NCBI RefSeq assembly: GCF_022690685.1
Contig: NZ_JALCYY010000010.1
Coordinates: 1-64,000 of the forward strand
DNA from: Anaeromyxobacter terrae
Lineage (GTDB): Bacteria; Myxococcota; Myxococcia; Myxococcales; Anaeromyxobacteraceae
Length of the DNA: 64,000 nucleotides
Direction of reading: 5' to 3'
Shown here: piece by piece, positions 1 through 64,000 of the stretch
How positions within the stretch are numbered: the first letter of the stretch is position 1
Layout: every line of letters begins with the position of its first letter
The notes under the pieces: generated by a model
Databases searched by the model: none
Told to the model about the DNA's origin: nothing
What the model saw: the letters and a program-made list of their open reading frames with translations, nothing else
Translations under genes and position numbers: made by a program

Positions 1-2
1 CC

Positions 3-1613
3 GGGGGGCGCGCGGGGACCGGGGCGACCGCCGCCGCGCCGGTGCGCCAGGACCTCGCCGCGGCGCTCGGCAGCGTGTCGCTCGTGGGACGAACGCTGCT
101 CGTCCTCGCGGGCGCGTTCGTCCTGCGCGCGCTCGCCGACGCGGGGACGCTTCCGGCCTCGCTCGGGGTGGCCCTCGGCCTCGCCTACGCCGGGACGTGG
201 CTCGGGATCGCGCTCCGGACGGGCGCGGCCGCGAGCGCGGGGTTCCACGGCGCCGCCGCTGCGCTCGTGGGCTTCCCGCTCCTCTACGAGGCGGCGTCGC
301 GCTTCGGGCTCGTCTCGCCGCCCGCGGCCGCGGCGCTGCTCAGCGCCTTCACGGCGGCGGCGCTCGCCGTCGCGGCGCGGCGCCGGCTCGAGGCGCTCGC
401 GTGGATCGTGACGCTCGGCGGGATCGCGACCGCCGTCGCCCTCGCGGTCGCCACCGGCCGGGTCGGCCCCCCCGCGCTCTTCCTGGTCCTCCTCGGCGTC
501 GCGACGCTGTGGCTGAGCTACGTGCTCGACTGGTTCTCGCTCCGCGCCCTGCCGGCGGTCGCCGCGGACCTCGCCGCGGCGGTGCTCGCGGTCCGGGTGG
601 GCACGGCGCGAGGCGGGGAGGGGGCCCTCGCCGCGTTCGCGGTGCTCACGCCGCTCATGGCGCTCTACCTCGGGACCGTCGCCACCCGCACGCTCCTGCT
701 CCGCCGCGACGTGCTGGCGTTCGAGATCGTCCAGAGCGCGGCGGCGATCGCCGTCGGCCTCGGCGGGGCGGCGTTCGTCGCGAGCCGCTCGGGCGCCGGC
801 GCGTCCGCCATCGGCGCGGCGGTCACGGTGCTCGGGCTCGCCGCCTACGCGGTGGCGTTCGCGTTCCTCGAGCGCCCGCTGGACCGCCGCCGGAACTTCG
901 TCTTCTACACCTCCGCGGCGGCGCTGCTCGTGCTCGCCGGGACGGGCCTCCTCCTCTCCGGGCCCGCCCTGCCCATCGCCTGGATCGCGCTCGCCGTCGC
1001 GGCCGGCGCGCTCGGACGGCGACAGGGCCGGCTCACCCTCTCGGCGCACGCGGCGGGGTATGCCGCGGCGGCGGCGATCGCGAGCGGGCTCGTCGCCCAC
1101 GCGGCCGAGGCGTCGCTCGCGTCGCCGCGCGTCCCGTGGACCCCCGTGACGCCCGCCGCGCTCGTGGTGCTCGCGGGGCTCTGCCTCGTCGCGTGGCTCG
1201 GCGCCGAGGGCGGCGCGCGGACCCGTGCCCAGCGCGCGCCGCGGATCCTGCTCCTCGCGATGCTCGCCGCCGGCCTCGCGGGCGTGGCGCTCGGCTGGAT
1301 CGCCCCGGCCGTCGCGGGGCTTCCCGGCCACGGCGCGGACGCCGGCGAGATCGCGGCGGTCCGCACCGCGCTCCTCGTCTGCGTGACGCTCGGCCTCGCG
1401 TCGCTCGGCCGGCTCCCGGCCTGGTCCGACGGAGCCGCGCTCGCGTACCCCGCGCTCGCCGCGCTCGGGCTCAAGATCGTGCTCGAGGATGTCCCCCGCG
1501 GGCGGCCGGCGACGCTGCTCGTCGCCTTCGCCTGCTACGGAGCCGCGCTCATCCTGGTGCCGCGCATCCGCCGGCGGCGCACCGAGGCGCCGGCAGCGCG
1601 CAGCGCCGCCTGA
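3..1613 (+). CDS. Polytopic membrane protein, 5' end outside window
   Basis: The reading frame is open from the first in-frame base, so the N-terminus probably lies before the window; the GTG at 42 is only the first start codon inside it. The visible part of more than 520 residues is a near-continuous succession of hydrophobic helices (perhaps 14 or more) separated by short Arg-rich loops, ending in the basic tail RIRRRRTEAPAARSAA. It loosely resembles the large 'predicted membrane protein' families such as DUF2339, with repeated Gly/Ala-rich helices and a conserved-looking LKIVLEDVPRGRPAT segment near the end. There are no catalytic or transport signature motifs that I recognise, so no function is proposed. 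It ends 170 bp before the protease gene with no obvious coupling. Confidence 0.6.
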   Translation, partial: GGRAGTGATAAAPVRQDLAAALGSVSLVGRTLLVLAGAFVLRALADAGTLPASLGVALGLAYAGTWLGIALRTGAAASAGFHGAAAALVGFPLLYEAASRFGLVSPPAAAALLSAFTAAALAVAARRRLEALAWIVTLGGIATAVALAVATGRVGPPALFLVLLGVATLWLSYVLDWFSLRALPAVAADLAAAVLAVRVGTARGGEGALAAFAVLTPLMALYLGTVATRTLLLRRDVLAFEIVQSAAAIAVGLGGAAFVASRSGAGASAIGAAVTVLGLAAYAVAFAFLERPLDRRRNFVFYTSAAALLVLAGTGLLLSGPALPIAWIALAVAAGALGRRQGRLTLSAHAAGYAAAAAIASGLVAHAAEASLASPRVPWTPVTPAALVVLAGLCLVAWLGAEGGARTRAQRAPRILLLAMLAAGLAGVALGWIAPAVAGLPGHGADAGEIAAVRTALLVCVTLGLASLGRLPAWSDGAALAYPALAALGLKIVLEDVPRGRPATLLVAFACYGAALILVPRIRRRRTEAPAARSAA

Positions 1614-1783
1614 ACGCCCCGCACGGGGTGCGGCGGCCATGCCCACTCCGGGGCTCCCCTTGCTTGCGGCTCCCACTTTCCGTGTAGGCTCATCGGTCTC
1701 TTGCTCGGACATCCGGCGCGCAGGTGAGTCCCCGTGTGCCGGGCAGGAGAAGGACGCGGCGAACACGCACCCCGAGGACCGAA

Positions 1784-4372
1784 ATGGCCAGGAAGACCGC
1801 TTTGCTGCTCTTGCCCCTGCTGGCGCTCGCACCGCGGGCGCTCGCAGGCGACGTCATTGCCCTCGAGCCGCTCGGCCCCGCTCCTTCCGCGGAGACGGGG
1901 GCGCTCGTGGACGAATCCGCGCACCTCTGGTTCGTGGAGCTCGCGAGCCCGCCGACCTCGGAGGGCTCGAGCCTCGCGACGGTGCGCGCCGAGAAGAGCG
2001 CGTTCCGCGCGGCCGCCGCGAAGGCGGGCGTCCGCTACTCCGAGCGCTTCTCGTTCGACGCGCTCTGGAATGGCGTCTCGGTCTCGGTGTCACCCGGGCA
2101 GCTCGGGCGGCTCGCGCGGATCGCGGGCGTGAAGGCGGTCTATCCGGTCGAGACGATCGCGATGCCGGAGCCCGCCGCCGTCTCCGAGCCGGACCTCGTC
2201 ACCGCCATCGCGATGACCGGCGCCGACACGGCGCAGGACGAGCTCGGGTTCACCGGGCGCGGCGTGAAGGTCGGCGTCATCGACACCGGCATCGACTACG
2301 ATCACGTGGACCTGGGCGGCGACGGGGTTCCGCGCGCCAACAGCCCGTTCACCGGCAGCCGCGTCGTCGCCGGCTGGGACTTCGTCGGCGAGGCGTTCAA
2401 CGCCGATTCGACCTCGCCGACCTACGATCCGGCGCTGGTCCCCGACGCGTACCCGGACGACTGCGCCGGCCACGGCACGCACGTCGCCGGGATCATCGGG
2501 GCGAACGGGGGGGCGCGCGGCGTCGCGCCGGACGCGCAGCTCGGCGCCTACCGCGTGTTCGGGTGCGAGGGCTCGACCAGCGCGGACGTGATGATCGCCG
2601 CGATGGAGGCAGCGCTCGCCGACGGGATGCAGGTCGTGAACATGAGCATCGGGTCCGCCTACCAGTGGCCGCAGTACCCGACGGCCATGGCAGCGACCCG
2701 CCTCGTGAACCGCGGCGTGGTGGTGGTCGCCTCGATCGGGAACAACGGCGCGAACGGGCTGTGGGCCGCGGGCGCCCCGGGGCTCGGCGAGAAGGTCATC
2801 GGCGTCGCGTCGTTCGACAACACGCACGCCATGCTGCCCCAGTTCACGATCTCGCCGGACGGCACTGCCATCGGCTACACGAACGCGACGGCCGCTCCGC
2901 CGGCGCCGCACGCGGGGACGTTCCCCATGGCGCGCACCGGCACCACGACCTCCACGGCCGACGCCTGCAATCCGCTCGCGCCGGGGAGCCTCGCCGGCAA
3001 GGCGGCGCTCGTCCGGCGCGGGACCTGCTCGTTCTACCAGAAGGCCCTGAACGCCCAGAACGCGGGCGCGGTGGCGGTCGTGCTCTACAACAACGCCGCC
3101 GGTCGCGTGAGCCCGACCGTCGCGGGGACGTCCGCGATCACGATCCCGGTGGTCGCGGTCTCCGCCGCCGAGGGGGCGATCATCAACTCCAGGCTCGCCG
3201 CGGGCTCCGTGGACCTCACCTGGACGGCCGACCTCGGGAGCTTCCCGAACTCCACCGGGAACCTCATCTCCGACTTCAGCTCCTACGGTCTCTCGCCCGA
3301 CCTCGCCCTGAAGCCCGATCTCGGCGCGCCCGGGGGGTACATCTACTCGACCTACCCGCTGGAGCTCGGCGGCTACGCGAGCCTCAGCGGCACGTCGATG
3401 TCGTCGCCGCACGTCGCGGGCGCGGTCGCGCTCCTGCTCGAGGCGCGGCCGAGCACGCCGTCGCAGGCGGTCCGGACGATCCTCCAGAACACCGCCGAGC
3501 CGAAGCTCTGGTGGGGGAACCCGGCGCTCGGCTTCCTCGAGACGGTGGGCCGCCAGGGCGCGGGCATGCTCCGGATCGATCGCGCCATCCTCGCCACGAC
3601 CCGGGTCGAGCCGGCGAAGCTCTCGCTCGGCGAGAGCCAGGCCGGCCCGGTCGCGCGCACGCTCGAGGTGACGAGCTCCGCCGATGCGCCGATCACCTAC
3701 GCGCTCTCGTTCGTGAACGCGCTCTCGGTGCGGGGGACGTTCACGCAGGGTTTCGCGACGTCGAACGCGAGCGTCTCGTTCGGCGCGGCGACGGTGACGG
3801 TCCCCGCGCACGGCAGCGCGACCGTCGACCTCACCGTGACGCCTCCGACCGGGCCGGACCGGGCGCAGTACGGCGGCTACGTGGTGCTCACGCCCGAGGG
3901 CGGCGGCGAGGTCTACCGGGTGCCGTTCGCCGGCTTCGTCGGTGACTACCAGTCGATCACCGTCCTCGCGCCGACGAGCGCCGGGTTGCCCGCCCTCGCG
4001 CAGCTCGTGGGGTCGAGCTACGAGCTCCGGCGCGACGGCGGCACGTTCACGATGACGGGCGACGACGTCCCGTTCTTCCTCGTTCACCTCGATCACCCCT
4101 CGCGCACCCTGCGGCTGGACGTGACCGACGCGGCGAGCGGCAAGGCCTGGCACACCGCGCTCGCCGAGGACTACCTGGCGCGGAACTCGACGAGCACCGG
4201 CTTCTTCGCGCTCGCCTGGGACGGCACGACGGCCGCCGGCACGAGGAGCTACACCGTGCCGAACGGCAGCTACCGCGTCACCGTGTCCGTGCTCAAGGCG
4301 CTCGGTGATCCGGCGAACCCCGCGGACTGGGAGCGCTGGACGTCGCCGGTGATCACCGTCGCGCGACCGTGA
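1784..4372 (+). CDS. Secreted subtilisin-like serine protease (S8) with PA insert
   Basis: Peptidase family S8 endoprotease of about 862 residues, predicted to be exported. The ATG at 1784 follows GAGGA and begins a typical signal peptide (basic MARK, then a Leu-rich core, ending near ALAG). An inhibitor_I9-like propeptide follows (about 45-130). The catalytic triad is visible: Asp167 in GVIDTGIDY, His230 in GHGTHVAGI and Ser538 in SGTSMSSPHVAG, with the oxyanion Asn in ASIGNNGANG. The long gap between His and Ser holds a protease-associated (PA) domain (about 370-480), as in large extracellular subtilases of the C5a-peptidase/lactocepin type. After the catalytic domain come Fn3-like beta domains to the C-terminus. 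Likely role is degradation of external protein. The first 20 codons of the longer frame, from a GTG at 1724, are rejected because they precede the signal peptide. Confidence 0.9.
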   Translation: MARKTALLLLPLLALAPRALAGDVIALEPLGPAPSAETGALVDESAHLWFVELASPPTSEGSSLATVRAEKSAFRAAAAKAGVRYSERFSFDALWNGVSVSVSPGQLGRLARIAGVKAVYPVETIAMPEPAAVSEPDLVTAIAMTGADTAQDELGFTGRGVKVGVIDTGIDYDHVDLGGDGVPRANSPFTGSRVVAGWDFVGEAFNADSTSPTYDPALVPDAYPDDCAGHGTHVAGIIGANGGARGVAPDAQLGAYRVFGCEGSTSADVMIAAMEAALADGMQVVNMSIGSAYQWPQYPTAMAATRLVNRGVVVVASIGNNGANGLWAAGAPGLGEKVIGVASFDNTHAMLPQFTISPDGTAIGYTNATAAPPAPHAGTFPMARTGTTTSTADACNPLAPGSLAGKAALVRRGTCSFYQKALNAQNAGAVAVVLYNNAAGRVSPTVAGTSAITIPVVAVSAAEGAIINSRLAAGSVDLTWTADLGSFPNSTGNLISDFSSYGLSPDLALKPDLGAPGGYIYSTYPLELGGYASLSGTSMSSPHVAGAVALLLEARPSTPSQAVRTILQNTAEPKLWWGNPALGFLETVGRQGAGMLRIDRAILATTRVEPAKLSLGESQAGPVARTLEVTSSADAPITYALSFVNALSVRGTFTQGFATSNASVSFGAATVTVPAHGSATVDLTVTPPTGPDRAQYGGYVVLTPEGGGEVYRVPFAGFVGDYQSITVLAPTSAGLPALAQLVGSSYELRRDGGTFTMTGDDVPFFLVHLDHPSRTLRLDVTDAASGKAWHTALAEDYLARNSTSTGFFALAWDGTTAAGTRSYTVPNGSYRVTVSVLKALGDPANPADWERWTSPVITVARP

Positions 4373-4660
4373 TCGCGCGTCCGCTGGGGGCCCGGGCGCG
4401 GCGCGCCGGGGCCCGGGGGTTCGCGGGGGGGGCGGGCCGCGCGCGCCGCGCCCCCCCGCGTCTCTGCCCGCGAGAGGACCTGCGTCTTCGGAGGGGATGG
4501 GACCGCGCGAGCGACCGGGCGCTCTCTGGCCCCGTGCCCGCCGCCGGACCGCTGCGTCCGAACAGCGCGACCCGCTGGACCCGGCCCGCGTTCCCGCCGC
4601 GGCGGTACGGTTCTCCTCGTCGGGTGCCGCCCCCGGCGGCGATCCGGCGGGAGGTGTCGA

Positions 4661-7099
4661 ATGCGCTGGATCCGCGAGCTTTCGCAGGTGGGGCTCGACG
4701 ACGTCGCGCAGGTCGGCGGCAAGAACGCCTCGAGCGGAGAGCTGCTCCGGGCCCTCGTGCCGCTCGGGATCCGCGTCCCGGGCGGCTTCGCCACGACCGC
4801 GGAGGCCTACCGCTCCTTCCTCCGCGCGAGCGCGCTCGAGGAGCCCATCCGCGCGCTGCTCCGGGATCTCCGCAAGGACGACACCGCGGACCTCGAGCGG
4901 CGCAGCCGGGAGCTCCGCCGGATCGTCGCGTCCGCGCCGCTCCCGCCGGAGCTGGAGGCGGAGCTCGTGGCCGCGTACCAGGCCCTGTCGCGGAGTCACG
5001 GCGAGGCCGCGACGGACGTGGCGGTCCGCTCGTCCGCGACCGCAGAGGACCTCCCCACCGCGAGCTTCGCGGGACAGCACGAGAGCTTCCTCAACGTGCG
5101 CGGGGCGGCGTCCGTGCTCCGGGCGGTGCGGGACGCGTACGCGAGCCTCTTCACGCCGCGCGCGATCAGCTACCGCGCCGACATGGGCTTCGACCAGCTC
5201 GCCGTGGCGCTCTCGGTGGGCGTCCAGAAGATGGTGCGCTCGGACGTCGGGAGCGCGGGCGTCATCTTCACGCTCGACACGGAGACGGGCCACCGCGGCG
5301 TGGTGATCGTGACCTCGAGCTTCGGGCTCGGCGAGAGCGTCGTCCAGGGGCGCGTCGTGCCCGACCAGTTCACCGTGCACAAGCAGGCGCTCCGCCGCGG
5401 GTTCCGCCCCATCGTCCGCAAGAAGCTCGGCACGAAGGAGACGTGTGTCGTGTACGGCCCGGGCGGCGACGCCCGCGTCCGGGAGGTCCCGTCCACGCCC
5501 GAACAGCGCGCCGGGTTCTCGCTCGAGGACGACGACGTGCTCACCCTCGCGCGCTGGGCGCTCCTCGTCGAGGACCACTACTCGCGCCGGCGGGGCGCAG
5601 ACACGCCCATGGACATCGAGTGGGCGAAGGACGGCGTCACCGGAGAGCTCTTCGTGGTCCAGGCGCGGCCCGAGACGGTGATGAGCCAGCGGAAGGGGCC
5701 GTCGCTGCGGGTGTACCGGCTGCGGCAGGAGGGCGAGGCCGTGACGAGCGGCCTCGCCGTCGGGGAGGCGATCGCGGCCGGCACGGCGCGCGTCGTCCGC
5801 GCGGCGTCCGAGCTGCCGCTGTTCCAGCCCGGGGAGATCCTCGTGAGCGTCACGACGGATCCGGACTGGGAGCCGGTGATGAAGCGCGCGGCCGCGATCG
5901 TGACCGAGCGCGGCGGGCGCACCTCGCACGCGGCGATCGTCGCCCGCGAGCTCGGGATCCCGGCGATCGTCGGGACCGGCGACGCGACGACCGCGCTCGC
6001 GACGGGCGAGCGCTACACCGTCTCGTGCGCGCAGGGCGAGACCGGCGAGGTGTACGCGGGCGAGCTCGCGTTCGACGTGGAGGAGCTCGACCCGGCGCGG
6101 CTCGCGCGTCCGCACACGCGCATGATGCTGAACGTGGCGACGCCGGAGAAGGCGTACGGGCTCGCGCTCCTGCCGAACGACGGCGTGGGGCTCGCGCGCA
6201 TGGAGTTCATCTTTGCGGACTGGGTCGGCATCCATCCGCTCGCGCTGACGCGCTTCGACACGCTCGCGCCCGAGGTCCAGCGCGAGATCGAGGCGCGCAC
6301 CGCCGGCTACCCGGACAAGCGCGAGTACTTCGTGGACCGGCTCTCGCAGGGCGTCGGCACGCTCGCCGCGGCGTTCTGGCCGAGGCCCGTCATCCTCCGC
6401 TTCAGCGACTTCAAGACGAACGAGTACGCGCGCCTCCTCGGGGGCGAGCCGTTCGAGCCGAAGGAGGAGAACCCGATGCTCGGCTGGCGCGGGGCGAGCC
6501 GCTACTATCACCCCGAGTACAGGGAGGGCTTCCTCCTCGAGGTCGCCGCGGTGCGCCGCGTGCGCGAGACGTTCGGCCTCCGGAACCTCGCGGTGATGAT
6601 CCCGTTCTGCCGGACGCCCGCCGAGGGAGCCCAGGTGCTCGAGGCGATGCGGGAGGGCGGCCTCGTCCGCGGCCGGGACGGGCTCGAGGTCTACGTGATG
6701 GCGGAGATCCCCTCGAACGCGCTGCTGGCGGCGGACTTCGCCCGGCTGTTCGACGGGTTCTCCATCGGCTCGAACGACCTCACCCAGCTCACGCTCGGCA
6801 TCGACCGGGACTCGGCGCGGATCGCGCCGCTCTTCGACGAGCGGAGCCCCGCCGTGAAGGCGCTCTGCGCGATGCTCATCGACGTCGCGCACCGGGCGGG
6901 CCGCAAGGTGGGCATCTGCGGCCAGGCGCCGTCGGACTACCCGGAGTTCGCCGCGTTCCTCGTGGAGCGCGGCATCGACTCGCTGAGCCTCAACGCGGAT
7001 GCGATCCTGCGCACCACCCGGCGGGTCCTCGAGGAGGAGCGCCGCCTCGCGTCGCGCGCGGAGGCGGAGGCGTCGTCGGTCGGCGGCTGGCCGTCGTGA
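4661..7099 (+). CDS. ppsA: Phosphoenolpyruvate synthase
   Basis: Pyruvate, water dikinase: pyruvate + ATP to PEP + AMP + phosphate, the entry step of gluconeogenesis from C3 compounds; cytoplasmic. The ATG at 4661 has GGGAGG a few bases upstream. Domain order matches the family: N-terminal ATP-grasp domain (KNASSGE, VRSSATAEDLP, SFAGQHESFLN), the swivelling phosphohistidine domain with TERGGRTSHAAIVARELG and the phosphorylated His423, and the C-terminal PEP/pyruvate TIM barrel (RLLGGEPFEPKEENPMLGWRG, SIGSNDLTQLTLG, GICGQAPS). Length of 812 aa is normal for PpsA. The 288 bp before it hold no gene I can support. It stands alone, but fits the glycan-synthesis genes further on, which need hexose phosphate from gluconeogenesis. 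Confidence 0.95.
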   Translation: MRWIRELSQVGLDDVAQVGGKNASSGELLRALVPLGIRVPGGFATTAEAYRSFLRASALEEPIRALLRDLRKDDTADLERRSRELRRIVASAPLPPELEAELVAAYQALSRSHGEAATDVAVRSSATAEDLPTASFAGQHESFLNVRGAASVLRAVRDAYASLFTPRAISYRADMGFDQLAVALSVGVQKMVRSDVGSAGVIFTLDTETGHRGVVIVTSSFGLGESVVQGRVVPDQFTVHKQALRRGFRPIVRKKLGTKETCVVYGPGGDARVREVPSTPEQRAGFSLEDDDVLTLARWALLVEDHYSRRRGADTPMDIEWAKDGVTGELFVVQARPETVMSQRKGPSLRVYRLRQEGEAVTSGLAVGEAIAAGTARVVRAASELPLFQPGEILVSVTTDPDWEPVMKRAAAIVTERGGRTSHAAIVARELGIPAIVGTGDATTALATGERYTVSCAQGETGEVYAGELAFDVEELDPARLARPHTRMMLNVATPEKAYGLALLPNDGVGLARMEFIFADWVGIHPLALTRFDTLAPEVQREIEARTAGYPDKREYFVDRLSQGVGTLAAAFWPRPVILRFSDFKTNEYARLLGGEPFEPKEENPMLGWRGASRYYHPEYREGFLLEVAAVRRVRETFGLRNLAVMIPFCRTPAEGAQVLEAMREGGLVRGRDGLEVYVMAEIPSNALLAADFARLFDGFSIGSNDLTQLTLGIDRDSARIAPLFDERSPAVKALCAMLIDVAHRAGRKVGICGQAPSDYPEFAAFLVERGIDSLSLNADAILRTTRRVLEEERRLASRAEAEASSVGGWPS

Positions 7100-7166
7100 G
7101 GTACGACGACGCGCGCGCCGGCACCCTCCTGGCGCGCGGCAAGGCGCCGCGCGCGTGAAAATCTGT

Positions 7167-7183
7167 CCCGAGCGAAGCTCGGG
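7167..7183. terminator. Short perfect hairpin after ppsA
   Basis: CCCGAGC-GAA-GCTCGGG, a 7-bp perfect stem with a 3-nt loop about 70 bp after the ppsA stop. There is no T-run after it, so it may be a processing or weak termination structure rather than a classical intrinsic terminator. Confidence 0.3.
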
Positions 7184-7303
7184 TGAGCTGCCCGGGCGGA
7201 GCTCGCTCGAAGGGCGCTCGGATGGATGTCCGGTGTGGTGGATGCCGAGGACGAGGGTGCGGGCGTTGCTTCCAGTTCGCTACGATCCGCCGTGGAAACA
7301 CCG

Positions 7304-8848
7304 ATGCCCGCTCGTGTGATCTCGCCCGGCAGCCGCGCGTCCCTCCTCGCGCTGGTGGCCCTCGCGGGCTTCGCGCTCGCACCGCCCGCGAGCGCGGACG
7401 CGCCCACTGCGCCGCGCGAGACGAGCGGGGCGGACCCGAGCGATGGGAGAGGCTCCTGCGAGCCCGCCGGAGCGAAGCCCGCGGCGAGCGCGGCCGCCGG
7501 CGGGGGCGGCGGGGGCGAGGCCGGTGGCTCCGAGGACAGCGCGGCGCCGGGGGTGGCCGGCGTCTCGGACCTCACGTTCCGACCGCCGCAGCGGCGCGGA
7601 ATCCTGCCGAGAGGGCACCTCGTCCCCGTCATCGAGACGGGCCTCATCACTGCCGTGATGGCCGGCTGGAACGTCTCCATCGGAGGGGCGCCCTGGGCAC
7701 GCGTGAACCTGGACACCATCGGGCACAACCTGCGGAGCACCTGGGTGCTGGACGAGGATCGCTTCTGGATCAACCAGGTCGGCCACCCGTTCCAGGGCAT
7801 CTTCCCGTACAGCGCGGCGCGCTCGTCCGGCCTGGGGTTCTGGGCGTCGACCCCGTACCCGTTCGCCGCGAGCGCGATCTGGGAGATCGTCGGCGAGACC
7901 ACGCTCCCGTCGGTGAACGACCAGATCACGACGACGCTCGCCGGGGTCGTCCTCGGGGAGACGTTCCACCGGGTCTCGGGCATGATCCTCGACGGGCCGC
8001 GCAGCGGCTGGCGCCTCGCGGCCGCGACGATCTTCGCGCCGATCGAATCGATGAACCGGGCCCTCGTCGCCACCGAGCCCCCCGCGCCGACGCCGCCCTC
8101 GCGCGTGCAGGTCCGCGCCGGCGCCCTGTCGTTCGACCCGAACGTCCGAACCGCCGGGAACGAGGGGGTCGTCCCGGAGCTCGGCGTGCGACTCAGCTAC
8201 GGCCTGCCCGGCGATCCGCGCTTCCGGTTCGAGCGGCCGTTCGATCACCTGGACCTCGAGTCCACCTACTCGACGGAGAAGGACCCCATCGCGACGCTCT
8301 TCGCGCGCGGCGTGCTGGTGGGGCGGACGTTCGAGGGGGAGCGGGTGCGCGGTCTCGCCGGCGTCGGGCTGCAGTTCGACTTCTCGGCGCTCCGCCGTCA
8401 CAGCGTCTCGACGAGCGCGGTCGGCCTCTCCGCGGAGGGGCGCTGGGAGGTGTCGCCGCGGGTCGCGCTCGAAGGCGCCGCGACCGCCTCGGCGGTGGTC
8501 CTCGGCGCCGCGGGCTACCTCGGTGGCCGCCCGGAGCACGACCGCAGCTATCGGATGGGCCCTGGCGGCCAGGCGCACCTCGATCTGCGGCTCGTCGCGC
8601 TCGATCGGATCGCCGCCCGGCTCATCGCTCGCCAGTACCTCATCGCCGGCCTGGGTTCACTGCCCGGCTACGAGCGCGTCTCGAACCTCTCCGGCTCGCT
8701 CGAGCTGCGGGTCGTCGGGCCGCACGCGCTCGGCGTGGAGGGGCTCCTCGCGCACCACTCCGGCGATGCGGCTGCGGGCGCGCCGGCGCGCTCCGAGACG
8801 GGCACGGAGCTCCGCGCGTACTACGCCTTCACGGCCGGGCAGCGCTGA
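7304..8848 (+). CDS. Exported DUF3943-type protein
   Basis: Protein of about 514 residues. The ATG at 7304 starts a clear signal peptide (LLALVALAGFALAPPASA); the frame is open further upstream, to a GTG at 7226, but those residues would precede the signal. After a Gly/Ala-rich low-complexity stretch (about 35-85) comes the region resembling DUF3943: WNVSIGGAPWARVNLDTI, NQVGHPFQGIFPYSAARSSG, SAIWEIVGET, then a long beta-rich C-terminal part with alternating polar/aromatic residues suggestive of an outer-membrane or periplasmic beta structure. The family has no established biochemical role. The gene ends 11 bp before the stop of the convergent glycosyltransferase gene, leaving no room for a separate terminator. 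Confidence 0.75.
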   Translation: MPARVISPGSRASLLALVALAGFALAPPASADAPTAPRETSGADPSDGRGSCEPAGAKPAASAAAGGGGGGEAGGSEDSAAPGVAGVSDLTFRPPQRRGILPRGHLVPVIETGLITAVMAGWNVSIGGAPWARVNLDTIGHNLRSTWVLDEDRFWINQVGHPFQGIFPYSAARSSGLGFWASTPYPFAASAIWEIVGETTLPSVNDQITTTLAGVVLGETFHRVSGMILDGPRSGWRLAAATIFAPIESMNRALVATEPPAPTPPSRVQVRAGALSFDPNVRTAGNEGVVPELGVRLSYGLPGDPRFRFERPFDHLDLESTYSTEKDPIATLFARGVLVGRTFEGERVRGLAGVGLQFDFSALRRHSVSTSAVGLSAEGRWEVSPRVALEGAATASAVVLGAAGYLGGRPEHDRSYRMGPGGQAHLDLRLVALDRIAARLIARQYLIAGLGSLPGYERVSNLSGSLELRVVGPHALGVEGLLAHHSGDAAAGAPARSETGTELRAYYAFTAGQR

Positions 8849-8859
8849 CCTCGCGCCGT

Positions 8860-10440
8860 TCAGGGCTGGTACGCGAAGCACCGCCAGAAGAAGAAGCGTC
8901 GGACCGTCCTGCCGTGCCGCACGATCGGGAGCTCGCCCGCGGGCTCGCAGCGCTGGAACGGGTACTCGTCGGGCGCCCGGAACGCGAGGTCGTCGCAGAA
9001 GTAGATCGCGTCGCGGCCGCGGAGCGCCTCGGGCGAGGTCCACTCGTCGTACTGATCGCGCCGGCCGCCGAGGCGGGTCACCTCGAGGTCGTCGCCGCCG
9101 TAGAAGGCGGCGAGCGCGGAGAGCTGGAGCCGTCGCGAGAACACGAACGGCCGCTCGCCGAGGCCGGAGGCCTCGAGCGCGCGCAGACGGGCGCCGACCT
9201 CGTCCCAGCCGACGAGGTCCGTCGCGAAGTCGAGCCGCGGCGGGAGCGGCAGCGCGAGCGACACCGCCTGGACGTAGAACAGGAGGGAGAGGGCGATGCC
9301 GAGCCCCGCGGGCGCGAGCCGGACGAGCCTCGACCGGCTCCGGAGCAGCGCTGCCGACGCCGGGATCATGAGGGTCAGGAAGGCAGGGCCGAACCAGTTC
9401 GGGTTCACGTAGGTGAAGAGCGAGGCCGCAGAGAAGACGGCGAGGGACGCCGCGGCGCACCCGAAGACGAGCGCGTCCGCCGGGCTCCCCGCGCGCGCTG
9501 CGCGTGCGCTCCGCGCGAGCCCCACGAGGCACGCCGCCCAGACGAGCGGCGACAGGCTCTGCTGCGCGACGAGGAAGCGCGGCACCGTCCTCCACGGGCG
9601 GAAGGCGCCGCCATGGCGGTCCACGAGCTGGAACACGAACGACTCCCACCCGTGCCGCGCGTTCCACAGCACGACGGGCGCGAACACGAGCGCCGCGATC
9701 GCGAGCGCCAGGTACGGCTCCTTGCGCCGCAGCCACGCCCGGTGAGGCGAGAGGAGCAGGAAGAGGAGGATCCCCGGGAGGAGGAGGACGTTGGTGTACT
9801 TGGACAGGAGCCCGAGCCCGGCCGCGAGGCCGGCCGCGTACCACAGGCGCGGCGCGCCGTTCACCGCGCGCCAGACGAGCCAGGCGGTGAGGATCCAGAA
9901 GAGCGTCGCGGGCGCGTCCGGCGTGGTGAACACGGCGCCGAGCCCGAAGAGCGGCGCCGCGTTGCAGAGGAGGACCGCTCCCCACGCGACGTCGCGCCGC
10001 CCGGGGAGCAGGTCGAGCGACAGCCGGAGGAGGACCAGCGAGGTGGCGGCGGTGAAGAGGAGCGCGGGGAGGTGGACGGCGAGCTGCGTCCGTCCGACGA
10101 GGCGCGTCGTCGCGGCCAGGATCCACGCGACGAGGGGCGGGTGATCGTAGTAGCTCGCGGCGAGCCGGCGCGACCACTCCCAGTAATACGCCTCGTCGTT
10201 GAACAGCCCGAGCCAAGGGAGGATCGCGAAGCGGGCGAGGAAGAGGAGCGCGACGGCCGCGGCAGCGAGCAGGTGCGGGCGCGCGGGCGCGGGCGCGGGC
10301 GCTCGAGCGGGCTCGGTCCCCGGCCGCGCGGGCGCAGCCGGGGACGGCGCGGCGAGGGGGCTCCCGCCCGTGTCGGCGCGGGCGGGGAGCGGAGCGCGCG
10401 CGCGTGAGGCAGGCGTCGACGTGGACGGTGAGTGTTCCAT
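8860..10440 (-). CDS. GT39/ArnT-like membrane glycosyltransferase
   Basis: Integral membrane glycosyltransferase of about 526 residues of the PMT/ArnT superfamily (dolichyl- or undecaprenyl-phosphate sugar donors, acceptor on the periplasmic side). A Pro/Ala-rich cytosolic N-tail (about 1-55) precedes the first helix; the first periplasmic loop carries LFNDEAYYWEW, whose acidic residue is the family's catalytic site, followed by SYYDHPPLVAW, also typical. About ten further hydrophobic helices follow. The acceptor cannot be told from sequence; lipid A, glycolipid or protein are all possible. The ATG at 10440 is the first in frame and lies in a Pro-rich region without a strong ribosome site, so the start could be further in. 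Confidence 0.8.
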   Translation of the reverse strand: MEHSPSTSTPASRARAPLPARADTGGSPLAAPSPAAPARPGTEPARAPAPAPARPHLLAAAAVALLFLARFAILPWLGLFNDEAYYWEWSRRLAASYYDHPPLVAWILAATTRLVGRTQLAVHLPALLFTAATSLVLLRLSLDLLPGRRDVAWGAVLLCNAAPLFGLGAVFTTPDAPATLFWILTAWLVWRAVNGAPRLWYAAGLAAGLGLLSKYTNVLLLPGILLFLLLSPHRAWLRRKEPYLALAIAALVFAPVVLWNARHGWESFVFQLVDRHGGAFRPWRTVPRFLVAQQSLSPLVWAACLVGLARSARAARAGSPADALVFGCAAASLAVFSAASLFTYVNPNWFGPAFLTLMIPASAALLRSRSRLVRLAPAGLGIALSLLFYVQAVSLALPLPPRLDFATDLVGWDEVGARLRALEASGLGERPFVFSRRLQLSALAAFYGGDDLEVTRLGGRRDQYDEWTSPEALRGRDAIYFCDDLAFRAPDEYPFQRCEPAGELPIVRHGRTVRRFFFWRCFAYQP

Positions 10441-10556
10441 CAGCCCGCGAGCGTAGCGCGCCGCGACCGGTCCGTTGCCCGCGTCAGGCGCGGCTCACCG
10501 GGGGTGGCCCGATGGGCCTCAGCGCGCGCAAAGGCGCGCGTGGCGAGGCGCCGCAG

Positions 10557-11240
10557 TCAGTGAACGCTCTTCCCCTCGGCGCCTCCCCGGATCTCGATGC
10601 GCTTGCCCTGAGCGCGTTCCTTCGGCAGAGGCAGCGAGACCTCGAGCACCCCGTTCTCGAACCGGGCTTCGGCCTGCTCGGGATCCACGCCCTCGGGGAG
10701 CGGGATGGCACGCCGGAACGAGCCGTAGCTGCGCTCGGAGCGGTAGAACCCCGCGCCTTCCTCCTTCTGCTCGCGCCGGCGCTCGCCCTCGATGACGAGC
10801 GCGTCATCCCTCACCTCGACGCGGAGGTCGTCCCTGGAGAGGCCCGGCAGGTCGGCCCGGACGACGAGCTGGCCCTCGCGCTCGAGAACGTCGATCTGCG
10901 GGGTCCAGAGCGCGCCGCGGGAGAGCGCCTCGCCCGGAAGCTCACCCCGTGGCATGAGACCGCCCATCCCGAACCCGACCTCCTCGAACATGCGATCGAA
11001 GTCGTCCATCATCCGGCGCATCAGCGAGAACGGGCTCATCGTGAAGATGTCGGAGCCCCGCATCATCGGCGCGCGCGCCTCCCGGCGGGAGAGGCCACCG
11101 CCCGCCCGCCGCTCCTCGCCGCGCTCCATCCCCTGCTGCTTCGGCGTCTCGCCCGCCCTCGCCGCGCGCTGCTCGCCCCCCGCCGCCTGCTGCCCCTGCG
11201 TCTTCTTCTGCTCCGCTCCGGCTGGATTCTCGATCGCCAT
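10557..11240 (-). CDS. Small heat shock protein (Hsp20/alpha-crystallin)
   Basis: ATP-independent holdase chaperone of 227 residues, cytoplasmic. The ATG at 11240 is preceded by AAGGAG at good spacing. A long charged, low-complexity N-terminal region (about 1-60, rich in Gln, Glu, Arg and Gly) comes before the hydrophobic linker MMRGSDIFTMSPFSLMRRMM. The alpha-crystallin domain follows (about 110-205), with PQIDVLEREGQLVVRADLPG, the RSYGSFRRAIPLPEGVD strand and the FENGVLEVSLPLP signature. The C-terminal extension is short (KRIEIRGGAEGKSVH). The long N-terminal tail is unusual compared with typical Hsp20 proteins of about 150 aa. It stands alone; no CIRCE or sigma-32 promoter was recognised upstream. 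Confidence 0.9.
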   Translation of the reverse strand: MAIENPAGAEQKKTQGQQAAGGEQRAARAGETPKQQGMERGEERRAGGGLSRREARAPMMRGSDIFTMSPFSLMRRMMDDFDRMFEEVGFGMGGLMPRGELPGEALSRGALWTPQIDVLEREGQLVVRADLPGLSRDDLRVEVRDDALVIEGERRREQKEEGAGFYRSERSYGSFRRAIPLPEGVDPEQAEARFENGVLEVSLPLPKERAQGKRIEIRGGAEGKSVH

Positions 11241-11470
11241 GACCGCTCCTTCCGGACTCGCGTCCGGCATGGGTTCCGCGGCGTGTCGGGCACGCCCGCG
11301 TGGATGGGGTCGGGTCGACGGTGGTGATCGGGAGTCCGGGCCGCAAAGCCCCTCGCGCATACGCCTGCGCGTCGCGGGCGCGGCCGGAGCGCCGCCTGGT
11401 GAGCGGGCGGATGCCGCGCCACGCGGGCGCACCTCTCTCCGGCTGGAGGCGTGAGCGAAGAGGCGCGGCG

Positions 11471-12709
11471 TCAGGCCGCCGCGGCCGAGAGGTCCACGCC
11501 CGCGGCGGGGCGGCGCCAGAAGCGCAGCGCGAGCGCGAGCGACGCGAGCTGCACGGCGGCGACCAGCGCCACGCAGGCGGGCCAGCCGCCCGCGTGCCAC
11601 GCGAGCGCGGGGAGGGCGCCGCCCGCGCTGCCGCCGAGGTAGTAGCAGGAGACGTACACGCCCGACGCGGCGGAGCGCACCTCGGCGGGAGCCGTCGCCT
11701 GGAGGTGGCTCGTCGAGGCGGACTGGCTCACGAACGCGGCGGAGCAGGAGAGGGCGAGGCCGAGCCCGATCACCCAGAGTGAGTGGACCAGCGTGAGCCC
11801 ACCACCCGCCAGCGCGCCCACGAGCGCCGCGGCGAGGCCGGCGCGCGGGCCGACCCGGTCGATCCAGCGACCCGCGAAGGGGACCACGAGCGCGCCGACG
11901 AGGTAGACGGAGAACATCCAGCTGAGCGGGCCGGCCCCGAGCCGGAAGGGCGGCTCGGAGAGGTAGAGGGTCACGTACGTGAAGGTCGCGACGAGCGTGA
12001 AGAGCACGTTGAAGCCGACCGCGAACGTCGCGAGCAGGCGCGGATCGTCGAGGTGGCCGGCGAGGGCGCGGAGCCCCGCGAGCGGCGAGCCGCGCCGCGC
12101 GGCCGGGCGGCGGTCTCGGGGGAGGCCGCGCGCGACGGCGAGCGCGCCCGCGAGCGTGAGCGCGCCGAGCGCGACGAACGCAGCGCGCCAGCCGGCGCGC
12201 TCGGCGACGAGCGCCGCGACCACGCGGCCGAGGAACCCGCCCACGACGTTGCCGCTCACGACGATCGCCATCGCCCGGCCCAGGCCGCCCTCCGCCCACT
12301 CCGCCGCGACGTACGAGATCGAGACGGCGTAGACGCCGGGGACGGCGAGGCCCTGCGCGAACCGCCACGCGAGGAGGGAGCGCAGGCCGGGAGCGGTCGC
12401 GGCGAGCAGGGTGGGCACGGACAGCGCGAAGAGGGACCCCACGATGAGCCGGCGCCGGCCCACGCGCTCCGCGAGCGCGCCGACGAACGGCGACGCGAGC
12501 GCGATGGCGATGGGTGGAGCGCTCACCGTCAGCGCCGCCGACGCCTCGGAGACGCCGAAGGCTCCGCCGAGGAGCGGCAGGAGCGGCTGCGTCGCGTAGA
12601 CGTTCAGGAACGCGCAGATCCCGGCGAGGGCGAGCGAGAGGAGGGCGGCGACGGCTCCGGGCGGCGAGGCCGGCCCGGGAGCGTCGGGCGTGGGAGGACG
12701 GGAGGGCAT
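11471..12709 (-). CDS. MFS transporter, YnfM-like
   Basis: Major facilitator superfamily efflux-type permease of 412 residues with about 12 hydrophobic helices in two halves. The N-half carries the MFS motif A variant GALAERVGRRRLIVGS, and helix 1 has NVYATQPLLPLLGGAFGVS, a pattern characteristic of the YnfM/arabinose-efflux-like subgroup often paired with a LysR regulator. It is divergently transcribed from exactly such a regulator, and the 96-bp gap contains a palindrome, so regulation of this transporter by that LysR protein is likely. The substrate is unknown. The start at 12709 was chosen over upstream in-frame codons because these would run into the palindrome. Confidence 0.85.
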   Translation of the reverse strand: MPSRPPTPDAPGPASPPGAVAALLSLALAGICAFLNVYATQPLLPLLGGAFGVSEASAALTVSAPPIAIALASPFVGALAERVGRRRLIVGSLFALSVPTLLAATAPGLRSLLAWRFAQGLAVPGVYAVSISYVAAEWAEGGLGRAMAIVVSGNVVGGFLGRVVAALVAERAGWRAAFVALGALTLAGALAVARGLPRDRRPAARRGSPLAGLRALAGHLDDPRLLATFAVGFNVLFTLVATFTYVTLYLSEPPFRLGAGPLSWMFSVYLVGALVVPFAGRWIDRVGPRAGLAAALVGALAGGGLTLVHSLWVIGLGLALSCSAAFVSQSASTSHLQATAPAEVRSAASGVYVSCYYLGGSAGGALPALAWHAGGWPACVALVAAVQLASLALALRFWRRPAAGVDLSAAAA

Positions 12710-12771
12710 CGCGTGGCCGGGCGCGGCCCGGGACGCGGGAACTTGCCGCCGCGGCGACGAGACGTCCAATA

Positions 12772-12792
12772 TATCCTTCGTCGCGAACGATA
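12772..12792. promoter_or_regulatory. Palindromic operator between MFS and LysR genes
   Basis: A perfect interrupted palindrome, TATC-N-TTCG-N3-CGAA-N-GATA, 21 bp long, in the only AT-richer spot of the divergent gap. Its position, 14 bp before the LysR GTG, fits an autoregulatory LysR-type box controlling both genes. Binding by the adjacent regulator is inferred. Confidence 0.55.
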
Positions 12793-12805
12793 CGCTGGAG
12801 ATCTC

Positions 12806-13708
12806 GTGGAGCTCAGGCACCTCCGCTACTTCGTGGCCGTCGCCGAGGAGCTTCACTTCGGCCGCGCCGCGGCGCGGCTGCACATCTCGCAGCCGCCGCT
12901 CAGCCAGCAGATCCAGCAGCTCGAGCGCGAGCTCGGCTTCGAGCTGTTCCTGCGGACGAACCGGCGGGTCCGGCTCACGGAGGCAGGCCGGACCTTCCTG
13001 CCGGACGCGAGGCGGATCCTCGAGCGGGTCTCCCAGGCGGCGGAGTCGGCGCGGCGCGTGGCGCGCGGGGAGGTGGGGGCGCTCGCGGTGGGGTTCGTCG
13101 CCTCCGCCACCTACGCGCTGCTCCCCCGCCTCGTCCGGACGTTCCGGCAGCGCCACCCGGAGGTCGCCCTCACGCTCGGCGAGCTCTCCACCGCCGAGCA
13201 GGTGGTGGCGCTCCGGAGCGGGGCCATCCAGCTCGGCCTCGCCCGGCCTCCGGTCGGCGACGAGACGCTCCGGGTGGACCCCCTCGCGGAGGAGCCGCTC
13301 GTCGTGGCGCTCGCGGCGCGCCACCCCCTCGCCGCCCGCCGCGCCCTCACGCTGCGCGCGCTCGCGGAGGAGCCGTTCGTGCTGTTCCCGCGCCAGCCGC
13401 GACCGGGCTGGGCGGACGAGGTCGTGGCCGCCTGCCGCGCGGCGGGGTTCCGGCCCCTCGTCGCGCAGGAGACGCTCGAGCTCTCGACCACCATCGCCCT
13501 CGTCGCTGCGGGCATCGGCATCACGCTCGTCCCCGCGTCGGCGCAGACGGTCCGTCTCCCCGGCGTGGTCTACCGGCCGCTGCGGAGCCCCGCCCCGCGC
13601 ACGCGCCTCGTCGCGATCCACCGGTCCGAGGACCCGCGCCCGGTGGTGCAGCGCTTCCTCGCGGTGGCGCGCGAGGTGCTCGCCGCGGGGGCGGGCGGGC
13701 GCGGTTGA
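12806..13708 (+). CDS. LysR-family transcriptional regulator
   Basis: Transcriptional regulator of 300 residues. The GTG at 12806 gives the canonical LysR N-terminus (VELRHLRYFVAVAEELHFGRAA), followed by the winged helix-turn-helix LHISQPPLSQQIQQLERELG (about 28-48) and the effector-binding periplasmic-protein-like domain (about 90-295). The effector domain includes VGDETLRVDPLAEEPLVVAL and ALVAAGIGITLVPAS, as in the CatR/CbnR/BenM subgroup. That subgroup often senses aromatic or organic acids, but the ligand cannot be read from sequence. The gene is divergent from the MFS transporter gene and shares the palindrome. Confidence 0.9.
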   Translation: MELRHLRYFVAVAEELHFGRAAARLHISQPPLSQQIQQLERELGFELFLRTNRRVRLTEAGRTFLPDARRILERVSQAAESARRVARGEVGALAVGFVASATYALLPRLVRTFRQRHPEVALTLGELSTAEQVVALRSGAIQLGLARPPVGDETLRVDPLAEEPLVVALAARHPLAARRALTLRALAEEPFVLFPRQPRPGWADEVVAACRAAGFRPLVAQETLELSTTIALVAAGIGITLVPASAQTVRLPGVVYRPLRSPAPRTRLVAIHRSEDPRPVVQRFLAVAREVLAAGAGGRG

Positions 13709-13794
13709 GGCCTCCGTCCATGGGGACCCACGAGGACCGCGCCGTCCACGCCGATGCCCTGCATATGGCTCCCGGATTCCAGGGGGGGAGAGCC

Positions 13795-14847
13795 ATGTCG
13801 CGAACCCACGTCGTCGCCGTCCTGATGCTCGCAGCGCTGACGGCGCTGCCTTCTCCTGCCGGCGCGTGGACCCGGCGCCAGGCGAGGACCTTCGCGACGC
13901 TGCCGGAGGGAGCGACCGCGCCGGAGGGGCTCGAGGTCGACGCGGCGGGCAACGTGTACGCGACGGAGTTCGGCTTCACGAACGGGGGGCCCGTGGAGGG
14001 CCCGGGCCAGCTCGACGTGTTCACCTCGTCGGGCAAGCTCATGCGGCGGGTCCCCGTCGCCGGATCGAGCGCCCACCTCCTCGCCCTCGCCTTCCACCCC
14101 GCGACCCGCGCGCTCCTCGTCGTGGACTTCGGCGGCGCGCGGGTGCTCGCGGTCGATCCCGAGACCGGCGCCTCGACGCCCTTCCTGACGCTCCCCCAGA
14201 CCCTGCCGCATCCGGAGCTCGGGGGCGCGGGCCTCAACGACGTGACGTTCGATCGCGCCGGGAACGTCTACGTCTCCGACTCGTTCCAGGGCGTCGTCTG
14301 GAGGACGGGGCCCGACGGCGGAGTCGCCTCCGTCTGGGTGGACGATCCGCTGCTCCGGACGACGGGCGTCCCTCCGTTCGGCGCGAACGGGCTCCGCTTC
14401 GATCGCGACGAGGCGGCGCTGTACGTCGCGAACACGGGCGGCGACATGGTGGTGAAGGTCCCGGTCACGGGAGGGGCGGCGGGGACGCCCGAGGTGTTCG
14501 TCACGGGCATCAACGGCGCGGACGGGCTCCTCGTCGACCGCGACGGCAACCTGTGGGTCGTGGCGAACCAGGCGGACGAGATCGTCGTCGTCGATCCGGG
14601 CGGGCGCGCGATCGCCAAGCTCGGCGACTTCGATGGGATCGGGGAGAAGGGCGCGCCGGTGGGCTTGCTCTTCCCCGCGAGCCTGCGCTTCAGCGGCGAC
14701 TCGCTGCTCGTCACGAACCTCGCGCTCGACCTGCGCCTCTTCAATCCGGCCTTCGCGTCCGTCGACTCACCGTGGACGGCGGAGGTGACGCGGAGCACGA
14801 TCGCGAGGCTGCCTGCGCGGATTCCGCCGATCCGGTCGCGGGAGTAG
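13795..14847 (+). CDS. Secreted SMP-30/NHL-type beta-propeller protein
   Basis: Exported protein of 350 residues. The ATG at 13795 follows GGGGGGAG and starts a clean signal peptide (VVAVLMLAALTALPSPAGA). The mature part is a series of NHL/SMP-30-like blades: PEGLEVDAAGNVYATEFG, LNDVTFDRAGNVYVSDS, ANGLRFDRDEAALYVANT, ADGLLVDRDGNLWVVANQ, each ending in a short hydrophobic strand. Relatives include gluconolactonase-type hydrolases and non-enzymatic propellers. The conserved Glu/Asn/Asp metal ligands cannot be assigned with confidence, so an enzymatic role is unproven. It lies 86 bp after the LysR gene on the same strand. Confidence 0.75.
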   Translation: MSRTHVVAVLMLAALTALPSPAGAWTRRQARTFATLPEGATAPEGLEVDAAGNVYATEFGFTNGGPVEGPGQLDVFTSSGKLMRRVPVAGSSAHLLALAFHPATRALLVVDFGGARVLAVDPETGASTPFLTLPQTLPHPELGGAGLNDVTFDRAGNVYVSDSFQGVVWRTGPDGGVASVWVDDPLLRTTGVPPFGANGLRFDRDEAALYVANTGGDMVVKVPVTGGAAGTPEVFVTGINGADGLLVDRDGNLWVVANQADEIVVVDPGGRAIAKLGDFDGIGEKGAPVGLLFPASLRFSGDSLLVTNLALDLRLFNPAFASVDSPWTAEVTRSTIARLPARIPPIRSRE

Positions 14848-14995
14848 GGCGCGCGGATACGGGGAGGGCGCCGCGTCCCTGGCGGACGGGCGAGTGATCG
14901 CGCGAGCCTCGGCTCGGGAGGCGAGGGGCGCACGGTGCCCGGGCGGGCGGGGCTCCGCTCGCGCGCGGCCCGCCCGCTCTGGCAGACTGAGGCCC

Positions 14996-16624
14996 GTGCC
15001 CGACGCGCTCGACTACGACTACGACTACATCGTCATCGGCTCCGGCTTCGGCGGCGCGGTCTCCGCGCTGCGGCTCAGCGAGAAGGGCTACCGCGTCGCG
15101 GTGCTCGAGATGGGGAAGCGCTGGGGGCCGGACGACTTCGCGGCGACGAACTGGAACGTCCGCAAGTCCCTCTGGATGCCGAGGCTGCTCTGCTACGGGA
15201 TCCAGCAGATCTCGGTCCTGAAGCACGTGCTCGTGCTGCACGGCGCGGGCGTCGGCGGCGGCAGCCTCGTCTACGCGAACACGCTGCTCGTACCGCCGGC
15301 GCGCGCGTTCGAGGACCCGCGCTGGCCCGCGGGAGAGGCCTGGGCCGAGAAGCTGGCGCCGCACTACGCCACCGCGCGCTTCATGCTCGGCGCGACGCCC
15401 GCGCCGGAGACGTTCCCCGCCGACGAGCTCCTGCGGCAGGCGGTGGAGGAGGAGACGGGGCGCGGGAGCACGTTCACGCGCCACACCGTGGGCGTGTACT
15501 TCGGCGAGGCGGGCCGGACGGATCCGGATCCGTTCTTTGGCGGGGAGGGGCCGGCGCGCACCGGCTGCATCCTGTGCGGCGGCTGCATGACGGGCTGCAA
15601 GCACGGCGCGAAGAACACGCTCGACCGGAACTACCTCTTCCTCGCCGAGCGGCGCGGCTGCGTCATCCACCCCGAGACGAAGGTCCTGGACGTCCGGCCG
15701 AGGCCGGGCGGAGGCTACGAGGTCCGCACCGCCCGCTCCACGCGCCCGCTCTCGCGGCGGACGCGGTCGCTCCACGCGCGCGGGGTGGTGTTCGCGGCCG
15801 GAGCGCTCGGCACGGTGAACCTGCTCCTGCGCTGCAAGGAGCGCGGCAGCCTCCCGCGCCTCGGCGATCCGCTCGGCGACTACGTGCGGACGAACAGCGA
15901 GGCGCTCCTCGCGGTGACGGCGCGGCGGGACGACGTCGACTACAGCCGCGGGATCGCCATCACCTCGGGGATCGACGCGGACCAGGACACCCACGTCGAG
16001 ATCGTCCGGTACGGCGAGGGCCACGACGCGATGGCGCTCCTGTCGACGCACCTCACCGGCGCAGGGCCGCCGTGGCCGCGCTGGCTGCGGTGGCTCGGGA
16101 ACGCCATTCGCCACCCGCTCGACTTCCTGCGCGCGCACTGGCCGTTCGGCTGGGCGCGGCGCACCGCGGTCCTGCTCGTGATGCAGCCGCTCGCGAGCCA
16201 CATGCGGCTGCGGCTCGGACGCCGGCCGTGGGGGCGGGCGCTCTCGAGCGAGCTCGCGGACGGGCAGGCGCGGCCGCCGACGTACATGCCCCTCGCGAAC
16301 GCCCTCGCCGAGCGGATGGCGCGAAAGATGGGCGGCGTGGCGCAGAGCGGCCTCCACGAGGTGTTCCTCGGCGCCTCCAGCACGGCGCACATCCTCGGGG
16401 GCGCGACGATGGGCGCCACGCCCGCGGAGGGGGTGTGCGATCGGGCGGGCCGGATCTTCGGCTACGAGGACCTGTACGTCGCGGACGGAAGCCTCGTCCC
16501 CGCGAACCTCGGCGTGAACCCGTCGCTCACCATCACCGCGCTCGCCGAGCACGTGATGAGCGGGATCCCCGTGAACCCGGAGGGCACGTCGAAGCCGGCG
16601 CCGCGCGGTCCACACGCGAGCTGA
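14996..16624 (+). CDS. GMC/cholesterol-oxidase-type FAD oxidoreductase with Cys cluster
   Basis: FAD-dependent oxidoreductase of 542 residues. The GTG at 14996 gives an N-terminus that quickly reaches the Rossmann dinucleotide fold (YIVIGSGFGGAVSALRL, about 11-27) and the GMC signature HGAGVGGGSLVYANTL. The C-terminal half holds the second FAD-binding region HILGGATMGATPAEGVCD and the terminal YEDLYVADGSLVPANLGVNPSLTITALAEH, as in cholesterol oxidase relatives. In the middle (about 190-205) is CILCGGCMTGCKHGAKNT, a CxxCxxCxxxC arrangement like ferredoxin. It is recurrent in this subgroup as far as I recall, and its cluster content is unclear. There is no signal peptide, so the enzyme is probably cytoplasmic. 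Substrate unknown (alcohol or sterol-like). Confidence 0.8.
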   Translation: MPDALDYDYDYIVIGSGFGGAVSALRLSEKGYRVAVLEMGKRWGPDDFAATNWNVRKSLWMPRLLCYGIQQISVLKHVLVLHGAGVGGGSLVYANTLLVPPARAFEDPRWPAGEAWAEKLAPHYATARFMLGATPAPETFPADELLRQAVEEETGRGSTFTRHTVGVYFGEAGRTDPDPFFGGEGPARTGCILCGGCMTGCKHGAKNTLDRNYLFLAERRGCVIHPETKVLDVRPRPGGGYEVRTARSTRPLSRRTRSLHARGVVFAAGALGTVNLLLRCKERGSLPRLGDPLGDYVRTNSEALLAVTARRDDVDYSRGIAITSGIDADQDTHVEIVRYGEGHDAMALLSTHLTGAGPPWPRWLRWLGNAIRHPLDFLRAHWPFGWARRTAVLLVMQPLASHMRLRLGRRPWGRALSSELADGQARPPTYMPLANALAERMARKMGGVAQSGLHEVFLGASSTAHILGGATMGATPAEGVCDRAGRIFGYEDLYVADGSLVPANLGVNPSLTITALAEHVMSGIPVNPEGTSKPAPRGPHAS

Positions 16625-16704
16625 GGGGCGGGGAGGAGCGGGGGAAGCCTCGACCTCGACCCGATCCCGCTCGTGGTTCGACAGTGAGCGGCCGGTAGAG
16701 TCGG

Positions 16705-16728
16705 CTCGCCCTGAGCCTGAAGGGCGAG
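16705..16728. repeat. REP-like palindrome, copy 1
   Basis: Perfect 8-bp inverted repeat CTCGCCCT-N8-AGGGCGAG with a GAGCCTGA loop. A related sequence in inverted orientation lies at 42972-42994 after the fumarase gene, which suggests a small dispersed palindromic element. Confidence 0.45.
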
Positions 16729-17119
16729 CGGTCCCGAGCCCGAGCCCGAGCCCGACCTCGACCCGACCTCGACCTCGACCTCGTCGCTCGCCGCAGAGCC
16801 CCAATCCCTCCCCGCCCGCAGCGCGCCGCCCCATGTGGCGGGACCTCGCGCCCGCAGGCGGGCCACTGGACGCGGTAGGCACCGCCCCGACCCACGGATC
16901 GCAATGCAACGCGGTCGGCCGCAGCGCCCTCGCCCATGTGCAGCCAACGCTCGCAGCCCCGCGTTGCCGGCGGCGTCTGCGGACGGCACCGCCCCCCGTA
17001 CCTTGTCCCCGTCCATCGTGGCCCGCCGAGGACGTGAGGTGCCGCCCCAGGCGGCGCGCCACGGTGACCTCGCCCACGGCGATGTCGGCCAGAGCGACCC
17101 CGCCCCCGACCTCGCCGCG

Positions 17120-17263
17120 GACCTCGACCTCGACCTCGACCTCGACCCCGACCCCGACCCCGACCCCGACCTCGACCTCGACCTCGACCTCGACCTCGAC
17201 CTCGACCCCGACCCCGACCTCGACCCCGACCCCGACCTCGACCTCGACCTCGACCTCGACCTC
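17120..17263. repeat. GACCTC/GACCCC hexanucleotide array A
   Basis: About 24 tandem hexamers GACCTC or GACCCC in head-to-tail order. Within it (17146-17167) four CCCC runs are separated by GA, so the minus strand reads G4-TC-G4-TC-G4-TC-G4, a canonical G-quadruplex pattern. The array ends about 97 bp before the malQ start. Confidence 0.85.
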
Positions 17264-17359
17264 CACGCCCCCCCGGGCGTAGAGGTCCCGCCCGGCGGCC
17301 CTCCCGCCCAGGCGCCGTGCAAGGGCCGCGATCGAGGTCCGTGCTAGCCTGGCGGCGCC

Positions 17360-19261
17360 TTGTCTCCACCCGCCCGGCGGCTCGTCCGTGAGGCGCTCGA
17401 AGCCCTCGGCATCCGCCGCTTCCTGCTCGGCGTCCACGACGCTGCCTTCCCGACGCTCCCCGGCGAGGACGTCGGCCGCGGCTCGCCCTCCGCCGACGGC
17501 GCGGGGGAGCTCCTCGAGCTCGCCTCCGCCCTCGGCTTCGACGGTCTTCAGCTCGGGCCGTCGGGCGCCACCTCCGCAGCGAACCCCTCGCCGTACGACG
17601 GCACGCTCTTCTCGCGGAGCCCCCTCTCCGTCGCGCTCGCGCCGCTCACGCGTCCGGAGCTTGCGTCCCTCCTCCGGGCGGAGACGCTCGCCGAGCTCGT
17701 CGCCGGGCGCCCGCGCGGCGAGCGCGTGGTCTACGGCTACGCCTTCGCGGCCTCGAAGCGCGCCCTCGGCGAGGTGACTGCCCGGTTCCGAGCGCAGCGC
17801 GCCGCGGGCTCGGGCGGACCGGTCGCGGAGCTCGCGGCCCGGCTCGAGTCGTTCCGGGCGGCGCACGCCGGCTGGCTGGTGCCCGACGCGCTGTACGAGG
17901 TGCTGGAGCGGCGGTACGGCGGCGCGACCTGGCGATCGTGGCCGAGCGGTGAGGACCGCGAGCTCTTCGCGCCCCGGCCCGGCGCCGAGGCGGCCGCGGC
18001 GAGGCGCCGAGAGGCCCTGCTCGCGCGCCACCGCGCCGAGATCGAGGACCACTCCCTCGTGCAGCTCCTCGCGCACGAGCAGCACGCCGCGTTCCGAGCC
18101 CACGCGCGCTCTCTCGGGCTCGCGCTGTACGCGGACCTCCAGGTCGGGATGTCGGAGCGCGACGTCTGGGCGGCGCAGCGGCTCGTGCTCGACGGATGGC
18201 GCATGGGCGCGCCGCCGAGCCGGACCGATCCGGAGGGGCAGCCCTGGGGCTTCGCGGTCCTCGACCCGCGCGGCTATTTCGAGGCGGACGCGTCGGGTGC
18301 GCCCGCGGACGGGCCGGCGGTCCGGTTCCTGCGCGCGCGGGTCCGGAAGGTGCTCGGGGAGCACGACGGGCTCCGCGTCGATCACCCGCACGGCCTCGTC
18401 GCGCCCTGGGTCTACCGCGCGGATGGGGACGACCCCGAGGCGGCGGTCCGGGCGGGCGCGCGACTCTTCTGCTCGCCGGACCTGCCGGAGCTCTCCGCGC
18501 TCGCGATCGCGCGCGCCGACCAGGTGAACCGCGGCGTCCCGCGCCACGCGGACGACCGGGTGAGCTCGCTCGACGAGGCGCAGGTCGAGCGGTACGCGAC
18601 GCTCCTCGACGTGATCATGGACGCGGTGCCCGACCCGCGCGACGTCGCCTGCGAGATCCTGAGCACCCAGCCGTACCCGCTCGCGCGGGTCATCGCGCGG
18701 CACGGCCTCGGCCGGTTTCGCGTGACGCAGAAGGCGAACCTCGACGACCCGCGCGACGTCTACCGCGGCGAGAACGCCCGGCCCGAGGACTGGATCATGG
18801 TCGGGAACCACGACACGCCGCCCCTCTGGTCGGTGGCGGAGCGCTGGGTCGAGACCGGCGCCTCCGGGCGGCACGCGGAGCATCTCGCGTCGCGCCTCCT
18901 CGCGGAGGGCGAGGATCGCACGGCGTGGGCGCGCGCGGTCGCCGGGGACCCGGCCGCGCTCGCGCAGGCGCGCTTCGCGGAGCTGTTCGTCGGGCCTGCG
19001 CGGAACGTGATGGTCTACTTCACGGACCTCCTCGGCTCGCGCGCGCCGTACAACGTGCCGGGGACGGTGTCGGACGCGAACTGGTCGCTCCGCATCCCGC
19101 ACGACGTCCGGCACGAGCACGCCGCACGCGTTCGCGCCAACCGCGCGCTCGATCTGCCCGGCGCGCTCGCGCGGGCGCTCCGCGCGCGGGGGCCCGGGTT
19201 CGCCGCGGCTCACCGCGAGCTCCTCGCCGGGCTCGACGCCGCCGCGCGCCCGATGTTCTGA
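17360..19261 (+). CDS. malQ: 4-alpha-glucanotransferase (GH77)
   Basis: Amylomaltase of about 633 residues that transfers alpha-1,4-glucan chains between maltooligosaccharides, releasing glucose; cytoplasmic. The family's active-site segments are recognisable: GFDGLQLGPSG near the N-terminus, the nucleophile region DGLRVDHPHGLVAPW, the acid/base region ACEILSTQPYPLARV and the transition-state stabiliser MVGNHDTPP. The start is a TTG at 17360, reached 9 nt after a TAGCCT box; no ATG or GTG lies near, and no ribosome site is evident. It stands upstream of glgE and the maltokinase-GlgB fusion on the same strand, pointing to a shared alpha-glucan/trehalose pathway, but the HNH gene on the other strand separates them. 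Confidence 0.85.
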   Translation: MSPPARRLVREALEALGIRRFLLGVHDAAFPTLPGEDVGRGSPSADGAGELLELASALGFDGLQLGPSGATSAANPSPYDGTLFSRSPLSVALAPLTRPELASLLRAETLAELVAGRPRGERVVYGYAFAASKRALGEVTARFRAQRAAGSGGPVAELAARLESFRAAHAGWLVPDALYEVLERRYGGATWRSWPSGEDRELFAPRPGAEAAAARRREALLARHRAEIEDHSLVQLLAHEQHAAFRAHARSLGLALYADLQVGMSERDVWAAQRLVLDGWRMGAPPSRTDPEGQPWGFAVLDPRGYFEADASGAPADGPAVRFLRARVRKVLGEHDGLRVDHPHGLVAPWVYRADGDDPEAAVRAGARLFCSPDLPELSALAIARADQVNRGVPRHADDRVSSLDEAQVERYATLLDVIMDAVPDPRDVACEILSTQPYPLARVIARHGLGRFRVTQKANLDDPRDVYRGENARPEDWIMVGNHDTPPLWSVAERWVETGASGRHAEHLASRLLAEGEDRTAWARAVAGDPAALAQARFAELFVGPARNVMVYFTDLLGSRAPYNVPGTVSDANWSLRIPHDVRHEHAARVRANRALDLPGALARALRARGPGFAAAHRELLAGLDAAARPMF

Positions 19262-19291
19262 CGGGGGCTGCGCCCTCATCATTCATCACAT
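19262..19291. repeat. Imperfect inverted repeat flanking HNH region, left arm
   Basis: Starts CGGGGGC and ends ATTCATCACAT. The same two blocks in the same order, with a 12-13 nt variable middle, occur on the opposite strand at 21297-21327. The pair encloses about 2.07 kb holding only the HNH endonuclease gene. Confidence 0.35.
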
Positions 19292-19489
19292 CCTGGGGCT
19301 GCCGTCCGTGGACGCGGTTGCCATTCGACGAGCGGTTCAGCGCGCGAGGCGGTTGGGGCATCGACGGGGGTGAGCACGCGCGGCCCGGGAACGCGCCCTT
19401 GGAGGGCGGCACGACACGACGAGCGTGACCGTGGGGACCTGGGTCACGGGTTCGGAAGCTTGGCGGTGGCGGGCGCCGCGACGCTCGCC

Positions 19490-20755
19490 CTACGGCGGCT
19501 GAAGGGCCGTCGCTTCTGCGCCGCCGTGGCCGCGAGGTGCCGTCCGCGCGCGGGGCGGGGCGTAGTCGTGCCGGCCCGCAAGTCTCACGGCGCCCAAATT
19601 CCCAGCTACATGCGGGGGCGCTCCCCCAGCGCGCTCCTGCGGCGTCGGTCCGTCGCCCGGGTCGCGGCGGAAGCGCTCCATGTGCTCGCGTCCGAAGGCC
19701 CTCTCGGCGTGAAGCAGGTTATGAGCTCGGCAGGCGAGCCGTAGATTGTCGATGGTCGAGCGTCCGCCGAGCGCCACGGGGCGGATGTGGTCGAGCTCGA
19801 GCTTCCAGCGGCTGTTGCATCCGCACCCGTCCGGACCGACCCAGGCGCAGCGCCCGCCGTCGCGCTTCCACACCGCGCGGCGCACTATCGCTGGGATCGT
19901 GGACGTCGCCTCCGGGGACGCCGCCGCCGTCGGCGCCGGGCGCTGCGTCTTCCGCTCCGGCGCCACCGCGCCCTTGCGCTTGCCGTGCTTGTCGATGGCA
20001 CAGCGGATCGCCTCGTGGAGCACCGCCGCCAGGTCACCGTCCGGGATCTTGTGCGAGAGAAGACACCGGAGTGTCTCGAGGTCCTCCTTGCAGGCGCGGT
20101 CGAGGGTGACGCGGAGCGACCAGTGGTTCTCGGTGATCGCCACGGCCTCTGACCGGCGCCCCGGCCTCTCGCTCCGGACGCGGGTTGCCGGGGACGCTGC
20201 GTCTGTCGGGCTCGCGTGGGGCATGGGCGCTGCGGGTGCTCCATCCGACGGCTCGGCGCGCTCCCCGCCAGCTTCCGGCGCCGTGAGCGGCAGCGCCGCG
20301 CTCGCGGGCTCGCGCTCCGGGAGCTTGCGGATCCCCGCGCGCGGCGCGGCGCGCGCCTGGATGGAGGCGATGAGGTGCTCCACCTCGGCGCGGGTCCGGT
20401 ACGCGGCGCGGGCGAGGAGGTCGTCCACGTTCTCCTCGGTGAGCACCGGACCGAGGAGCGCCACGGTGGAGAGGCAGACGCGCGCATCGCGCAGCGGCGC
20501 CTCGAGCCTCGGGAACCGGCGCAGCACGCGCATGGCCTGGATGCGGCGGCCGGCGGCCCCCTCTCGGAGGTGGAGGACCTTCAGGCAATAGGCCCAGAGC
20601 GAGGCGTGCCCGGCCTCGACGAAGGCGCGCCGTCGGTCGAACTCTTCGAGGTGGAGAAGGAAGTCGGCCTGGACGTTTCGTTCCTCTCCGGCAAGCTCGC
20701 ACAGGCGAACGGCGAGGACGTTCGAGTCGAGGGAAGCGGGAACGGGCGCGGACAT
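19490..20755 (-). CDS. HNH endonuclease domain protein
   Basis: Protein of 421 residues. The ATG at 20755 follows GGAGG by about 9 nt. The N-terminal half is helical (about 1-140) and contains LWAYCLKVLHLREGAAGRRIQAMRV-type sequence, recalling the DUF222-like region that often precedes HNH domains. A Pro/Ala-rich linker and a second helical segment follow (LRVTLDRACKEDLETLRCLL). The HNH nuclease lies near the C-terminus (about 300-370): RRAVWKRDGGRCAW, then LELDHIRPVALGG and NLRLACRAHN, with the H-N-H metal/catalytic residues present. Such proteins are commonly carried on mobile or selfish DNA. It is opposite in strand to malQ and glgE, which it separates, and lies between imperfect inverted repeats. 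Confidence 0.8.
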   Translation of the reverse strand: MSAPVPASLDSNVLAVRLCELAGEERNVQADFLLHLEEFDRRRAFVEAGHASLWAYCLKVLHLREGAAGRRIQAMRVLRRFPRLEAPLRDARVCLSTVALLGPVLTEENVDDLLARAAYRTRAEVEHLIASIQARAAPRAGIRKLPEREPASAALPLTAPEAGGERAEPSDGAPAAPMPHASPTDAASPATRVRSERPGRRSEAVAITENHWSLRVTLDRACKEDLETLRCLLSHKIPDGDLAAVLHEAIRCAIDKHGKRKGAVAPERKTQRPAPTAAASPEATSTIPAIVRRAVWKRDGGRCAWVGPDGCGCNSRWKLELDHIRPVALGGRSTIDNLRLACRAHNLLHAERAFGREHMERFRRDPGDGPTPQERAGGAPPHVAGNLGAVRLAGRHDYAPPRARTAPRGHGGAEATALQPP

Positions 20756-21495
20756 GGAGTGCACCTCCAGATGCACCCTTCGTAACACGCGTTTTCGGGA
20801 GCTCCGGAGGCGCTCCAGGCTCGCGCGAGCGCGGCTTTTCTCGGTGTGCCCTCGGCAACCCCCTGCCGCGGTCGAACGCGCGCGCCCAGCCCAGCTGCGT
20901 GCGCGTGAGCGGCCCTGTCGCGCCGCCTCGAACCCCGGATCGGAGCTCCGGCGGGGAGCAGTCAAGGGCGATTCTTCACGCACCGCAACTGGGACGGATT
21001 GTTCACATCGTCAGGAAGCCCGTACGACGACCGGCGCTACCTCTGGCGATAGCTGTTACTTTCAGTGAAGCAGCGCAGGGCTCATGCGCCGCTTACGGGC
21101 TCGCCTCCACGCGTGGGCGCGAGCGCCCAAGGCAAGACACTCGCGGTGGAGCCGCTCGCCCGCACCCGCCACTCCGGCTGGGCCGCTCGGAACCGTGCCC
21201 GGACAGCGCGGTCCCACCCTGTCGATGCCCGAGTCCGATGTGCGCATCCATACGCCGGTCCATCGGCGTACGGCCCTTCGGGCGGTCGGCCGCGTTATGT
21301 GATGAATCCTGAGAGGCTGCGCCCCCGCCCCGCCCCACGGCTGGCCGCCGTCGGCGGGGGCCCACCCCTGCTCGCCGGGTCCCCTGCGCCACCGCGCACG
21401 GCCGCCCGCCCGCTCGCTCCGGACGCCTGCGCGTCGTGCACGGCGCGACGTGCCACCCACACATTGCTCTCGAGCCCCGCGCCCGAGAGGTGGAC
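20756..21495. other. Gene-poor 740-bp stretch
   Basis: No credible gene is seen on either strand. Part of it (about 20940-21070) is distinctly less GC-rich than the surroundings, and the right arm of the imperfect inverted repeat (21297-21327) lies in it. The glgE promoter should be at the right end, but no convincing -35/-10 pair could be picked out. Confidence 0.5.
21297..21327. repeat. Imperfect inverted repeat flanking HNH region, right arm
   Basis: Opens with ATGTGATGAAT and closes with GCCCCCG, the inverse of 19262-19291 with a variable centre. About 18 positions in the two outer blocks match exactly. Confidence 0.35.
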
Positions 21496-23517
21496 ATGGC
21501 CAAGCGCGCACGCCCGGAGCCGGCCCAGCCGCCGGCCGAGCGCCCGCCACGAGTCGTCATCGAGAACGTCACGCCCGAGATCGACGGAGGCCGCTTCCCG
21601 GTCAAGCGGACGGTGGGGGAGCAGGTCGTCGTCGAGGCGGACGTGTTCACGGAGGGGCACGACGTGCTCACCGCCGTGCTGTGCCACCGGCGCGAGGGCG
21701 AGCCCTCCTGGACCGAGGTCGCGATGGCGCCGGTGGGGAACGATCGCTGGCGCGCGGCCTTCGTCATCGGCGCGCTCGAGCCACACCGCTACACGATCGA
21801 GGCCTGGGTGGACGCCTTCGGGAGCTGGGAGCACGGCTTCGCGCGGAAGGTGGCGGCGAGTGCGGTCGAGCCGGTGGACCTGCTCGTCGGCGCGGAGCTC
21901 GTCGAGCAGGCGGCGGCGCGGGGGGAGGGCGACGACGCGGCGCGGCTGGAGGGGTGGGCGGCGGCGCTGCGCGGCGACGCGCCGCTCGAGGAGCGCGCGC
22001 GTCGGGCGCTCGAGCCGGAGCTCCGGCTCCTCGTCGCCCGCCACCCGGATCGCAGCCGCGCGGCACGCCACCCGCGCGAGCTCTCCGTCTCCGTGGACCG
22101 CGAGCGGGGCCGCTTCAGCGCCTGGTACGAGCTCTTCCCGCGCTCCGCCGCTCCCGAGCCCGGCCGCCACGGGACCTTGAAGGACGTCGTCGATCGGCTG
22201 CCCTACGTCGCGTCGATGGGCTTCGACGTCCTCTACCTCCCGCCGATCCATCCGATCGGGCGCGCCTTCCGCAAGGGCAGGAACAACAGCACCCAGGCGT
22301 CGCCGGAGGACGTCGGCAGCCCGTGGGCGATCGGCGGGCCCGAGGGTGGGCACACCGCGATCCACCCGGAGCTCGGGACGCCGGAGGACTTCAGGCGCCT
22401 CGTGGCGCGGGCGGGCGAGCTCGGGATGGAGATCGCGCTCGACGTCGCGTTCCAGTGCTCGCCGGACCACCCCTGGGTGGAGGAGCATCCGCAGTGGTTC
22501 CGGCGCCGTCCGGACGGCACCATCCAGTACGCGGAGAACCCGCCGAAGAAGTACCAGGACGTCTACCCGCTCGAGTTCGAGAACCCGGACTGGCGCGCGC
22601 TCTGGTCGGCGCTCCTCGACGTCGTCCTCCACTGGGCCGACGAGGGCGTGCGGATCTTCCGCGTCGACAACCCGCACACGAAGCCGTTCCGGTTCTGGGA
22701 GTGGCTCATCGCCGAGTCACGGCGAACGCGGCCCGAGCTCGTCTTCCTCGCCGAGGCGTTCACGCGGCCCAAGGTGATGTACCACCTCGCGAAGCTCGGC
22801 TTCACGCAGTCGTACACCTACTTCAGCTGGCGCAACACGAAGGGGGAGCTCACCCACTACCTCACCGAGCTCACGCGCAGCCCGGTGAAGGACTTCTTCC
22901 GCCCGAGCTTCTGGCCCAACACGCCGGACATCCTCCCCGAGCCGCTCCAGTACGGCGGCCGGCCGATGTTCCAGGCCCGGCTCGTCCTCGCCGCGACCCT
23001 CGCCGCGAGCTACGGCATCTACGGCGCCGCCTTCGAGCACATGGAGGGGCGGGCCGCGCGCCCGGGGAGCGAGGAGTACCTCGACTCGGAGAAGTACCAG
23101 CTCCGGGGCTGGCAGCTCGACCGCGAGGACAGCCTGCGCGACTTCATCGCGCGCGTGAACCGCATCCGCCGGGAGCACCCCGCCCTCCAGTCGAACGAGC
23201 GCCTCGCGTTTCACCGGATCGACAACGAGCAGCTCATCGCCTACTCCAAGGCGACCGAGGACCTCTCCGATCTCGTGCTCGTGGTCGTGAACCTCGACCC
23301 GCACCACGTCCACTCCGGCTGGCTGGAGCTCCCGCTCGAGCTGCTCGGGTTGCCCGGCGACGAGCCGTATCAGGTCCACGACCTGCTCGGCGGCGGCCGG
23401 TACCTCTGGCACGGCGCCCGGAACTACGTGGAGCTCGATCCGGGGAGCGCGCCGGCCCAGATCTTCCGCATCCGCCGCCGCGTCCGGACCGAGCGCGACT
23501 TCGACTACTTCATGTGA
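21496..23517 (+). CDS. glgE: Alpha-1,4-glucan:maltose-1-phosphate maltosyltransferase
   Basis: GlgE (GH13 subfamily 3), 673 residues: transfers maltosyl units from alpha-maltose 1-phosphate to alpha-1,4-glucan, the polymerising step of the trehalose-to-glycogen route. The ATG at 21496 follows GAGAGG. The N-terminal beta domain ([23 protein letters not shown]) is typical of GlgE. The catalytic barrel shows the family-specific nucleophile Asp391 in [10 protein letters not shown] and the acid/base Glu420 in [26 protein letters not shown] is also diagnostic. The maltokinase-GlgB fusion gene follows after 17 bp and surely belongs to the same operon, supplying the donor and the branches. Confidence 0.95.
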
Positions 23518-23534
23518 ACGGGCCGAGGGGGCAG

Positions 23535-26500
23535 ATGGACGCGTCGCTCGCGACGATCACGACGGAGGGCCCGTGGGACGGGATCCTGGAGCCGGGCCCG
23601 GCACGGGCGAGCCTCGAGGCGGCGCTGCCGCGCTACCTCATGGGCCGGCGCTGGTTCGGCGGGAAGGCCCGCGGCATCCAGCAGGTCGCCATCGTGGACG
23701 CCGCCCCGATCGGCTCCGACCGGAACGCGCCGCGCCTCGTGCTCCTCGCCGTCTCGTACGCCGAGGGCGCGCCCGAGGTGTACTCGCTCCCGCTCGCGTT
23801 CGCGCCCGACGACGCCGCGGAGCGCGTCCGCGCGGCCTTCCCCGGGGCGGAGGTCGCGAGGCTCCGCGCCGGCGGGGAGGCGGGCCTCCTCTACGCGACC
23901 GACCGCGACCCGGCGTTCTCGCGCGCGCTCCTCGACGCGATCGCGCACGGCCGGACGTTCCCGGCGCGCGCCGGCGAGCTCGTCGCCTGGCCCACGCAGG
24001 CGTTCGCGCGCGAGGCGGCCGGTACCGAGGCGCTCGCCCCGGCCCCGCTCCTCGGCGAGCAGAGCAACACCTCCGTCCGGTTCGGCGAGCGGCTCATCCT
24101 GAAGCTCTTCCGCCGCGCGGAGGCGGGGACGAACCCGGAGCTGGAGGTCGGCGAGTACCTCACCGACCGGGCCGCGTTCCGGAACGTTCCGTCGGTGCTC
24201 GGCGCGATGGAGTACCGGCCTCGGAGCGGCGAGCCCCGCACGCTGGCGCTCCTGCAGGCGTTCGTCCCGAACCGGGGCGACGCGTGGGCGTTCACGCTCG
24301 GCGAGCTCGCCGCGTTCCTCGAGCGCGCCGCCGGCTCGGAGCCGCCCGCGGCGCCCGCCGCGTCCCTCGTCGACCTCGCCGGGCGGGCCCCGCCACCGGA
24401 GGTCCGCGCGCTCGCCGGGCCCTCGCTCGACTCCGCCGCCCTGCTCGGCCGGCGCACCGCGGAGCTGCACCTCGCGCTCTCGCGGGGCTCCGACGCGGCG
24501 TTCCGGCCGGAGCCGTTCTCTCCGGAGGATCGGCGCGCGCTGCACGACCAGGCGGCGCGCCAGGTCCGCGGCGCGCTCGCGCTCCTCCGCGCGCGGCGCG
24601 AGACGCTCGCCGCCGGCGTGCGCGCACGCGCAGACGCGATCCTCGCGCGCGAGGGGGAGCTCGAGCGCCGCCTGCGCTGGGTCCTCGAGCGTCCGCTCAC
24701 GGCGCTGCGCACGCGGACGCACGGCGACTACCACCTCGGCCAGGTGCTGTGGACCGGGCGTGACTTCGTCGTGATCGACTTCGAGGGCGAGCCCGCGTGC
24801 CCGCTCGCGGCCCGGCGCGCGAAGGGATCGCCGCTGCGGGACGTGGCCGGGATGATCCGCTCCCTGCACTACGCGTCCTGCCAGGGAGGCGCGCAGCGCC
24901 TGGCGCCCCCGGGCGCCCCACCCGAGGACGCCGCGCGGTCCGAGGGATGGGCGCGCGTGTGGTATCCCTGGGTCGCGGCGGCGTTCCTTCGCGCCTACCT
25001 CGACGTCGCGCAGGGCGGACGCATCCTCCCCGGGAGCGAGGCGGAGGTGCGCGCGCTGCTCGAGCTGCACCTCACGGAGAAGGCGCTCTACGAGCTCGCG
25101 TACGAGCTGAACAACCGGCCGGAGTGGGTGGAGCTGCCGCTGCGGGGGATCGCCGATCTGCTCGCGGCGACGCCGGACCCCGCCGGAGAAGGGGAGGAGA
25201 GCTTGCCGAAGAAGGGGACGAGGGAGGCGCCGCGCGCCGCCGCGCGCGGGGCGGGGCGCCCGCGCGAGGACGCACCGGGCGAGGTGCTCGCGCTCGGTGG
25301 GCCGGGGGAGCTCGATCGGCACCTCTGGAACGAGGGGACGAACCACCGCGCCTACCGGACGCTCGGCGCGCACCTCGGCACGTTCGAGGGCCTCGACGGC
25401 GCGTCGTTCGCGGTCTGGGCGCCGAACGCCGAGCGCGTCTCGGTCATCGGCGACTTCAACGGCTGGGACAAGGCGCGCCACCCGCTCCGGCGCCTCGACG
25501 ACACCGGGCTGTGGCAGGGCTTCCTGCCGGGCGTGAAGAAGGGCGCCGTCTACAAGTACCACCTGCGCTCGCGCGAGCGCGGCTACGAGGTCGACAAGGC
25601 CGATCCGTTCGGCTTCATGCACGAGACGGCGCCGGGGACGCAGTCCCTCGTGTGGGACCTCGCGTACGACTGGGGCGACGACGCCTGGATGCGCTCGCGC
25701 CGCGAGCGGAACGGGCTCGCGAGCCCGATGAGCATCTACGAGGTGCACCTCGGGTCCTGGCGGCGCGTCCCCGAGGAGGGGAACCGGTCGCTCACGTACC
25801 GCGAGATCGCGCCGCTCCTCGCCGATCACGCCGCGAGGATGGGCTTCACGCACGTCGAGCTGCTCCCCGTCACCGAGCACCCGTTCTACGGATCGTGGGG
25901 CTACCAGACGACGGGCTACTTCGCGCCGACGAGCCGCTACGGCACGCCGCAGGACTTCATGTTCCTCGTGGACACCCTGCACCAGCGCGGCCTCGGCGTC
26001 ATCCTGGACTGGGTCCCGTCGCACTTCCCGACCGACGCGCACGGGCTCGCGTACTTCGACGGCACGCACCTGTTCGAGCACGCCGATCGCCGGCAGGGCC
26101 ACCACCCGGACTGGGACAGCTTCATCTTCAACTACGGACGGAACGAGGTGCGGAGCTTCCTCCTCTCCTCGGCGATGTTCTGGCTCGACGCCTACCACGT
26201 GGACGGCCTGCGCGTGGACGCGGTCGCGTCGATGCTCTACCTCGACTACTCGCGCAAGGCGGGCGAGTGGATCCCGAACGAGTACGGCGGCCGCGAGAAC
26301 CTCGAGGCGATCGCGTTCCTCCGCCGGTTCAACGAGGTGGTCTACGGAGAGTACCCCGACGTCCAGACCATCGCCGAGGAGTCGACCTCGTGGCCGATGG
26401 TCTCGCGCCCGCTCTACGTCGGCGGCCTCGGCTTCGGGATGAAGTGGGACATGGGCTGGATGCACGACACGCTCGCGTACCTGGGCCACGATCCCGTGTT

Positions 26501-27191
26501 CCGGCGCTTCCACCACAACGAGGTGACGTTCCGGATGATGTACGCGTTCTCCGAGAACTTCGTCCTCGCGCTGTCGCACGACGAGGTGGTCCACGGGAAG
26601 CGATCCCTGCTCGACAGGATGCCGGGCGAGGACCGGCAGAAGTTCGCGAACCTGCGCCTGCTGTACGCGTACCAGTGGGCGCAGTCGGGCAAGAAGCTCC
26701 TCTTCATGGGAGGCGAGATCGCGCAGGGGCGGGAGTGGAGCCACGAGCGGAGCCTCGACTGGCACCTGCTCGAGCGCGAGCAGCACGAAGGCGTGAGGAC
26801 GTGGGTCGAGGACCTGAACCGGCTCATGCGCGAGAACCCGGCGCTCCACGCGCGCGACTTCGATGCGGGCGGCTTCGAGTGGATCGACGCGAACGACGCG
26901 GAGGCGAGCGTGCTGTCCTTCCTGCGGAGGGGACGGGAGGGCGATCCGGAGCTCCTCGTCGTCCTCAACTTCACGCCGGTCCCGCGCCAGAACTACCGGG
27001 TCGGCGTGCCGCGGGGCGGCTTCTGGCGCGAGGTCCTGAACAGCGACGCGCCCCGCTACGGCGGCGGCGGCTTCGGCAACCTCGGCGGACAGGAGGCGGC
27101 GCCGGTGGCCGCCCACGGGCGGCTCCACTCGCTCACGCTCACGCTCCCGCCTCTCGGGGCGCTGTTCTTCCGACCCGAGCCGCACGCCTGA
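23535..27191 (+). CDS. glgB: Maltokinase-GlgB fusion protein
   Basis: Single frame of 1,218 residues that combines two enzymes. Residues about 1-545 are a maltokinase (Mak/Pep2): [16 protein letters not shown] at the N-terminus, [22 protein letters not shown], and the kinase catalytic segment [13 protein letters not shown] with the metal site VVIDFEGEP; this makes maltose 1-phosphate for GlgE. After a Lys/Arg/Gly/Ala linker (about 548-580) comes glycogen branching enzyme (GH13): [20 protein letters not shown], nucleophile Asp895 in [16 protein letters not shown] and [11 protein letters not shown]. In the linker a TTG at 25203 is preceded by GGGGAGGAG, so a separate GlgB (from residue 557) may also be made by internal initiation. 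No trehalose synthase (TreS), the usual maltokinase partner, is in the window. The ATG at 23535 lies 17 bp after glgE. Confidence 0.93.
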
Positions 27192-27327
27192 CGGCGAGGA
27201 CCTCCGCCTCTCCGGCGGGCGCCAGGCAGGCGGTCCCGAACGGCCGTCCGCTGCTTGCTCCCGATCAGCCGCCCGGCGCGCCGTGCGTGGGTGCGCCGGT
27301 CCCTTCGGCCGCCGGCCCGGTTTCCGG

Positions 27328-27333
27328 TATCCT
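27328..27333 (+). promoter_or_regulatory. -10-like TATCCT, leaderless start
   Basis: TATCCT lies exactly 6 nt before the GTG at 27340. No ribosome-binding site is present, so the receiver-domain gene is probably transcribed from at or next to its start codon. Confidence 0.45.
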
Positions 27334-27339
27334 GCGCGG

Positions 27340-27762
27340 GTGCCGCCCGCGGAGGCCGCGAAGCCGAGAATCCTGGTCGTCGACGACGACCACGCCAACC
27401 TGCGCACGTTCCGGATCGTGTTCCGGGCCGAGTACGACGCGACGCTCGCCCTGTCCGGCGACGAGGCTCTCGGCGAGCTCGCCGTGGGGAGCTTCGACGT
27501 CGCGCTCGTGGACTACGCCATGCCCGGCATGAACGGGCTCGAGCTGCTCGTCCGGATGCAGCGGGCCCACCCGGAGGTCGGCCGCGTCATGGTGACCGGC
27601 TATCCGGACCACCCCGAGCTCGCCGAGGCCGCGCGCTCGGGGGTCGCCGCCGCCGTGGTCATGAAGCCGTGGGATCGCGACGATCTCCAGCGGACCCTCG
27701 ACGAGCAGGTGCGGATCGCGCGGGCGCGGCGCGCGGGCATCTCCGGTCGCGAGGCGCCGTGA
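27340..27762 (+). CDS. Single-domain response regulator (receiver)
   Basis: CheY-like receiver of 140 residues with no output domain. The acidic pocket (ILVVDDDHANLRT), the phosphoacceptor Asp58 in VALVDYAMPGMNG, the switch Thr in VMVTGYPD and the conserved Lys in VVMKPWDRDDLQ are all present; the KPWD variant is typical of HupR/RpfG-like receivers. The gene starts with GTG at 27340, leaderless. Its TGA overlaps the GTG of the downstream kinase gene (GTGA), so receiver and kinase are translationally coupled and probably form a phosphorelay pair. Where the signal goes after the receiver cannot be seen here. Confidence 0.88.
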   Translation: MPPAEAAKPRILVVDDDHANLRTFRIVFRAEYDATLALSGDEALGELAVGSFDVALVDYAMPGMNGLELLVRMQRAHPEVGRVMVTGYPDHPELAEAARSGVAAAVVMKPWDRDDLQRTLDEQVRIARARRAGISGREAP

Positions 27763-29252
27763 GCGGCGCCGCGACGAACGCCGGCGCGGCGGGCGCGGGC
27801 ACCGTGAGCCCTGACCTCGAGGCGGGCTTCGAGGCGTCGTGCCTCGCGCGCGAGCGCTGGGAGGGCACGACCGCCGTTCTCCTCTCCGCGGTCCTCATCC
27901 CGCTCTGGATCGTCTTCGACGCGCTGCTCGAGCCGGAGTGGGTGCAGCCCTTCACGGTCATGCGGACCGCGGCGACGGCGGTCGCCTGGGTCGCCGTGGT
28001 CGCCGTTCGCCGGGCCCGGACCACCCGCGGGCTGCGGGCGTGGGTCGTGCTGGCGCTGGCGATCGGCGGCGCGGCGATCGCGCTGATGCTGCCGCACGTC
28101 CAGCACTTCCCGGCCTACGTGTTCGGGTTCTCGCTCTTCTTCTGGGGAGCCGGCGCGATGTTCTCGTGGCCGGCCCGGTGGTCGCTCGCGCTCTTCGGGT
28201 TCCTGCTCGCCGTCATGTCGACGGGGTTCGCCGTCTGGCCGGACGCGCGCGAGCTCGCGGACTTCATCGCCGCGGGCTTCTACCTGGGCAGCGCCGCCAC
28301 GATCGCCACCATCATGACGATCGTCCGGAGCCGGCTCGTGCGCGAGGGGTTCGTGGTGTCGCACGAGCTCGCGATGCGCAACGCCGACGTCGAGCGCACG
28401 CTCGAGCAGCTCCGCGACGCGCAGGCGCGCCTCGTCGCGTCGGAGAAGCTCACCGCGCTCGGGAGGCTCCTCGCCGGCCTCTCCCACGAGATCAACAACC
28501 CGCTGAACGTGCTCCACAACAACCTCGACCCGCTCCGCGCCTCGCTCGGCGGGTTGCTCGAGGTCGCCCGCGCCGCCGAGGGCGCGTCGGCCGCCGACCT
28601 GCCCGCGCTGCGCCGGCGCTGCGCCGAGCTCGACGTGGAGACGACCTCGCAGGACGTGCGGGACGCGACCGAGATGATGCGTGCGGCGATGGAGCGGGTG
28701 CGGCAGGTCCACGCCGACCTGCGGGCGTTCATCCGCGGCGACGCGCCGGGCATGGTGCACGGCGACCCGGGAGAGGGGCTCCGCGCGACCGCGGCGCTCC
28801 TGTCGCGCAGGCTGCCCGAGGGGGTCCACGTCGAGGTGGACGTGGGTCCGCTCCCGCGGACCACCTTCCAGCCCGGGCAGCTGAACCAGGTCTGGCACAA
28901 CCTCGTCCAGAACGCGCTCGACGCCGTCGGGGACGCGGGCACCGTCACGGTCCGGGCGCGCGCGGTCGGGGACCGGCTCGAGGTCACGGTCGCGGACAGC
29001 GGACCGGGCGTCGCGCCGGAGCACCAGGCGCGGCTCTTCGAGCCGTTCTTCACGACGAAGGGCGTCGGAAAGGGCACCGGGCTGGGGCTCGCCATGAGCT
29101 ACCAGATCGTCGAGCGCCACGGCGGGGCCATGTTCCTCGACGGCGGCTACACGGAGGGCGCCCGGTTCGTGGTTCAGCTCCCGGTGCGCGTCGTCCCCGC
29201 CCTGCCGGTCCCGGCCGCGAGCGACCCGAGCGCGTCCCGCCGCGCGGGGTAG
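27759..29252 (+). CDS. Membrane sensor histidine kinase
   Basis: Hybrid-free histidine kinase of 497 residues. Six or so hydrophobic helices occupy about residues 38-190. A coiled coil follows (ADVERTLEQLRDAQARLVASEKLTALGRL), then the H-box GLSHEINNPLNVLHNN with phosphoacceptor His243. The ATPase domain has the N box (NQVWHNLVQNALDAV), G1 (VADSGPGVAP), F box (FEPFFTTK) and G2 (GKGTGLGLAMSY). This composition, with no HAMP or PAS domain, matches HPK4-type kinases (NtrB-like 'EINNPL'). It overlaps the receiver gene by GTGA. The signal is presumably sensed within the membrane segment; no ligand can be named. Confidence 0.88.
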   Translation: MSGAATNAGAAGAGTVSPDLEAGFEASCLARERWEGTTAVLLSAVLIPLWIVFDALLEPEWVQPFTVMRTAATAVAWVAVVAVRRARTTRGLRAWVVLALAIGGAAIALMLPHVQHFPAYVFGFSLFFWGAGAMFSWPARWSLALFGFLLAVMSTGFAVWPDARELADFIAAGFYLGSAATIATIMTIVRSRLVREGFVVSHELAMRNADVERTLEQLRDAQARLVASEKLTALGRLLAGLSHEINNPLNVLHNNLDPLRASLGGLLEVARAAEGASAADLPALRRRCAELDVETTSQDVRDATEMMRAAMERVRQVHADLRAFIRGDAPGMVHGDPGEGLRATAALLSRRLPEGVHVEVDVGPLPRTTFQPGQLNQVWHNLVQNALDAVGDAGTVTVRARAVGDRLEVTVADSGPGVAPEHQARLFEPFFTTKGVGKGTGLGLAMSYQIVERHGGAMFLDGGYTEGARFVVQLPVRVVPALPVPAASDPSASRRAG

Positions 29253-29378
29253 CGCCTTCGCCGTTCGTCGCGCCGCGACCCGCCCGAGCCGCCCCCGCGC
29301 GGCGAGGGCGGGCGCCGGTGACGAGCGTATCCTCGGCACGCGTGGCGTGCGCTCCCGCCTCGCCGATGGAGGTCTCCC

Positions 29379-31523
29379 GTGCGTACCTGCGCCGCTCTCG
29401 TCCTCGCCGGCCTCGGCGCCCTGGCCGGCTGCCACTCCGGCCCCGATCAGCGGCAGGTCGCGATCGCCCGCGTCGGCCTCGACCCGATCGCCGGGTGCGA
29501 GGATCTCGCCCGCGCCGTCCGCGACCGGCTCGTCGCCGACATGGACCGGGCCCTGGACGCGAACCTCGCGGCCGCGCTCGAGGGACGCTGCTGGGCGTAC
29601 GGAGCCGTCCCGCCCGTCATGGCCACGCCCGCGCCCGGGGGCGACGCGGGCGGCGCGAAGACCTGGTCCGACACCAACGTCCAGGTCGCCGGCGTCGACG
29701 AGCCGGACCTCGTGAAGACCGACGGGGAGCTCGTCTACGCGATCGGCGCCGGTCGCCTCCAGATCCTCGACGCCTGGCCCGCCGCGGAGGCGCACCGGAT
29801 CGCGGCGGTGCAGGTCGAGGGGACGCCGAAGCGGCTCCTCCTGCACGAGGGGCGCGTCGTCGTGTTCTCGTCGCTGGCGCCGCCCGTCGGCGACCCCGGC
29901 GCGACGCCGGTCCCGCCTTCGGGCGGCGGCGTCCCGATGCCGGGCGGCGTCGGCGCGAGCCCGGTCGGGTCGGCGGGCGGCGACTGCACCTACGGCTACG
30001 ACTGCGTGCCCACGGGGGATGGGAACCCCTCGAAGATCACCGTGCTCGACGTCGCGGATCCCGCCCGGCCGCGCGTGCTCCGCGAGGTGACGTTCAACGG
30101 CTCTTACCTCGCGGCCCGCAGGATCGGCGCGTCGGTCCACGCCGTCATCGCGCTGCCGGAGCGGACGGTCCCGGGCCTCGCGTACTGGCCGAGCACGTTC
30201 GTGTGCGGCGACGGCGCGTCCCCCCGGGCGATTCGCGAGGCCTTCGAGCAGCTCCGCCGCGAGAACCGCGCGCTCATCGAGGGCGTGGACCTCGGCGCCC
30301 TCGTGCCCTCGGTTCGCGACGTCCGTCACCGCGCGGACGGCGACGCCGTCGACGCGGACGTCCTCGGGACCTGCCCCGGCTTCCACTCCTCGGCGGAGGG
30401 GGAGGGGGCCGCGTTCGTCTCGATCGCCTCGCTCTCGACGGACGGCGAGGGCCCGCTGTCGGTGACGACCGTGCTCGGCCGGCCCGGGTTCGTCTACGCC
30501 GGGCCGGCTGCGCTCTACGTCGCGTCGCCGCACGCCTGGCGCGGCGGCGGAAGCTGGTTCTGGGCGGAGCCGGAGGTGGCGCCCGAGGCGACGACGGTGC
30601 ACGCGTTCCGGCTCGCCGAGGCTCCCGGCCCGCGCGCCGAGTACCAGGCGAGCGGCGTCGTCGAGGGGCGGGTGCTCTCCTCCTTCTCGCTGGACGAGTA
30701 CGCGGGGGCGCTCCGGATCGCCACGACGACCGGCCACTCGCCGGATCCCGCCGCGCACAGCGCCGTGACCGTGCTGCGGGAGGCGGGCGGGACCCTCGAG
30801 GAGATCGGGCGGGTCGACGGCATCGCGCCCTCGGAGGACATCCGCTCCGTCCGCTTCGACGGCGCGCGGGGGTTCATCGTCACCTTCAAGAAGACCGATC
30901 CGCTGTTCGTGCTCGACCTCGCGGATCCTGCGTCGCCCGCGATCGCCGGGGAGCTGAAGGTCCCGGGCTTCTCGACCTACCTGCACCTCATGGATCCGGC
31001 GCACCTCCTCACCCTCGGCTACGACGCGTCCGACCAGGACGGGTTCGCCTGGTTCACCGGGATCCAGCTCCAGCTCTTCGAGGTCGCCGACCTCGCCGCG
31101 CCGGCGCTCGCGTACCGGGAGCTCATCGGCACGCGCGGGTCCACCTCGCAGGCGGCGACGGACCACCTCGCCTTCAACTACTTCGCGGAGAAGGCGCTGC
31201 TCGCGCTCCCGATGGTGATCTGCGAGGGCGGCGACGCGACCGGCGGCTACGGCACGCTCATGACCTTCAGCGGCCTCCGGGTCTACCGGGTCCGCGCCGA
31301 CGAGGGCTTCACGTACCTCGGCGGCGTGGCGCACGCGACGCCGGAGACGTCCGAGACCTTCCGCGACGCGTGCTCCGGCTGGTGGACCGACGCGAGCACG
31401 CCGGTGAAGCGAAGCCTGTTCCTCGAGGACTTCGTCCTGTCGTTCACGGACGGCGAGGTGCGCGTGCAGGACACGCGCGCGCTCGGGACGGACCTCGCGC
31501 GGATCGGCTTCACCGCTCCGTGA
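29379..31523 (+). CDS. Lipoprotein with C-terminal beta-propeller (Beta_propel family)
   Basis: Exported protein of 714 residues. The GTG at 29379 follows GGAGG; the signal sequence ends in the lipobox LAGC (Cys18), so it is probably lipid-anchored. The diagnostic segment TNVQVAGVDEPDLVKTDGELVYAIG (about 98-122) places it in the 'secreted protein with C-terminal beta-propeller' family; repeated strands of the type LTVLDVADPARPRVLREV and LDLADPASPAIAGELKVPG follow. Related proteins are often secreted and Ca-binding, but their function is undefined. Its end overlaps the convergent dedA-type gene by 14 bp. Confidence 0.82.
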   Translation: MRTCAALVLAGLGALAGCHSGPDQRQVAIARVGLDPIAGCEDLARAVRDRLVADMDRALDANLAAALEGRCWAYGAVPPVMATPAPGGDAGGAKTWSDTNVQVAGVDEPDLVKTDGELVYAIGAGRLQILDAWPAAEAHRIAAVQVEGTPKRLLLHEGRVVVFSSLAPPVGDPGATPVPPSGGGVPMPGGVGASPVGSAGGDCTYGYDCVPTGDGNPSKITVLDVADPARPRVLREVTFNGSYLAARRIGASVHAVIALPERTVPGLAYWPSTFVCGDGASPRAIREAFEQLRRENRALIEGVDLGALVPSVRDVRHRADGDAVDADVLGTCPGFHSSAEGEGAAFVSIASLSTDGEGPLSVTTVLGRPGFVYAGPAALYVASPHAWRGGGSWFWAEPEVAPEATTVHAFRLAEAPGPRAEYQASGVVEGRVLSSFSLDEYAGALRIATTTGHSPDPAAHSAVTVLREAGGTLEEIGRVDGIAPSEDIRSVRFDGARGFIVTFKKTDPLFVLDLADPASPAIAGELKVPGFSTYLHLMDPAHLLTLGYDASDQDGFAWFTGIQLQLFEVADLAAPALAYRELIGTRGSTSQAATDHLAFNYFAEKALLALPMVICEGGDATGGYGTLMTFSGLRVYRVRADEGFTYLGGVAHATPETSETFRDACSGWWTDASTPVKRSLFLEDFVLSFTDGEVRVQDTRALGTDLARIGFTAP

Positions 31524-32133
31524 CGGCTTCGCCCACGCCGCGCTGCGCCGCGGCCCGGCGGCGGCGGGCGCGCACCGCGTACGCGACGAGCGCCGCGAGC
31601 GCGACGGCGGCGACGATCCCGAGCTCGACGCGCCTCAGGTCGCGATGCGCCTCGGCGAGGTGGTGGGAGGCGAGGTAGCCGACCGTCACGACCAGCGGGA
31701 CCGAGACGAGCGCGGAGAGCCCGTCCGCGAGGAGGAAGGTCACGCGCCGGACGCCGTGGGTCCCCGCCAGCGCGAACGCCGGCAGGCGGAGCCCGGAGGT
31801 GTGACGCGCGACGACGATCGTCCAGAACGCGTGGCGGGCGAAGTGCCGCTCGAGCCAGGCGCGGCGCCGCGGCGTGAGGACGCGCCGCACAGGGCGGCTC
31901 TCCATCACCGCGTCGCCGTGCCGCCGCGCGAGCGAGTAGAAGAGGAAGTCCCCCGCCACGATCCCCACCCAGCAGGCGACGATCGTCGGGACGAGCCGGA
32001 GGTAGCCCTGGTGCGCGAGGAAGCCGGCGGTGAGCTGGGTGAGCTCCTCGGGCAGGGGCACCCCGACGCCTGCGCCCACGAGGAGCGCCACGATCGCCCC
32101 GTAGCCGAAGTGCTCGACGAATCGCTCGATCAT
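31510..32133 (-). CDS. DedA-family membrane protein
   Basis: DedA/SNARE-associated (VTT) domain protein, 207 residues, with about five hydrophobic segments, including the re-entrant GAGVGVPLPEELTQLTAG near the N-terminus and the family's arginine-containing FWTIVVARHTSGLRLPAFALAG. The family has been linked to undecaprenyl-phosphate or phospholipid flipping and membrane homeostasis. The C-terminus is very basic. The start ATG at 32133 is 8 nt downstream of a TACCTT box (minus strand) and has no ribosome site, a leaderless arrangement. Confidence 0.85.
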   Translation of the reverse strand: MIERFVEHFGYGAIVALLVGAGVGVPLPEELTQLTAGFLAHQGYLRLVPTIVACWVGIVAGDFLFYSLARRHGDAVMESRPVRRVLTPRRRAWLERHFARHAFWTIVVARHTSGLRLPAFALAGTHGVRRVTFLLADGLSALVSVPLVVTVGYLASHHLAEAHRDLRRVELGIVAAVALAALVAYAVRARRRRAAAQRGVGEAVTER

Positions 32134-32141
32134 CGAACGAC

Positions 32142-32147
32142 AAGGTA
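32142..32147 (-). promoter_or_regulatory. -10-like TACCTT of the DedA-type gene
   Basis: On the minus strand TACCTT is followed after 8 nt by the ATG at 32133. It fits the TAnnnT-to-start spacing seen at several other genes here. Confidence 0.35.
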
Positions 32148-32160
32148 GCCCCCGCCGCGC

Positions 32161-32553
32161 TCAGCGGTAGTCGGTGAGCTTGCGGCGCGTCCCGCCGAGC
32201 CGCGGCTCGGTCTTCGCCTGGCACGCCGGGCAGCGGGTCGCGTAGGGCATGACCGAGAGCCGCCCCGGCGCGATCTCCTCCTCGCAGTCCTCGCACAGCC
32301 CGAAGTCCTCGGGTGCGCTCGCGAGCTTCGCGAGGGCCCGATCGATCCGCGCCACGAGCTCCGCCTGGCCCTTGTTGCGCTGCGAGGCGAGCACCTGCAG
32401 CATCTCCGAGAGCGCCTGCGCGTCCTCGTCCGCGACGCCGGTCGTGGCGGAGTCCTTGCGGTTCGGCTCGATCCGGGCGGGGCCGGCCCGGACGAGCTCG
32501 GCGCGGAGCCGCTCGAGCGTCCGCTTCACGTTCGCGCGCTGCGCAGGGGTCAT
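32161..32553 (-). CDS. DksA/TraR-type zinc-finger protein
   Basis: Protein of 130 residues with a coiled-coil N-terminal part (about 1-80; RTLERLRAELVRAG, ALSEMLQVLASQRNKGQAELVARIDRALAKL) and a C4 zinc finger, CEDCEEEIAPGRLSVMPYATRCPAC (about 88-113). This is the DksA/TraR architecture: the coiled coil inserts into the secondary channel of RNA polymerase and modulates initiation with ppGpp. The DxxDxA tip motif of true DksA is not evident, so a specialised paralogue is more likely than the housekeeping DksA. It lies 27 bp from the DedA-type start on the same strand. Confidence 0.8.
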   Translation of the reverse strand: MTPAQRANVKRTLERLRAELVRAGPARIEPNRKDSATTGVADEDAQALSEMLQVLASQRNKGQAELVARIDRALAKLASAPEDFGLCEDCEEEIAPGRLSVMPYATRCPACQAKTEPRLGGTRRKLTDYR

Positions 32554-32607
32554 GCCGGTACACGACTACCCGAACCCGGCGCCGCGCGCCAGCGCGAGCG
32601 GCCGGGG

Positions 32608-32613
32608 TATCTT
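32608..32613 (+). promoter_or_regulatory. -10-like TATCTT of the small ORF
   Basis: TATCTT lies exactly 6 nt before the ATG at 32620, the same spacing as at 27340 and 37253. It supports the small gene as real and leaderless. Confidence 0.4.
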
Positions 32614-32619
32614 CCGCGG

Positions 32620-32817
32620 ATGGTCTGGCACGTCACCGTGGACGGCGCTCCCGCCTGCACCTCGTCGATCCTCGGGCCGGACGAGCGGCTCGAGCCGCCG
32701 GTCTGCGGGACCCGCAACCGCGACCGGGCGGAGGACTACGCACGGCTGCTGCGCGAGCGCCACCCCGGGGCGGCGATCGAGGTGGTCGCCCACGGCTGCC
32801 CCATGCGCGGCGAGTGA
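32620..32817 (+). CDS. Small hypothetical protein (65 aa)
   Basis: Small cytoplasmic protein of 65 residues with no recognised family. It has three Cys residues (Cys13, Cys29, Cys60) and a helical middle, RDRAEDYARLLRERHPGAAIEVV, and ends in HGCPMRGE. The codons are GC-rich in third position throughout, and the ATG sits 6 nt after a TATCTT box, which is why I accept it. It is followed after 54 bp by the alcohol dehydrogenase gene on the same strand; a shared role is not evident. Confidence 0.55.
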   Translation: MVWHVTVDGAPACTSSILGPDERLEPPVCGTRNRDRAEDYARLLRERHPGAAIEVVAHGCPMRGE

Positions 32818-32871
32818 CCGGCGGTCCAAAGGATGGCCGGGCCCCGCTCGCTCGGTTAGTTCGGGGCCACC

Positions 32872-33888
32872 ATGCGCGCCATCCGCTATCACGGTCCGAA
32901 GAAGCCGCTGCAGCTCGAGGAGATCGCCACTCCCACCCCCGGTCCCGGCGACGTGCTGGTGCGGGTGACCGCGGCGGGCGTGTGCCACACCGAGCTCCAC
33001 TTCCTCTCCGGCCTGCTCGACCTCGGGGTCGCGCCGCTCACGCTCGGCCACGAGATCGTCGGCCGGATCGAGCGCGTGGGCGAGGGTGTCGGGCCGGCGC
33101 GCGTGGGGGAGCGGGTCATCGTCTACTACTACTCCGGCTGCGGCCGCTGCCTGCACTGCCTGCGCGGAGACGAGAACCTGTGCGACGCGCTGCGGGCGGA
33201 GCACGGCTTCGTCACGGACGGCGGCTTCGCCGAGTACGTGCGCGTCCCCGCGCGGAACGCGGTGCCGCTGCCGGGCGGGATCTCCGACGCGGACGCGGCG
33301 CCGATCGGCTGCGGCGTCACCACCGCGGTCCACGCGGCCAGCCTCGCGCGCGTCGGCCTCGGCGACTGGGTGGTCGTGTACGGCGTCGGGGCGGTGGGGT
33401 TCGGGCTCGTCCAGGTGGCGCGGCTGCGCGGCGCGCGCGTCATCGCCGTCGGCCGGACCCCGCAGAAGCTCGAGGCCGCCCGCGCGCTCGGCGCCGACGC
33501 GACCGTGCGCGCCGGCGCCGAGGACGTCGCCGCCCGCGTCCGCGAGATCACGGGCGGCCGGGGCGCCGACGTGGTGTTCGAGCTCGTCGCGACGCGCGAG
33601 ACGATGGCCGCGAGCGCGCGCTCCCTCGCGAAGCGCGGTCGGCTCGTCTTCGTCGGCTACTCGGAGGACACCTTCGAGATCCACCCGATCCAGCTCGTGG
33701 TCGGCGAGCAGAGTGTCCTCGGCTCCGTGGGGAACACGCTCGCCGAGCTGCAGGAGGCGGTCGAGCTCGTCGCCCAGGGACGGGTGAGGACGATGGTCGA
33801 CCGCGTGCTCCCGCTCGAGCGCTTCCAGGAGGGCGTGGACGCGCTCTCGGGCGGCAGCCTCCTCGGGCGCGCCGTCTTGAAGCCGTAG
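32872..33888 (+). CDS. Zinc-dependent alcohol dehydrogenase-like protein
   Basis: Medium-chain dehydrogenase/reductase of 338 residues, NAD(P)-dependent. The catalytic-zinc region has GVCHTELHFLSG and LTLGHEIVGRIERVGEGV; the structural-zinc cysteines are in YYYSGCGRCLHCLRGDENLCD; and the Rossmann motif is VVYGVGAVGFGLVQVARLRG. All ligands for both zincs appear intact. Substrates could be an alcohol or an alicyclic/aromatic-pathway hydroxy compound; sequence alone does not decide. The ATG at 32872 has no strong ribosome site; TTAGTT lies just upstream. Confidence 0.88.
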   Translation: MRAIRYHGPKKPLQLEEIATPTPGPGDVLVRVTAAGVCHTELHFLSGLLDLGVAPLTLGHEIVGRIERVGEGVGPARVGERVIVYYYSGCGRCLHCLRGDENLCDALRAEHGFVTDGGFAEYVRVPARNAVPLPGGISDADAAPIGCGVTTAVHAASLARVGLGDWVVVYGVGAVGFGLVQVARLRGARVIAVGRTPQKLEAARALGADATVRAGAEDVAARVREITGGRGADVVFELVATRETMAASARSLAKRGRLVFVGYSEDTFEIHPIQLVVGEQSVLGSVGNTLAELQEAVELVAQGRVRTMVDRVLPLERFQEGVDALSGGSLLGRAVLKP

Positions 33889-33910
33889 CAGCTCGCCGCG
33901 GCCGGCGCGC

Positions 33911-34396
33911 TCAACCGCCGAAGTCGGAGCGGGCGGAGGTCGCGCCGAGGCCGGCGATGGCGGTGACGCCCTCGCAGCGCATCCACTCCCCGGTGTCGAG
34001 CACGATCGCGTCCTCGTGCGTGCCGCCGGGCATCACGAGCTTCTTCTCCTGCAGGAGCATCTCGTCGACGAAGATCGGCACGCCGAACATGGCGAGCGGC
34101 GGCTCGGCGCCGGCCTCGCACGGCTCGAACCGCGGCGTGAACTCCGACTCCGCCACGAGCTCGGCCGGGCGCCCCGTCGCCTCCTCGAGCGCCGAGAGGC
34201 TGACGCGGTCGGTGGCCGCGACGACCGCGAACGCGATGAGGCCGTCTAGGCTCACGACAACCGCCTTCGCGACCCGGTGGCCGCTCACGTGCTCGGCGGC
34301 GGCGAGCTCCTGCGCGGACATCGCCGTCCGGTGGGTGTGGTGCTCGTACCCGCGATGACTCTCGCGCAGGTGCGACTCGATCAGCGATGGGATCAT
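33911..34396 (-). CDS. YbaK/ProX-type aminoacyl-tRNA deacylase domain protein
   Basis: Protein of 161 residues containing the YbaK/aaRS-associated domain, which hydrolyses mischarged aminoacyl-tRNA (Cys-/Ala-tRNA(Pro) and similar). The ATG at 34396 follows GGAGGAC; the upstream 21 in-frame residues are excluded for that reason. Family features: a helix with SAQELAAAEHVSGHRVAKAVVV, containing the conserved Lys, then LEEATGRPAELVAESEF and CEAGAEPPLAMFGVPIFVDE. The N-terminal YEHHTHRTAMS resembles the substrate pocket of stand-alone family members. Which tRNA it edits is unknown. Confidence 0.82.
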   Translation of the reverse strand: MIPSLIESHLRESHRGYEHHTHRTAMSAQELAAAEHVSGHRVAKAVVVSLDGLIAFAVVAATDRVSLSALEEATGRPAELVAESEFTPRFEPCEAGAEPPLAMFGVPIFVDEMLLQEKKLVMPGGTHEDAIVLDTGEWMRCEGVTAIAGLGATSARSDFGG

Positions 34397-34592
34397 GGCC
34401 CGTCCTCCTCTGCCTACATGAGCATTCTCGGGCGAGCGCGCCTCGGTGGGCGGCGGCACGCCGGGGCGTCCCCGCTGCAGGGAGGCCGGCCGCCGGGCGC
34501 TCGCGGCGACGCGCCGCGGGCGCGCATTCGCGGGCCCCGCCGCTGCCGAGCGGCGGGGTCGTCGCGGAGCCTCGTCGCCGGCGTCCGCGTCC

Positions 34593-34922
34593 TCAGGGCG
34601 CGGACGCCGCGGGGGTCTGCGGCGTCGCCGCGTGCCCCGGGCGCACGAGCGAGATGGCGAACAGCACGGCGCCGACGAGCGCGTTGCTGACGCGGGCGAT
34701 GCCCGACGCGTTCGTCAGGAAGAGCGCCGCGATGGCGAGGAGCACGGCGACCACCGAGATCACGTACCGCACGCCGGGCTTGCCCTGCGCCGCGAACGCG
34801 GCGACCGCGACGACGAGCGCCGAGATGGCCGTGAACGTGGCGGAGAACGGCGTCTGCGGGAGCGCGAAGGCGGAGATGAGCAGCCACGTCGCAAAGATCA
34901 GGTTCAGGGTGACGAAGCGCAT
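34593..34922 (-). CDS. Small four-helix membrane protein
   Basis: Hydrophobic protein of 109 residues with four predicted membrane helices (NLIFATWLLISAFAL, AISALVVAVAAFAAQG, YVISVVAVLLAIAALFL, VSNALVGAVLFAISLV) connected by very short loops, and a Pro/Thr/Ala tail. The pattern resembles SPW-repeat proteins, but the diagnostic SPW triplet is missing, so the assignment is loose. Length, high hydrophobicity and GC-rich third positions support a real gene. No partner gene is adjacent in an operon. Confidence 0.6.
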   Translation of the reverse strand: MRFVTLNLIFATWLLISAFALPQTPFSATFTAISALVVAVAAFAAQGKPGVRYVISVVAVLLAIAALFLTNASGIARVSNALVGAVLFAISLVRPGHAATPQTPAASAP

Positions 34923-35081
34923 CGACAGCCTCCTTCGGCCAAGAGCGTCGGCCGATCGGCGGAGCACGTCGAGGCGTCCTCGCGGAGTGGCTCGGACGCG
35001 GGAACGGCCAGCGGGCGGGCGTGCCTCCGGGCGGCCCCCGCCCCGCCCGTGAGCCGCGCGCCTCGCCGCCACACCCGGGTG

Positions 35082-35087
35082 TAGAGT
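35082..35087 (+). promoter_or_regulatory. -10-like TAGAGT upstream of the UGA-containing gene
   Basis: TAGAGT sits 7 nt before the GTG at 35095, as at other leaderless genes of this window. It favours 35095 over 35173 as the true start. Confidence 0.4.
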
Positions 35088-35094
35088 CGCGCAC

Positions 35095-35694
35095 GTGACC
35101 ACCGAGCGACGGCTCCTCCTCCGGGCGAGCGGCTTCTCCTGAGGGCCCGTCGCGGGCCTCGGCTGAGGCACCGTGCTCGCGCCCGTGCTGGCGCGCCTCT
35201 CCCGGATCCCCGAGCTCGCGCGCGCCCAGGTGGACGCGGCGGGCCGGCTCTTCCTCCTCGAGCTCGCGCCCGGGGCCGATCCCGACGGCGCGCTCGCCGC
35301 GGCGCGGGCGGTCCTCGGCGCCCGTGCGCGCCCCGTCCCCGACGCTGAGGCGCAGCTCGAGAGCGTCCCGCGGGGCGACCGCTGGTTCACAGCGGAGGAC
35401 ATCCGCGGGCTGTCGTACGTCGAGGCGCGCGTCCTCGCGGCCCGGGTCTGCGACCGGGCGCTGCGCGAGGTGCCGCTCGAGACCGCGCTGGCGGACCGGC
35501 TCGAGGACGCGGCGGTCGTCGAGATCCGCGCCGCGCTCGATCGCGTCCACGACGAGGGCGGCCGGGACTCGAGCGCGTGGTTCGATCCGGCCTGGCCCGG
35601 CATCGCCGCGGCGATCGCGGCGCGCCTGCGGCAGGCGCTGGACGCGGACGGGCTCGCGGCGCTCCGCGAGGCGCTCCTGCGCGCGCGCACGTGA
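35095..35694 (+). CDS. Candidate selenoprotein with HMA-like N-terminus (two in-frame UGA)
   Basis: A conventional reading gives only a 173-residue protein from the GTG at 35173. The same frame, however, continues upstream to a GTG at 35095 preceded by a TAGAGT box, broken by only two TGA codons (35140 and 35164). Every other codon there but one (CGA) ends in G or C, the coding signature of this genome. Read with Sec, the 199-residue protein starts with a segment like the heavy-metal-associated (HMA) fold: LLLRASGFSU, where GMxC is expected, then LARLSRIPELARAQVDAAGRL resembling the second helix and strand. Sec would be residues 16 and 24. A helical domain of unknown family follows (about 110-199). 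A 6-bp hairpin with a GU-containing loop (35178-35195) begins 12 nt after the second UGA. If UGA is not read, translation would begin at 35173. Function unknown; metal or thiol/selenol chemistry is a guess. Confidence 0.5.
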
Positions 35695-35710
35695 CGGCGC
35701 GCCCCGGCGA

Positions 35711-36370
35711 TCAGCGCAGCGCGCGGATCGCGCCCGCGACCACGGCGAAGTGACACGCCGCGGCGGCCACCACGAGCAGGTGGAAGATCTCGTGGAACCC
35801 GAACACCGCGGGGAACGGATCCGGCCGGCGCAGCGCGTAGATCACCGCGCCGGCCGTGTACAGGAGCCCGCCGCCGAGGAGGAGCGCGAGGGCGCCCGCA
35901 CCGATCGCCGCGTGGAGCGCCGGAACGACCGGCACGACGAGCCACCCGAGCAGCACGTACAGCGCGGCCATGAGCGGCTTCGGGGCGGCGACCCACACGA
36001 TCGAGAGGACCACCCCCGCCGCCGCGCCGAGCCAGACCGCCGCGAGCAGCGGCCGGCCGGGGTGGCCGAGCAGGAGGCACAGGGGCGTGTAGGTCCCGGC
36101 GATGAGGACGAAGATGGCCGAGTGGTCGACGCGCCAGAGGATGCGGCGCGCACGGGCCGACCAGGTGGGGCGGTGATACACCGCGCTCGCGAAGAAGAGC
36201 GCGAACAGGCTCGCGCCGTAGGTGAGGGCCCCGGTGCGGGCGGTGACCGTGTCGGCGTTGACGAACAGCAGCGCCCAGGCCGGTGCCGCGAGGTACGCGG
36301 CGATCTCGTGCGAGACGCCGCGCAGCAGCGGCTTCACGCGCTCCACACCTGCCACCCGCTCCTCCGCCAT
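35711..36370 (-). CDS. Hemolysin III / PAQR-family membrane protein
   Basis: Seven-helix membrane protein of 219 residues of the hemolysin III (YqfA/PAQR) family. The family hallmarks are visible: the early His in LRGVSHEIAAY, Ser and His in FFASAVYHRPT, WRVDHSAIFVLIAGTYTPL, and the C-terminal His pair in GFHEIFHLLVVAAAACHF, the residues that form the zinc site in PAQR homologues. Bacterial members affect membrane fluidity or fatty acid homeostasis; haemolytic activity is not to be assumed. The ATG at 36370 is preceded by GGAGGGG; a GTG 18 nt upstream is a weaker alternative. Confidence 0.85.
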   Translation of the reverse strand: MAEERVAGVERVKPLLRGVSHEIAAYLAAPAWALLFVNADTVTARTGALTYGASLFALFFASAVYHRPTWSARARRILWRVDHSAIFVLIAGTYTPLCLLLGHPGRPLLAAVWLGAAAGVVLSIVWVAAPKPLMAALYVLLGWLVVPVVPALHAAIGAGALALLLGGGLLYTAGAVIYALRRPDPFPAVFGFHEIFHLLVVAAAACHFAVVAGAIRALR

Positions 36371-36521
36371 CGCCGCCCCTCCGTCCACTCAGAGAGTTGC
36401 GGTGAGCGCGTCACGGGGGCGTCATCGCGGCGCGACCGTTCGGGGGCGATGCCCGCGCGGTCGCGCGCAGCCGGGGAGGGACCGCACGGGGAGGGGGAGA
36501 GCGGCGGGCGCGCGGCGGTGC

Positions 36522-36527
36522 TATCGC
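36522..36527 (+). promoter_or_regulatory. -10-like TATCGC of the YwaF-type gene
   Basis: TATCGC is 7 nt before the GTG at 36535; there is no ribosome site between. Leaderless initiation is likely. Confidence 0.35.
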
Positions 36528-36534
36528 ACCCTCC

Positions 36535-37248
36535 GTGGGCACGCTCCGCCCTTTCGGCGCGACGCACCTCGCGATCCTCGCCGCCGTCCCCCTCGCGGCC
36601 GCTGCGCTCGCCGCGGCGGTCCGCGCCCGGCCCGGCCTCGCGCGCCCACTGTGCCGCGTCCTGGCGGCGGTGATCGCCGTGAACGAGCTCCTCTGGTACC
36701 GCCACGGGGTCGCGCTCGGCTGGCTGGACCCTCCGCACGGGCTGCCGCTCGACCTGTGCGACGTCGTGCTCTGGCTCGCGGTGTACGCGCTCGCGACGCT
36801 CACGCCCTGGGCGCTCGAGGCGGTCTACTTCCTCGGCCTCGCCGGGAGCGGCATGGCGCTCCTGACGCCGGACCTGGCGGACGTGCCGTTCCCGTCCTAC
36901 GCCGCCGTCCAGTTCTTCCTCGCGCACGGCGCCATCGTCGCGTCGGTGCTGTTCCTCGTCCTCGCGGGGCTCCTCCGTCCTCGGCCGGGCGCGTGGTGGC
37001 GCACGCTCGTCGGCGTGAACCTCTACGCCCTGGCTGTGGCGCTCGTGAACGCGCGCTTCGGCACGAACTACATGTACCTCTGCGAGAAGCCGCGCTCCGG
37101 GTCGCTCCTCGATCTGTTCGGCCCGTGGCCCTGGTACATCCTCGGCGGGGAGGCCGTCGCTGCCCTGCTCCTGTTCCTCCTCTCGCTCCCGTTCCGCGGC
37201 GAGCGGGAGCGACGGAGCCGCGCGCCGGGCGGGCTTCGGCTACCATGA
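36535..37248 (+). CDS. YwaF/TIGR02206-type membrane protein
   Basis: Integral membrane protein of 237 residues with six or seven helices. The family signature is clear: VNELLWYRHG, LPLDLCDVVLWLAVYAL and the FGTNYMYLCEKPRSGSLLDLFGPWPWY segment near the C-terminus, which is conserved in TIGR02206 (YwaF) proteins. Function of the family is unknown. GTG start at 36535, leaderless. The gene ends 4 bp before the DUF2721 start, so the two are closely packed, though the downstream gene has its own TACCAT box inside this gene. Confidence 0.8.
   Translation: MGTLRPFGATHLAILAAVPLAAAALAAAVRARPGLARPLCRVLAAVIAVNELLWYRHGVALGWLDPPHGLPLDLCDVVLWLAVYALATLTPWALEAVYFLGLAGSGMALLTPDLADVPFPSYAAVQFFLAHGAIVASVLFLVLAGLLRPRPGAWWRTLVGVNLYALAVALVNARFGTNYMYLCEKPRSGSLLDLFGPWPWYILGGEAVAALLLFLLSLPFRGERERRSRAPGGLRLP
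37241..37246 (+). promoter_or_regulatory. -10-like TACCAT of the DUF2721 gene
   Basis: TACCAT, overlapping the end of the upstream gene, is 6 nt before the GTG at 37253. It is another instance of the TAnnnT-N6-GTG pattern. Confidence 0.4.
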
Positions 37249-37252
37249 GCAG

Positions 37253-37723
37253 GTGCCCGGGGACGCCCACATCACCGACATCGCCCGCGTGATCCAGCTC
37301 GCGGTCGCGCCCGTCTTCCTCCTCACCGCGATCGGGACGATCCTGTCGGTCCTCTCCGGGCGGCTCGCGCGCATCGTGGACCGCGTCCGCATCCTCATCG
37401 AGCGGGCGACGAAGCTCCCGCGGGAGGAGCGCGGCTGGATCGAGCGGGAGGTCGAGACGCTCCTGCGCCGGCGCCAGCTCGTGAACCTCGCCATCACCTC
37501 CGGCACGAGCGCCGCGCTCCTCGTGTGCGTCCTCATCGCCAGCGCCTTCGTCGGCTACCTCGTCGGCGCGGACTTCTCGATCTTCCTCGCCGTCCTGTTC
37601 ATCGCGGCGATGGGCGCGTTCGTCTCCGCCCTCGTGCTCTTCCTGCGCGAGATCTTCATCGCGGTCTCGACGCTCCGGTTCGAGCTGCCCGGGGAGCGCG
37701 AGGCCGCCGGGCGCGACCGCTGA
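37253..37723 (+). CDS. DUF2721 membrane protein
   Basis: Protein of 156 residues with one N-terminal helix (IQLAVAPVFLLTAIGTILSVL), a charged cytosolic stretch with GRLARIVDRVRILIERATKLP and a basic helix, and two C-terminal helices (AALLVCVLIASAFVGYLV, FLAVLFIAAMGAFVSALVLFLREIFI). This N-terminal sequence and arrangement are typical of DUF2721. No function is established for the family. GTG start, leaderless. Confidence 0.8.
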   Translation: MPGDAHITDIARVIQLAVAPVFLLTAIGTILSVLSGRLARIVDRVRILIERATKLPREERGWIEREVETLLRRRQLVNLAITSGTSAALLVCVLIASAFVGYLVGADFSIFLAVLFIAAMGAFVSALVLFLREIFIAVSTLRFELPGEREAAGRDR

Positions 37724-37739
37724 GGCGCCCCGCAGGGCT

Positions 37740-38219
37740 TCAGCGGCGGCCGGCGCGGCGTGGCCCGCGCCCGCCCGCGCGGGTGCGGCGGGGGGCCTTC
37801 TTGCGCCCCTTCGAGCTGGACCCGCGGCGGCGCGCCGCGGCGCCCTTCGCCTGCACGGACAGCGACCTCTTCGACGCGGCCCCGCGCCCCTCGCGCTTCA
37901 GCGCACCCTTCGCGGCGGCGCTCCGCCGGCGCGACGGCGCGCGCGGCTTGCGCTTGCCCTGCCCCACCTCGGAATCGCGCTTCGCGGAGCGACGCGTGCG
38001 CGCGCTCGTGGCGCCCTTCTTCGGTGCCGACAGGGGCACGCCCGCGCGCCGGGCCTTCGAGAGCCCGATCGCGATCGCCTGCTTCGACGAGCGTGCTCCG
38101 TGCTTTCCTTCCCGGATGTGCTCCATCTCCTCTCGGACGAACTCTCCCGCCGCGGTCGATGGCCGCTTCCCGGCGCGGAGATCCGCCTTCGCCTTCTGCG
38201 TGGTGCTCTTCGACGGCAT
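37740..38219 (-). CDS. Basic DUF6496-like protein
   Basis: Strongly basic, low-complexity protein of 159 residues. The N-terminal part holds FVREEMEHIREGKHGARSSKQAIAIGLSKARRAGV, a segment shared by DUF6496-type proteins, with the conserved pattern around KQAIAIGLSKAR. The rest is Lys/Arg/Ser/Ala-rich and resembles histone H1-like C-terminal tails, so nucleic-acid binding is plausible but not shown. The ATG at 38219 follows GGGGGACA. It lies divergent from the ABC transporter genes with a gap of 93 bp. Confidence 0.7.
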   Translation of the reverse strand: MPSKSTTQKAKADLRAGKRPSTAAGEFVREEMEHIREGKHGARSSKQAIAIGLSKARRAGVPLSAPKKGATSARTRRSAKRDSEVGQGKRKPRAPSRRRSAAAKGALKREGRGAASKRSLSVQAKGAAARRRGSSSKGRKKAPRRTRAGGRGPRRAGRR

Positions 38220-38312
38220 GGTCGTGTCCCCCTCGTTCCTTACGATGCGTACGCTGCGACGCCCCGGCAGAGCCCTGGAAGCGTGCGGCGTCGCGGTTAG
38301 CGGGACGGCAGG

Positions 38313-39092
38313 ATGCGCGCAGACGAGTCGACCGAGGGTGCACCGGCCATCGAGCTCCGCGAGGTCGTGAAGCGGTACGGCGGCGCCGAGGGGCTCGGGC
38401 CGGTCTCCCTCGCGGTGCCCGCGGGCCGCACCGTGGCCCTCATCGGCCCGAGCGGCGCGGGGAAGTCCACGCTCCTCCGCCTCGTGCTCGGCCTCGTCGC
38501 GCCCGACCGGGGCGAGGTGCGCCTCCGCGGCGCGCCGCTCCGACCGGAGGACCACGCCGCCCGCCGCCGGCTCGGGTACGTCGTGCAGGGCGGGGGGCTC
38601 TTCCCGCACCTGACCGCCGGCAGGAACGCCGCGCTCGTCGCGCGCCACCTCCGCTGGCCGGAGGCTCGCGTCACGGCGCGGCTCGAAGAGCTCGCCGCCC
38701 TGACGCGCTTCCCGGCCGAGGCGCTCGCGCGCTTCCCGCACGAGCTCTCCGGCGGGCAGGCGCAGCGGGTGAGCCTCATGCGCGCCCTCTTCCTCGAGCC
38801 GGAGGTCCTCCTCCTCGACGAGCCGCTCGGCGCGCTCGACCCGATCACGCGCGCCGACCTCCAGGCCGACCTGCGTGCCATCTTCGCCTCGCTCGGGAAG
38901 ACGGTGCTGCTCGTCACGCACGACCTCGCCGAGGCCGTGTTCTTCGCGCACGAGCTCGTGCTGCTCCGCGACGGCCGCGTCCTGCAGCGCGGCTCCCTCG
39001 ACGCGCTCGTGCGCGCCCCGGCGGACCCGTTCGTGGCGCGCTTCGTCCACGCGCAGCGCGCGCTCGGCCTGCCCCCGGGGGCGCCGCCGTGA
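38313..39092 (+). CDS. Osmolyte-type ABC transporter ATPase
   Basis: ATP-binding subunit of 259 residues of the OpuCA/OsmV type. Walker A GPSGAGKST, Q-loop YVVQGGGLFPHLT, signature LSGGQAQRVSLMRAL, Walker B VLLLDEPLGALDP and the H-loop His in LVTHDLAEA are intact. It lacks the C-terminal CBS pair of OpuAA/OpuCA. Its TGA overlaps the GTG of the next gene (GTGA), so it is translationally coupled to the fused binding-protein/permease. Substrates of the class include glycine betaine, choline and carnitine, with ergothioneine in some relatives; this cannot be decided here. Confidence 0.9.
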   Translation: MRADESTEGAPAIELREVVKRYGGAEGLGPVSLAVPAGRTVALIGPSGAGKSTLLRLVLGLVAPDRGEVRLRGAPLRPEDHAARRRLGYVVQGGGLFPHLTAGRNAALVARHLRWPEARVTARLEELAALTRFPAEALARFPHELSGGQAQRVSLMRALFLEPEVLLLDEPLGALDPITRADLQADLRAIFASLGKTVLLVTHDLAEAVFFAHELVLLRDGRVLQRGSLDALVRAPADPFVARFVHAQRALGLPPGAPP

Positions 39093-40582
39093 CCGGGGCC
39101 GCCCTCGCGGCGACGCTCGTGCTCGCCGCCTCCGCCAGCACTCCGACGGTCGGGTCGAAGCAGTTCGGCGAGTCGCTCGTGCTGGGGGAGCTCGCGGCGC
39201 AGCTCGCCCGGGACGCGGGCGCCCCGGCGGAGCACCGCGCGGCGCTCGGCGGGACGCGCGTCGTCTGGGAGGCGCTGGTCCGCGGCGACGTGGACCTCTA
39301 CCCCGAGTACACCGGCACGATCGCGCGCGAGCTCCTCGGCGGCGCGGTGCCGGCCGGCGATCCCGCCGCGCTCCGGGCCGCGCTCGCCGCTCGCGGCGTC
39401 GGCATGACGCGCTCGCTCGGGTTCGAGGACACGTACGCGCTCGGGATGCGGCGCGCGCGCGCCGCCGAGCTCGGGATCTCTCGCGTGTCGGACCTCGCCC
39501 GCGCCCCGGGGCTCCGGCTCGGCTTCACGAACGAGTTCATGGACCGCGGCGACGGCTGGCCGGCGCTGCGCGCGCGCTACCGCCTGCCGCAGCGCGACGT
39601 GCGGGGGCTCGAGCACGAGGTCGCGTACGCGGCGCTCGCGGCCGGCGAGATCGACGTGACCGACCTGTACTCGACCGACCCGGAGATCCGGCGCCACGAC
39701 CTCGTGGTGCTCGAGGACGATCTCCACGCCTTCCCGCCCTACGACGCCGTCTACCTCTACCGCCTCGAGCTCGAGCGGCGGGCCCCCGCCGCGCTCGAGG
39801 CGATCCGGCGCCTCGAGGGGCGGATCGACGCCCGCGCCATGATCGCGATGAACGCGCGGGCGGAGCTCGACGGGGTCGCGCCCGCCCGCGTCGCGAGCGA
39901 GTTCCTGCGGGCCACGCTCGGCGTCGCGTCCGCGCCGGAGGAGGAGGGCCGGACGTCGCGCATCCTCCGCCGGACGCGCGAGCACGTGGCCCTCGTCGCG
40001 GTGGCGCTCCTCGCCGCCATCGCGCTCGCGGTCCCGCTCGGCGTCGTCGCGGCGCGCCGGCCGGGCGCGGGCCGCCTCGTGCTCGGCGCGGTCGGGGTCG
40101 TCCAGACCGTCCCGTCGCTCGCGCTCCTCGTGATGATGATCCCGCTCCTCGGCATCGGCGCCCGGCCGGCGGTCGCGGCGCTCTTCCTGTACGGGCTCCT
40201 CCCCATCGTGCGGAACACGCACGCCGGGCTGACCGGGATCGCGCTCGAGCTGCGCGAGTCGGCTGCGGCGCTCGGGCTCCCTCCGCGCGCGCGCCTCCGC
40301 CTCGTCGAGCTGCCGCTCGCCACCCCCGCGATCCTCGCTGGAGTGAAGACCTCGGCGGTCATCGCCGTGGGCACCGCGACGCTCGGCGCGCTCGTCGGCG
40401 CGGGAGGGTACGGCCAGCCGATCCTCACCGGCGTACGGCTCGCGTCCGTGCCCCTCATCCTGGAGGGCGCGATCCCCGCCGCGCTGCTGGCGCTCGTCGC
40501 GCAGGGACTGTTCGATCTCGCAGAGCGCTGGCTCGTGCCGCGCGGGCTCCGGCGCGCGCGCGCGGCGGGGGCGATCCGCTGA
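39089..40582 (+). CDS. Fused substrate-binding protein and permease of osmolyte ABC transporter
   Basis: Single protein of 497 residues combining two ABC components. The GTG at 39089 overlaps the ATPase stop. Residues about 1-20 form a signal or anchor helix (LAATLVLAASAS). Residues about 20-290 are an OpuAC/OsmF-type binding domain: VGSKQFGESLVLGELAAQLA, ALVRGDVDLYPEYTGTIA, VTDLYSTDPEIRRHDLVVLEDD. From about 305 on there are five or six helices with the permease EAA-type loop (ELRESAAALGLPPRARLRLVELPLATPAILAG). Fusions of this transporter class that I know (EgtU-like) carry the permease first and the binding domain last; here the order is reversed. Substrate unknown (betaine, choline or ergothioneine class). 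Confidence 0.88.
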   Translation: MTGAALAATLVLAASASTPTVGSKQFGESLVLGELAAQLARDAGAPAEHRAALGGTRVVWEALVRGDVDLYPEYTGTIARELLGGAVPAGDPAALRAALAARGVGMTRSLGFEDTYALGMRRARAAELGISRVSDLARAPGLRLGFTNEFMDRGDGWPALRARYRLPQRDVRGLEHEVAYAALAAGEIDVTDLYSTDPEIRRHDLVVLEDDLHAFPPYDAVYLYRLELERRAPAALEAIRRLEGRIDARAMIAMNARAELDGVAPARVASEFLRATLGVASAPEEEGRTSRILRRTREHVALVAVALLAAIALAVPLGVVAARRPGAGRLVLGAVGVVQTVPSLALLVMMIPLLGIGARPAVAALFLYGLLPIVRNTHAGLTGIALELRESAAALGLPPRARLRLVELPLATPAILAGVKTSAVIAVGTATLGALVGAGGYGQPILTGVRLASVPLILEGAIPAALLALVAQGLFDLAERWLVPRGLRRARAAGAIR

Positions 40583-40727
40583 GCCCCGAACGAGGGGTCG
40601 GAGGAGCCGCCCCTCACGGAGCGCGCGAGCGTGCGGCCGTCCGCGCGAGGGAGCGCAGGAGCGCCTCGCGGAGCAGGGGAGCGCCGGTTATATCGGCGGC
40701 GGCGCTCACCTCGAGGAACCTCCGCGA

Positions 40728-41156
40728 ATGCCCTACGTCGACCTGAGCCAGCTGCCCGACCTGCCGCTCCCGTTCATGAACCGCGACCACGCCGAGGAGT
40801 TCCGGCTCCTCGAGGAGCTCGGCCAGGCGCTCGCGGCGCACGGGGACGGGAAGGGCGCGGTCGAGAGCATCCTCGAGCGGCTCGCCGTCCTCGCGGTGCA
40901 CACGCGGGAGCACTTCCTCCACGAGGAGGCCGTGATGCGCGAGACCGGCTTCCCCGCGTACCTGCCGCACAAGACCGAGCACGACCGCGTGCTCGCGGAG
41001 ATGGACGCCGAGGCGTCGGCGTTCCGGCGGAGCGGAGACGCGGCGCGGCTGCGCCGGTACCTGCTGGAGGTCGTCCCGCGCTGGTTCGTCTCGCACACGA
41101 GCTCGATGGACGTGGTGACCGCCGGCTTCGTGGCCGCGCGGGCCGCGCCGCGCTGA
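40728..41156 (+). CDS. Hemerythrin-domain protein
   Basis: Bacteriohemerythrin-like protein of 142 residues, a four-helix bundle with a non-haem di-iron site that binds O2. The expected ligand motifs are present: His in [10 protein letters not shown], the [10 protein letters not shown] pair with the bridging Glu, HKTEHDRV and a final His in WFVSHTSS. In microaerophilic or anaerobic bacteria such proteins serve O2 sensing, storage or delivery. The ATG at 40728 comes some 10 nt after GAGGAAC; a TATATC box is visible 35-40 nt upstream. It stands alone between the transporter and fumarase. Confidence 0.85.
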
Positions 41157-41335
41157 TCACGAGGCTCGCCGGCGACGCGTCATCGTGGCGCGCCGCCGCC
41201 GCCCGTATTTCTGGACCCGAGCCGTCCGCTTGCGCGGCGCGCGCGCGCAGTCGCCGCCGTCGACAGGCGCGGGCGACCTGTGGTTCTCTTTTGCGCCCAG
41301 GCACTTACGCCGCAGCCCAAGGAGAAGGAAAGGCG

Positions 41336-42958
41336 ATGGCGACCCCAGCTTTCCACTACCAGGATCCGTTCCCGCTCTCGAAGGACGAGACGAAGTACCG
41401 CCTCCTCACGCGCGACGGCGTGTCGGTGGCGACCTTCGACGGCAAGGAGGTCCTCAAGGTCGAGCCGTCCACGCTCGAGCGGCTCGCCCGCGAGGCGATC
41501 CGCGAGGTCTCGTTCTTCCTGCGGCCCTCGCACAACGAGCAGGTCGCGAAGATCCTCGCCGACCCCGAGGCGTCGCAGAACGACAAGGGCGTCGCCCTCG
41601 CGTTCCTCCGCAACGCCGAGATCGCCGCGCGCGGCGAGCTGCCCATCTGCCAGGACACCGGCACCGCGACGATCGTCGCGAAGAAGGGCCAGCAGGTCTG
41701 GACCGGCACGAAGGACGAGGAGTGGCTCTCGAAGGGCGTCTACGCCACGTACACCACCGAGAACCTGCGCTACTCCCAGACGGCCGCGCTCGACATGTAC
41801 AAGGAGGTCAACACGGGCACGAACCTGCCCGCGCAGATCGACCTCTACGCGACCGACGGCGCCGAGTACAAGTTCCTCTTCATCACGAAGGGCGGCGGCT
41901 CGGCCAACAAGACGCAGCTCTGGCAGGAGACGAAGGCGCTCCTCACGCCGGAGAAGCTCGAGAAGTTCCTCGTCGACAAGATGCGGCACCTCGGCACGGC
42001 GGCGTGCCCGCCGTACCACATCGCCGTGGTCGTCGGCGGCACCTCGGCCGACCAGTGCCTGAAGACGGTGAAGCTCGCGTCGACGCGCTACTACGACGGG
42101 CTGCCGACGAAGGGCAACGAGCACGGCGTGGCCTTCCGCGACACCGAGCTCGAGGCGAGGCTGCTCGAGGCCGCGAACGGGCTCGGCATCGGCGCGCAGT
42201 TCGGCGGCAAGTACTTCGCCCACGACATCCGCGTCGTCCGGCTGCCGCGCCACGGCGCGTCCTGCCCGGTGGCGATGGCCGTCTCCTGCTCCGCCGACCG
42301 GAACGTGAAGGCCAAGATCAACAAGGAGGGGGTCTGGATCGAGGAGCTCGACCACGCCCCGGAGCGGCTCATCCCGCTCGAGTACAAGAAGGGCAAGCAC
42401 GAGCACGGCGTGAAGGTCGACCTGAACCGTCCGATGAAGGAGATCCTCGCCGAGCTCACGAAGTACCCGGTCTCGACGCCGCTCCTCCTCACCGGCACGC
42501 TGGTCGTCGCGCGCGACATCGCGCACGCGAAGTTCAAGGAGCTCATCGACCAGGGCAAGGGCGTCCCCGAGTACCTGAAGAACCACCCCGTCTACTACGC
42601 GGGCCCGGCGAAGACCCCGCCCGGGAAGCCGTCCGGCTCGTTCGGCCCGACGACGGCCGGGCGCATGGACTCCTACGTCGACCTGCTCCAGTCGCACGGC
42701 GCGTCGATGGTGATGATCGCGAAGGGCAACCGGAGCCAGCAGGTCACCGACGCGTGCAAGAAGCACGGCGGGTTCTACCTCGGCTCCATCGGCGGCCCCG
42801 CTGCGGTGCTCGCCGAGGAGAACATCAAGAAGGTCGAGTGCATCGACTTCCCCGAGCTGGGCATGGAGGCGGTCTGGAAGATCCAGGTCGAGAACTTCCC
42901 CGCCTTCATCCTCGTGGACGACAAGGGGAACGACTTCTTCAAGAAGCTCGGCTGCTGA
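41336..42958 (+). CDS. fumA: Class I (iron-sulfur) fumarate hydratase
   Basis: Oxygen-sensitive [4Fe-4S] fumarase of 540 residues that interconverts fumarate and L-malate; cytoplasmic. The ATG at 41336 is preceded by GGAGAAGG. Cluster ligands: Cys105 in PICQDTGTA, the Cys in [15 protein letters not shown] and one in [15 protein letters not shown]. The C-terminal beta domain ends with [15 protein letters not shown], and [16 protein letters not shown] is the family's C-terminal catalytic region. Both halves are fused in one chain, as in E. coli FumA/FumB, not split as in archaeal enzymes. Use of a class I enzyme suits anaerobic respiration and the reductive branch of the TCA cycle. A strong hairpin terminator follows. 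Confidence 0.95.
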
Positions 42959-42971
42959 CCCCCTGATCCCG

Positions 42972-42994
42972 CGCCCTTCGGCAGGCTCAGGGCG
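42972..42994. repeat. REP-like palindrome, copy 2
   Basis: CGCCCT-N11-AGGGCG, the inverse-orientation relative of the palindrome at 16705-16728 (shared GAGCCTG loop sequence on the minus strand). It stands between the fumarase stop and the terminator hairpin. Confidence 0.4.
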
Positions 42995-43002
42995 AGCGGC
43001 AT

Positions 43003-43038
43003 GAAAGCCCGGTCCCTCGCGAGAGGGGCCGGGCTTTC
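43003..43038. terminator. Strong hairpin after fumarase gene
   Basis: A 16-bp stem with one G-T wobble and a GCGA loop: GAAAGCCCGG is paired with CCGGGCTTTC at the base. The AAAG/CTTT ends give short A and T runs on both sides, so it could act in both directions. It ends about 140 bp before the aldo/keto reductase gene. Confidence 0.75.
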
Positions 43039-43180
43039 GTGCGAGACGGGCCGCTCGCGCGGGCCCACCGAAGCGGCCCGACGCGCCCTCGCCTCTCCAG
43101 TGGATCTGCTCCACCCGGGCGCGTGACAGCCGGATGCCCGGGGGCCATGACCATGCGCGGACTCTCTCTGGGGAGCGCGC

Positions 43181-44140
43181 ATGAAGACCCGTCGCCTCGG
43201 CAACTCGGACCTGGACATCACCGTGCTCGGCTTCGGGAGCTGGGCGGCGGGCGGCGGCCAGTGGGAGTTCGCCTGGGGACCCCAGGACGACGCGGCCTCG
43301 ATCGCCGCCATCCGCCGCGCCCTCGATCGCGGCGTGAACTGGATCGACACCGCCGCGGTGTACGGCCTCGGCCACTCCGAGGAGGTGGTCGCGCGCGCGC
43401 TCGAGGGCGTCGCGCGCCGGCCATACGTCTTCACGAAGTGCTCGATGGTCTGGGACGAGCGCGGGAAGATCGGCCGCTCGCTGCGCGCCGAGTCCGTGCG
43501 GCGCGAGTGCGAGGCGAGCCTGCGGCGCCTGCGGGTGGAGGCGATCGACCTCTACCAGATCCACTGGCCGGTCCAGGATCCGGCCGAGATGGACGAGGGA
43601 TGGTCGACGCTCGCGGCGCTGCAGGAGGAGGGGAAGGTCCGCTTCATCGGCGTGTCGAACTACGACGCCGAGCAGCTCCGCCGCGCGATGGACGTGGCGA
43701 AGGTGACCTCGCTCCAGCCGCGCTACTCGCTCCTCCACCGCGACATCGAGCAGGACGTCCTGCCCTACTGCCGCGAGGCCGGAATCGGAGTCATCGCCTA
43801 CTCGCCGATGGGCGCGGGCCTCCTCACCGGAAAGATGACGCGCGCCCGCGTCGAGGCGTTCCCCGCGGACGACTGGCGCCGGAGCAACCCCGACTTCCAG
43901 GAGCCGCGGCTCTCGCGCAACCTCGCGCTGCAGGAGCTGCTCGGCCGGATCGGCGCGCGCCACGGAACGACCGCCGCGGCCGTGTCGGTCGCCTGGACGC
44001 TGCTGCACCCCGCCGTCACCGGCGCGATCGTCGGCGCCCGCAGCGCGGAGCAGGTGGACGGCTTCATCGCGGCAGCCGACCTCGCGCTCACGAACGAGGA
44101 CGTCGGCGAGATCGAGCGGTTCCTGCTCGAGAACCCGTAG
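43181..44140 (+). CDS. Aldo/keto reductase
   Basis: NADPH-dependent aldo/keto reductase of 319 residues, a TIM barrel without metal. The tetrad is visible: Asp in NWIDTAAVYGLGHSEE with the catalytic Tyr, Lys in VFTKCSMVW and His in YQIHWPVQDP. The C-terminal NADP-binding region has IVGARSAEQVDGFI. The AKR family is broad and the substrate is open; the sequence looks like the general 'YghZ/AKR11-12' branch rather than sugar-specific enzymes. The ATG at 43181 has GGGGAG 10 nt upstream. The hexamer array begins directly after the stop codon. Confidence 0.9.
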   Translation: MKTRRLGNSDLDITVLGFGSWAAGGGQWEFAWGPQDDAASIAAIRRALDRGVNWIDTAAVYGLGHSEEVVARALEGVARRPYVFTKCSMVWDERGKIGRSLRAESVRRECEASLRRLRVEAIDLYQIHWPVQDPAEMDEGWSTLAALQEEGKVRFIGVSNYDAEQLRRAMDVAKVTSLQPRYSLLHRDIEQDVLPYCREAGIGVIAYSPMGAGLLTGKMTRARVEAFPADDWRRSNPDFQEPRLSRNLALQELLGRIGARHGTTAAAVSVAWTLLHPAVTGAIVGARSAEQVDGFIAAADLALTNEDVGEIERFLLENP

Positions 44141-44393
44141 CGACCGCGACCGCGACCGACCCCGACCTCGACCCCGACCCCGACCTCGACCTCGACCTCG
44201 ACCTCGACCTCGACCTCGACCTCGACCCCGACCCCGACCCCGACCGCGACCGCGACCGCGACCTCGACCTCGACCTCGACCTCGACCTCGACCTCGACCT
44301 CGACCTCGACCTCGACCTCGACCTCGACGCGACCTCGACGCGACCTCGACGCGACCTCGACCTCGACCTCGACCTCGACCTCGACCTCGACTG
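44141..44393. repeat. GACCTC-type hexanucleotide array B
   Basis: About 42 head-to-tail hexamers (GACCTC, with GACCCC and GACCGC variants, and three GCGACCTCGAC irregularities near the right end). It starts at the aldo/keto reductase stop and ends about 26 bp before the IS element. It is the same motif as at 17120-17263. Both strands read as spurious open frames of repeated dipeptides. Confidence 0.88.
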
Positions 44394-44411
44394 AGCAACC
44401 CAAATCTTCGG

Positions 44412-45587
44412 TTACACCTCAGACCGGGAGCTTGGGTGACACTTTCTTGGCCAGCTCGGCCTGACGAAGGTCGGCTCCTTGGCGCGGCCGTTCACTGTTC
44501 CGAGGTGTACCGGGCCGAACATCGCGCGCCAGATCCCGTCGTCCGTCTCGTTCAGCCCAACCCACTCGCCTGCGAGGCACTCCGAAACGAAGAAGCGCTC
44601 GCCCCTCCACTTGATGCTTCCGTTGTTCGCGACGAGGCGACGCTCCCATTCGCCTGGGTACTCGGGCGGGCGAAGCGGGCACGGGTAGCTGCGCGGGGAC
44701 GTGGAGTAGACGCTCGCGGGCGGGCGCTGCTCGAGCGCTTCGTGGGGGCGCTCCTCGTTGAACTCGCGCCTGAAGCGGTCGAACGCGAGCTGCTGCTCGA
44801 ACATCGTCGGTTGTGGCGGCTTCGTCGTCTGCTGCTTCAGCGTGCGGTGCATCCGCTCGTGACGACCGTTCTGCTGGGGCTTTCCCGGCTCGATGCGCTC
44901 CGGCCGAATGCCGAGTTTCACCCACCAGACCGCGAGCCGCGAGAGCCCGCCTGCGCCCAACGTCGCAAATGGCGAGCCGTTGTCGGAGCGCATTGCGAGC
45001 GGCAAGCCGTACTCGACGAACGCCGCGTCGTACACGGGCTGTACGAGCGCGGTGTTCTCCGCCTCGAGCGCCTCGCACCTCAGCAGGAACCTGCTGTGCG
45101 CGTCCGTTAGCGTCAACGGGTGGCAGCGCACGCCGTTGCCGAGCCGGAAGTGGCCCTTGAAATCCGTACACCAGACCGCGTTCGGCGAGTCGCATTCTGC
45201 GAACGGCTGGTTCGATGCATCGACCCGGCGCCGTCGCCGCCGCTGACGGACCAAACCGTGCTTTTCTAGAATCCTGCCGATGGTCGAAGCCGCAGGCGGA
45301 TCGGTGCGGACGACGTGCTCAGCCATCCAGGCCTGAATCTTCCTCGGTCCCCAGTACGGGTAACGTCGACGTACCGCGAGCACCTGCGCGACGACGCTGA
45401 TTGGCAGCGCATGCGGGTGTGGACTAGGAACGGGATCGCGATCCAGCAGAGCAGCTCGGCCGCCTTCGTGGAACCGCGCTAGCCACTTGTACGCGGTCTT
45501 TCGGCTGATCCCGAAGGACCTACTCAGCGCGGCGATGTTCGCATCGCGGCTCAGCGCCAGCTTCACGAACTGTTCGCGTTCGTCCAT
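44412..45587 (-). CDS. IS481-family transposase
   Basis: DDE transposase of 391 residues. The ATG at 45587 begins MDEREQFVKLALSRDANIAALSR, a helix-turn-helix (SFGISRKTAYKWLARF) typical of IS481. The rve integrase core follows with Asp in AVWCTDFKGHF, Asp in AMRSDNGSPFA and Glu in QQNGRHERMHRTLK; AYKWLARFHEGGRAAL and NEERPHEALEQRPPASVY are further hallmarks. The catalytic triad is complete, so the gene looks functional. The coding frame runs a few codons past the left inverted repeat before reaching TAA at 44412. Confidence 0.93.
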   Translation of the reverse strand: MDEREQFVKLALSRDANIAALSRSFGISRKTAYKWLARFHEGGRAALLDRDPVPSPHPHALPISVVAQVLAVRRRYPYWGPRKIQAWMAEHVVRTDPPAASTIGRILEKHGLVRQRRRRRRVDASNQPFAECDSPNAVWCTDFKGHFRLGNGVRCHPLTLTDAHSRFLLRCEALEAENTALVQPVYDAAFVEYGLPLAMRSDNGSPFATLGAGGLSRLAVWWVKLGIRPERIEPGKPQQNGRHERMHRTLKQQTTKPPQPTMFEQQLAFDRFRREFNEERPHEALEQRPPASVYSTSPRSYPCPLRPPEYPGEWERRLVANNGSIKWRGERFFVSECLAGEWVGLNETDDGIWRAMFGPVHLGTVNGRAKEPTFVRPSWPRKCHPSSRSEV

Positions 45588-45678
45588 GCGACAGGTCTCT
45601 TTCCACGGCACTCGGGCCACCTCCCAGGCGGAGGTGTTACCCGAGCTCCCGGTCTGACCTGTCACCCAAGTACCCGGT
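44419..45678. mobile_element. IS481-family insertion sequence
   Basis: About 1.25 kb with the single transposase gene. The left end (44419-44442) matches, inverted, 45634-45657 at 22 of 24 positions (core ACCGGGAGCT). A second copy of the end sequence lies further out on the right (45660-45678, 17 of 19 against 44423-44441). So the right side carries two tandem end-like repeats and the exact outer boundary is uncertain. No target-site duplication could be fixed. Hexamer repeats flank both sides, which suggests insertion into or next to such an array. Confidence 0.8.
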
Positions 45679-46489
45679 TTGTACCGACCTCGACCTCGAC
45701 CGCCACCCTCGAGCTCGAGCGCGGCAAGCCCTTCCACTTCCCCGCCCGCAGCGCGCCGCCCCACGTGGCGGGACCTCGCGCCCGCAGGCGGGCCACTGGA
45801 CGCGGTAGGCACCGCCCCGACCCACGGACCGCAATGCAACGCGGTTGGCCTAGGCGACATCGCCCATGCGCAGCCCCCGCCCGCAGCCCCGCGTTGCCGG
45901 CGGCGTCTGGCGGACGGCACCGCCCCCCGTACCTTGTCCCCGTCCATCGTGGCCCGCCGAGGACAGCGCTGCTCGCCTGGGCTGAGCCCGTCGCGAGGCG
46001 CACGATGGCGTCGCCGAGGCGGGCACACGAGGACCGAGCAGCGCAGGCGTGCCTGTAAGGCACGTCGAGCAGCGCAGGGACGAGTCTGCCCGCCGCAGGC
46101 AGCTAGCGTGCGCCGCAGCAGGGATTCAGCCCAGGCGCGCAGCGCGTTGGGTCCCGTCCCGGCGGCGCGCCAAGGTGACGTCAGCCGCGGCGATGTCGGC
46201 CAGAACGACCCCGACCCCGACCTCACTATTCGTAAACGGATCACGCTCGCCAACCAAGGCCAGGCGGCCCACCCGCCGGCGCCGCTCGCGCGTCCACCCG
46301 CGTCCGGTGGCGCACGTTGATCCACAGCAAGCGAGAGTGAGCCGCACTGGGCGTGTGCGCACAGGTTTCGTCAAGCACCATGCCGGAGGGGGACGTCCCC
46401 ATTCGCCCCGCACCTGGATTGATCGCTGTCATCTGTGATCTTGCGACACGACCTAAGTTCGGGATCCTACGAGCGGGGAGGGTTCCTTC
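45679..46489. repeat. Composite intergenic repeat, copy B, and cytochrome upstream region
   Basis: After a few GACCTC hexamers (45686-45705) comes the core repeat (about 45738-45963), nearly identical to 16817-17030. A unique 185-bp stretch follows (about 45964-46150), then the end of the core (about 46150-46223). The last 170 bp before 46490 hold the cytochrome promoter region: TTGCGA (46441) and ATCCTA (46464), spaced 17 bp, are a possible weak -35/-10 pair, and GGGGAGGG (46475-46482) is the ribosome site. No gene is supported. Confidence 0.65.
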
Positions 46490-49400
46490 ATGCAGTCCGG
46501 ACTCGGGTCTTTCGCGCGGCCGCGCCTACCTGCGCTGCTGCTGTGCGTCTCCGCGATCTCCGCGGGTCCGCTCGCCTGCGGCAACGAGCGAAAGGTCCAC
46601 GGCGAGGACACCGCGAGCTGCTCGCGCTGCCACGGGAGCGCCGACAACGCGGCGCCTCCGCTCTCGGTCACGGGCGGCCGCGACGCGAGCGACCCCGTCG
46701 TCGGTGCGCACCAGGTCCACCTGCAGGGCGGCCCGCTGCGCGCTCCGCTCGCGTGCTCCGACTGCCACGTGGTCCCGCAGACGGCCGACGCCGCCGGCCA
46801 CATCGACGGGGAGCACGGCACGGTGACCTTCGGCGCGCTCGCCCTCACGGGCGGCGCGTCGCCTCGATGGACCCGCGAGACCGGAACCTGCAGCGGCACC
46901 TACTGCCACGGCGCGACGCTCGGCGGGGGCGCGCTCGTGGCGCCCGTCTGGAACCGCGGCGCAGGCGAGGCCGCGTGCGGTGCGTGCCACGGGCTCCCTC
47001 CGCCGAAGCCTCACGTGCAGAACCCCGACTGCGGGCGCTGCCACCTCGGCTACACCGCCACGTCCGTCGTGGCCGCCACGCACGTGAACGGCAAGGTCGA
47101 CGTGAAGCCGCTCGAGTGCAACACCTGCCACGGCTCCGCGACGAGCTCGGCTCCCCCCATCGGGACCGCCGGCGAGACCGCCACGACGAGCCTCGCGGTC
47201 GGCGCGCACCAGGAGCACCTGCGGGACGGCGCGTTCCGCGCGCGGCTCGCCTGCGGCGACTGCCACGTCGTCCCCACCGTCGCCCTCCACGCCAACGGCA
47301 CCGTCGACCTCGTCTGGGGCGCGCTCGCGACCGCGGACGGCGCGAGCCCGTCCTTCAGCCCCGCGACCGCGACGTGCGCCTCGACCTACTGCCATGGCGC
47401 GACGCTCGCCGGCGGCGGCCTGCTCACCGCGCCCGTCTGGACGCGGGTCGGCGAGGGCCAGGCCTCCTGCGGCGCCTGCCACGCCGCGCCTCCGCCGCTG
47501 CCGCACCCGCAGCGGAGCGACTGCGGCCGCTGCCACCCGGGCGCGTTGACCGCGGACGGATCCGCCATCGACGTCGCCGGTGGCAAGCACATCGACGGCC
47601 ACCTCGATCTCGTGCCGCTCACCTGCACGCTGTGCCACGGCACCGACGGCGTGAACGCGGCCCCGCCCGTGGGCACGCACGGCGAGACCGCCACGTCCGA
47701 GATCGCGGTCGGCGCGCACCAGAAGCACGTGCGCGACGGCGCGATCCGCAAGGCCGTCGCCTGCGCCGAGTGCCACGTCGAGCCGGCGGTGCCGCTGCAC
47801 TCGAACGGCGAGGTGGACCTCGCCTGGGGCGCGCTCGCCGCCGCGAAGGGGACCACGCCCGCGTGGACCCGCGCCAGCGCGACCTGCAGCTCGACGTACT
47901 GTCACGGCGCGACGCTCGGCGGGGGCGGCACGACGAAGACCCCGGTCTGGACCGCCGTGTCCGACGGTCCGACCGCGTGCGGCTCCTGCCACGGCGCGCC
48001 ACCCGCGCTGCCGCACCCGCAGAGCTCCGACTGCTCGCGCTGCCACTCCGGGACCGTCCTCGCGACGGGCGCGATCGACGTCGCCGGCGGCCGGCACATC
48101 GACGGCATCGTCCAGGTGGACGGCGGCGGGTGCACCGCCTGCCACGGTACGCAGGGCGTGAACCCCGCGCCGCCGTTCGGCACGCGCGGCGAGACGCTGA
48201 CCACCCAGCGCGCGGTGGGCGCGCATCAGAAGCACGTCGTCGACGGGCGGATCCGCAAGGCGTTCGCGTGCAACGACTGCCACGCCCTGGTGACCGACCT
48301 GGGCGAGCACGCGAATGGCTCCATCTCGATGCCCTTCACGGGGCTCGCGTCGCAGGGCACGACGCCCATGTGGAACGGCGCGACGTGCAGCTCGACCTAC
48401 TGCCACGGCGCGACGCTCGCGGCGGGCGGCTCGACGCCGGCGCCGACCTGGACCGTGGTCTCCACGGGCCCGACGACGTGCAGCTCCTGCCACGGCGCGC
48501 CGCCGCCCTTGCCGCACCCGCAGAGCGCGGACTGCAGCCGCTGCCACAAAGGCACGGTGCTCGCGACCGGTGAGATCGACGTCGCAGGCGGGAAGCACCT
48601 CGACGGCACGGTCCAGGTGGACGGCGGCGGGTGCACGGCCTGCCACGGCACCGAGGGCGTGAACCCGGCGCCGCCGGTCGGCACGAAGGGCGAGACGCTG
48701 ACGACCCAGCGCGCGGTGGGTGCGCACCAGAAGCACGTGGTGGACGGCGCGATCCGGAAGGCGTTCGCGTGCGGCGCCTGCCACGAGCCGGTCTCCGATC
48801 TCACCCACGTGAACGGTACGATCCCGCTGCCGTTCACCGGCCTCGCCTCGAGCGGCACGACGCCCAGCTGGAACGGCGCGAGCTGCGCCTCGACCTACTG
48901 CCACGGCGCGACGCTCGCCGCGGGCGGCTCGACGACGGCGCCCACCTGGACGGTGGTCTCCGCGGGTCCGACGGCGTGCGACTCCTGCCACGGGGCGCCG
49001 CCTCCGCTGCCTCACCCGCAGAGCACCGACTGCAGCCGCTGCCACTCGGGGACGGTGCTCGCGACCGGCGGGATCGACCTCGCGGGAGGCAAGCACATCG
49101 ACGGCACGGTCCAGGTGGACGGCGGCGGGTGCACGGTCTGCCACGGCACCGAGGGCAAGAACCCCGCGCCGCCGCTCGGCACGAAGGGCGAGACGCTGAC
49201 GACCCAGCGCGCGGTGGGCGCGCACCAGAAGCACGTGGTGGACGGCGCGATCCGCAAGGCGTTCGCCTGTAGCGCCTGCCACGAGCCGGTCTCCGATCTC
49301 ACCCACGTGAATGGCTCGATCCCGCTGCCGTTCACCGGCCTCGCCTCGAGCGGCACGACGCCCAGCTGGAACGGCGCGAGCTGCGCCTCGACTTACTGCC

Positions 49401-52400
49401 ACGGCGCGACGCTCGCCGCGGGCGGCTCGACGACGGCGCCCACCTGGACGGTGGTCTCCGCGGGTCCGACGGCGTGCGGCTCCTGCCACGGCGCGCCGCC
49501 CCCCTTGCCGCACCCGCAGCTCGCGGACTGCTCGCGCTGCCACTCCGGGACGGTCCTCGCGACCGGCGCCATCGACGTCGCCGGCGGAAAGCACATCGAC
49601 GGCACGGTCCAGGTGGATGGCGGCGGCTGCACCCTGTGCCACGGCACCGAGGGCAAGAACCCCGCGCCACCGCTCGGCACGAAGGGCGAGACGCTGACGA
49701 CCCAGCGCGCGGTGGGCGCGCACCAGAAGCACGTCGTCGACGGCGCGATCCGCAAGGGGTTCGGCTGCAGCGCCTGCCACGAGCCGGTGACCGACGGCTC
49801 CCACGTGGACGACGTGATCCCGCTGCCCTTCACGGGGCTCGCCTCCCAGGGGACGGCCCCGGCCTGGAACGGCACCACGTGCGCCTCGACCTACTGCCAC
49901 GGCGCGACGCTCGCCGCGGGAGGGAGCACCCCGACGCCGACGTGGACCCAGGTGAGCGCGGGACAGACCGCGTGCAACGCCTGCCACGGCGCGCCGCCGA
50001 CCACCGGGAACCACCCGCAGAGCGCGGATTGCGCGGCCTGCCATCCGGAGACGGTGAACGCGGACGGAACGATCAACGTGGCCGGCGGTCGGCACATCGA
50101 CGGTACGGTGCAGGTGGCGGGCGGCTGCAGCCTGTGCCACGGCTCGGACGCGAACCCGGCGCCGCCGGTCGGGACGAAGGGTGAGACGGCCACGACGACC
50201 CTGGCGGTGGGCGCCCACCAGTCGCACGTCCGAGCGGGCCCGCTCTTCGGGGCGATGACCTGCGACGCGTGCCACCAGTTCTCCGACGCGACGCACCGCA
50301 ACGGCGTCGCGGATCTCACCTGGGGGACGCTGGCCACGAAGGGAGGCGCGATCCCGAGGTTCGACGCGGCGACGGCGACCTGTGCCGCCACTTACTGCCA
50401 CGGCGCGACGCTCGGCGCGGGCGGCTCGCTCACGACGCCGACCTGGAACAAGGTCGACGGTACGCAGGCAGCCTGCGGCACCTGCCACGGCGCGCCGCCG
50501 ACCACCGGGAACCACCCGCAGAGCGCGGACTGCGCGGCCTGCCATCCGGAGACGGTGAACGCGGACGGCACGATCAACGTGGCCGGCGGTCGGCACATCG
50601 ACGGAAGCGTGCAGGTGGCGGGCGGCTGCAGCCTGTGCCACGGCTCGGACGCGAACCCGGCGCCGCCGGTTGGCACGAAGGGTGAGACGGCCACGACGAC
50701 CCTGGCGGTGGGCGCCCACCAGTCGCACGTCCGAGCGGGCCCGCTTTTCGGGGCGATGACCTGCGACGCGTGCCACCAGTTCTCGGACGCGACCCACCGC
50801 AACGGCAGAGTCGATCTCACCTGGGGGACGCTGGCCAGCATGGACGGCGCGGTCCCGAGCTTCGATCCGGCCGCCATCACGTGCACGAACTACTGCCACG
50901 GCCAGACGCTCGGCGCGGACGGCTCGCTCACGACGCCGAAGTGGACGACGGTGGACGGCACGCAGGCGGCCTGCGGCACCTGCCACGGGAACCCGCCGCA
51001 GTCGGCCCACCCGGACAACCCGCTCTGCAACTCTTGCCACCCGTTCACGGTCGCGTTCGATGGCACCATCGACGTCGCGGGCGGCCGCCACATCGACGGG
51101 AACGTCGACGTGGCTGGCCTGACGTGCAGCGCATGCCACGGCTCGACGGACAACCCGGCGCCTCCGGTCGGCACCCGGCAGGAGACGGCCACCACGACGC
51201 GCGCCGTCGGCGCGCACCAGGCGCACGTGCGCGCCGGCGCGCTGCGCAACGCCCTCGAGTGCAGGGATTGCCACGTCGTACCCACCGAGACGATCCACTC
51301 GAACGGCGTCGTGGACCTCGCCTGGGGCCGGCTCGCCACGTCGGACGGGGCGGTTCCGGGCTTCGATCCCGACGCCCTCACGTGCACCAACTACTGCCAC
51401 GGCCAGACGCTCGACGCAGGCGGCTCGCTCACGGCGCCGAGGTGGACGACGGTGGACGGAACGCAGGCGGCCTGCGGCACCTGCCATGGCGCGCCGCCGC
51501 CCGCGCCGCACCCCGCCTCCTCGCCCACGGGCTGCGCGCGGTGCCACCCGGACACCGTGACGGATCAGGGCACGATCGATCTCGCCGGTGGCCGCCACAT
51601 CGACGGGAAGCTCGACGTGTCCGGCGCGTGCGGCGACTGCCATCCGGTCCCGGGCGCGAGCGGCGCCCACCTCGTGCACGCGGCGTTTCCGACGCCCGAC
51701 GTGCCCGGGTACGGCGATCTGCGCATCCTCGAGGCCTACGCGCCGGGCGGGGGCTCCGACTACGAGTTCGGCTGCGGCAACTGCCACCCGCTCGACCCGG
51801 CGAAGCACATGGACCGTGAGGTCGAGGTGGAGCTCACGCCGGCGGGCGCGGCGACGGGCTCGCTGCGCGCGCGGAACGCGCCGGACGCCGCGTACGACGC
51901 GGGGACGGGCCGGTGCACCGGCGTGTACTGCCACTCCTCGGGCCAGGCGCTCCCGGTGTACGCGACGGCGCCGGGCTGGAGGTCGAACGCGCAGCTCGGC
52001 TGCGACGGCTGCCACGGCAACCCGCCGAGCTACGCGTCCGGCGGCGCGGGCGCGTCCGACGCGAACGCCCACATCGGGCTCACCAACCAGGGGCGCGAGT
52101 TCGGCCACTACGTCGGCCTGGGCGGTCCTGCGCACGCGAGCAAGCACGGCAGCGCAGCGCCGGGCGAGGCGGCCGCGCCGATCACCTGCCAGACGTGTCA
52201 CTACGCGACGACCGATCCGACGGCGACCGGGCCCTCGAAGTTCTACTGGCTCGACACGACCGGCAGCTACGTGCTCGCGGGCGGCGATCCCGCCCGGCTG
52301 ACGGACCCGCGCTGGAAGGCGACGCAGTGCGGGACCTGTCACGGAGCCGGCGGCGCCCCGGTCCTGCAGGGCAAGGTCCTGCCGCTCACCCACGTGAACG

Positions 52401-52720
52401 GCCGCCGCGACGTGGTGTTCGACCCGCGCACGACGCTGCCGTCGATCCCGGGTCTCCCGCCCGCGCCGGAGACGCCCACGCGGCCGTACTGGGTCACGCC
52501 TGCGCGGTTCTGCGAGGCCGTCCCGGCCGGCGCGGTCATCGAGGGCACGACGCTCTCGATCGAGCTCTCGGGCGCCGCGTACGACCCGGCGACGAAGCGC
52601 TGCTCCGGGGTGGCCTGTCACCTCGGCGACGCGCCGGTGTGGGGCCGGCAGTACCTCGCGAACCCCACGTCGGGCACCGCGAGCTGCTGCCGCTGCCACT
52701 CGAGCCGCTGCGGCCCGTGA
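46490..52720 (+). CDS. Giant multiheme c-type cytochrome (about 58 haem motifs)
   Basis: Exported cytochrome of 2,076 residues. The ATG at 46490 follows GGGGAGGG. The signal peptide ends at a possible lipobox GPLAC (Cys30), with Pro at -3, so lipoprotein status is probable but not certain. By hand count there are 58 haem motifs: 46 CxxCH, 10 CxxxxCH (for example CSGTYCH and CASTYCH) and 2 CxxxCH (CTNYCH). From residue 44 to about 1713 they occur in ten tandem units of 166-169 residues, each with the order CxxCH, CxxCH, CxxxxCH, CxxCH, CxxCH. Each unit also carries AVGAHQxHV, HxNG and IDVAGGxHIDG, whose His residues may be distal haem ligands. A non-repetitive tail holds eight more motifs, including CTGVYCH and CSGVACH. 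The pairing of CxxxxCH with CxxCH is known from Geobacter outer-surface cytochromes (TIGR01904-type). Likely role is long-range extracellular electron transfer. Confidence 0.93.
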   Translation: MQSGLGSFARPRLPALLLCVSAISAGPLACGNERKVHGEDTASCSRCHGSADNAAPPLSVTGGRDASDPVVGAHQVHLQGGPLRAPLACSDCHVVPQTADAAGHIDGEHGTVTFGALALTGGASPRWTRETGTCSGTYCHGATLGGGALVAPVWNRGAGEAACGACHGLPPPKPHVQNPDCGRCHLGYTATSVVAATHVNGKVDVKPLECNTCHGSATSSAPPIGTAGETATTSLAVGAHQEHLRDGAFRARLACGDCHVVPTVALHANGTVDLVWGALATADGASPSFSPATATCASTYCHGATLAGGGLLTAPVWTRVGEGQASCGACHAAPPPLPHPQRSDCGRCHPGALTADGSAIDVAGGKHIDGHLDLVPLTCTLCHGTDGVNAAPPVGTHGETATSEIAVGAHQKHVRDGAIRKAVACAECHVEPAVPLHSNGEVDLAWGALAAAKGTTPAWTRASATCSSTYCHGATLGGGGTTKTPVWTAVSDGPTACGSCHGAPPALPHPQSSDCSRCHSGTVLATGAIDVAGGRHIDGIVQVDGGGCTACHGTQGVNPAPPFGTRGETLTTQRAVGAHQKHVVDGRIRKAFACNDCHALVTDLGEHANGSISMPFTGLASQGTTPMWNGATCSSTYCHGATLAAGGSTPAPTWTVVSTGPTTCSSCHGAPPPLPHPQSADCSRCHKGTVLATGEIDVAGGKHLDGTVQVDGGGCTACHGTEGVNPAPPVGTKGETLTTQRAVGAHQKHVVDGAIRKAFACGACHEPVSDLTHVNGTIPLPFTGLASSGTTPSWNGASCASTYCHGATLAAGGSTTAPTWTVVSAGPTACDSCHGAPPPLPHPQSTDCSRCHSGTVLATGGIDLAGGKHIDGTVQVDGGGCTVCHGTEGKNPAPPLGTKGETLTTQRAVGAHQKHVVDGAIRKAFACSACHEPVSDLTHVNGSIPLPFTGLASSGTTPSWNGASCASTYCHGATLAAGGSTTAPTWTVVSAGPTACGSCHGAPPPLPHPQLADCSRCHSGTVLATGAIDVAGGKHIDGTVQVDGGGCTLCHGTEGKNPAPPLGTKGETLTTQRAVGAHQKHVVDGAIRKGFGCSACHEPVTDGSHVDDVIPLPFTGLASQGTAPAWNGTTCASTYCHGATLAAGGSTPTPTWTQVSAGQTACNACHGAPPTTGNHPQSADCAACHPETVNADGTINVAGGRHIDGTVQVAGGCSLCHGSDANPAPPVGTKGETATTTLAVGAHQSHVRAGPLFGAMTCDACHQFSDATHRNGVADLTWGTLATKGGAIPRFDAATATCAATYCHGATLGAGGSLTTPTWNKVDGTQAACGTCHGAPPTTGNHPQSADCAACHPETVNADGTINVAGGRHIDGSVQVAGGCSLCHGSDANPAPPVGTKGETATTTLAVGAHQSHVRAGPLFGAMTCDACHQFSDATHRNGRVDLTWGTLASMDGAVPSFDPAAITCTNYCHGQTLGADGSLTTPKWTTVDGTQAACGTCHGNPPQSAHPDNPLCNSCHPFTVAFDGTIDVAGGRHIDGNVDVAGLTCSACHGSTDNPAPPVGTRQETATTTRAVGAHQAHVRAGALRNALECRDCHVVPTETIHSNGVVDLAWGRLATSDGAVPGFDPDALTCTNYCHGQTLDAGGSLTAPRWTTVDGTQAACGTCHGAPPPAPHPASSPTGCARCHPDTVTDQGTIDLAGGRHIDGKLDVSGACGDCHPVPGASGAHLVHAAFPTPDVPGYGDLRILEAYAPGGGSDYEFGCGNCHPLDPAKHMDREVEVELTPAGAATGSLRARNAPDAAYDAGTGRCTGVYCHSSGQALPVYATAPGWRSNAQLGCDGCHGNPPSYASGGAGASDANAHIGLTNQGREFGHYVGLGGPAHASKHGSAAPGEAAAPITCQTCHYATTDPTATGPSKFYWLDTTGSYVLAGGDPARLTDPRWKATQCGTCHGAGGAPVLQGKVLPLTHVNGRRDVVFDPRTTLPSIPGLPPAPETPTRPYWVTPARFCEAVPAGAVIEGTTLSIELSGAAYDPATKRCSGVACHLGDAPVWGRQYLANPTSGTASCCRCHSSRCGP
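46619..51628. repeat. Ten tandem repeats of about 500 bp inside the cytochrome gene
   Basis: Units start at about 46619, 47117, 47624, 48131, 48632, 49130, 49628, 50126, 50627 and 51125, each 498-507 bp and in frame. Units 5-7 resemble each other most closely, and units 8 and 9 are almost identical over at least 330 bp at an offset of 501 bp, as expected for recent duplication or gene conversion. Confidence 0.9.
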
Positions 52721-52764
52721 CCCCGCACGTCCCCGCCGCGCCGGAGCCCGGCGCGGCGGGTGAC

Positions 52765-53634
52765 TCACGCGCGCGGCGGCACGACCGCGACCGGCACCGC
52801 CGCCGTCGCGGCGAGCTCGCGGGCCAAGCTCGGGGTGGCGATGCGGTCGAGCGCGACCCGGCGCGACGCGCCGACCACGAGCAGGGGCGCCTCCCGCGCC
52901 TCGGCGATCGCATCCGCGCGATCGAGCACGTCGCCCTGCTCGACGACCACCTCGTCGGCGTGGAGCTTCTCGCGCTCGACCCACGCCGCGCACGCGACCT
53001 CCGCCGCGCGCCGCTGCTCTCTGGCGATCTCGTCGACCGACGCGCCCGCGAGGAAGGGCAGCTCGAGGAACGGCACCACGTGGAGCAGGACGAGGCGGCG
53101 CCCGGTCTGCGCCGAGAGGCGCGCCGCGAACCGGCACGCCTCGGTGGAGGAGTCGTCGAGGCGCGTCAGCGCGACGATGGGGCCGCCCCCGATGCTGGCG
53201 CACTCGAGGTCGGGCGGGACCACGACGACGGGGGAGGGGAGCCGGCGGAGCAGGCGTCGCGCGACGCGACCGAGCCGGACCAGCGCCGCCTCCGAGCGGC
53301 CCGCGATGCGGCCGACGAGGAGCGCGTCGGCGTCGTGGCGGGAGAGCGCGTCGATGAGCCCCTCGTCCGCGCCGACCCCCTCCAGGATCTCGAGCTCCTG
53401 GATGCGCTCGCCGGGAGCCTCCCGCTCGAGCGTGCGCCGGCCGGAGTCGCGCGCCGCCGCGAGCAGCTCGTCGAGGTGGTGGTACTTGAGGGCGGCGCGG
53501 AGGTGCTCCGGCTCGAGCACGTGGACCGCGATGAACCGCTCGTCGCCCTTCGGGACACTCTTCGTGAGCCAGGTCGCGAAGTGCAGCGCCCCGTGGCTCC
53601 GCGGACGAAGGTCCAGGCCGATGATCCACTTCAT
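52765..53634 (-). CDS. Tandem-domain universal stress protein
   Basis: Protein of 289 residues with two UspA domains in tandem (about 1-145 and 150-289). Domain 1 begins MKWIIGLDLRPRSHGAL and includes DADALLVGRIAGRSEAALVRLGRVARRLLRRLPSPVVVVPP, with the G-2x-G-9x-G(S/T)-like nucleotide loop partly retained. Domain 2 has IVALTRLDDSSTEACRFAARL and PLLVVGASRRVALDRIATPSLARELAATAAVPVAVVPP. Such proteins accumulate under stress or growth arrest; some bind ATP. The ATG at 53634 has GGGGGG upstream. It is convergent with the cytochrome gene (44 bp apart) and sits downstream of fdhD on the same strand, separated by 155 bp. Confidence 0.88.
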   Translation of the reverse strand: MKWIIGLDLRPRSHGALHFATWLTKSVPKGDERFIAVHVLEPEHLRAALKYHHLDELLAAARDSGRRTLEREAPGERIQELEILEGVGADEGLIDALSRHDADALLVGRIAGRSEAALVRLGRVARRLLRRLPSPVVVVPPDLECASIGGGPIVALTRLDDSSTEACRFAARLSAQTGRRLVLLHVVPFLELPFLAGASVDEIAREQRRAAEVACAAWVEREKLHADEVVVEQGDVLDRADAIAEAREAPLLVVGASRRVALDRIATPSLARELAATAAVPVAVVPPRA

Positions 53635-53789
53635 GGCGCCCCCCGCGCACGCGCCGGCACCCTTCACGGTCCCGGGCGGCGCCCCCATTCTCGCGGACCG
53701 CCCGGATCGCGTCGACGCCCGCGCCGGAGCGTGCGCGGTCCGGGGCCAGGTGAGCTCTCGGAGCGGGCGGTCGCCCGGCGTCCGAGACG

Positions 53790-54668
53790 CTACAGCCCGG
53801 AGAGCCGCTCCGCGCCCGCGTAGACGTTCATGCGGCCCGGGCGGACGAAGCCGGCGAGCGTGAGTCCGGCCGCTCGGGCGAGCTCGATCGCGAGCGACGT
53901 CGGCGCCGACACGGTGGCGACGATGGGGATCCGCGCGCGCGCGGCCTTCTGCACGATCTCCATGCCCGCCCGGCTGCTCACGGTGAGGAGCGCGGGCGCC
54001 GCCGCGGGCGCGCCGGCGGCCGCCTCCGCGCGGGCGAGGAGGAGCGCGCCGATCACCTTGTCGACCGCGTTGTGACGGCCGACGTCCTCGTGCGCGGCGA
54101 CGAGCGCGCCGTCCCGCGTCCAGAGCGCGGCGACGTGCGTCCCGCCTGTCTCCTCGAACACCGGCTGGTGGTCGCGGAGCGCCGCGATCTTCTCGCCGAC
54201 GAGGGCGGCCGGGATCGGGGCGATCGGCTCCGGGGCGACGAGCCCGGCCACGAGATCCTCGACGGCGCGGCGCCCGCACACGCCGCAGGCGGAGCTCGAG
54301 GCGACGCTGCGCCGGGAGCCGTCGATCCGCTCCCAGTCGATGCGGGCGCCCGAGGCCGGGGCGAGCTCGATCGCGCTGCCGTACGCCTCGTCGCCGGGGC
54401 GGCCGCAGTGGTACACGGCGCTGAAGTCGCTCGCGGACGCGATGATCCCCTCCGAAAACAGGAAGCCGAGCGCGAGCCGGTGGTCGTCCCCCGGCGTGCG
54501 CATCAGCACCCCGACCGTCTCCCCGGCGATGCGCACCTCGAGCGGCTCCTCGAGCGCGACGACATCGGAGGCGGCGCCGTCGCCGGGCCGCACGACGGAG
54601 GTCCCCGTGGTCCGCCCGTCGACCGCCGCGCGCCGCGCCGCGCGCGCGGGCGCCGGATCCTCGCTCAT
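53790..54668 (-). CDS. fdhD: Formate dehydrogenase accessory sulfurtransferase FdhD
   Basis: FdhD of 292 residues, needed to sulfurate the molybdenum/tungsten bis-MGD cofactor of formate dehydrogenase using sulfur from IscS. The active CxxC (Cys128, Cys131) lies in SSSACGVCGRR; LGFLFSEGII, HEDVGRHNAVDKVIG and TVSSRAGMEIVQKAARA are conserved family blocks. The start is fixed by ATGA overlap with the stop codon of the upstream sensor gene (ATG at 54668). A GTG at 54689 would give seven more residues. The gene serves the Sec-containing formate dehydrogenase at 59164, some 4.5 kb away on the other strand. Confidence 0.95.
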   Translation of the reverse strand: MSEDPAPARAARRAAVDGRTTGTSVVRPGDGAASDVVALEEPLEVRIAGETVGVLMRTPGDDHRLALGFLFSEGIIASASDFSAVYHCGRPGDEAYGSAIELAPASGARIDWERIDGSRRSVASSSACGVCGRRAVEDLVAGLVAPEPIAPIPAALVGEKIAALRDHQPVFEETGGTHVAALWTRDGALVAAHEDVGRHNAVDKVIGALLLARAEAAAGAPAAAPALLTVSSRAGMEIVQKAARARIPIVATVSAPTSLAIELARAAGLTLAGFVRPGRMNVYAGAERLSGL

Positions 54669-56650
54669 CGGACGAGACACGGCCGGCACTCCGGACCCGG
54701 ATCGCCCTCACCGCCGCCCGGGCCGTCCACCGCGCGCCTCACGGCGGTCTGGTCGGTCACGACCTCGAGCGCCCCCACCACCCGTCCCGCGCCGTCGCGG
54801 AGCGGGACGGCCGAGTAGAGGATCTGGAGGTCGAGGCCTTCGGGGTGCGCGTCCGTCTCGCTGCTCACCTCGCGGTCCTCCGTCATCGCGCGGGCGCAGG
54901 CGCAGCGCGCCGTCCTGCAGTCGCCCTTGCGGTAGCTGTCGTAGCACTTCGTCCCGACGAGCTCCTGCGGCGTTCGACCGAGGAGGCTCGCGCCGGTCTG
55001 GTTCATGTAGCGGATGTCGAACTCGGGGCTCACGATCATGGCGGGCGCGGGCATGGCGTCGAGGTGCCCCACGAGCGTCGAGAGCGTGGCGTTCACACCC
55101 TCCACCACCTCCCGGAAGTCCCCCTGGTGCCGCGACGGATCCGCGCGCTCGGAGAGCCGGCCCTCGACGGCGGCGTCGGCGAGGGCCCCCGTCTCCTCGA
55201 CGAGCCGGCGCAGCTCGGACTGCGCCGACAGGACGCTCCGGGTCAGCTCGTCGCGGTCGGAGCGGAGCACGAGCGGGGTCGAGAGATCGCCGCGGGCGAG
55301 GGCCGCCGCGCCCCGGGCGACCTCCTGGAGGTAGCGGATCGTCCCGCGGAACGCCTCGGCGAGGCGCCCGACCTCGTCGCCCGAGCGGTAGGTGACCTCC
55401 TGCTGGACGTCGCCCTCGGCGATGCGCTCGGCGGCGACGGCCATCGCCTCGAGCGGCGCGGCGAGCCGGCTCGCCGCCTTGCGCGCCGCCCAGATGCTCG
55501 CGAGCAGGAGCAGGAGGCCCACGCCGACGACGGTGACGGCCGAGGCCGCGAGCGAGGACTGCACCACGCGGAGCGGCGCCACCGCCTCGTCGCGGTCCAT
55601 CTCGGCGACGATCACCCAGTCCCACGGCGCGAAGTAGGCGACCGCCGCGACCCGCTCGCGCGGTGCGCGCCCGGTCTCCGGGCGGGAGAAGGACACGCGC
55701 ACGGTGTCGCCGTTCGCCTCCATCGCCGCGCGCACGAGCGCCTGGACGTACGCCTCGCCGCGGGCGTCGCGCGCGTCCCACGCGTCCTCGCCGTCGGCGT
55801 GTCCCGGGGGCGGGATGAGGTAGTGGCCGCGCTGGTTCCCGCTCGCGCCGAGCGCGTACATCGTGCCCGTCTCGCCGATCCGCGAGGCGGCCACGCCGGC
55901 GCGGATGCCCTCGAGGGAGTCCTGGCGCAGCCCGATGAAGAGCATCCCCGCGATCCGGCCGCTCGCGTCGCGGATCGGCTCGTAGCCGGAGAGGTACCAG
56001 CGGTCGAGCACCCGCGCGCGTCCCCGGTACGTCTCGCCGCGGAGCACCGTGGAGACGACCGGGTTCGGCTTGCCGTCGGGATCCACCGCCGGGATGTAGG
56101 TGCCGATCGCCCGGTGGCCGTTCCCGTCCGGCACCGTGGTCGCGACGCGGAGCATGTCGCCCCGCTCGTTCATCCGCTGGAAGAGCGTGGCCTCCGCGCC
56201 GACGAGCTCGCGGACGCGATCGACGAGCAGGCTCGGCCGCGCCGGCTCGGCGTTCTGGCCCGCCCAGGCGCCGCCGAGGAGCAGCTTCGGAAGCACCGCC
56301 TCGCCGGCGCTGCGGTCGAGCTGGTTCACCGCCGTCCAGCGCACCGTCTCCCGCGAGAACGACAGCGGCCCGAGCCGCTCCATCTGATCGCGGGCGACGC
56401 GCAGGCTGCGGGGCACCTGTTGCCAGAGCTCGCGGTGAGCGGACTCGCAGAGCGTGCGCAGGTCGCGGGCGGCCCGCGTGAGCCCCTCCTCCGCGAGCCG
56501 GCCCATGCTCGCCTCGACGTCCCCGGCGATGCGGCTGCGCTGGGCCGCGAACACGACGAGGAACGCGGCGACGAGCAGCGCGGTGGGCAGCAGGGCGACG
56601 ACCAGGATCTTGCGGCGCAGGTCGAGGCCGCTCGTTCGCATCTGGAACAC
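54665..56650 (-). CDS. Cache-HAMP-PAS sensor protein without output domain
   Basis: Membrane sensor of about 661 residues. TM1 (about 14-35) and TM2 (about 367-388) bracket a long periplasmic Cache-type domain that includes the GRARVLDRWYLSGYEPIRDASGRIAGMLFIGL and APWDWVIVAEMD segments. In the cytoplasm a HAMP (about 388-441) is followed by one or two further HAMP-like segments (443-525). A PAS domain (about 530-635) comes next, with a cysteine cluster, KCYDSYRKGDCRTARCACARAM (Cys569, 578, 583, 585), seen in PAS domains of chemoreceptors. Normally a methyl-accepting or kinase domain would follow, but the protein ends in a Gly-rich tail with a further CxxC (655, 658). Its stop overlaps the fdhD start. 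The GTG at 56650 follows GGAGGA; ATG 56641 is an alternative. Confidence 0.85.
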   Translation of the reverse strand: MFQMRTSGLDLRRKILVVALLPTALLVAAFLVVFAAQRSRIAGDVEASMGRLAEEGLTRAARDLRTLCESAHRELWQQVPRSLRVARDQMERLGPLSFSRETVRWTAVNQLDRSAGEAVLPKLLLGGAWAGQNAEPARPSLLVDRVRELVGAEATLFQRMNERGDMLRVATTVPDGNGHRAIGTYIPAVDPDGKPNPVVSTVLRGETYRGRARVLDRWYLSGYEPIRDASGRIAGMLFIGLRQDSLEGIRAGVAASRIGETGTMYALGASGNQRGHYLIPPPGHADGEDAWDARDARGEAYVQALVRAAMEANGDTVRVSFSRPETGRAPRERVAAVAYFAPWDWVIVAEMDRDEAVAPLRVVQSSLAASAVTVVGVGLLLLLASIWAARKAASRLAAPLEAMAVAAERIAEGDVQQEVTYRSGDEVGRLAEAFRGTIRYLQEVARGAAALARGDLSTPLVLRSDRDELTRSVLSAQSELRRLVEETGALADAAVEGRLSERADPSRHQGDFREVVEGVNATLSTLVGHLDAMPAPAMIVSPEFDIRYMNQTGASLLGRTPQELVGTKCYDSYRKGDCRTARCACARAMTEDREVSSETDAHPEGLDLQILYSAVPLRDGAGRVVGALEVVTDQTAVRRAVDGPGGGEGDPGPECRPCLVR

Positions 56651-56826
56651 GTCTCCTCCGGTGAGGGCTCGTCGACCTCGCCTGCGAGAACCGAGCCGTT
56701 GCGGCAGCCGCCCGGGCCGGCGTCAGGCCGCACTTTCGTGAGCCGCGCGCCCGCAGAACCTGTAAGTAAAGGGATATACCGCGAAGCGCGCCGTCCTGCG
56801 AGGCGCGCCGCCGTCGGTGCGCCCTG

Positions 56827-58848
56827 ATGCTCGTGCTCCCGGATGCAACAGACCGCTCGTCACTCCGGCGGCGCCTCGACCGTGCGTGGGAGCGCTTTCT
56901 CCGTGACGGCGAGCTGGACGGCGTGCGGCCCGAGATCGCGCGCTCGTGGACGCGGGTGCGCGACGTGTACCACGTCGAGCCGGGGCTCCGCCGCGCGCCG
57001 CTCGATCCCCGCGGCGAGGTCCTGCGCCGCCGCGGCGAGGACGAGACCTTCGAGCTCGCGCGTCCGGTGCTGGCGCAGCTCTCGACCCGGCTCCGCGACG
57101 CGGGGCACGCCCTCGCGCTCCTCGACGGGGAGGGGCTCGTCCTGTCCGTCGGCGGCGACCCGCAGCTCGTCGCCCGCCTCGCGGAGCTGAACCTCTGCCC
57201 CGGCGCGAGCTGGCGCGAGGAGGCGGCCGGCACGAACGCGGCAGGCACGGCGCTCGCCGAGCGGCGCGCGATGGAGGTCTTCGCCTCGGAGCACTTCCTC
57301 GAGGTGCTCCACCCCTTCACGAGCGCCGCGGCGCCCATCGTCGCGCCCGCGTCCGGCGAGGTCGCGGGGCTCGTCCAGATCACCGGCCCGTGGGACGCGA
57401 GCGAGCCCCAGGGCCTCGTCGCCGCGGCGGCGATCGCGGCAGCGATCGAGGAGCGGCTCCGCGCTCGCCAGGAGCTGCGGGACGAGCTCGTCCGCCACGC
57501 GCTCCGCGCCGCCCGGACGTCGGGCGAGGCGGTGGTCGCGGTCGACGCGCGCGGGCGCGTCCTCGCGACGAACGACGCCGCGCGCCGCAGGCTCGCGTTC
57601 GAGGACGGCGAGCTCCCGCGCGCGACGCGCGAGCGGCTCGTCGCGGCCCTCGCGGGCGGGGAGGCGTCCCGGGACGAGGAGCTCACGGTGGAGTGGCCGG
57701 GGACGGGGGACGAGCGCCGCAGGGTGACCTGCTCCGTGGTCGCGCACGAGCGGCGGCCGGTGGGCGCGGTCCTGCACGTCCCCGCGCCCTCGGGGCCGCG
57801 CGCGGCGCGCGCGGCGGCGCGCCAGCGGCTCACGACGCGCTACGGCCTCGAGGCGATCCTCGGGGAGTCGCTCCGGCTGCGGACGGCGCTCGATCTCGCC
57901 GAGGTCGCGGCCCGGAACGATCTGCCGGTGGTCCTGCACGGCGAGTCCGGCACGGGGAAGGAGCTCTTCGCGCACGGGATCCACGCCGGCGGCGACCGGG
58001 CCGGCGCGCCGTTCGTGGTGCTGAACTGCGGCGCCATCCCGGCCGCGCTCGTCGAGGCGGAGCTGTTCGGCTACGAGCCCGGGACCTTCACCGGCGCGCA
58101 GCGGGAGGGCAAGGCGGGCAAGTTCGAGGAGGCCGACGGCGGGACGCTCTTCCTCGACGAGGTCAGCGAGCTCCCGCTCCAGGCGCAGACGGCGCTCCTG
58201 CGCGTGGTCCAGGAGGCCGAGGTGGTCCGCCTGGGCGGGAGCGCTCCCCGGCACGTGGACGTGCGGGTGGTGGCCGCGACGAACCGGCGGCTCTACGACC
58301 AGGTGGAGGCCGGCCGCTTCCGCCAGGACCTCTACTTCCGCCTGAACGTGCTCCACGTGGACATCCCGCCGCTGCGGGATCGGAGCGAGGACGTGCCGCT
58401 CCTCGCCCGCGCGTTCCTGCGCGAGGCGGAGGAGCGGATGGGCCGCGATGCGCTCGAGCTGTCGGACGCCGCGAAGGCGCTGCTCCTCGCCCACCCGTGG
58501 CCGGGGAACGTCCGCGAGCTCAAGAACGTGATCATGCGCGCGGCCGCGGTGGTCGTGGGGTCGCGCATCGAGCCCGCCGACCTGCGGCTCGCGCCGGCGC
58601 GCGGGGTCGCACCGCTCCGCGTGGACGCGGCGCCGCCGCGCCCGTACGTGGAGGTCCGCTCGTCCGAGCCGCCCGCCGATGCAGCGGCCGTGGCCGACGC
58701 CGCCGCCGAGCCGGAGGGGCCGGAGCGGGACGAGCTCGTCGCCGCGCTGGACGCGTGCGGCTGGAACATCGCGCGGACGGCGACGTCGCTCGGCGTCTCG
58801 CGGATGACGCTCTACCGCCGCCTGCGGAAGTTCGGCATCACCAGGTAG
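56827..58848 (+). CDS. Sigma-54-dependent activator, AcoR type
   Basis: Enhancer-binding protein of 673 residues. The N-terminal GAF-like sensory region (about 45-200) has GASWREEAAGTNAAGTALAERRAMEVFASEHF, a hallmark of the AcoR subfamily. A PAS-like segment follows (about 230-310). The AAA+ domain shows Walker A GESGTGKE (372-379), GTFTGA (419-424; a change from the canonical GAFTGA sigma-54 contact loop), Walker B GTLFLDEVSELP and the Arg fingers. A Fis-type HTH closes the protein (ALDACGWNIARTATSLGVSRMTLYRRLRKFGI). It is directly upstream of a -24/-12 promoter and twin palindromes in front of the formate dehydrogenase gene, and divergent from the sensor/fdhD pair, so it is the probable activator of formate metabolism. 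Confidence 0.92.
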   Translation: MLVLPDATDRSSLRRRLDRAWERFLRDGELDGVRPEIARSWTRVRDVYHVEPGLRRAPLDPRGEVLRRRGEDETFELARPVLAQLSTRLRDAGHALALLDGEGLVLSVGGDPQLVARLAELNLCPGASWREEAAGTNAAGTALAERRAMEVFASEHFLEVLHPFTSAAAPIVAPASGEVAGLVQITGPWDASEPQGLVAAAAIAAAIEERLRARQELRDELVRHALRAARTSGEAVVAVDARGRVLATNDAARRRLAFEDGELPRATRERLVAALAGGEASRDEELTVEWPGTGDERRRVTCSVVAHERRPVGAVLHVPAPSGPRAARAAARQRLTTRYGLEAILGESLRLRTALDLAEVAARNDLPVVLHGESGTGKELFAHGIHAGGDRAGAPFVVLNCGAIPAALVEAELFGYEPGTFTGAQREGKAGKFEEADGGTLFLDEVSELPLQAQTALLRVVQEAEVVRLGGSAPRHVDVRVVAATNRRLYDQVEAGRFRQDLYFRLNVLHVDIPPLRDRSEDVPLLARAFLREAEERMGRDALELSDAAKALLLAHPWPGNVRELKNVIMRAAAVVVGSRIEPADLRLAPARGVAPLRVDAAPPRPYVEVRSSEPPADAAAVADAAAEPEGPERDELVAALDACGWNIARTATSLGVSRMTLYRRLRKFGITR

Positions 58849-58871
58849 CCCCCCCCGTCCGCGATCACCGC

Positions 58872-58892
58872 CCGTCGATGCCGCATCGACGG
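58872..58892. terminator. Perfect palindrome after the activator gene
   Basis: CCGTCGATG-CCG-CATCGACGG, a 9-bp perfect stem with 3-nt loop, 23 bp after the regulator stop. It could be a terminator stem (no T-run) or another protein-binding site. Confidence 0.4.
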
Positions 58893-58894
58893 TG

Positions 58895-58916
58895 TGTCAC
58901 GCGCCGTCGCGTGACA
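58895..58916. promoter_or_regulatory. Probable activator-binding palindrome 1
   Basis: TGTCACGC-N6-GCGTGACA, a perfect 8-bp inverted repeat. It lies 112 bp upstream of the sigma-54 promoter, the usual distance for an upstream activator sequence. Confidence 0.6.
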
Positions 58917-58937
58917 TGTCACACGCGCATCGTGACA
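58917..58937. promoter_or_regulatory. Probable activator-binding palindrome 2
   Basis: TGTCAC-N9-GTGACA directly adjoins palindrome 1; a further half-site GTGAC is at 58941-58945. Pairs of such sites are typical for cooperative binding of enhancer-binding proteins. Confidence 0.55.
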
Positions 58938-59028
58938 CCTGTGACGCTCGCGCTGGGATTTCCCGCGCAAGCCTGTCGCTCGCTCGGCCTCCGGAGCGCG
59001 GCGGCGCATCCGTTTCGCGTCTCTTCCC

Positions 59029-59044
59029 TGGCAGGTGTCTTGCT
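59029..59044 (+). promoter_or_regulatory. Sigma-54 promoter of the formate dehydrogenase operon
   Basis: TGGCAG-N5-TTGCT with the invariant GG and GC separated by exactly 10 bp. Transcription would start near 59055, leaving a leader of about 109 nt before the ATG at 59164. Confidence 0.8.
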
Positions 59045-59163
59045 CTGGCGCCTTCGCGACGCACGAAGGCCAAAAAAGACCTGAGCAGTCAGGTACATGC
59101 GGCGGTCGTCGCGAAGGCTTCGAAGTGAGCGGCAGTCGACAGAAGTCACCGGAAAGGGAAGCG

Positions 59164-62100
59164 ATGAGCATCAGCAGAAGAAACTGGCTCAAGTTGACGG
59201 CCGGCGGCGGCGCCGGCCTCGCGCTCGCCGAGCTCGGCTTCAGCGCGGCGAAGGTCCAGGCGGCGACGGGGCACCTGAAGCTCACGGGCGCGAAGCAGTT
59301 CACGACCGCCTGTAACTTCTGCTCCTGCGGCTGCGGCATGGTCTGCAACGTGGTGGACGGCAAGCTCGTCAACCTCGAGGGCGATCCGGACCACGTCATC
59401 AACCAGGGCGCGCTGTGCTCGAAGGGCGCGGCGATGCAGGCGACCCACGAGTCCGACCGGCGCGTGAAGGCGCCGATGTACCGGGCGCCGGGCTCGGACC
59501 GCTGGCAGGAGATCAGCTGGGACGAGGCGCTCGAGAAGCTCGCGCGCAAGGTGAAGGACGTCCGCGACTCGACCTGGATCGCCACCGAGAAGGACGGCGA
59601 CGTCGAGTATCCGGTCAACCGCACCGACGCGATCGGCTTCCTCGGCGGCGCGCAGAACACCAACGAGGAGTGCTACCTCTGGAACAAGATGGGGAGGCTC
59701 TTCGGGACGAACTTCGTCGAGCACCAGGCCCGACTTTGACACAGCCCCACGGTCCCCAGTCTGGGGGCCACGTTCGGCCGTGGCGCGATGACGAACCACT
59801 GGGCGGATCTGCAGAACGCCAAGGTGTTCCTCATCGAGGGCAGCAACGCCGCCGAGAACCACGTGATGTCGATGAAGTGGATCCGGAAGGCGCAGGCGAA
59901 GGGCGCGAAGATCATCCACGTCGACCCGCGCTTCAACCGCACCTCGTCGATCGCGGACATCTACGCGCGCATCCGCCCCGGCGCTGACATCGCGTTCCTG
60001 GGCGCGGTCATCCACCACGTCCTCGAGAACGCGCTCTACGACGTCGAGTACGTGAAGCTGCACACGAACGCGCTCCTCCTCGCGAAGGACGAGTTCGGCC
60101 TCGACGACGGCGTCTTCACCGGCTACCACGAGGACAAGCACAAGTACGACACCGCCTCGTGGGCGTACGACCTCGACGCCGCGACGCAGAAGCCGAAGAA
60201 GGCGGCGAGCCTCGACGACCCGCGCTGCGTGTTCTCGAAGCTGAAGCGGCACTTCGCGCGCTACACGCCCGAGGTCGCCGAGGAGATCTCGGGCGTCCCG
60301 GCGGAGCAGATCAAGCTCATCGCCGAGACGTTCGCGAACAACCGGCCGGGCACGATCCTGTACGCGCTCGGGATGACGCAGCACACGGTCGGCATCCAGA
60401 ACATCCGCTGCTACGGCATCCTCCAGCTGCTCCTCGGCAACATCGGCAAGGCCGGCGGCGGCGTGAACGCGCTGCGCGGCGAGCCGAACGTCCAGGGCGC
60501 CTGCGACATGTCCGTCCTGAACGGCTACATGTTCGGCTACATCAACGCCCCGAACCACAACCACCCGACGCTCGAGGCGTGGACGAAGGACAACGGCACG
60601 TTCCGCCGGAAGTTCACCGTCAACGGCCTCAAGGCGTGGTTCGGCGACAACGCCACCGCCGAGAACGACTTCGGCTGGAGGTGGCTCCCGAAGAAGAACG
60701 GCGCGAAGGACTACACCGTCTTCGGGATGATCGACGACGCGTACGCCGGGAAGCTGAAGCTCCTCTGGGCCGTCGGGCAGAACCCGATGGTCACGAACCC
60801 GAACCTGAACTACGTGCACGAGGCGCTGTCGAAGCTCGACATGCTCGTCGTGCAGGAGCTCTGGGACACGGAGACGGCGAGCTTCTGGCAGCGGCCGGGC
60901 GCCGACCCGAAGTCGATCCAGACCGAGGTGCTCCTCCTCCCCGCCGCGTACTTCATGGAGAAGGAGGGCACGATCAGCGGCTCCGGCCGCCTCGTGCAGT
61001 GGCGCTACGCGGCGGTGAAGCCGCCCGGCCAGGCGAAGGCGGACCTCGAGATCATCGACACGGTCTTCCGCAAGGTCCGGGGCCTCTACGCCGGCTCGAC
61101 CGATCCGAAGGACGAGCCGCTCACGAAGGCGGTCTGGAACTACCCCGCCCAGAACACGGCCGAGGCGGTGCTCCAGGAGATCAGCGGCCGCGTGCTCGCC
61201 GAGGTGACGCTGCCCGACGGCAAGGTGCTGCAGCCCGGCGCCTTCGTCGCCGGCATCGGCCAGCTCCAGGCGGACGGCTCGACGTCCTCGGGCGCCTGGA
61301 TCTACGCGGGCGTCTTCGGCGGCGGGAAGAACCTCTCGAAGCGCCGCGACGCGAAGACCGATCCCTCGGGCCTCGGGATGTTCCCCGGCTTCGCCTGGAC
61401 CTGGCCCGGCAACATGAAGATCCTCTACAACCGCGCGTCCTGCGACGCGGACGGCAGGCCCTGGGCCGGCACGACCCCGCTCGTCTGGTGGGACGCGACC
61501 GAGAAGAAGTGGAAGGGCGTCGACACGCCGGACGTGCCGGACGCCACGAAGGGCCCGGACACGCCGGAGGGCCAGCGCGCGTTCCGCATGAACGGCGAGG
61601 GCATCGGCCGGCTCATGGCGGCGGTCTACAAGGATCCTGACGCGAAGGAGAAGGAGAAGGGGCTGCCGCGCGACGGCTCGTACGTGCCGAAGGACGGCCC
61701 GTTCCCCGAGTTCTACGAGCCCATCGAGAGCCCGGTCGCGAACGTGCTGCACCCGAAGGCGCAGCACAACCCGTGCGTGAAGTACCCGCGCGTCCCGGGC
61801 AAGCAGCCCGTCGGCACGGCGAAGGACTTCCCGTACGTCCTCATGACGTCCTCCATCGCGGAGCACTGGTGCGCCGGGTCCACGACCCGCAACGTGCCGT
61901 GGCTCAACGAGCTGCAGCCGGAGTGCGTCGTGGAGCTGCCGACCCAGCTCGCGGAGAAGCTGCGGGTGAAGGGCGGCGACAAGGTGCGGGTCTCGTCGGC
62001 GCGCGGTGAGATGCTCGTGAAGGCCGTCGTCACGAAGCGCATGCAGGTCATGAGGATCGCCGGCCAGGACGTGCCCGTCGTGTGGATGCCCTACAACTGG

Positions 62101-62238
62101 GGCTTCAAGGGGCTCTCCACCGGTCCGTCGACCAACGTGCTGACCATCGACGCCGTCGACCCGGGCGCCGGCACGCAGGAGACCAAGGCCTGCCTCGTCA
62201 ACGTGGTGCGCGTGGAGGAGGCGGTGGCGCAGCGCTAG
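59164..62238 (+). CDS. fdnG: Selenocysteine formate dehydrogenase, catalytic subunit
   Basis: Molybdopterin formate dehydrogenase of 1,024 residues; oxidises formate to CO2. It is one gene, not two: the frame continues through TGA at 59737-59739, which encodes Sec192 in EHQARLUHSPTVPSLGATFGRGAM, at the position known from E. coli FdnG (Sec196). The ATG at 59164 follows GGAAAGGGAAG. The N-terminus has a Tat signal (SRRNWLKL), so the enzyme faces the periplasm. Ligands for one [4Fe-4S] cluster are in ACNFCSCGCGMVC and ALCSKG. The C-terminal molybdopterin-dinucleotide-binding domain includes SIAEHWCAGSTTRNVPW and ELPTQLAEKLRVKGGDKVRV. It is followed after 29 bp by the fused electron-transfer subunit and is probably driven by the sigma-54 promoter at 59029. 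Confidence 0.96.
59737..59739 (+). other. UGA codon read as selenocysteine (Sec192)
   Basis: In-frame TGA in a fully conserved context (EHQARL-U-HSPTV). The flanking frames are identical, and the codons on both sides encode family-typical sequence, so premature termination can be excluded as the main reading. Confidence 0.95.
59751..59769 (+). promoter_or_regulatory. SECIS-like hairpin
   Basis: GGTCCCC-AGTCT-GGGGGCC, a 7-bp stem (one wobble) with an AGUCU loop resembling the GGUCU loop of bacterial SECIS elements. It starts 12 nt after the UGA. Outer pairing of CCACGG (59747) with CCGTGG (59778) may extend it. Confidence 0.7.
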
Positions 62239-62267
62239 CCGGCTGCGACGCCTCGAAAGGAACGACC

Positions 62268-64000
62268 ATGAGCAACGCCACGTTGATCGACACGACGAAG
62301 TGCATCGGGTGCCGCTCCTGCCAGGTCACCTGCAAGCAGTGGAACGACATGCCGGCGGAGCAGACGCAGCTCCAGCCTTCCGCAGGCATGCAGAACCCGC
62401 TCACGCTCTCGGCGAAGACCCTGTGCGTCATCACCGCGCACGAGGTCGACGCCCCGAGCGCGCCGGGCGGGATGCAGTACGTCTTCGCGAAGCGCCAGTG
62501 CATGCACTGTGACGAGCCGGCCTGCGCGTCGGCCTGCCCGGTGACGGCCATCCACAAGACGAAGGAAGGGCCGGTCGTCTACGACGAGTCGAAGTGCATC
62601 GGCTGCCGCTACTGCATGTGGGCCTGCCCGTGGAGCGTGCCCATGGCGGAGTGGGACTCGCTCGCGCCGAAGATCCACAAGTGCGACATGTGCCACGACC
62701 GGGCGCTCCAGCCCGCGCCGGCGCTCCGCAACGGCGAGGCGCTCACCGGCGAGGACCAGAAGCGCTTCGCGGCGGCCATCGCGCTGCCGGCCTGCGTGAA
62801 GCAGTGCCCGGCGGGCGCGCTGAAGTTCGGCGATCGCGAGGAGCTCCTCCGCGAGGCCCGCGAGCGGATGGCGGCGAGCCCGGGGAAGTACGTCGACCAC
62901 GTCTACGGCGAGAGGGAGGCCGGCGGCACGAACATGCTGTACCTCGCGAGCGTGCCGTTCGCGGAGCTCGGGTTCCCGCAGGTCGGGACCGACGCCCTCC
63001 CGAGGCGGAGCGCGGTCGCGCTCGGTGCGGTGCCGCCCGCCGTCATCGGCGTGGGCGCCGCGCTCGGCGGGGCCTACGCGCTGCACAAGCGCCGCGAGGA
63101 GGTCGCGAAGGTGGAGCCGAGGTCGATCAAGAAGGCCGCGAGGCCGGACGCGCACGACCACCACGTCGAGTTCGCGCCCGTCACGTCGAAGCTCTGGACG
63201 CCCGCGAACATCCTGCTCGCGGCGCTCATGGCCTTCGGCGGCGTCTCCTTCGTGGCCCGGTTCGCCCTCGGCCTCGGCCGCTCGACGAACCTGTCCGACA
63301 CCTGGGCGTGGGGCCTCTGGATCGTCTTCGACCTCGTCTGGATCGCGGTGGCGGCGGGCGCGTTCGCCACGGCCGGCCTCATCTACGTGTTCCAGCGGAA
63401 GGACCTCTACTCCATCGGCCGCTCCGCCGTGCTGATGGGGCTCCTCAGCTACTCGTTCGTCACGGTGACGCTGCTCGCCGACCTCGGCATGCCGTGGCAC
63501 TTCTGGCAGCTCGCGCTGAACGCCCCCGAGCACTCGGCGATGTTCGAGGTCTCCTGGTGCGTCGGCCTCTACGTGACGGTCCTCCTCGCCGAGTTCCTGC
63601 CGGTGCCGTTCGAGCGCTGGGGCATGAAGGCGGCGATGGAGACCTGGAAGCGCTGGTCGCCCGTCTACGTGGTCTTCGCCATCTCGGCGTTCGTGTACCT
63701 GATGTCCCGTAACCTCGTGTACACGGGCCTCGCCGCGGCGACCTTCGGCTTCATGGCCTGGGCGTTCCGCGCGCAGCCGGGCAAGAAGGCCGAGCCCATC
63801 ATGCTCGCCATCGCGGCGGTGACGTTCTCCACGATGCACCAGAGCTCGCTCGGGTCGCTGTTCCTCCTCATGCCCGACAAGCTCGCCAAGGGGTGGTGGT
63901 CGCCGGTGATGCCGGTCTACTTCTTCCTCTCCTCGGTCGCGGCGGGCGTGGCGCTCATGGTCATCGTCGAGATGTGGATCGCGAAGGGCTTCAAGCGCGC
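62268..64000 (+). CDS. Fe-S subunit fused to NrfD/HybB-type membrane subunit (3' end outside window)
   Basis: Open frame from the ATG at 62268 to the window edge (577 codons, no stop). Residues about 1-215 are an FdnH/HybA-like ferredoxin subunit with the cysteine sets CIGCRSCQVTC, CMHCDEPACASACP, CIGCRYCMWACP, CDMCHD and CVKQCPAGA, enough for four [4Fe-4S] clusters. A single helix follows (about 245-265), like the C-terminal anchor of FdnH. Then, without a stop, comes an NrfD/HybB-type region with at least eight helices (from about 310: KLWTPANILLAALMAFGG, WGLWIVFDLVWIAVAAGAF, WHFWQLALNAPEHSAMFEVSW, SSLGSLFLLMP). This module normally is a separate quinone-reacting protein without haem. The fusion replaces FdnI, the usual cytochrome b subunit. 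It lies 29 bp after fdnG and has AAAGGAACG before the ATG. Confidence 0.9.
   Translation, partial: MSNATLIDTTKCIGCRSCQVTCKQWNDMPAEQTQLQPSAGMQNPLTLSAKTLCVITAHEVDAPSAPGGMQYVFAKRQCMHCDEPACASACPVTAIHKTKEGPVVYDESKCIGCRYCMWACPWSVPMAEWDSLAPKIHKCDMCHDRALQPAPALRNGEALTGEDQKRFAAAIALPACVKQCPAGALKFGDREELLREARERMAASPGKYVDHVYGEREAGGTNMLYLASVPFAELGFPQVGTDALPRRSAVALGAVPPAVIGVGAALGGAYALHKRREEVAKVEPRSIKKAARPDAHDHHVEFAPVTSKLWTPANILLAALMAFGGVSFVARFALGLGRSTNLSDTWAWGLWIVFDLVWIAVAAGAFATAGLIYVFQRKDLYSIGRSAVLMGLLSYSFVTVTLLADLGMPWHFWQLALNAPEHSAMFEVSWCVGLYVTVLLAEFLPVPFERWGMKAAMETWKRWSPVYVVFAISAFVYLMSRNLVYTGLAAATFGFMAWAFRAQPGKKAEPIMLAIAAVTFSTMHQSSLGSLFLLMPDKLAKGWWSPVMPVYFFLSSVAAGVALMVIVEMWIAKGFKR

Follow-up and report, generated by a model that had tools for sequence, protein, structure and literature searches.

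The stretch 35095-35694 of the window, the whole 64,000 nucleotides of Anaeromyxobacter terrae DNA that were analysed, very probably encodes a selenoprotein with two selenocysteine (Sec) residues, as judged from comparative sequence analysis. The initial annotation had proposed an unannotated selenoprotein of unrecognised type at this site, and the proposal is supported by the conservation of both in-frame TGA codons, by a Cys exchange at residue 24 in one homolog and by the lack of a matching entry in a published catalogue and in NCBIfam. The features of the gene and of a control gene in the same window are as follows.

35095..35694, forward strand: putative selenoprotein gene of 199 aa, with Sec at residues 16 and 24, a GTG start and a TGA stop (35692-35694)
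35140..35142, forward strand: UGA1, the putative Sec16 (GFSU); TGA in every one of the 24 double-TGA homologs and also in L113, the U/C homolog
35164..35166, forward strand: UGA2, the putative Sec24 (GLGU); TGA in 24/24 double-TGA homologs and TGT (Cys) in L113
35082..35087, forward strand: -10-like box TAGAGT (TANNNT), 7 nt 5' of the GTG start, by direct reading
35156..35169, forward strand: hairpin H1 (GCCUC-GGCU-GAGGC), 18 nt 3' of UGA1, a possible SECIS for UGA1
35178..35195, forward strand: hairpin H2 (CGCGCC-CGUGCU-GGCGCG), putative SECIS element with its loop 17 nt past UGA2, within bSECIS limits in 24/24
35104..35340, forward strand: predicted HMA-like domain (beta-alpha-beta-beta-alpha-beta), residues 4-82, from AlphaFold2, Foldseek/VIA and hhalign
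35392..35685, forward strand: predicted C-terminal four-helix domain, residues 100-197, AlphaFold2 pLDDT 92.5 when folded alone
59170..62208, forward strand: formate dehydrogenase alpha subunit with one in-frame TGA, the positive control for Sec decoding in the genome

From the GTG at 35095, the TGAs at 35140 and 35164 are the sole stops before the terminal TGA, and CGA at residue 5 is the single sense codon between 35095 and 35172 that does not end in G or C. Both readings agree with the initial annotation, as does the TAGAGT box upstream of the start. Of the 17 members from the same family of organisms, 13 have a TANNNT box 6-9 nt upstream of the predicted start; in the window, 9 of the 1341 ATG/GTG triplets (0.7%) have one. 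The box before GTG 35095 suggests a leaderless or nearly leaderless transcript. Pfam and NCBIfam scans of the read-through protein found no family above cut-off, and the product in Anaeromyxobacter terrae is without an obvious signal peptide.

Conservation of the two TGA codons

Within the genus, searches with the read-through protein detected the gene in 8 of 9 genomes, at identities down to 43% and with exactly two TGAs in every full-length match. At the family level it was present in 16 of 24 genomes, with two TGAs throughout except in partial or spurious matches without N-terminal coverage. The phylum search added one more Myxococcota genome from a different family. A double-TGA DNA pattern run over 84,980 genomes further retrieved a 'Deltaproteobacteria' MAG together with three distant relatives; two of these carry the Planctomycetota label, and the third was assigned to the phylum via a later search. 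A profile search of Planctomycetota gave two further members. The resulting 24 distinct genes come from 22 genomes (15 of the Anaeromyxobacter-like family, one other Myxococcota, the 'Deltaproteobacteria' MAG and five Planctomycetota), span at least two phyla and carry TGA at both sites without exception. The sequence between 35095 and 35172 is likewise conserved in related and distant genomes, as the initial annotation would have it. A chance open frame or a sequencing error is ruled out by the 24 conserved double-TGA homologs. The family motif reads G-F-[SG]-U-G-P-V-x-G-L-[GA]-U-G.

A single further homolog, L113 of genome G947, combines TGA at residue 16 with TGT (Cys) at residue 24, so that the first site is TGA in 25/25 homologs. 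Of the Cys homologs anticipated at residues 16 and 24, the one at residue 24 was thus found and none at residue 16. A search for the Cys/Cys form with the pattern CGPV[APT]GL[GA]C in 84,980 genomes returned 33 DNA matches and, by tblastn, zero relatives; the classical Sec/Cys argument therefore comes down to one sequence and one site, residue 24. Four viral-contig matches to a Cys pattern were discarded, having stops or a similarity limited to the motif. Weak matches (L081-L088 and L114-L119) were likewise rejected as relatives, being mostly ordinary HMA domains or noise, and a plasmid search gave no match. Separately, L110:1931-2431 (G399) encodes a homolog of the C-terminal domain that lacks the part with Sec; it lies next to a sigma-54 activator, and its genome has no tRNA-Sec above cut-off. 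This is possibly a frameshift or a Sec-free relative.

Sec decoding and translation start

The genome of the window carries a tRNA-SeC (anticodon tca), a SelB match above the curated cut-off and three formate dehydrogenase alpha subunits with one in-frame TGA each, in keeping with the earlier statement that this organism decodes UGA as Sec in its formate dehydrogenase. Outside the organism's own family, six of seven genomes (G195, G196, G198, G199, G200 and G421) have a tRNA-Sec above cut-off, as does the U/C genome G947; the MAG G197, which carries the gene, has none above cut-off.

Two readings would dispense with Sec. Translation might begin at GTG 35173 (residue 27) or at the GTG of residue 31, the upstream part being a leader peptide or regulatory RNA; the open reading frame from 35173 is open, and the GTG at residue 31 is invariant. 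But codon 27, the conventional start at 35173, is GTG in no more than 4/24 homologs. Codons 17-19, between the UGAs, have pairwise mismatches of 0.053 at first, 0.028 at second and 0.598 at third codon positions, a coding signature in the same frame. Furthermore, the predicted start overlaps an upstream stop as GTGA or ATGA in L096, L097, L098, L100, L101 and L104 and as TGATG in L111 (overlaps in L092 and L094, whose frames have an atypical G+C profile, were left out of the count). In the planctomycetal L108 (G421), a DF-family selenoprotein domain precedes the family member in an in-frame fusion; the DF part matches NF049942 at 85.3 bits (cut-off 70). UGA2 is replaced by TGT in L113, and if translation began at residue 27 or 31, a domain predicted with confidence would lose beta1 and part of helix 1. 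Starts at 35173 or residue 31 are ruled out by the unconserved codon 27, the coding signature and the start/stop overlaps, and we regard the whole reading as highly improbable. Even less credit goes to decoding of the TGAs as another amino acid, such as Trp, by near-cognate suppression. Nothing specific speaks for it, and all tested genomes outside the organism's own family but one MAG have a tRNA-Sec above cut-off, the sole substitution seen is to Cys, not Trp, and a bSECIS hairpin stands at the model distance from UGA2.

The fused gene, L108:9584-10594, encodes a lipoprotein and contains three in-frame TGAs in a single gene.

Hairpins at the UGA codons

The hairpin with a GU-containing loop at 35178-35195 was confirmed, with stem CGCGCC/GGCGCG and loop CGUGCU. 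This hairpin, H2, begins its loop 17 nt past UGA2 and lies within the published bSECIS limits (PMC13188914) in 24/24 homologs, as do about 7-38% of synonymous recodings in trials. At its codons 29 (GCG), 30 (CCC), 31 (GTG) and 33 (GCG), codon usage is exceptionless wherever the residue is kept, against family-wide frequencies of 0.42-0.48 for GCG, CCC and GTG, and synonymous constraint is absent at codons 17-19, 23 and 35-38. The columns of both hairpins are nearly invariant, which makes compensatory changes uninformative. An Rfam scan of 34900-35750 found no match. Just beyond these codons, codon 34 (Arg) is CGA in 12/23 homologs, compared with about 5% of Arg codons in the family genes; a pair between this codon's A and the U at 35177 can extend H2.

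Hairpin H1 shares nucleotides with UGA2, and the constrained codons 21, 22 and 25 fall at its position. Its stability is that expected from the protein sequence alone and no better than in synonymous recodings, and the fold fails in some homologs. The bSECIS model is satisfied at UGA1 in 7/24 homologs, again no better than in synonymous recodings. H1 is thus a possible, not an established, SECIS for UGA1. H2 lies 41 nt from UGA1, and L113 retains the H2 sequence despite the loss of UGA2, from which H2 may serve UGA1 as well; that it serves both UGAs is plausible.

Predicted fold and its relation to HMA domains

AlphaFold2, run with an 18-sequence alignment, predicted the protein at a pLDDT of 90.9, with a strand (residues 6-10), a helix (22-36), two strands (41-46 and 52-57), a second helix (63-74) and then a helical C-terminal part. 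In this model, both Sec residues are located between beta1 and the start of helix 1. Foldseek with residues 4-82 returned mostly HMA chains as top matches (probability 0.9-1.0). VIA gave HMA Z-scores of at most 7.5, but AcrB porter domains scored almost as high; taken without the profile evidence, the structural match would be weak. In hhalign, the family profile aligned with ten HMA domains at 95.9%, placing PVAGLGU on VxGMTC, and an hmmsearch against PDB sequences ranked the CopA and MerA HMA domains top (E 0.001-0.01). The gathering score of PF00403 was not reached; one of 17 members matched, at E = 0.21. The family has GLxUGxx in place of GMxCxxC, and residue 27, the second HMA Cys position, is variable.

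The initial annotation had described an HMA-like N-terminus with Sec16 (GFSU) as the first Cys. The HMA likeness stood in both structure and profile comparisons; the assignment shifted, as the profile alignment puts U24 (GLGU), not U16, in place of the first HMA Cys; U16 precedes it by eight residues, within an enlarged loop. The ten HMA domains begin at V, and the hhalign alignment consequently says little about U16. Residues 4-82 are predicted to form an HMA-like domain. Searches of PDB and Pfam with only the C-terminal domain gave no significant match, and the modelled four-helix domain is without a confident relative.

Gene neighbourhood and putative function

The window gene has no recognised metal-related neighbour, and mercury-linked neighbours are absent at most Anaeromyxobacter loci. 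At L100, by contrast with these, MerA (492.6 bits), a MerP-like HMA protein and a CopZ-type protein are encoded in the vicinity, and a sigma-54 AAA+ activator overlaps the start of the selenoprotein gene; by sequence reading, L101 has a similar layout. MerR-type regulators lie near L105 and L107, and an ArsC-like protein near L106. In L096, L098 and L111 of the Anaeromyxobacter family, the stop of an upstream bacteriohemerythrin or bacteriohemerythrin-like gene (by resemblance and clustering in L096 and L111) overlaps the selenoprotein start. No conserved operon was found across the whole family. In several Planctomycetota members and L113, the domain appears to be exported as a lipoprotein, according to a lipoprotein signal read by eye; this would put it at the cell surface.

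These data enable us to propose a model. The sequences show that the gene is a member of a conserved family with read-through of two UGA codons; very probably, tRNA-Sec and SelB insert Sec at both, guided by H2 and possibly aided by H1. The product is predicted to consist of an HMA-like domain followed by a four-helix domain, and two selenolates, eight residues apart in the beta1-helix 1 loop, would stand in for the CxxC pair of HMA domains. The selenolate pair might then bind a soft metal ion or metal compound, with Hg(II) as the leading candidate, and the protein could be a scavenger, carrier or sensor. We somewhat favour the two selenolates as ligands for a soft metal, Hg(II) foremost. More tentatively, U-x7-U may be a chelator on an HMA-like scaffold that would bind Hg(II) or a soft metal far tighter than CxxC does, with a single SECIS for two UGAs 24 nt apart and no dithiol form known.

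The protein could instead be a true selenoprotein that acts as a redox enzyme, Sec16 and Sec24 forming a diselenide that reduces a substrate such as a metalloid oxyanion, a peroxide or the thiol of a partner. According to PMC13188914, a redox role is assumed for most selenoproteins known so far, and bacteriohemerythrin is the overlapping upstream gene at three loci; yet the fold is HMA-like, not thioredoxin-like, and the mer, CopZ and MerR genes nearby are suggestive of metals, which leaves a redox role rather unlikely. It is still less probable that the selenoprotein is the sensor subunit of the sigma-54 activator, its metal-bound Sec domain controlling the AAA+ protein encoded upstream. The activator overlapping the gene start in L100 has no further sensor domain in a Pfam scan and a related gene occupies the same place in L101, but such a neighbour occurs in a minority of loci and is absent beside the window gene.

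Relation to known systems

A 2026 review (PMC13188914) catalogues 119 prokaryotic selenoprotein families or subfamilies, with those credited to Haft and Tolstoy 2025 in its table; U-x7-U on an HMA fold is among none of the 119, and no model of NCBIfam release 20 matches the family. The review does list Sec-containing MerP and P-type ATPase HMA domains and the UxxU metal-binding (seleno)protein NF041115. The present family is very probably an uncatalogued selenoprotein family, Sec-containing HMA proteins as such being already known.

The closest likeness is to HMA domains of PF00403 (CopZ, MerP, the MerA N-terminal domain and CopA), which share the beta-alpha-beta-beta-alpha-beta fold, resemble PVxGLxU in their VxGMTC and are the best matches in the profile and structure searches. 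Unlike them, the new family has no CxxC, a longer beta1-helix 1 loop carrying U-x7-U and an extra C-terminal four-helix domain, and it falls below the Pfam cut-off. With NF041115 and the Sec-containing MerP/P-type ATPase HMA domains it shares the HMA fold and Sec in the metal-binding loop, and a Cys-containing relative of the NF041115 type lies near the gene in L100; these proteins have U-x2-U or UxxC, whereas U-x7-U is found here, without an NCBIfam match. The DF family (seleno)protein NF049942, the hypothetical protein DF of PMC12013277, which is fused in frame in L108 with each part having its own UGA, is an unrelated domain with a single Sec. TsoB NF045694 (UxxxxU, PMC13188914) also has two Sec a few residues apart, but it is a rhodanese/DsbD fusion, and the new family has no match to it in NCBIfam.

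In standard annotation, the genes of this family would be shortened or missed, and methods relying on Cys homologs would tend to overlook the family, given that no Cys/Cys form was found. Having two close UGAs and one strong SECIS, the family is a ready-made case for testing how a single element can serve two codons. Moreover, with a Sec pair on a metal-binding fold and mercury-resistance genes next to some of its members, it allows a test of whether Sec may serve as a dedicated soft-metal ligand as opposed to a redox catalyst.

Follow-up and report, generated by a model that had tools for sequence, protein, structure and literature searches.

A modular cytochrome of Anaeromyxobacter terrae predicted to carry 58 haems in ten five-haem units and an eight-haem cap

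Gene Organization and Genomic Setting

The window, i.e., the whole 64,000-nt stretch of Anaeromyxobacter terrae DNA that was analysed, contains an ATG-initiated open reading frame whose product carries 46 CxxCH, 2 CxxxCH, and 10 CxxxxCH motifs, or 58 distinct sites, in exact agreement with the original hand count. All 58 CH dipeptides of the protein belong to haem motifs, and 500 shuffles of its sequence gave a mean of 1.08 motifs with a maximum of 4. The haems had first been assigned, about 58 in number, to ten five-haem units of 166-169 aa; ten units of precisely these lengths are present, but they carry 50 haems, and the other 8 lie in a separate C-terminal module, referred to below as the cap. 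The features of the locus are as follows.

46279..46489, + strand: DNA ahead of the gene, conserved in A. soli and likely promoter-bearing (blastn, about 79% identity, 292-column match running into the gene)
46490..52720, + strand: c-type cytochrome with 58 haem sites, 2076 aa; the coordinates include the stop codon (ORF, motif and domain evidence)
46490..46579, + strand: probable lipoprotein-type signal, a hydrophobic stretch ending in Cys30 (GPLAC), this Cys being kept in three orthologues
46616..47113, + strand: five-haem unit 1, 166 aa
47114..47620, + strand: five-haem unit 2, 169 aa
47621..48127, + strand: five-haem unit 3, 169 aa
48128..48628, + strand: five-haem unit 4, 167 aa
48629..49126, + strand: five-haem unit 5, 166 aa
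49127..49624, + strand: five-haem unit 6, 166 aa, 94% aa identity to unit 5
49625..50122, + strand: five-haem unit 7, 166 aa
50123..50623, + strand: five-haem unit 8, 167 aa
50624..51121, + strand: five-haem unit 9, 166 aa, CxxxCH as third motif
51122..51625, + strand: five-haem unit 10, 168 aa, CxxxCH as third motif
51626..52717, + strand: C-terminal eight-haem cap, 364 aa, with 8 further His
47368..50230, + strand: DNA tandem repeat, period 498, 5.7 copies, 81% matches

The ATG start is supported by the upstream DNA, since the part conserved in A. soli falls there in a different frame; the promoter is likely to lie within this same upstream stretch. The longest exact direct repeat within the gene measures 85 bp, which is shorter than common read lengths and makes a collapsed or inflated array unlikely. 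An ORF of 2374 aa that runs antisense over the gene was rejected as a by-product of high GC content, as no support for it was found, whereas the + frame has both domains and selection.

The cytochrome gene seems to stand alone, with an aldo/keto reductase gene on one side and a convergent gene for a universal-stress protein on the other. Formate dehydrogenase genes are found nearby, but an operon including them was rejected because the next downstream gene runs the opposite way. Scanning of the ten neighbouring ORFs revealed no porin, pilus, or secretion gene, and the adjoining porin gene that characterizes porin-cytochrome (Pcc/Mtr) systems is thus absent from these ten ORFs. Genome-wide, a search with the TIGR03509 porin model gave no match, but control searches were equally silent. 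A two-motif haem pattern matched the whole genome at one place elsewhere and not at all at the cytochrome gene, and profiles were used in its stead.

Domain Families and Haem Ligands

The window protein matches NCBIfam TIGR01904 (E 5.3e-135, 439 bits for a cut-off of 27, with 12 stretches above threshold), PF09698 (86.8 for a cut-off of 21.7), and Pfam Cytochrome_C7 (E 4.4e-62), and is therefore a member of the CxxxxCH/CxxCH domain c-type cytochromes (TIGR01904, PF09698). Both the Cytochrome_C7 and the CxxxxCH/CxxCH domains are recognised in the units. Apart from these cytochrome families, the Pfam scan returned one sub-threshold CoiA_N match and no S-layer domain.

Each haem of the units is accompanied by one further invariant His, i.e., five per unit in 28/28 regular units from three species, and this holds across a wider non-redundant set, where the five positions are occupied by His in 173, 173, 173, 171, and 173 of 173 units. 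Similarly, all 20 aligned caps have eight haems, and of the eight further His of the cap, six are kept in 20/20 sequences and the other two in 17/20 and 19/20. Because one further conserved His is available per haem in the units, and eight in the cap, full bis-His ligation of the haems in both is strongly predicted. His/Met haems, in turn, cannot be common, as the 2076 residues include only 7 Met. CxxxCH and CxxxxCH motifs interchange at equal positions between orthologues, which suggests that both bind haem. The modular haem protein envisaged at the outset is thereby borne out in its domain content as well as in its one-to-one supply of ligand His.

No significant homologue of the cytochrome emerged when solved structures were searched by sequence. 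The best phmmer match (E 0.012, not significant) was PDB 3ov0, listed as a cytochrome c family protein and presumably GSU1996 of Geobacter sulfurreducens; matches to lysozymes were taken as Cys-pattern noise. AlphaFold models reached a mean pLDDT of 38.4 for three units (14 alignment rows) and of 35.9 for 1.3 units (16 alignment rows), values too low for either to be usable.

Orthologues and Variation in Unit Number

Syntenic orthologues with 58 and 48 haems were found in two Anaeromyxobacter-type genomes, and the difference in haem count between orthologues corresponds to whole five-haem units. Values of dN/dS for position-matched units and cap range from 0.26 to 0.48 between orthologues, and by this measure the cytochrome is under purifying selection. 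An orthologue was seen in only 3/9 members of the genus, so that the protein is not essential to the lifestyle. Searching viral contigs by pattern yielded 36 matches, none of them a relative of the cytochrome.

Judged from their sequences, relatives differ mainly in the number of units, and the same eight-haem cap occurs with 0, 1, 2, 3, 8, or 10 of them. We tentatively put forward, at somewhat less than an even chance, that these proteins form a "cut-to-length" cable, in which a fixed eight-haem docking cap would be joined to n interchangeable five-haem units, with n tuned by recombination within the genus and the natural variants making up a length series of 8+5n haems. If true, this would provide a ready-made series in which to measure the scaling of conductance or charge storage within one polypeptide chain.

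A Putative Electron Wire and Reservoir

The genus is known for Fe(III) reduction and for its many multihaem cytochromes (PMC2330069, PMC4245776). Our favoured reading, which we consider probable, is that the ten all-bis-His units and the cap form an exported, modular device that conducts or stores electrons during extracellular respiration and probably has a membrane anchor. The c-type cytochrome would be exported, loaded with haem, and probably tethered by an N-terminal lipid; in respiration on extracellular acceptors (metals or humics), it would most likely serve both as a wire and as a reservoir. Electrons might be taken up or released at the cap or at the anchored end, spread along bis-His haems that are predicted to be closely packed, and be passed further away, or be held when no acceptor is present. 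The number of units would determine both reach and capacity, and itself changes as whole units are duplicated in tandem or lost. This reading is favoured by the ligand His, the domain matches, the conservation of the gene, and the whole-unit differences between species. Against it stand the lack of a porin, pilus, or secretion gene among the ten neighbouring ORFs, AlphaFold models too poor to trace a continuous haem chain, a strict lipobox that is not matched, and the finding of an orthologue in only 3/9 genus members.

Location at the cell surface had been proposed from the lipoprotein signal, but the case for it is weaker than first put. A conserved Cys does lie behind a hydrophobic stretch. 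The three orthologues, however, have Pro at -3 and none of them matches the strict lipobox (a pattern after PROSITE PS51257), whereas 10/12 other N-termini tested among relatives do; moreover, a lipobox alone is no proof of an outward-facing protein.

The first alternative is that the protein is a periplasmic (or inward-facing outer-membrane) capacitor, at no point exposed at the cell surface, whose sole task is to hold electrons once acceptors are exhausted. Such a role has been proposed for large cytochromes, e.g., the 40-haem protein of A. dehalogenans (PMC2330069), and for GSU1996 (PMC10138318); a variable unit number would fit a capacity that matters more than a fixed length, and the ten neighbouring ORFs include no export partner. 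However, many relatives have strict lipoboxes, and a chain of 2000 aa, if extended, would be large for the periplasm, making this alternative rather unlikely, albeit one to be taken seriously.

Much less probable is the end-to-end polymerisation of monomers into extracellular filaments, as for OmcS, OmcE, and OmcZ. A long wire could be built from regular repeats, and entry 8e5g, an archaeal cytochrome filament, is among the weak matches to solved chains. Its E-values (0.014 in one search, 0.09 in another) are nonetheless not significant, the remaining weak matches are small c3/c7/NrfB cytochromes, and OmcS, OmcE, and OmcZ were absent from searches at E up to 1 and up to 10. In addition, the further His equal the haems in number within each unit, so that nothing points to haem ligation between subunits of the kind described for OmcS and OmcE (PMC9473688), although OmcZ too is without it; the presence of a conserved cap and, probably, of a lipid anchor suggests that the monomer is complete in itself. 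Finally, that most motifs lack haem, or that the ORF arose artefactually from high GC content or from assembly, is largely refuted and highly improbable: a GC content of 74% does yield many spurious ORFs, including the antisense frame mentioned above, and the window comes from a 142-contig draft, but the ligand His are conserved one to one, a ten-unit orthologue sits in a one-contig genome of 5.28 Mb, the exact repeats are short, and the gene is under purifying selection.

Comparison With Known Giant Cytochromes

The closest case is found within the genus. Genome G002 (5,013,479 bp), which we take to be that of A. dehalogenans 2CP-C, has a 1344-aa ORF with exactly 40 motifs, a strict lipobox, and 7 matches to a unit profile built from the units of the window protein and of the A. 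soli protein. A 40-haem c-type cytochrome is indeed reported for this strain (Thomas et al., 2008, PMC2330069). By its sequence, the window protein is of the same kind and a longer relative; the two are not orthologous, the 2CP-C protein having fewer and less regular units, a different motif string, and a different C-terminus. TIGR01904 and PF09698, named for Geobacter, cover a two-motif piece only, which in the window protein makes up part of each of the ten five-haem units.

The dodecahaem "nanowire" GSU1996 is likewise a single chain of c7-like repeats for which a wire or capacitor role was proposed. Its domains are described as having three haems, one of them His/Met-ligated (PMC10138318), whereas the window protein has five-haem units predicted to be all bis-His, and sequence similarity between the two is not significant. 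The 69-haem DSOUD_0664 of Desulfuromonas soudanensis, predicted to be extracellular (PMC4914508), resembles the window protein by description, as a giant bacterial cytochrome. The S-layer cytochromes reported from ANME archaea, with 113 and 86 haems (PMC7082337, PMC9012536), also have a very high haem count per chain, but their S-layer domains have no counterpart in the Pfam matches of the window protein.

The claim that 58 is among the larger haem counts for one polypeptide is thus true, but the count is not extreme: 40 (same genus), 69, 86, 112, and 113 are in print, and 10/66 related ORFs, from a set picked for long arrays, exceed 58 motifs. An exceptional count was accordingly rejected, given the published 69-113 haems and a relative with 94 motifs, the largest number in the set. 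Giant cytochromes have mostly been described by their number of haems; in the present case this number follows a simple rule of whole units and one cap, each haem having its ligand His. Natural relatives that differ largely in length would offer, in culturable soil bacteria, a testable system in which to ask how biological electron transport depends on length and whether such proteins act as wires or as capacitors.

Gene and module layout

The cytochrome gene is an ATG-initiated open reading frame in a window of 74% GC, from a 5.65 Mb draft assembly of 142 contigs:

46490-52720, + strand: c-type cytochrome, 2076 aa

Its product carries 46 CxxCH, 2 CxxxCH and 10 CxxxxCH motifs, i.e., 58 distinct haem sites, for a random expectation of 1.08 motifs on average and 4 at most (500 shuffles of the protein). 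This recount agrees in every number with the original prediction. All 58 CH dipeptides are part of haem motifs, and the protein contains 62 non-motif His and 7 Met. Each of the ten units (166-169 aa) has five haems, in the order CxxCH, CxxCH, CxxxxCH, CxxCH, CxxCH, with CxxxCH as the third motif in units 9 and 10. The C-terminal 364 aa form a separate eight-haem module, the cap, whose haems had been included in the predicted total without the module being set apart.

Haem ligands

The window protein and its two orthologues together have 28 regular units, across which five non-motif His are invariant: two in VGAHQxH, one after the second motif (mostly HxN), one in P-H, and one mostly in GGxHIDG. 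In fetched relatives, 361 near-full-length matches to the unit profile (built from window and A. soli units) included 343 with exactly five motifs, of which 173 were non-redundant; the same His are kept in 173, 173, 173, 171 and 173 of these. Likewise, all 20 aligned caps have exactly eight haems, and of eight non-motif His positions, six are kept in 20/20 caps and the other two in 17 and 19. This one-to-one match of further His to haems is strong evidence for the prediction that each haem is bound and bis-His ligated. In addition, a CxxxCH of the window protein is replaced by CxxxxCH at the equal position in the G007 orthologue, and this exchange speaks for both forms being haem-binding.

A common cap and a variable array

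A cap search of the fetched open frames listed 27 matches, reduced to 20 distinct proteins after truncated and duplicate loci were dropped by hand. Fourteen of the 20 contain 8+5n haems.

Cap-bearing proteins with 8+5n haems (L numbers, fetched loci)
n=0: three, L054, L055 and L028 (an 801-aa frame in the window's own genome)
n=1: six, L052, L037, L101, L036, L039 and L056
n=2: one, L041
n=3: one, L116
n=8: the A. soli protein, L059
n=10: the window protein and L060

The rule is not universal, since the remaining six have 10, 12, 12, 12, 12 and 15 haems; several of the 20 lie on short loci, and some N-termini may be incomplete.

Orthologues and change in unit number

Orthologues are present at the equivalent locus in A. 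soli (G005), with 48 motifs, and in G007 (one contig, 5,277,990 bp), with 58. The three loci share the gene order aldo/keto reductase, cytochrome, universal stress protein, FdhD, Cache/HAMP/PAS sensor and sigma-54 activator. The cytochrome and universal stress protein genes are convergent, and the former is therefore probably transcribed on its own. In six other members of the genus, a C-terminal query gave no match above 58% identity among the matches listed. A search for the flanking aldo/keto reductase found nothing in five of these and a counterpart of 55% identity in the sixth. Further features of the window were noted:

17095-17263: CGACCT hexamer array, 28 copies
44141-44391: CGACCT hexamer array, 43 copies
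44412-45681: IS481-like transposase (Pfam rve, LZ_Tnp_IS481), sited between the genes for aldo/keto reductase and cytochrome; its inverted ends are imperfect and lie near 44420-44441 and 45660-45681
53790-64000: FdhD, sensor, sigma-54 activator and formate dehydrogenase-type genes, adjoining the cytochrome

Versions of the hexamer occur at the equivalent intergenic site in G005 and G007. These two loci have no room for the IS481-like element, and about 210 bp directly upstream of the cytochrome are kept. The order of the 53790-64000 genes is also kept, as far as the orthologous loci were read.

The A. soli protein has two units fewer, which amounts to exactly ten haems fewer. When all 28 units are placed in one tree, copies of unit 1 cluster by position across species (support 100/100), as do those of unit 2 with weaker support (82/96), while copies of unit 3 share a fork that is not resolved. 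Among the middle units, part of the clustering is by species, with groups of five G007 units (98/93) and two G005 units (99/90). Because species clustering over all labels is weak (12 changes; shuffled labels average 13.5, and 39 of 200 shuffles give as few), recent within-lineage expansion is claimed only for these two groups. Adjacent copies reach 93-96% DNA identity, and dN/dS (a ratio of computed values) is 0.26-0.48 for position-matched units and caps. The array thus gains and loses whole units while under purifying selection.

Anchoring, structure and possible role

The signal of the window cytochrome and its orthologues terminates in a conserved Cys (GPLAC/GPLGC). A strict lipobox is broken by Pro at -3 in all three proteins, but fits 10 of 12 other family N-termini, the exceptions being those from genomes G163 (true frame start not located) and G192. 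Membrane anchoring is therefore probable, and outward facing no more than possible.

Two AlphaFold runs gave mean pLDDT values of 38.4 and 35.9. Sequence-profile searches of solved structures found no significant homologue. With a 48-unit profile the best matches were 3ouq (E 0.0091) and 8e5g (E 0.014), and with an 18-unit profile 1aqe (E 0.0059); haem motifs make up most of the similarity in the alignments listed. Solved cytochrome filaments have about 0.8 nm per haem, and if packed like them, the 58 haems could span an estimated ~45 nm. We infer the packing, location and direction of electron flow of the window cytochrome. Its best reading is an exported electron wire and reservoir for extracellular respiration, based on the haem array and ligands seen in its sequence, the physiology of the genus, and the published suggestion that large Anaeromyxobacter cytochromes act as capacitors (PMC2330069).

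Family, spread and comparison with known cytochromes

The window cytochrome matches Pfam Cytochrome_C7 and GSu_C4xC__C2xCH and NCBIfam TIGR01904; in a set of 48 varied units, Cytochrome_C7 is hit by 46 and PF09698 by 45. The unit profile is present in 62 of the 195 genomes of the phylum searched (E up to 1e-20). More than 58 motifs were counted in 10 of 66 related ORFs (largest 94, 83 and 80), these being open frames rather than called genes, with at least 8 motifs, from regions chosen for long arrays. The window's own genome holds further such proteins. Individual frames include:

L025:9272-15409, - strand (own-genome contig C132): second giant cytochrome, 2046 aa, 61 motifs, followed by a 19-haem cytochrome, with others of 10-27 motifs ~25-30 kb away
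L063:6368-18073, - strand (genome G013): 3902 aa, 94 haem motifs, 17 unit matches, strict lipobox close to the N-terminus
L106:3803-13363, - strand (more distant phylum member): 3187 aa, 83 haem motifs, 14 unit matches
L107:6215-15583, + strand (more distant phylum member): 3123 aa, 80 haem motifs, 14 unit matches
L066:1752-5042, - strand: Lys-rich, 1097 aa, 42 CxxCH, one haem per 26 residues

The L066 frame has no match to the five-haem unit and is a dense cytochrome of a different kind.

Among the open-licence papers that the literature searches listed, none was noticed that describes this gene or the 8+5n series. What is new here is the full account of the ligands and the series of lengths built from cap plus units. 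Related literature includes PMC4245776, PMC9473688, PMC10138318, PMC10954620, PMC12545173, PMC2825233, PMC6199725, PMC11475568 and PMC12977616. An Anaeromyxobacteraceae MAG has 8 predicted extracellular cytochromes (PMC11495043). The kind of cytochrome is already known, and the window protein is a further, longer example. Published counts are 40 haems in A. dehalogenans (PMC2330069), 69 (PMC4914508), 86 (PMC9012536), 112 in a Paludibaculum MAG (PMC11495043) and 113 (PMC7082337), a number described in 2020 as the highest on record.
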